From the NCBI GenBank assembly GCA_004114245.1, contig QZWS01000162.1, forward strand, positions 1-20,414: a DNA stretch of 20,414 nucleotides. The letters are read 5' to 3'. Below the pieces are notes generated by a model, which was given only the letters and a program-made list of their open reading frames with translations, was not told the origin of the DNA and ran no database searches. Of the stretch, positions 1-20,414 are shown piece by piece. How positions within the stretch are numbered: the first letter of the stretch is position 1; the number at the start of each line of letters is the position of its first letter. This DNA comes from Zoopage sp. CT-All. Lineage: Eukaryota > Zoopagomycota > Zoopagomycetes > Zoopagales > Zoopagaceae. The position numbers were made by a program, and so were the translations under genes.

Positions 1-2
1 AT

Positions 3-430
3 ATACCAGCATCTCCTTTTGCTTCGCCACAAGGCCCAGCCAATGACAATACTTCTAAGTACCTGCCATTCAACTTCAAGCAAAATGTTTCTGCCTGTTA
101 CTCAGAGCCGCAACCCACTCTTGACAATCTTATCGAAGGTCTGGTAGTGGAGGGCATCCCCCTTAAACATGTCAACTACGATTTGGTGAATGACACCCAT
201 CCCTACTGGATGATTACATTCACGCCTTGATGAATATCTTGAAGCATGCCATTGCCAGTGTTCTATGGGAGGAGGCCAAAGGAGTTGATAGAGTATGCCC
301 ATAGTAGTGCAGGATGTTTTCTTCATATTTGCTATTCTATTTCTGTTTTTCTACTTTATATAATGGTTGGTATTGCCATGATTGAGGCATTGCTATTGTC
401 ATGCATGGGTGTAATAACTGGGTGTACTGT
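3..430 (+). pseudogene. Truncated, decayed copy of a repeated gene/element family (left arm of inverted repeat)
   Basis: An open frame runs from the window edge to a TGA at 228-230. It encodes a segment containing LPFNFKQN and PTLDNLIEGLVVEG. A shifted frame then continues to about 300 with EEAKGVDRV. The same sequence lies in opposite orientation at about 1430-2030, where the corresponding segments read LPFNFSKN, PTLSSLIAGVVEE and EEAKGVDRV, so this is one arm of a diverged inverted repeat. The frame break at 200-230 makes the copy non-functional. Nucleotide similarity continues past the coding part to about 430, for example around the shared string gattgaggcattgct. The family is not recognised; a mobile element or an amplified secreted-protein gene are both possible. 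Confidence 0.55.
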
Positions 431-572
431 TCTCCCTCTACATCAATTAGCCATCACTCCTAGTAGATTAAATAAATCATTATCAAAATGCACACAATAG
501 CAGAACAAGTTGCACAAACATAGATGTGCTGTCATAGGACTGGTATTAGCCAAGGTACCCTTAACACTGGGG

Positions 573-673
573 CAGATAGATAGATGAGTAAAAGATACTG
601 CCATCTATCCTGCTAGATTATACTTCTTCTAGCAACTAGAAGATACTGGAATATGCCCAAGAGTATCCAAAAA
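573..673 (+). repeat. Diverged direct repeat, copy 1
   Basis: About 100 bp matched by a second copy at 1236-1341 in the same orientation. Shared blocks include gagtaaaaga, ctgctag, agcaactagaag and aagagtat. Nothing coding is visible. The two copies lie between the arms of the larger inverted repeat, so the interior is itself made of repeats. Confidence 0.5.
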
Positions 674-761
674 TGGTATCAAAGTATGGTGGGTAGGTAT
701 CAATAAAGTGTTTGCATAGCCACTTCCCCAATTCAAATTCCCAAAACTTTCCCCATTTTTT

Positions 762-820
762 GGAATTAGGAAAGTGAACTGCTAAAAGTGTTTGCACAAC
801 AATTCACTTTCTTCAATTCC
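762..820. repeat. Imperfect palindrome (hairpin), MITE-like
   Basis: GGAATTAGGAAAGTGAA at 762-778 is almost the reverse complement of 803-820, with one indel and one mismatch in about 17 bp and a 24-nt loop. The string aaagtgtttgca occurs near 706 and again near 785, next to similar c/t-rich sequence, so the hairpin sits in a locally duplicated segment. It could be the remnant of a small non-autonomous DNA transposon. No target-site duplication was recognised. Confidence 0.4.
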
Positions 821-892
821 CCAATTCCACAGTGGATGCACCTCCCTATGCCTAGTTGTCTATACTTATTAATATACTCTTTTTATGTTTCA

Positions 893-1041
893 ATAAGTGT
901 TATGATAGGATACTTAGGAGGGTCAATGATAATGATGGATGCATTTGTGTTGACCTAACAGAGAGAAAAGAGACTAGCAAAGTCAGGCCTGGCTTAGCTA
1001 GTTATACTCCAGAGGCCACATGGCCCAATTGTTATATAGGC
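893..1041 (+). repeat. Dispersed repeat, copy A (possibly once coding)
   Basis: This block is matched in reverse orientation by 18855-18970 at the other end of the window. In frame it reads CYDRILRRV...GCICVD...VRPGLA; a frame of the other copy reads YDRMLKKV...GYICVD...VRPGSA. The protein-level similarity suggests a decayed element ORF. The family is not recognised. There is no start codon context or continuous frame, so it is entered as a repeat and not as a gene. Confidence 0.5.
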
Positions 1042-1104
1042 AGGCATAATACTAGTTGCTTATAAGCTATAATATATTAATTTTTTGGCATTGGGGCATG
1101 TCAT

Positions 1105-1185
1105 AGTTTCTTTTCTCCTTATTTTATCAACACCTGTATTGACCTTAATGCACTTAATTACCCCAGTACCTCCTCTCTACCTCTC
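1105..1185 (+). repeat. Dispersed repeat, copy A' (second copy near 20085)
   Basis: The stretch shares an ordered series of blocks with 20085-20165 in the same orientation: tttcttttc, tcaac-cc, aatgcac-taatt, and a following ctc/tac-rich tract. The right copy has a CG (20101) where this copy has CA. Confidence 0.4.
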
Positions 1186-1235
1186 CTTCCTATTTTGTTT
1201 ATTGAGTTATCCCTCCTATTGAGCCAGTTATTACA

Positions 1236-1341
1236 GGGCAGATCAAATAGTTGAGTAAAAGACACAACTACCTAGTCTGCTAGGCTATTCCAATGCCTCT
1301 TCCAGCAACTAGAAGTTACTGCATTGTATTCAAGAGTATGG
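1236..1341 (+). repeat. Diverged direct repeat, copy 2
   Basis: Second copy of the repeat at 573-673, same orientation. It shares ggcagat, tgagtaaaaga, ctgctag and cagcaactagaag in the same order and similar spacing. Confidence 0.5.
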
Positions 1342-1559
1342 TGAGCAGCCCTCATGACCCTCTTTCCCTGGTCAACATAAGAAAATTTGATATACAATGT
1401 ATGCCAACTCAGAGTCTACATTATTCTATTATACACACCTAGCAATGCCTCAATCATGGCAATACTAGCCATCAAGTAAAGTAGAGAAATAAAAATAGAA
1501 TAGCAAATGCAAAGAAAATTCTCTGCACTACTATAAGCATTATTTAGAAACAGCACTGT

Positions 1560-1637
1560 AGTATGGGTGGCAGTGAGGTTCTGTGGAATACAATGTAATG
1601 AAAAAGTGACTGCTACTTTCTACTGCCACACCACAAA
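1560..1637 (-). mobile_element. Small inverted-repeat insertion (MITE-like), copy 2
   Basis: Compared with the left copy of the host repeat near 290-305, this arm carries about 100 extra bases here. Read on the minus strand they match the extra block at 1774-1861: tgtggtgtggcagtagaaa, then gtagcagtc, a T-rich middle, ttccaca and a final ctgc-ca-cc segment. The ends are imperfect inverted repeats of the type TGTGGTGT..GCAG. It has no coding capacity. Confidence 0.5.
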
Positions 1638-1773
1638 TGCCATACTCTATCAACTCCTTTGGCCTCCTCCAGTAAAATATTGGCAATATCATGCTTCCAG
1701 ATATTCATCAAGTTCTGAATTGAATTATCCAGTAGGAAATGGATTCTTCCATTGTGAAGATGTCTGCCCTTAA

Positions 1774-1861
1774 GTAGTGTGGTGTGGCAGTAGAAAAGTA
1801 GCAGTCTCTTTTCTGATACATTAAGTTCCACAAGACTTACTCTGCACTACACCACAAGTAG
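1774..1861 (+). mobile_element. Small inverted-repeat insertion (MITE-like), copy 1
   Basis: This block is absent from the left arm, which runs without interruption near 180-200. It begins gtagtgtggtgtggcag and ends ctgcactacaccacaagtag, which are imperfect inverted repeats of each other. A sister copy in opposite orientation lies at 1560-1637. A fragment near 11826-11857 (ttctgcggaatgcaatgt) may be a third, partial relative. Confidence 0.5.
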
Positions 1862-1876
1862 TCAACTTGCATGTTT

Positions 1877-2950
1877 TCAGGGAAGACATTCCTCTACCAC
1901 ACCTGCAATGAGGCTGCTGAGAGTGGGAGGCAGCTGTGAGATATATGCAGACTCATTTTTGCTAAAGTTAAATGGTAAATGCTCTGAAGTATTGTCATAG
2001 GTAGGGCTTTCTGGTGAAACATGAGGAGAGTGTGGCATATGTAGATGAGTCATCTTTGTCCTGAATTTTATAATGTCATTATCCATTGGGTTTGGAGGTA
2101 ATTTTTTGAGTATGTGATGAGCATTTAAGCAGAAAAGGGATGATAATGCACTTGAGCCCATTGGAAAGATTGGGGGCAATCTTCTCCAGGATTTCAGAAG
2201 CCAGTAGATTATATTAGGATCCTATATTGAATCAAACTTTATCTCTTCTGGAAAGCAAGATGCTTGAGACTTGTATAACATAGATCTCAAAGTACCATAT
2301 TTGAACTTATCAAACTCTGGTAACTGCTGTGCATAGACTAGGTTGTAGATGAATTCTTTTGGGAAAATGTAGAATGCACAGATATCAACAAGGGCAGGCT
2401 GCTCTGCTGCCAGTTTTAATAAGTTGGCTGCACATTCAGAGGGTTGGCTAAAGGTGGAATAATAGAGATGTTTCACAGATGATAGCTTGGGTTTTAGCAA
2501 AGCAATTTTGGTCTTGATTTTCTTCATTTCCTTGACCACATTCTTAAAAGGGGTTGACTCCTGTGCTATATAGCACAAAGCAGGAGTGGCTGTAGTGACT
2601 GCTGTCTTTTCTCCACTTACCTGACAAAGTACACTATCTTGTCCCAAGGACTTCTCTCTCCCCTTATGTTGCCAGCATAACTCCAAGGCATTGCAAAGCC
2701 AACTGTTTATTGTAGAGCCATCTGGCCTGAATGACTGAGCTGCTATATGCAATTGCTCATTTGTTATTCCGAGCTTATTATTGGGTCCTAATAAACTCTT
2801 AATATGGTGATGCACATCTTCAGGGAGCTGTGTCATTTGGCCAGGGACATAAGCAAGTATGGATGGCTGATTGGCAGCTTGAAAGCCCATGACCAATAAC
2901 AACAAAGATGCCAAAAACATGGCAGTGAGCAGGAATATGGGGGATTTCAT
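1877..2950 (-). pseudogene. Decayed gene for a protein with an N-terminal signal peptide (repeat family)
   Basis: An ATG at 2950 opens a 242-codon frame ending in TAG at 2222-2224. The same frame continues with no shift for another 114 codons to a TGA at 1877, so a single nonsense codon splits one frame of about 356 codons. Recognisable remnants (EEAKGVDRV) continue to about 1613, interrupted by stops and by two small insertions. The first 25 residues (MKSPIFLLTAMFLASLLLLV, then MGFQA) form a typical cleavable signal peptide or signal anchor. Cysteines are scattered through the rest and no domain is recognised. The C-terminal part is homologous to the fragment at 3-300, so it is a repeated family. 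Base composition is AT-rich and CpG-free apart from one CG at 2770, unlike the functional genes. It could be an element ORF or a dead secreted-protein gene; stop readthrough is less likely. Confidence 0.55.
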
Positions 2951-3290
2951 TTTAGAGATGGATGGTGCAAGGTTATTAGGCTAGGAGGTGAGCAGGGAGA
3001 GAGGTCTTATCTGAATCAAGAGGGGGAGAGAAAAACTATGACTGCAGTGCCTGGCCCGGCTTCAACAATGGGGCAGTGTGATTGTCTTCACTGCAAGTGA
3101 ACACTAGGATAGATTGGAAGCCTGCTGATCTAATTAATCAAATGTGCATAACTGCCTGGAAGATTCAAAAGTGCCTGCAGCCTCTTTTACATGAATACAG
3201 GGATGCTGTTGTTGCAATAAATAATCCTAGACTGAAATATCACTCCCAAGTCCATTTATACCTATTGCACTGGCTACAAACATAGAGTAG
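2951..3290. other. Non-coding stretch with no assignable feature
   Basis: AT-rich sequence with only one CpG (3057). It lies upstream of the decayed minus-strand frame and before the LTR-like block. A 67-codon plus-strand frame at 3082-3285 lacks an ATG and resembles no known family; it may be a repeat remnant. Confidence 0.4.
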
Positions 3291-3401
3291 TGTTGTGCTA
3301 GCTTAGTCAGACATAACAGTTTGGAGCTCACAGTATAAAAGGAGAGCGAGCACAACTTGCCTCCTGACAAGTAGAGAAATTCGATTACCCTGAACACAAC
3401 A
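3291..3401 (+). mobile_element. Possible solo LTR (111 bp) with TATA box, upstream of CDC7
   Basis: The block begins TGTTGTG and ends CACAACA, a perfect 7-bp terminal inverted repeat of the TG...CA type found on LTRs. It contains a TATA box (tataaaag, 3333-3340). No flanking target-site duplication and no primer-binding site were seen, and the repeat would be short for an LTR. The alternative is simply the CDC7 core promoter with a chance inverted repeat. Either way the TATA box lies about 160 bp upstream of the first candidate ATG of CDC7. Confidence 0.3.
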
Positions 3402-3498
3402 CCCCACCAACATCAACAGTCACAAATAGTTCTGTCAGTTCCAAAATCGCCATTTCCGTCCAGACACAACCCAGGCCAGTACAGCTTTGGCGTTGGTT

Positions 3499-5555
3499 AT
3501 GGTCAACGATGTCGTAAGCGTCGAATCGCTAGACAATTCCGCAAGACTGGTTCTGTTGGTCGTAGGTTTTGCCTTTGGCTGCCGAGGCAGAGAGCAAAGC
3601 GGGCTATTCGCTGCGCTCCCGTTCGCAGCCAGACACATGCACTACGCGTATGCCGCTCGTCGTACATACATAATTGCCATAGGCTGATACTATCGCGTTA
3701 GAGAAGGCTGATATCAAGGATAGCTCCGCTCGGACGGCACATGCCACGAATCCATCAACAGTTGTATCCGCCCGATGCACCAGTGCAGCGTGTGCCACAG
3801 CGTTTGTTGTCGACGACGATCCGCTGTCGTCGCTTTCGAATTTCGTGACTCTCGATAGTGACTCGGATAGACGAGCAATAGGTCCGCTGGTCGCGTCAAA
3901 CGGGAATGAGTCAGCAGATGTATCCTTACAAGTGGCCTCGAATACTGCGGCTACGGAGTCGGATGACGCGGTCATGCTACTTGATGCTGGTGTTGACACT
4001 AAGCAAGTGAATGTGACGCCTATTTGCGGATCAGTTGGCCAGTGCGGTTCGGGTAACATTCTGCCCATCCTTAGCTCATTGGCAATGCCACATCCCTTAG
4101 AGCCAGCCGCAAGTTTGAGCGCCACAAAATCATCAGCAAAAGATACGGATGAACCATATGTGGATATAGAACCGTGTGATCAGAGCTGCTCATCGGATGA
4201 AAGTGACGTGAATGCTGACCCGGCCACATTCCAAGGCGCCAAGGCAGAAATCGTTCGCATCATAAAACTCTTCAAGGGTCTCGACGACCAGTACCAGCTT
4301 GTGAAAAAGATTGGCGAAGGTGCGTTGGAGCGTTATTCACAATCGCGCCATTGGGCCTGATTAGGAACATTCAGCTCAGTGTACAAGGCCGTTGACATCC
4401 ACCGGAGCACGTTTGACGACGCCCATCGTCGTGGCAAAACTCGCCATGTTGCTGTCAAGCGGATATACGTTAGCAGCAGTCCCGATCGCATTATGAACGA
4501 GATTGCAATCCTCCTCGACCTGAGGTAGTGCATTGCCAGAATGACGATGGTCTCGTTTCTAATGCTGTCCCTGGCAGAGACCGGCCTGGCATTGTACCCA
4601 TTATCTCGGCATTTCGCGACGCGGATCAGGTCGCGCTCATCTTTCCCTACTTTCGCCATCGAGACTTTCGCGACTACTATTCCAACATGACGAATGCTCA
4701 ACTACGCGCCTACATGCGCGGATTATTTGTCTCACTCAAGAGCATTCACGAGTGCGGCATTATGCATCGAGATATTAAGCCTTCCAACTTTTTGTACAAC
4801 GAAAAGGCCAGACAGGGAATGCTAGTCGATTTTGGTCTAGCCCAGGTACTCTCATCTAGTCGTCCGTGATCTATTGACAGTGCAGCGTCAAACACCCCCT
4901 CCAGCACGACGTGGCGAACCAAACGAAGTGCAGCAGCAAATTAAAATCGACGAGCAAGGCATGCTGCGAGTTCGCATCGATGAGACCAAGTGAGACGGCT
5001 TTCGACATTGTGGAGGCTAAACAAAACGTAGACCACCGTATCGAGCCAATAGGGCAGGAACCCGCGGCTTTCGTGCTCCCGAAGTGCTCCTCAAAGTGTC
5101 CAGCCAGACTACTGGTAACTTTGGAATAGTCATCAATTGTGTTGCAATTCTTGTAGCCATTGATATATGGTCTGCTGGCGTAATAATGCTGTGCGTACTT
5201 GCAAGACGATTCCCCTTCTTTCAGTCGAGCATGGACCAGGAAGCCTTGGCAGAAATCGCATGTCTCTTCGGCGCCAAAGCCATGGCCAATCTTGCATCAC
5301 GCTATGGTGGGTCATCTGATATATATGTATATATTTGCTAAGCTCGCATGACCAGATCGCATATTTGAGACCAACATCCCCAGCGTGCAAGACTCAAGCT
5401 TATCGATCGACCGTCTCTGCCGCAAGCTGCGCGGAGAGTCACCGGATTTTTCCCAGGATGCTTTCAATCTACTTGAGAAATGCCTCGTTCTGCATCCGGT
5501 GGAACGTATTACTGCCAGCGAGGCACTGTCCCATCCTTATATATGCAATGAATAG
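3499..5555 (+). CDS. CDC7: Cdc7-type (DDK) serine/threonine kinase
   Basis: This is the catalytic subunit of the Dbf4-dependent kinase, which phosphorylates Mcm2-7 to fire replication origins in the nucleus. Exons: 3683-4319, 4365-4524, 4578-4845, 4886-4989, 5053-5114, 5157-5306, 5356-5555; introns are 40-63 nt. Joining them gives GEGTFSSVYKAVD, VAVKRIYV (ATP lysine), HRDIKPSNFLY, DFGLAQ and KAGTRGFRAPEV, then a C-lobe ending in SHPYICNE. HRDIKPSNFLY with DFGLAQ is characteristic of Cdc7. The segment between DFG and the P+1 loop is only about 35 residues, short for a family known for long kinase inserts. The acidic, Ser-rich N-terminus lacks a clear start. One option is ATG 3499 spliced from 3513 or 3561 to 3683; a conservative start is the in-frame ATG at 3974 (429 aa). 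No Dbf4 partner is encoded here. Identity is secure; the first exon is not. Confidence 0.85.
3644..3649. promoter_or_regulatory. ACGCGT (MCB-like) box upstream of CDC7 coding exons
   Basis: A perfect ACGCGT hexamer, the site bound by MBF at G1/S genes in ascomycete yeasts. It lies 34 bp before the first secure CDC7 exon and within the putative first intron or leader. The hexamer also occurs in coding DNA of this window, so position is the only support. Confidence 0.3.
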
Positions 5556-5606
5556 CACACTGTAACCCTCCATAGAATATACTCTGTTGCACATTTAAGC
5601 GAAAAG

Positions 5607-5612
5607 ACGCGT
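5607..5612. promoter_or_regulatory. ACGCGT (MCB-like) box in the DNMT1 promoter
   Basis: A perfect ACGCGT hexamer in the 105-bp gap between the CDC7 stop and the DNMT1 start, 49 bp upstream of the ATG and followed by a T-run. MBF-type G1/S control would suit a maintenance methyltransferase. This is inference from position and consensus only. Confidence 0.4.
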
Positions 5613-5660
5613 TTCTTTTTAAGCTACCTTCTCGGCCCCGTCATCATCCTTCCGACGGTC

Positions 5661-8600
5661 ATGGCCCCCGGTGAGACTAAAGCTCAAACCAGTGAATTCG
5701 CAACCGGATCAAATGCCGCTGCGCCCGCATCTGCATTGAATGGCGTCGAAGGGACCGTCGGCGGCGATGATGCCGCCGCGCCGCCGTTCACATCCAAACA
5801 GGCAAGAACAAGAACCTCGATGCAGGCATTTTCATCATCTGTAGAAAGGAAAGCAGGTTGTGGGTGACGACGAGGATACTACTGCACCAATACGCGTGAG
5901 TCGCGTTGTGCAGGCTTCGCTGCCGTCGGGTATGGCTTGCCTCACTCGAATGATTGCCTCCAAGCATGATGACTAGGCTCGACCAAGCGCAAGCGTAATC
6001 CCGTCCTAAAGTACGAAACTGGAGAAGACGAGGAAGTTGAGACTGAAAACCTGGAAGTCATCGATGAGGATCTCGATAATGGTGTTCGCAGTGACGATAT
6101 GTTGCCGTGCCGGTATCTCGATAATTTTGTTATATTCGATGCGAATGCTGGCAACCGTTTGGTTGGATTCGAGCACATCTTGGTCACAGGCTCAGATGTC
6201 CATGTCGCCGGTGAAGTGAAGCCAGTCCCGGCGGTTGAAGAGTATGAGAATAATGGCGACGAGGATGACGATGACAGTGCGGGAATGCCAGCGCAGCGGA
6301 TTCGTACGAGCGCGGTTATGTTCTGGGATCTCGAATACGAAGCAAATCATTTGTGGGTGCATTCATGATCGCGGGCTGCTTGCTTACTCCTGCTCTTAGC
6401 GATCCCGTGGTTTTTGTGCGGACGCAATATGCTTATTACACCCTACGCAATCCAGCACCAGAGTATGCCGAAACACATCAAAAGTGCTTCGCCAAGTATC
6501 AGCTTGTGCGTGCCCTCATGCGATGCTGTGCAAATCCCGATGCCGTGCTGGACGACTTTTACAACGCGGCGAGTGCTCAAGTAGAGGGCTCTCAACATGC
6601 TTTGGCGCTGTGTCAAACATTCGAAAAGTCCGATGTGCTTGACAATATCCTGTTCATATTTGACGAATTCGAGTTTCACGCAACCCATACAGATGATTAC
6701 TCCATTCTGTCTACAGGAGTGTACCAGCAAATCGTGCAATTGGCCGATATGGAGCTCAATAAGAAGACCAAAAAGAAGCGAGGCCGCATGGCAACAGCTG
6801 GAGCGAAAGCCGCCATCAAAATCAAGGAGAACTCGGCGACCGCCACACCCATTGTCCGTGCATTGGCTCAAGGACTATTCCAGGGACGACAACTCGCTAG
6901 CCAGGCCTACACCGACGAGAACACGGTCCGCAGCGAATATCTACCCGAGTTTGACAATGTCGACGTGCCACTTCCAACCGTCAAGTCGTGGTCAAATAGA
7001 ACGTGGGGCCCGGTCGTGCAGGATCCTACTAATAAGGACATGACGTACTACACCCATTTGCAGCTTGACCTCGATACCAAGCTAGCCAAGAATAGCATCT
7101 GCGTGGTCCAGACCACCGTAGGAGTGCGACCTGCTATTATTCGCTATCTATATGAAGACAAGCGAGGAAAGAGTGTCGCCCATGTCCAGCATCTTTTGCC
7201 TGCCGCCGAAAGTGTTCTTCAGGAGACTGGCGCTGCAAGAGAGCTGCTCCTGGTCAACCAGTGCTCAGACATTGCTGTAGACGATATTGTCGCGCCACTT
7301 GCCGTTTATTGGGCCCCGTCGGGGTCCTTAGAAGCTCTGCAGGCCATAGACGGCCACGACTATTTTATTCGGTTAGTCTTGGCATACTTATAGATCATAG
7401 CTTACTCCCCTTGCAGCTATTGGCACGATCCTTCAACTGCAGCGTTCGAGTCCCTCGAGGAGCACATGCGTGAGCATAGCGGCAAGGATTTGTGCCATCC
7501 ATTGGAGTGGTGTATAGCCTGCGAGGCCTTGCTTCGGGCTCAAGAGGCAACAAAGGCAAGAATCGTTCCCGGAGATAGCGTTTCGACGTTTGTGTATGGC
7601 AATGCCGAGTACCACGTCAACGATTTCGTCTATGTCGCGTCCGCTGAGCGCAAGGAGAAGCCCTATGAGGTCTGTCAAATCGTCAAACTATACCATGATA
7701 CAACGGTCTCGACCTCGCGGACCACGATGTCGCGCTTTAAGGCTCGTCGCTTGAAGCGATATAATGAAGTTGCTCCAAGCGCCGAGTCATTCGATCCAAA
7801 TGGACCCGAGATTGCATTTCCGGCCCCAACCGATTGTCGTCATCTAGTCGTGACCAATTCGTACGCCGATGTTCATGTATCAGACATGGACGGAAAGTGC
7901 ACTGTACTGCACCGCAAGGACATTCCCGATCTGGACTTGTATAAAAACCAGCTGGATACGTTTTACTTCTCCTCCGTCTACGATCGCAAGTCCGAGCCCA
8001 GGCTCATGGCTGTAAGTACACACGCAGTCGACATATGCACCAAGTGCAAGGATGATCGCGAGAGAAACGAACTGGAGCGCGAGCAGTTCATGAAGGAAAC
8101 CTCGCCACTTGTCGCCCTTGATATTTTCTCAGGCTGTGGCGGACTTACCTCCGGACTTGCCGAGACAGGAATAGTTAAAACGAGACACGCCATTGAGTTT
8201 GATTCCAGTGCCGCATATACCTTTAGGTACAAATCGTCTTCTCTGGGCATTTACTGAAGCATTGCCAATAGGAAGAATTTTACGTATGCGACAGCTCACA
8301 ATGAGTGTGCCAATGTGCTTCTCGACCGTGCTATTCGCAAGCACTCCAAGGGAGAAACACTGGACAATGTTGTTGACCGTGCTCGTGAGCCTTTGGTCGA
8401 TTTGCCTGCCCCTGGTGCCGTTGATTTTATCTACTGTGGGCCGCCATGGTAAGAAGGTTGTTTACACCAGTGCTCCCATTTCCCATTTCCTACTAGCCAA
8501 GGATTCTCTGGAATCAATCGATTCAAGAAGGCGGATGATATCAAGAATTCCCTTATTGCGACCTCGTTGAGCTACGTCGAGTTTTATAAGCCCAAGTGCG

Positions 8601-9825
8601 TTTTTTCGATTCTAATCCATGCTAACCTTGTTCAGATACTTTTTACTGGAAAACGTTCGTGGAATGCTCGCTTATCGCCTCGGTGGTGAGCAGGTCGGCC
8701 CGAATCGCATCATTGGGGGTATCGAGCTTGGTGTTGTCAAGTTCATTGTTCGGTCGTTGCTCACGCTTGGGTAAGTTGCTTTTTCCTCGTATGCTTCTGA
8801 TCTTTGTAGATATCAAGTGAGATTCTCACTCCAACAGGCTGGACACCATGGACTTCCTCAAAGCCGCCGGCGTCTCTTCTTTTGGGGAGTTCGTCGTGAT
8901 CTCACCCTTCCTATTTTTCCGCAGCCTTCTACGTGCTTTCCAAAGCAAGGGTCCATCGCAATCAATTTGCCGAATGGGACGGCCTATTCCACGCTGCGTC
9001 GGCTAAATGGACAAGCGCCGTTGAGCGCCATCACAGTTGGCGACGCTATTTCAGATCTTCCTGGATTCGAGTACATCGACCCCCATGCCACGTATCCCAA
9101 GCAGCCGAATGAGCGACCACGCCCGGCATCCTTTCGTCAGTATGGTGTATTTAAAGATTCCAAGTGGATAGGAGAGATGCAAATGAAATACTCGCATGCT
9201 CCTAGGAGCGAGTACCAGCGGCTTCGGCGCATTGGCACTGAGACGTTGTCCAATCATGTCGCCCGTTCGTTTAACGACTTGAATGTCGAGCGAATCATCC
9301 ACGTCGGCATGGAGCCCAAGGCAGATCATTCCAGTACGTTAAGCGCCGAGTGAACATCGAACTAATGAACGGGTAGGTCTTCCCCAGGTTCTAAAACCTT
9401 GGTGTCTATATCACGAAAACTCGGCGGCTGCACGCCACAATGGATGGAAGGGCTTGTTTGGTCGGCTGGATTTCGATGGCCACTTCCAAACGGCCCTCAC
9501 TGATATGCAGCCGATGGGCAAGCAAGGGGTGCGTCAGTTTGCGCAGCGCTCTGTAGCTGATTATGGCTAGTCTGTCATTCATCCCAACCAACGCCGAGTG
9601 CTCACAGTCCGAGAATGTGCTCGTGTTCAAGGTTTCCCAGATCGGTTTGTTTTCCACAGTCGTCGCGACGATATCAAGGATATGCACCGCCAGGTGGGCA
9701 ACGCTGTTCCGCCCCCGCTTGCGCATGCTCTTGGACGCGAGCTGGTGAATGCAGTGTTCAAGGATTACTGCAAAGCACAGAGATCCAAAGAGGTTGTAAT
9801 GGGCCAGGATAAGGACACGGTGTGA
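5661..9825 (+). CDS. DNMT1: DNMT1-type cytosine-5 DNA methyltransferase (RFTS-BAH-BAH-MTase)
   Basis: Exons: 5661-5801, 5845-5929, 5977-6352, 6400-7371, 7417-8226, 8272-8448, 8497-8595, 8636-8770, 8810-9333, 9377-9528, 9571-9825, giving 1241 aa. It transfers methyl from S-adenosylmethionine to C5 of cytosine; DNMT1 enzymes restore methylation at hemimethylated CpG after replication. Domains: disordered acidic N-terminus; replication-foci targeting domain about 118-255 ([13 protein letters not shown]); BAH1 about 390-545; BAH2 about 580-720; catalytic domain from 754. Motifs: [10 protein letters not shown] (759), IV CGPPCQGFSG with catalytic Cys854, VI ENVRG (892), VIII QSRRR (949-953), [13 protein letters not shown] (1169), [10 protein letters not shown] (about 1200). 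No CXXC zinc finger is visible. Intron 1 (5802-5844) is GC-AG. Intron 6 splits the catalytic Cys codon. All catalytic motifs are intact, so it should be active. Masc2/DIM-2-like enzymes are the alternative; the RFTS plus two BAH domains favour DNMT1. Confidence 0.93.
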
Positions 9826-9838
9826 TCATCAGCCGTAC

Positions 9839-9844
9839 AATAAA
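9839..9844 (+). terminator. AATAAA polyadenylation signal for DNMT1
   Basis: AATAAA begins 14 bp after the DNMT1 stop codon. Cleavage 10-30 nt downstream would place the DNMT1 3' end inside the last exon of the convergent BUR1 gene, so the two transcripts probably overlap in antisense. Confidence 0.5.
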
Positions 9845-9847
9845 TGT

Positions 9848-11556
9848 TTATCTCCGATGCTGGCCATTAGCCGCTGCTTTCTGCTCTCTAAACTTGCTCT
9901 TGTCGATTTCATAACTTGGCTCAAAGCGGGCCAGACTAAAATCGGATGAGCACTCGTTGAATCGAATAATATCCAACCTTTGAGGAGTTAGGATCGACTT
10001 TTCGCGCACGAAATAGTCATGCTCCAGCGACTGTTGCGCGGTAATTCGCTTGGGAGGGAACAGCGCAAGCATTTGGCTTAGTAGATCCACGGGCCAGTCG
10101 GCATTATGTACAATGTTTGACTTGATGAACTTGAGGAAATATTCCTTGATCATATTCTTTTTGTTGCCGCCAAGCTCCGAGTCGTTTAGGCCTGCATCTC
10201 GTCGGCCTTTACATTCCTCGAGTTCCCGCCAGCCAGGCCATGACACATCGTTCACAGCGCCGCAGAGCTCCCATATGAGATGCTTCTGGTGCTCGTCGTC
10301 GGCGCCCGGAAACACGGGCTTCTTCTTTATTAGCTCGCCAAAAACGCACCCGCACGACCATACATCGACTGCGGGTGTGTACTGCCGTTCGCCAAGTAGA
10401 AGTTCAGGTGCACGATACCATCGTGTGACAACGGTCGGAGTATACCTTCGATTTTGGATATGTGGCGTGTAAGGCCGAGCCAAACCAAAATCGCCGATCT
10501 TTACTACGCCGATGGGCGAGAGCAGGAGGTTGGCCATCTTGATATCTCGATGAATGATGTTATTCTGCAATGGTCAGCCCGGGGAGGGACGGCTATGGGC
10601 GTACCCGGTGAAGATACGCAATTCCTTGCATAAGTTGCCACATAATCGTCTTGATGTCGTACTCGGTGAATTCCACGCTGGGATTTTCCAGCAGGCCGGC
10701 GAGATCGGCTTTCATCTTGGGAAAGATCATATAGTAAAGGTCCTTCTCGTCGGCGTTGCTCCTGTCAGCTAGAATGTATGTCAGCATTTCGCAGCGCACA
10801 CGAATGATGCCAACCTTTGACGACGAGCATGCTTGAAAGCGGTATGATATTCCGATGGCGCAGGGCCTTCAAAATCTTGATCTCGCGGATGGTAGTGAGA
10901 GGCAAGCCGTCTTCCTCTTTGTGCATCACGATACGCTTCAGCGCCACGGGCCTTCCTGTGGGCTTGTGAATGCCTGATACGACGACGCCGAATGTTCCAA
11001 CACCAAGTCGATTGTCCTCGTTAAAAGCGATATCGGAAAGCGGCGTGGTTCCGACGAGTTCTATGCCGCCGATGCTTGAAGCAGGAAGGGAGGCTTGGTT
11101 CGGTGTGCGCGACAGCATGCGCTGTATCACCAACGCAAATTGGTCCGAAGGCGGCTGGGCAATCGCATGTTGCTTTGCTGGCTGCTGTTCGGCGAGTTGA
11201 CTCGAGCCCGGGCGCTGCGGGACCAGCAGCCCAGACCCAGGTCGGGGAATCACGGCACGATCAGCATAGTGGTAGCTTGTATTTCCAGGCTCTCGGGTTC
11301 GTTTGCGCGACAATTCACCAGTCCCATTTGGGTGAGATGACGGGGGCGGGATCGATGCTGAGGACGGGATCGCTGTTGGGACGCGTGGTGGCGGGATCAA
11401 CGTTGATGATGGTGGGGCGACCATTGCGAATCCTGGCCGAGCGCTGGCCGTCGGGGCATCATAGCTGACTATTTCGCCCTCCTCTGGCTCATCGTCGTAC
11501 TGCAAGCGTGACGGAGAGCCGTCGGGATATTCTGGTTGATGTGGGATGCTGTTCAT
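9848..11556 (-). CDS. BUR1: Bur1/Cdk9-type cyclin-dependent kinase
   Basis: Three exons on the minus strand: 11556-10815, 10768-10605, 10564-9848, with introns of 46 and 40 nt, giving 540 aa. It is the likely kinase of a P-TEFb-type complex that phosphorylates Spt5 and the RNA polymerase II C-terminal domain in elongation. About 170 N-terminal residues are Pro/Ser-rich and disordered. The kinase domain shows GVGTFGVV (185-192), ATP lysine in VALKRI (207), PLTTIRE (219-225, the cyclin-binding PITALRE/PITAIRE equivalent), HRDIKMANLLL (catalytic Asp309), DFGLAR (327-332) and YTPTVVTRWYRAPELLLG with activation-loop Thr344. The PLTTIRE helix and T-loop place it with Bur1/Cdk9 and not with Cdk1, Cdk7 or Cdk8; Cdk12-like kinases are the next alternative. 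The C-terminal tail is short. The start at 11556 is the first ATG of a long open frame. It is convergent with DNMT1, with 22 bp between stop codons. Confidence 0.88.
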
Positions 11557-12023
11557 GGCTGAATGTTGTTTGAAGAGTGGTCAAGCGACGTTTTTGTTTG
11601 AGCAGTTGCTGAGCAGTTGCTGAGTGGGGGCTGAACAGGGATCTATTAATATTGTGTGTAGCAGTAGATTGAGATGAGATGCCAGTCATAGTATGATTGT
11701 CGGCAGCACGCCAGGGTGAACTTGCCCAGTCAGCATTGTAGCCCAGTGGATGAAGTATTGCCGACGCAATGCAATTCAATGAGATGGCAGTAATTGCTGG
11801 GCCTCAAATATATTGCAGGAATAAGTTCTGCGGAATGCAATGTGTATCAGTGAGATCTATAATGAATATTCTAGAAATGCTATATACTCTTCATGCTAAC
11901 TATTGTCACATAAGGACAGCACTGCCTTGCAACTATTGCATCAATCAAACTGAAGCAGCGATAGCATTGCCAACATGAGCAAACAAGCAAATACGGTAAT
12001 TCGTAAGGCAGCCTTCGAAACCC
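11557..12023. promoter_or_regulatory. Divergent promoter region between BUR1 and the lipid-anchor gene
   Basis: 467 bp between two divergent starts. The BUR1-proximal part has a small tandem duplication (gagcagttgct twice near 11600-11625). The middle (11760-11960) is AT-rich and has a short match (11826-11857) to the small insertion family at 1560 and 1774. No convincing gene is visible. Confidence 0.4.
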
Positions 12024-13379
12024 ATGGGCAACGCACAAAGCACCTGCTACGGATGCTGCGCCCCCGTCATTTCTCTCTACAAGCCAGCCAGCGATACGCG
12101 CTGCGCAGCTCGACGGCGATGCGGCGATGCGAGTGACGAGGATGACGTGGAGGAACCCCTGCTTGTCATCCGGAGCGGCCCCGGCGGTGGCTACCTGGAT
12201 GTTGACGCGCTGGAGGAGGACACGCCGCTGAGTCCGACGCACGACATGGAATTTCAAACGATACAACCTAATTCGGGAGCAGAGATGGATGCGGATGGGC
12301 CGGGGCCGGGGCCCAAGATGGATGCTGAAGGGTTTGACAGACCCGTTCGATCGAGATCGGGCACGCTGCTGTCGCTGGTATCGGCCGCCGACCGTGTTCT
12401 ATCCACGCTATTGGGATCCAATCAAGCCAGTGGGGCTGAACGCAGTGGAGGCGCAGAGGGGGAAATGCTTCTACGAACGGCCTCGGCGCAGGACACCACC
12501 GGCGAAATAAGCTTCCTATTCTCCGAGAGCAACGCCGAAACGGACCAGGCAGAGCTATTGGACGTAAATCACATGCACTCTCAACTCCGCCGACGAATGG
12601 ACCCGGGACATGAGGGTGCAGCTATGCAGGGCTCCGCTGTCGTCAAACGCTCTCATGACTCGGCAAAGGACGCGGTGGACGTCTCCAAGCCTCCACCGTC
12701 TGCTGAGGAATGCATTGGGACTGTCCCAGAGGCATTCGAGGACGCGTCAGATGGTGATACGCGGAGAGAAGATAAGAAGAGCCCTAAGCTTCTCCAGCTT
12801 CCGCCGATTATTCCGCCACCCATGCTGGACATCCCCGAGATAGCGTCCCTGCTTGTTCCGCCAGCAACGTTGGCGCCAGAATCATCCCCGCCGCCATCTC
12901 AGCAAATCTCGCCCATGTCGTCGCCTCATTCTCCTACAGTGTCGTCATCGCGTGGCTTCGACCACGGCCGCTTGAGTGTCTCCTATCTGCCCGAGATATC
13001 CACTGATCCGCCAGGACTCGGGATTGATTTCAAGGACATGCAGCCGCCGGCAACGCCCAGGCTCTCGCATGCGATTACGCCGATGGAAAGAATACCCACG
13101 CGTGCGATGCAGGATGCGGATTTCGGCGTTCTTGGCCCCGTAGTTGGTGAGCCCAGCAGAGTGTCTGCACGTTTGGACCCAGCAAGCACTGCGGATGCGG
13201 TCCAAGGACAGCAAGCACCCGCCGTCGCAGGATATTTTGACCGGCCGGTGGCGGCAGAGCGCAATGAAAGCAACGTGTGGGCTGAGCAAAGCCGGCGGCT
13301 GGTTGCTCGACGCAGCGGGTTTGCAGAGGGGTATTTGGACACCGAGGAGAAGGGCGGTGGCAGCGAGGGCAGCGATTAG
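12024..13379 (+). CDS. Unrecognised disordered protein with predicted N-myristoyl/palmitoyl anchor
   Basis: A single-exon frame of 451 aa with CpG-rich codon use like its neighbours. The start MGNAQSTCYGCC fits N-myristoylation (Gly2, Ser6) followed by palmitoylation at Cys8, Cys11 and Cys12. An acidic stretch ending in a dileucine (DEDDVEEPLL, 38-47) follows, a layout seen on vacuolar/lysosomal or plasma-membrane anchored scaffolds such as LAMTOR1/Ego1 and Vac8. No armadillo, kinase or other fold is visible: the remainder is Ser/Pro/Asp-rich and disordered, with a PP-rich stretch at about 258-300. Related short motifs occur near both ends: GGYLDVD (55), AEGFDRPV (101), AGYFDRPV (402) and GYLDTEE (436). 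The last two thirds show no membrane segment. A membrane-tethered adaptor or signalling scaffold is a reasonable inference; no function can be named. The gene is divergent from BUR1. Confidence 0.75.
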   Translation: MGNAQSTCYGCCAPVISLYKPASDTRCAARRRCGDASDEDDVEEPLLVIRSGPGGGYLDVDALEEDTPLSPTHDMEFQTIQPNSGAEMDADGPGPGPKMDAEGFDRPVRSRSGTLLSLVSAADRVLSTLLGSNQASGAERSGGAEGEMLLRTASAQDTTGEISFLFSESNAETDQAELLDVNHMHSQLRRRMDPGHEGAAMQGSAVVKRSHDSAKDAVDVSKPPPSAEECIGTVPEAFEDASDGDTRREDKKSPKLLQLPPIIPPPMLDIPEIASLLVPPATLAPESSPPPSQQISPMSSPHSPTVSSSRGFDHGRLSVSYLPEISTDPPGLGIDFKDMQPPATPRLSHAITPMERIPTRAMQDADFGVLGPVVGEPSRVSARLDPASTADAVQGQQAPAVAGYFDRPVAAERNESNVWAEQSRRLVARRSGFAEGYLDTEEKGGGSEGSD

Positions 13380-13717
13380 TTCCGATTCTTTGTTGGCTGC
13401 TTCAGTGTCATGCAACTGTATAATAAACCATCTATCAATATGCTCAAAGCATCTGCAATCCTATTGGCCAGCATTTAAGAACTTGTTATATAATTGCTAT
13501 CTGTCCCATTATAAAGATGGCAGATGAATGTATAAGCAAGTCGTCTATCTTGGATCTCACTGCTGCTGTTGTACTTTTGAATGGCATAGTACATGGCCAT
13601 TGGTTATAATTTAATAGTATCAGCCAAGGCAAGTAACTTGGGTGTATTCTAAAATGTTTAATTATGCACCAATTTATGCTCTGGGCCGGGTCACGTGAGC
13701 TTGCTCGAAGCCACAAC
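13380..13717. other. Intergenic region: 3' end of the lipid-anchor gene and CENP-P promoter
   Basis: An AATAAA at about 13421-13426 is a likely polyadenylation signal for the upstream gene. The rest is AT-rich and nearly CpG-free (one CG near 13542) until about 13684, where composition returns to that of the genes. Confidence 0.4.
13692..13697. promoter_or_regulatory. CACGTG E-box (GTCACGTG, Cbf1/CDEI-type)
   Basis: GTCACGTG fits the RTCACRTG consensus of Cbf1-type bHLH factors. It lies 20 bp upstream of the preferred CENP-P start. A second GTCACGTG is present on the minus strand at 19274-19281, upstream of tRNA-Asn. Confidence 0.35.
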
Positions 13718-15178
13718 ATGCATCGCAGCGATGCCCGGCGCGTGCCCGCCGCTCTACGCCACAAGCACGCCAACTACAGGCCCAGTAATTTTGCCGCAAC
13801 ACATACTGGTCTCGTTTCTCCACCCGCCGATGCCGGTACGCAGCATCCGCAGGATGTGTGGCGCGAGTTTGACAAACTCCACCGACGGAGCACAGCGAGC
13901 AGACCAGCCTCTAATGGAGTCCAAGACAACCACCCGAGTGTGAACCATACCGAACGGGGCGAGGCTGGTGCTGTCACTGGCGGGGAGGATCCACGGTTGG
14001 CACAGCATTTGAAGGACAACGCACTGGAGCGGCGGCGACGACGACTCGCCGATGCTGTGGTTCGTGCCAGAGATGGTCTCGAAAATGCCCGATATAGGCT
14101 GGATCAGCTGAGTCTCGAGAAACAGAGCCGGGGAAGCATTGCAATGGTGGTCGATCAAGGAAGCGTTGATGCTGCCAAGTGCGTTCACCCTGTTAAGCTT
14201 TCGCCAATCATGCTCTATGCCATTAGAAGAAAACTGTTGGAGATGAGCAACGTCAGGTTTAAGGAGTATGCCAAGCGAGTATCCGGAAGAATCATAGCAG
14301 AGGAGGCTGGTGCCGTTGCCATGACAGCTAGGCGGAAACCTCCCGGAATCGAAGATGTTGACAAGCTTTTGGTATCCGAGCAAGTGCTATAGTGTAATTT
14401 GATTTACAATATCGATAGATAACGACACTGGAGCGATTCTCAGAGATCGTGTTTGACGAAGTTAAGCAAGTGGCTATTCCTACCGCCATGCCATCAGGAA
14501 CGGGACTGGCATGGAAGCACTGCTTGGTTGGACGTGTGCGAACAGCGCCAGATACCATGCATTTTGCGATACGGTTTCTTACACGCGATGATCGATGGAG
14601 GATTGAACATCTCTCTGTCTGGGTTCCGCATGCCGTCCGCAATGAACTAGGCCCGATTATCAAAAGGTACTTGATCGCAAACCTTATACACTAGCCGAGC
14701 CAACAATATTGCATAGGGCTGAAAAGGATAACGATCTCCCCGGATTCTTTCGTCGCTATCGAGATTATACGAAGCTCGCATTACATCGTGAAGATGCTTT
14801 CGGAAAGCTTCGAGCGGCCTTTAAAGCACAACTGCAGGATGACACATCGGGCGAAACGATGCTTGCTACTACTCTTGTTTTCGGTTCTCTGCGCCAACGA
14901 CTCGTATTATCTTGGAGGATACAGCCTGCTGTGGATAAGAACGGGGCCATGTTGATACACATGCCTTTCGTCCCTTCTGTGCGACTAGAACCGCAAATAG
15001 CTGTTGCTGGTATGATTATCAGTGCCATTCATTTTACTCCTATCCATACACCTTAGGAACTGATGAAGTACAGGAAATGACGCGAATACTACCCCAGGAG
15101 TTCCAGAACTTGGCTGCACTCCATGGTGTCGTATTTGCAGTCTCAAGCATTGTCGAGTGCTTCTTTGGTCCCGGCTGA
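13718..15178 (+). CDS. CENP-P/Ctf19-like inner kinetochore subunit
   Basis: Exons 13718-14371, 14419-14666, 14717-15009, 15057-15178 give 438 aa (introns 47, 50, 47 nt). CENP-P (yeast Ctf19) pairs with CENP-O through tandem RWD domains within the COMA/CCAN complex at centromeres. The N-terminus is basic and disordered. A coiled coil follows at about 102-140 (ERRRRRLADAVVRARDGLEN). Two RWD-like parts come after it: the first contains RWRIEHLSVWVPHAVRNEL; the second has FFRRYRDYTKLALHREDAFG, then LVLSWRIQPAVDKNG (Trp at about 366), and ends with a hydrophobic helix. The order 'FF-x-LR-x-Y, R-x-F-x-L, LVL-x-WRI, closing helix' matches my knowledge of vertebrate CENP-P. The family is very divergent, so this rests on pattern, not overall identity. 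An upstream in-frame ATG at 13664 would add 18 residues, but that part lies in AT-rich DNA before the E-box. Confidence 0.6.
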
Positions 15179-15349
15179 GGCGCTTAGCGTTCGGCAGGAG
15201 GCTGCTTGCCAGCCCGTGTGTATTAGAATTGTAACATAGTCTCTTGCTTCTGCAGATATCTCGTAATTGAAACAAGACACGTTCAAAACACAAACGATAC
15301 TGCAACCCGCCTATACCCTGCAATCTGCATATGCTAATCAGCATGGATC

Positions 15350-16880
15350 CTAGTCCGCCAGCAAGTTGGGCACTACATCCTCGTTTGGCTCCGTGAGGCT
15401 AGAAATAGAAAGTAAGCTGTGTCTGTCTCGGGGAGAAGGGATGTACCAATACTGCTTGAGCAGCGTGCACTCTCCGCCATTCTCCAGATCGATATTGTAC
15501 TGGTAGAAGTAGCCCTCAGACGTAACTACCAGTACTTGCGGCATCGTGCTATCCAAATCAGATCTGACCCCAATGAACTGACAACTGCCCACCTGCTGAT
15601 AGCAACCAAGCTTTTGAAGCCGGGACTCGAGCCCTTAATCTTCAGGCTAGCAAAATCACGAGCCGGCTCCCACATTTCTGCAAGCACATCGGGCAGGTAC
15701 CCGGCCATGCTTTTCTTCAGGACCTTGCCGTAGGAAGATCGGCTGTCGCCTTGTTTGCCCATGGCCGACTCGAAAGCGACTGGGGGAAGATCATTGGCGT
15801 TTCCGCGAGGCCCGCCGGTATGAGCCGATAGCGCGCCAGATTGCATAGCACCAGGTGCAACCAAGCGGAAGATATGTACGGTTTCCTGGTCACTGCTCAC
15901 GCAGAGCAGCGTGGACACCAGGTTGAATGTGATGCAGTGGACGCGGGCGGGATACGAGCCACGACGGAACTGAAACAGCTTGCGCGCATCCGGAATAGAG
16001 TGCACACGGACTACAGTGCCCTTTTCTGACGCGGTTGCCATCAGCGTTCCGTCGGCGTTGATGGCGATATGCGCGACTGGGGACTTGTGCGCTTGCACAA
16101 TGTTGAGGACTTGCAGGGCAAGGGCGTCAAAGATGAGCACGTCGCCGGTGTTTGTTGACCGTGGCCGACCAAAGCTGTAGTTCGCGTTGTTAGCGCTTGG
16201 TGCATCGGATGAAAAGGGCGAGAGAGGGGAGGGCGAGGGCGAGGGATAGAGAAGGAAGCAGTTCTCGCTCGACGGCGCAAGCGCGACCACAGCTATGGAC
16301 AGCGTCAAGCTGGAGCTGCAAAACGCAGTGGATACCATTGGGGTTAGGGCTTGTCTCGATCGTGTGTATGAGCTTCATATTGCTGATATCGTACACGTAA
16401 ATCTGCTCCTCGAGCACGACAACCAGCCGACGACGATTCATCTTGACAGCGAGAATGCTCGTCGGGAATGTCAGCTCGCAAATCACAGTGTTCCTCTGGG
16501 CAGATTAAGCGGAGCATTCAGGGGCTGCCAGACGAACCTTGGTGTTGGTTATCTGCAGCCGACGCGGGGAAAACCCGGCCTGCTCGCCGGCGCCGACCAA
16601 AGCAACAAGCGACGTGCAGAACAGCATTTCGACAATTCCCATTCCGCCTTCATCTAGGCAAGTTCAGCCGGATTGGGGGGCATGCCGATTGCCGTACTCT
16701 TGGACAGGCATTTGCCGAACGGCTCGCAGTTGTAGATCTTGAAGCCCTGCCGCGTTCCCACCGACAAACAGCTGGGCGGCCCATGAGGCATAGAGAGCAT
16801 CGGCTGCACCGAACATACCTAAAGTCCTGATTGAAGTTGACAAAGAGAATATCGCTGTCGAGCTGATGTGAAACGTTCAT
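15350..16880 (-). CDS. ATG18: PROPPIN, Atg18-type phosphoinositide-binding WD-repeat protein
   Basis: Six exons on the minus strand: 16880-16819, 16771-16698, 16653-16538, 16495-16336, 16292-15593, 15548-15350, giving 436 aa. PROPPINs are seven-bladed propellers that bind PtdIns3P and PtdIns(3,5)P2 and act in autophagy and at the vacuole, with Atg2 as partner. Diagnostic features are the early blades (NFNQDFSCLSVGT, GIVEMLF), the conserved stretch [29 protein letters not shown]-like [25 protein letters not shown], and [13 protein letters not shown] with the lipid-binding FRRG at about 246-249. The end [20 protein letters not shown] is the last blade. A Ser/Pro-rich insertion lies at about 155-183 and a long loop, presumably the membrane-inserting 6CD loop, after blade 5. 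The profile favours Atg18 over Atg21/Hsv2. It is convergent with the CENP-P-like gene, 171 bp apart. Confidence 0.9.
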
Positions 16881-17069
16881 TGAATGGGAGGCGCTGCGTC
16901 ATGACTGTTGTTCTTCCCAATCACAAACGCAACTTTGCTAGCAGCACTGTGATTCTCCTGCTCCTCTGCAATAATGTGACAGTCACTCTTCCAACAGCAC
17001 CTTGTGAATGATTGAGCATGGAACAAAGCTATTTGAACTAATACAACCACTACGTCTATTGGGCGGTGC
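16881..17069. promoter_or_regulatory. Promoter region of ATG18 / 3' end of the bZIP gene
   Basis: 189 bp between two tandem minus-strand genes. It must hold the ATG18 promoter and the bZIP transcript end. No clear TATA box or polyadenylation hexamer stands out. Confidence 0.35.
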
Positions 17070-18413
17070 TCAGAAGGCGTCCTTGGCAAGCAAGGCGCTG
17101 ACGATGCACGGCCTGCTGTAGGAGGTCCGCATTGGCTGGTGTGGCGCCACATACGAGCCGGCCTCGATCGAATGAAGGTGGGAAGCTACTGCTGCAGTCG
17201 TGTCCTCTATGCTGGCCTCGCCACAAGCAGCGACCTCCAGACAGGCCGTAATCAGGTGCGGCAGAGCGGCGTAGATGATCGTCAGGAGCGATCCTCTATT
17301 CATATAGCAACTGGGCACGGGGGACTTGGCTTTTTGCGACAGCACGGAGAAGCCCTCCATAGGGACATGATCATCAATCAGGGCATGGCCAACGAGCATG
17401 TGCGAGCGCATCCACGGCTCGACAATCTCGGGATGCCCGAGCGACATCCCTGGTGCGCCGAACCGACCACCCTTGTGGATATCGGCGGCAGACGGCACCA
17501 GCATCTTTGCCTTGGTGCTTGCTGAGCCAGCAGCATACTTGTCTGCGACCTCGTCGAAAAACAATGGCGTGTCGGACGACGACGGGCTTTGCACAGTGGC
17601 CGTGACCATCGGCACTGGGCTCCTCGACATGCCATCCTCGATGGCACGAACCTCGTCGGCCAACTCGCCCAGGTCCCCAAACTGCCGACGGTAGCCCGTC
17701 ACAACGTTCATCAGCCGCGCATTCTCGCTTTCCAGCTCGAACCGCCTGGTCCTCTCGCTTTGTAACTCTGCCGCCATGGCGCGGACGTCGCGCTCCAACT
17801 CTTCGATGTGCTCCTTCTTGCGAGCCCGGAACTGCCGAGCAGAGAGCTTGTTGCGAATCTGCCGACGCTGCTGAGGAGGCAGCGCGTTGAGCGACTCGGG
17901 AGTGAGGGATATGGTGGGCAGGAGCACGTCGGTAGAGGTCTTGGGCGGAAGCACTGTGTGCGTGCGTGTCGGGGTGCCGCTGAAGCGCACCAGCTGGTGC
18001 AGCGCAGTCGGCGCAACCGTTCCATCGGAGCCCACCGACAACGGACTAGCAGCATCTCCAAACATGCTCGTGAAGCAGCCTTGGGCATCCATGGTGCCGG
18101 TGGCAAGCAGCGCCGCCGGCTGGATCATGGGATCATGCGCCGATGCAGAATCACCCCAGGTCTGCATCATCCCACCGTCGTCGCGGAACCAGTTGACCGA
18201 CATGACCTCGTCCTGGAACTGGGGCGACACTGGAAGCACCGCCCCAGCGTCGCCGGACGCCAGCACCGTTTCCATAAGCGAGTCAAACAGCACGATAGAC
18301 TCGGAGCGGTCGTCCACGGGGGAGGGCGAAGGCAGGCGCGGTGTCGGCGGGCTGAAGGCTTGATCGCGAGACGTGGCCTGGCTCGAGCGCGTCGTGGGTT
18401 TGCTCAGAAGCAT
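17070..18413 (-). CDS. bZIP transcription factor
   Basis: An intronless frame of 447 aa encoding a nuclear DNA-binding regulator. The basic region RRQIRNKLSARQFRARKKEH (183-202) has the N-x(3)-A-x(2)-F-R core (Asn188, Ala192, Phe195, Arg196) common in fungal bZIPs of the 'SARxFRxR' type. A leucine zipper follows with heptad positions L206, M213, E220, L227 and L234, so the zipper is short and imperfect. The N-terminal 180 residues are Ser/Thr/Pro-rich with acidic patches, plausible activation sequence. The C-terminal 200 residues include an Ala/Leu-rich segment near 380-410 (SLLTIIYAALPHLITACLEV) that may be a dimer or ligand-responsive helix; I recognise no domain there. The target genes cannot be predicted. 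The start is the first ATG of the frame, and GC-rich coding DNA ends about 100 bp upstream. Confidence 0.85.
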   Translation of the reverse strand: MLLSKPTTRSSQATSRDQAFSPPTPRLPSPSPVDDRSESIVLFDSLMETVLASGDAGAVLPVSPQFQDEVMSVNWFRDDGGMMQTWGDSASAHDPMIQPAALLATGTMDAQGCFTSMFGDAASPLSVGSDGTVAPTALHQLVRFSGTPTRTHTVLPPKTSTDVLLPTISLTPESLNALPPQQRRQIRNKLSARQFRARKKEHIEELERDVRAMAAELQSERTRRFELESENARLMNVVTGYRRQFGDLGELADEVRAIEDGMSRSPVPMVTATVQSPSSSDTPLFFDEVADKYAAGSASTKAKMLVPSAADIHKGGRFGAPGMSLGHPEIVEPWMRSHMLVGHALIDDHVPMEGFSVLSQKAKSPVPSCYMNRGSLLTIIYAALPHLITACLEVAACGEASIEDTTAAVASHLHSIEAGSYVAPHQPMRTSYSRPCIVSALLAKDAF

Positions 18414-19067
18414 GGTGCTGGTGCTGGCGGGTAAGAGGTGCGGGGCAGAGGTGGCGCCTGGCGAGACGGATGGGAGAGCGGTGGGCCTTTGTCGGTTTTG
18501 TCAGCCGGACCTGACCCTTCCGAGGCAATCGCAATAGGGTGTTTGCGCAGCCGGGTGTATGCGAATGCGAATGCGCCGGTGCCTTGTCTCTGCTATTTCA
18601 ATATACGCATTGCTTATTAATTGCCCATTAAGGGAGCAAAAGTAGTATGTCTCAGGAAACTACCAGGGTTGTGGCTGAGTGAGAGAAATAGTATCATTAG
18701 GAAGTATGTTACTCAATACTTTTGTTATAGCAGTAGTCTCATAAGCAGCTACAAGATGCTTCAGCCAATATAGGGAATCATATTAATTGATTTCTTTTCT
18801 ATGCAAATACTTTATTTATTCTCAATATTGTAAAAATCAATTGCTTTTTGTAACAATCAAGCCATGTGGCCTCTAGGGAATAACCCAGCAGAGCCAGGCC
18901 TAACTTGGTAGTCAACACAAATATATCCTTCTTTGACAATGACCTTTTTGAGCATCCTGTCATAATAGGCATGGAGCAAAACTTCCATAAATATATATTT
19001 AAATGATATAAAATCAAAGCACTTTACATTCTAGGCCAATAAATCAATCAACTGCAAGCTTCAGATA
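18414..19067. other. bZIP promoter, then CpG-free repeat DNA
   Basis: 18414-18600 is GC-rich upstream DNA of the bZIP gene with a small gcgaat tandem (18560-18575). From 18608 to 19067 no CpG occurs and the sequence is AT-rich. Within it, 18855-18970 is the reverse-oriented partner of the repeat at 893-1041. No intact gene is visible. Confidence 0.5.
18855..18970 (-). repeat. Dispersed repeat, copy B (partner of 893-1041)
   Basis: Read on the minus strand it shares tatgacaggat, atttgtgttgac, aggcctggct and gaggccacatgg with the left-flank copy, in the same order. It may be a relic of an element ORF. Confidence 0.5.
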
Positions 19068-19094
19068 CGCATAAAATCGGCCAAAACATCGATG

Positions 19095-19100
19095 AAAAAA
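19095..19100 (-). terminator. RNA polymerase III terminator of tRNA-Asn
   Basis: Six consecutive T on the minus strand immediately after the tRNA 3' end. Confidence 0.85.
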
Positions 19101-19196
19101 CGCTCCCGGGTGGGCTTGAACCACCAACCTCCTGATATTTGCTCGTGTTGCCACGTTCTAACAGTCAGACGCGCTAGCCAATTGCGCCACGGAAGC
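19101..19196 (-). tRNA. tRNA-Asn (GUU) with a 22-nt intron
   Basis: The minus strand folds as a complete cloverleaf: acceptor GCTTCCG/CGGGAGC (one T-G pair), D stem GCGC/GCGC, anticodon stem TCTGA/TCAGG, variable loop AGGTT, T stem GGTGG/CCACC with loop TTCAAGC, discriminator G. The anticodon is GTT. A 22-nt intron (19137-19158) sits one base 3' of the anticodon, the canonical place for nuclear tRNA introns. It contains AAC triplets that could pair with the anticodon. A run of six T follows the discriminator directly and serves as the RNA polymerase III terminator. Mature length is 74 nt. Confidence 0.95.
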
Positions 19197-19756
19197 TTAT
19201 TTTGCCACCACAAAATATGTATATAACATACAATCTCTTTTTTTGCAAAAATCAAGCCAAAATCTCCCGCGGGCACGTGACCAACTCGAGAATGCATCAA
19301 AATTGATTTTATTGCAGTGGAAGACAAGCCAGCTTGTTAGACAAATCTGCCAACCTACTATTATAATTAATTCCTAGTAGAAGCAGGTTTATATTTCTTG
19401 TTTAAAGATGATAAACTATTCCTACCTTTCTTACATTCTAATTTGCTCTACCTACCTGACCTAGGCAGGAATAATATTTGAGGTGTTACAAATTATAAAA
19501 CTAAAATAGTTATTTTTCTCTATTAGGCTAACAAAATATAAATTTCCTTATTATTAATACTCTTTGATTCTCTTGCTATAGCAGTTTGAGAGAGAATCAA
19601 GAAGCAGTAGATAAAGATAAATACATAATTGTAGATGCACATAGTTGAGCATAAAAAATGCTTATTGTATAATTGAGAAAGCACCTGTGCAACACTGTAG
19701 TGTTTATGTAAATACTCTATTATTATTATGTCCAAGTTCAGAGGGACAATAGAAAG

Positions 19757-20095
19757 CTAATTTAAACAAATATGTACTGCATAGCAGTTATGCATATTAG
19801 ATTCAATAATGCCAAATACACTAAATTGTCCTACTGCAACGACTGTCGCTGGGTCAGTCCAGTGGTGTTGCCAGAAGTGGTTGGGTTGGACAAACCCTAT
19901 AGAATAGAGGGCAGCCATGCTTGTGGTGCCCACATGGGCAGTAGTCTCTTTTTGTAAGAACCAAACCACTAATACATGGTGTTTCATTGACTTTGGGCTG
20001 CCTTCACCCCAAGTCCTGGTGCTTAGGTACACCTTTGAATCATTCCAATGCATGAGAATGACAGTGCTGTGACAGTCTCTTTTCTTTCCTGTCAT
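19757..20095 (-). pseudogene. Possible transposase fragment
   Basis: A 112-codon frame with the string VILMHWNDSKVYLSTRTWGE. A Trp-x-Asp-x-Lys-Val-x-Leu-Ser-Thr pattern is reminiscent of the region after the catalytic core in piggyBac-type DDE transposases. No second motif of that family follows and there is no clear start. The rest (rich in His, Trp and Val) may be out of frame. This is a weak call, based on one short motif in a repeat-rich flank. Confidence 0.2.
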
Positions 20096-20165
20096 GTCAA
20101 CGCCAGTGTTGGCTAATGCACCTAATTGAACTACATTCCCTTATTACGCTCTTCACCTACATCTA
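20085..20165 (+). repeat. Dispersed repeat, copy B' (partner of 1105-1185)
   Basis: Ordered short matches with the left flank in the same orientation, including aatgcac-taatt. It retains a CG at 20101 where the left copy has CA. Confidence 0.4.
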
Positions 20166-20414
20166 TCTCCTCTACCGCCGAGTCAGTCATCACAAGTGCT
20201 GCCCTCCCCGCCTAGGTTGACCCATCCAGGTTAACACCAATACTGCTTGCAATACATCTAGTTCCCCTCTGTCTCCGCCTGCCTCAGCCCTGCCTTAGCC
20301 TGTCACCCCCCCAGCCCTTGTGTTGTCCACCGCCTCCAACCTCAATCCTGCCTGGGCATCACTGTGGTGAGGTGGGGGTGGTGTGTGGGCAATGCACCCG
20401 CGGTGCACTGTGGG

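Follow-up and report, generated by a model that had tools for sequence, protein, structure and literature searches.

Organisation of the locus

The window analysed here, a stretch of 20,414 bp (contig QZWS01000162.1), comes from an 8.6 Mb assembly of 419 contigs of the early-diverging fungus Zoopage sp. CT-All. The following features were distinguished in it.

1–230, + strand: 3′ end of a gene of a multi-copy family; 75 open codons, stop at 228–230, truncated by the contig end
187–395, + strand: first arm of an inverted duplication (partner 1440–1751), comprising 3′ ends and downstream flanks of two gene copies
225–2769, no strand: CpG-free stretch, 2545 bases
696–898, no strand: repeat F1
893–1034, no strand: repeat F2
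1440–1751, − strand: second arm of the inverted duplication (partner 187–395)
1774–1861, no strand: short repeat F3, which by eye looks MITE-like, with inverted repeats at its ends
1874–2980, − strand: broken member of the gene family of fragment 1–230, in tail-to-tail orientation to that fragment; CpG observed/expected (O/E) 0.02
2561–2680, no strand: repeat F4, 120 bp, inserted in the broken gene, with ACTCC at both flanks (by eye)
3334–3501, + strand: right boundary, where CpG resumes (3347), with a possible ATG at 3499 (by eye)
4474–4869: protein kinase exon, downstream of the possible ATG at 3499
5973–9825, + strand: DNMT1 gene with RFD, BAH and C5-methylase domains in this order and short introns; last two junctions approximate
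19065–19300, − strand: tRNA gene (19101–19196) with CpG-rich flanks, CpG O/E 1.30, in CpG-poor surroundings
19301–19713, no strand: CpG-free DNA without a listed repeat match, 413 bases
20065–20195, + strand: 130-bp repeat, serving below to time the loss of CpG

Extent and composition of the CpG-free stretch

At the left end of the window, CG dinucleotides start at positions 25, 109, 134, 179, 223, 2770, 3057, 3347 and 3382. The sequence-only reading of this DNA had reported no CG in 225–2769, which is exact, and only two, at 2770 and 3057, up to 3346, which was confirmed. Base composition predicts 96.6 CpG for the stretch, and in 2000 mononucleotide shuffles of it the count averaged 96.6 and never fell below 71. 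The O/E values within the stretch are 0.00 for CpG, 1.25 for GpC, 1.30 for TpG, 1.32 for CpA and 0.91 for TpA. The summed excess of TpG and CpA (93) resembles the number of missing CpG (97), a match that is approximate only, since the O/E of both dinucleotides is also 1.17 in gene DNA. The genes further right were described as full of CpG, and the CpG O/E over 3450–18500 is indeed 1.04.

The 2545-base run is the longest among the 197,123 bases examined (the window plus 20 fetched stretches), followed by runs of 1084, 1009 and 915 bases. In five contigs chosen regardless of content (C5, C25, C45, C65 and C85, which together cover only a little of the 8.6 Mb), none of the 166 windows of 500 bp had a CpG O/E below 0.1, and 11 were below 0.6. 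The dinucleotide ratios, both in the stretch and in this genome sample, came out as the sequence-only reading had predicted; GpC does not share the depletion.

CpG persists in the other genes of the window and to the last codons of the paralogue fragment 1–230, which holds five CpG, the last of them (223) in the penultimate codon. At the right boundary, CpG resumes beside a TATA-like motif at 3334. The DNA bordering the tRNA gene region contains no CpG over 19301–19728 vs 9.0 expected, and its first 413 bases gave no repeat match among the 40 of 122 candidates scored.

Repeat units

Short repeats stacked one after another, together with a broken copy of the gene family, make up the CpG-free stretch; the coincidence with repeat remnants, proposed earlier, is borne out. 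These repeats are also present on many contigs of the assembly. All four CpG sites of the F1 family read TG or CA in the window copy. Other units have few sites to lose: the F3 family has one CpG site within about 80 bases (13 copies compared), a 128-bp unit has none (one copy read), and each of six compared copies of a 158-bp unit has a single CpG, with 5.8 expected. For the last unit, five of 26 other rows were fetched, which are among the most alike, so this sample leans young. The 120-bp insert was also considered as an intron (introner); this was dropped because its GT-AG ends, inspected by eye, would not restore the paralogue frame.

Erosion of the gene family

The match of the broken copy to its family is interrupted by TGA and TAG. 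Compared with three paralogues, the copy keeps one CpG each of 24, 30 and 39 aligned; 15/24, 19/30 and 17/39 of these paralogue sites read TG or CA in it, while paralogue GpC is kept at 31/64, 27/60 and 25/61. Only 10 CpG sites are common to its two nearest paralogues. Where two paralogues agree, 107 of 614 non-CpG sites have changed, a divergence of about 0.17. Outside CpG, C>T and G>A changes occur at 50/274 sites vs 18/340 for the reverse changes, and this general excess indicates that CpG decay is not the sole force acting on the copy.

The 252-codon open reading frame at 2222–2980 (− strand) was considered as a CpG-free gene under selection and rejected, given the TGA and TAG in the family match, the 120-bp repeat inside it and the CpG present in open paralogues. 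It had no homologue at E 0.001 in the protein collection searched, where 628 candidates shared words with it.

CpG content in the family depends on the loss of gene function. Seven open copies have a CpG O/E of 0.46–0.90, and copies with stops have 0.49, 0.53, 0.20, 0.03 and 0.02, the two one-stop copies (0.49 and 0.53) being no lower than the lowest open ones (0.46 and 0.52); among the 16 family loci, these counts omit C349:18821-19692 and C139:9251-9514. Across codon boundaries, CpG O/E is 1.04 in 15 long reading frames of the sampled contigs and 0.60 in three family reading frames. The open family members have an N-terminal signal- or membrane-like segment, as judged by eye, and one member shows a weak F-box match.

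CpG loss and repeat age

CpG loss also depends on age, as revealed by 16 copies of the 130-bp repeat (the window copy and 15 of 24 other rows, leaving out C347:6501-6628, C1:15208-15335 and seven short rows). The CpG sites of the family read CG in 18 cases, TG or CA in 40 and otherwise in 4. Retention drops as other divergence rises (Spearman −0.61, p 0.013, 16 copies). The fit, which relies on the majority consensus of a single small family and assumes a star phylogeny, gives a CpG loss about 17 times the other-site rate per cytosine (95% bootstrap interval, about 11–28). Applied to the divergence of the broken copy (about 0.17), it predicts 0.24 of 97 CpG remaining. Among the 13 copies with four scored sites, seven are partly decayed, with one to three of four CpG left, and five have lost all four, one copy having done so at just 1.7% other divergence. 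Four other repeats gave 28 CG, 30 TG/CA and 5 other readings at CpG sites, while 1702 cells with C or G outside CpG held 85 transitions and 27 transversions; the resulting factor of about 5 is weaker than that of the 130-bp repeat.

DNA methyltransferases

Three methyltransferase genes were found in the genome: DNMT1, a second DNMT1-like gene and DNMT2. The DNMT1 of the window is closest to a protein of Basidiobolus meristosporus (54%) and has the features of the Masc2 class, namely RFD, BAH and C5-methylase domains with PCQ and ENV motifs. Its catalytic motifs PPCQG and ENV are intact once the short introns are removed; the conserved motifs are I, IV (PPCQG), VI (ENV), VIII, IX and X. In sequence, DNMT1 is also what the second gene (contig C313) most resembles; this gene shows a weak DNMT1 match upstream and no Pfam BAH domain. 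A possible ATG of the window gene lies at about 5661 (by eye), upstream of the gene model used, and the distance of 2.3 kb given by the sequence-only reading holds if measured from 3346 to this ATG. This nearness is probably a coincidence, the enzyme acting in trans.

Origin of the CpG-free stretch

Very probably, 5-methylcytosine at the CpG sites of repeats and other DNA outside genes was deaminated gradually until the stretch was CpG-free, as was proposed at the outset; retained GpC, the joint rise of TpG and CpA and the mostly TG or CA readings at paralogue CpG sites support this. On this view the stretch is non-genic, consisting of a dead gene copy and short repeats, and would long have carried methylation at its CpG cytosines. 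As 5-methylcytosine deaminates to thymine, each CpG would have become TpG or CpA, single sites in turn, until none remained. CpG would be kept where DNA is unmethylated or selected: in promoters and gene bodies, in the tRNA gene and at the end of the neighbouring paralogue's coding sequence. Methylation would be aimed at non-genic DNA and carried out by the DNMT1 of the window, possibly together with the other DNMT1-like enzyme. Some of this DNA may have carried few CpG from the moment it was inserted: among the young repeats there are units in which no compared copy has more than one CpG.

For some Basidiomycota, a RIP-like process directed at CpG has been proposed, in which duplicated DNA undergoes bursts of mutation during the sexual cycle; CpG-only mutation signatures alongside an RFD-class DNMT1 are reported in three Basidiomycota (PMC4352252). 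The stretch is mostly repeated DNA, and the 130-bp copies devoid of all four CpG, above all the one at 1.7% divergence, would suit such bursts. However, the loss is graded, with partly decayed copies in the majority, and the 413 bases without a match among the candidates scored are also CpG-free. Along the broken copy's branch, non-CpG changes affect CpA (13/85) no more than CpC (12/63) or CpT (11/71), and the composite RIP index is negative both in the stretch (0.89 − 1.59 = −0.70) and in gene DNA (0.58 − 1.38 = −0.80). A process of this kind appears unlikely. The Neurospora-type signature, conversion of CpA to TpA with raised TpA, was not seen in the stretch, where TpA O/E is 0.91 (0.69 in gene DNA).

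An unmethylated locus assembled from elements that were never CpG-rich, through avoidance or a CpG-poor ancestor, would agree with the 158-bp unit, F3 and the 128-bp unit. Nevertheless, alignments already contradict it as the whole story, since the gene copy, F1 and the 130-bp unit derive from CpG-bearing stock and then lost their CpG; it is most improbable in that form and would remain as a contribution. Plain AT-biased drift has in its favour the GC content of 0.38–0.44 in the stretch vs mostly 0.48–0.56 across genes, and the drift of the broken copy to AT outside CpG. The dinucleotide counts contradict it: with GpC O/E at 1.25 and no CpG, AT bias alone cannot be the cause. Foreign or misassembled DNA is at odds with the recurrence of the repeats across contigs. 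Neither AT bias nor contamination was retained, and the probability of this group of readings is close to negligible.

If methylation-driven decay is accepted, it may also drive gene diversification: open members of this fast-evolving family would lie in a methylated compartment, lose CpG at freer codon positions and mutate faster than ordinary genes, giving a two-speed genome through 5-methylcytosine deamination, not RIP. We regard this only as a tentative and rather doubtful extension.

Comparison with known systems

In vertebrates, CpG depletion leaves CpG-rich islands in a decayed background, with a rate factor similar in order of magnitude to the one found here; unlike vertebrates, this fungus keeps CpG in gene bodies, not in promoters alone. 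Obtained from the assembly alone, the CpG map reads like a record that separates silenced DNA from DNA that stayed unmethylated or useful.

In Microbotryum, Melampsora and Puccinia, CpG-type C-to-T mutation of transposons is reported to accompany a Masc2-like DNMT1 (PMC4352252). Conversion of repeat CpG to TpG or CpA, a DNMT1 with RFD and BAH, and lack of a CpA signature are common to those Basidiomycota and this genome. The present case differs in that it concerns an early-diverging fungus, with complete loss over 2.5 kb, age grading, an affected gene family and a second DNMT1-like gene. Methylation maps confine 5-methylcytosine to transposons in early-branching fungi (PMC12695648); in Rhizophagus they show it in orphan gene families as well as at transposons (PMC8647823). 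Such patterns would yield the footprint seen here, and the methylated orphan families resemble the eroded gene family, although here a mutational footprint was read from sequence alone. A recent review stresses 6mA over 5mC in early-diverging fungi, and the lineages named there do not include Zoopagomycota (PMC13297926). A literature search for Piptocephalis and DNA methylation found no report, absence from print not being claimed.

CpG decay itself is already known in fungi; new are the age-graded case in this lineage, which points to long-lasting CpG methylation in an early-diverging fungus, and the partly eroded gene family. RIP has been reported in Entomophthorales, likewise Zoopagomycota with a C-to-T footprint, by means of dinucleotide indices (PMC11105155). 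Applied to the present stretch, the composite index of that work is negative despite the heavy mutation; it is therefore blind to CpG-only decay.

CpG deficiency of the stretch

Exact positions bear out the sequence-only reading that CG is absent from 225 to 2769 and then occurs just at 2770 and 3057 ahead of 3347. About 97 CG would be expected in this stretch and none is present (minimum 71 in 2000 shuffles). GpC is not depleted alongside CpG, its observed/expected ratio (O/E) being 1.25; the ratios of TpG, CpA and TpA are 1.30, 1.32 and 0.91. The surplus of TpG and CpA (93.2) nearly matches the absent CpG (96.6), but this balance is only approximate, since TpG and CpA also have an O/E of 1.17 in gene DNA. 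The window is the entire contig C410 of an 8.62 Mb assembly of 419 contigs, and the stretch is the longest CpG-free run among the 197,123 bases examined (runner-up, 1084). This sample includes 20 fetched stretches, 10 of which came from contigs picked for repeats and the other 10 from both parts of contigs C5, C25, C45, C65 and C85, with content disregarded. In these five contigs CpG O/E falls below 0.1 in none of 166 windows and below 0.6 in 11.

Composition of the region

The region contains one gene family in two copies arranged tail to tail:

1-230 (+), family gene, last 75 codons
187-395 and 1440-1751, inverted duplication of the 3' ends and flanks of both family copies
696-898, repeat F1
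893-1034, repeat F2
1774-1861, MITE-like element F3
1874-2980 (-), broken family copy
2561-2680, 120-bp element F4, inserted in the broken gene

The short repeats between and inside both copies recur in many contigs (40 of 96 candidates scored). The frame of the broken gene stays open for about 41 codons across the 120-bp insertion, probably by chance.

The paralogue fragment contains CpG right up to its 3' end, with the final CpG at 223 and the stop at 228-230. CpG restarts at 3347, just past a TATA-like motif, upstream of a kinase gene. The top match of a kinase exon, at 66% across 49% of the query, is a protein of Piptocephalis tieghemiana known from a metagenome-assembled genome.

Direction of change in the broken copy

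Of the CpG in paralogues from contigs C156, C309 and C349 (the C349 paralogue itself carrying one stop), the broken copy retains 1/30, 1/39 and 1/24 and has TG or CA at 19, 17 and 15, respectively; the corresponding figures for retained GpC are 27/60, 25/61 and 31/64. In comparisons among the paralogues themselves, 6 to 10 of 22 to 39 CpG are retained. At sites where C349 and C156 agree, transitions on the branch of the broken copy affect 9 of 20 CpG bases, other contexts are changed at 15 to 19%, and no preference for CpA is seen among non-CpG contexts. Outside CpG, C>T and G>A changes (50/274) exceed the reverse (18/340), and thus the broken copy drifts to AT as well as losing CpG.

Age of repeats and retention of CpG

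A 130-bp repeat present in the window (20065-20195, +) served as a clock, the window's copy being compared with 15 of 24 other matches. The four CpG columns of these 16 copies hold 18 CG, 40 TG/CA and 4 other dinucleotides, and copies more diverged elsewhere have less CpG (Spearman -0.61, p 0.013). The fitted CpG loss is 17 times that of other sites per cytosine; bootstrapping puts the factor for the dinucleotide between 22.9 and 55.1, equivalent to about 11 to 28 per cytosine. Four other repeats give a factor of about 5, uncorrected for saturation. The broken copy has diverged by 107 changes at 614 non-CpG sites (C349 and C156 agreeing), at which level the fit leaves 0.24 of 97 CpG. For DNA of its age, the repeat clock predicts a CpG-free stretch.

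Some elements were probably CpG-poor already on arrival, and not every part of the stretch need have lost its CpG in place. Each of six near-identical copies of a 158-bp unit has 1 CpG against about 6 expected, and the 13 copies of the F3 family have a single CpG site. The 158-bp repeat (L035 2176-2335 and copies), a short element, represents a recent burst: 24 of 26 other matches show 90-99% identity, six copies having been compared.

Gene family and loss of function

The family comprises 19 matches at 16 loci among the contigs of the genome. Represented in L048, L023 and L049 and in contigs C191, C128, C380 and C20, it is a fast-evolving family in which no fewer than seven members are open and several are broken. 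The only Pfam match among three scanned members is to F-box, in a single member and weak (E 0.0021; 18.4 bits, below the cut-off of 20.5), and a signal-like segment was noticed by eye at the N-terminus. CpG O/E is 0.46 to 0.90 in seven open members (four of them, C191, C128, C380 and C20, read over the matching part only), 0.49, 0.53 and 0.20 in one-stop members, 0.03 in a five-stop member, 0.02 in the broken window copy, and 0.44 (window 3-230) and 0.67 in two end fragments; C349:18821-19692 and C139:9251-9514 are outside this count. CpG decay in the family follows loss of function, a trend carried by the far ends because values of one-stop members and of the lowest open members overlap. Codon-boundary CpG O/E is 0.60 in three whole-read family ORFs (C309, C156, C122) and 1.04 in 15 long ORFs from five sampled contigs (22,035 bases, stop to stop, without annotation).

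tRNA gene and spacer DNA

A tRNA gene at 19101-19196 (-), probably with an intron as judged by eye, scores 52.5 bits in Rfam and has no ARAGORN match. With its flanks (CpG O/E 1.30) it forms a CpG island within CpG-poor DNA: one CpG occurs in the 465 bases before it and none in the 428 after. No repeat match is listed over 19301-19713 (40 of 122 candidates scored), and therefore single-copy spacer DNA may also decay.

Methyltransferase genes and origin of the CpG loss

Three C5-methyltransferase genes were found in the genome. The DNMT1 of the window has RFD, BAH and methylase domains. After removal of short introns, the later junctions being placed by hand, it also contains motifs I, IV, VI, VIII, IX and X. 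Its top match, at 54%, is to Basidiobolus meristosporus; Gigaspora, Rhizophagus, Funneliformis and Phycomyces come next. The organism belongs to the early-diverging fungi and probably to Zoopagomycota. The C313 gene has DNMT1 as its best solved relatives and a weak upstream DNMT1 match (E 0.003); a Pfam scan of it detected no BAH. The third gene, in C306, is DNMT2. A gap of 2 to 3 kb separates the window DNMT1 from the stretch, the adjacency pointed out earlier, but this distance is probably meaningless.

The interpretation of the deficiency as methylation decay is supported by the present sequence comparisons: 5-methylcytosine (5mC) at CpG in non-genic DNA would slowly deaminate until CpG is gone, accounting for most of the loss, and general AT drift would add to it. 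A RIP-like process aimed at CpG, mutating duplicated DNA in the sexual cycle, seems improbable, as CpG loss is graded and spacer DNA that has no listed repeat match (40 of 122 candidates scored) is also CpG-free. Of the 13 copies of the 130-bp repeat with four scored sites, 7 retain some of their CpG (one to three), a pattern in favour of gradual loss; 5 have none, one of them at just 1.7% other divergence. RIP of the Neurospora type is not supported either, CpA showing no preference and the composite index being -0.70 against -0.80 in gene DNA.

Slow deamination of this sort is already known in kind. DNMT1 of the Masc2 class is tied to CpG-only transposon mutation in three Basidiomycota (PMC4352252), 5mC is limited to transposons in previously reported early-branching fungi (PMC12695648), and a Rhizophagus map places it at transposons and orphan gene families (PMC8647823); fungal 5mC and 6mA have been reviewed (PMC13297926). 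RIP in Entomophthorales was inferred from the composite index in a paper whose main text does not contain "CpG" as a whole word (PMC11105155). The partly eroded gene family and the age-graded clock are the parts worth following.

In C340, C323, C39 and C320, reverse transcriptase domains occur in long open frames (799-1514 codons), which therefore possibly represent intact retroelements.
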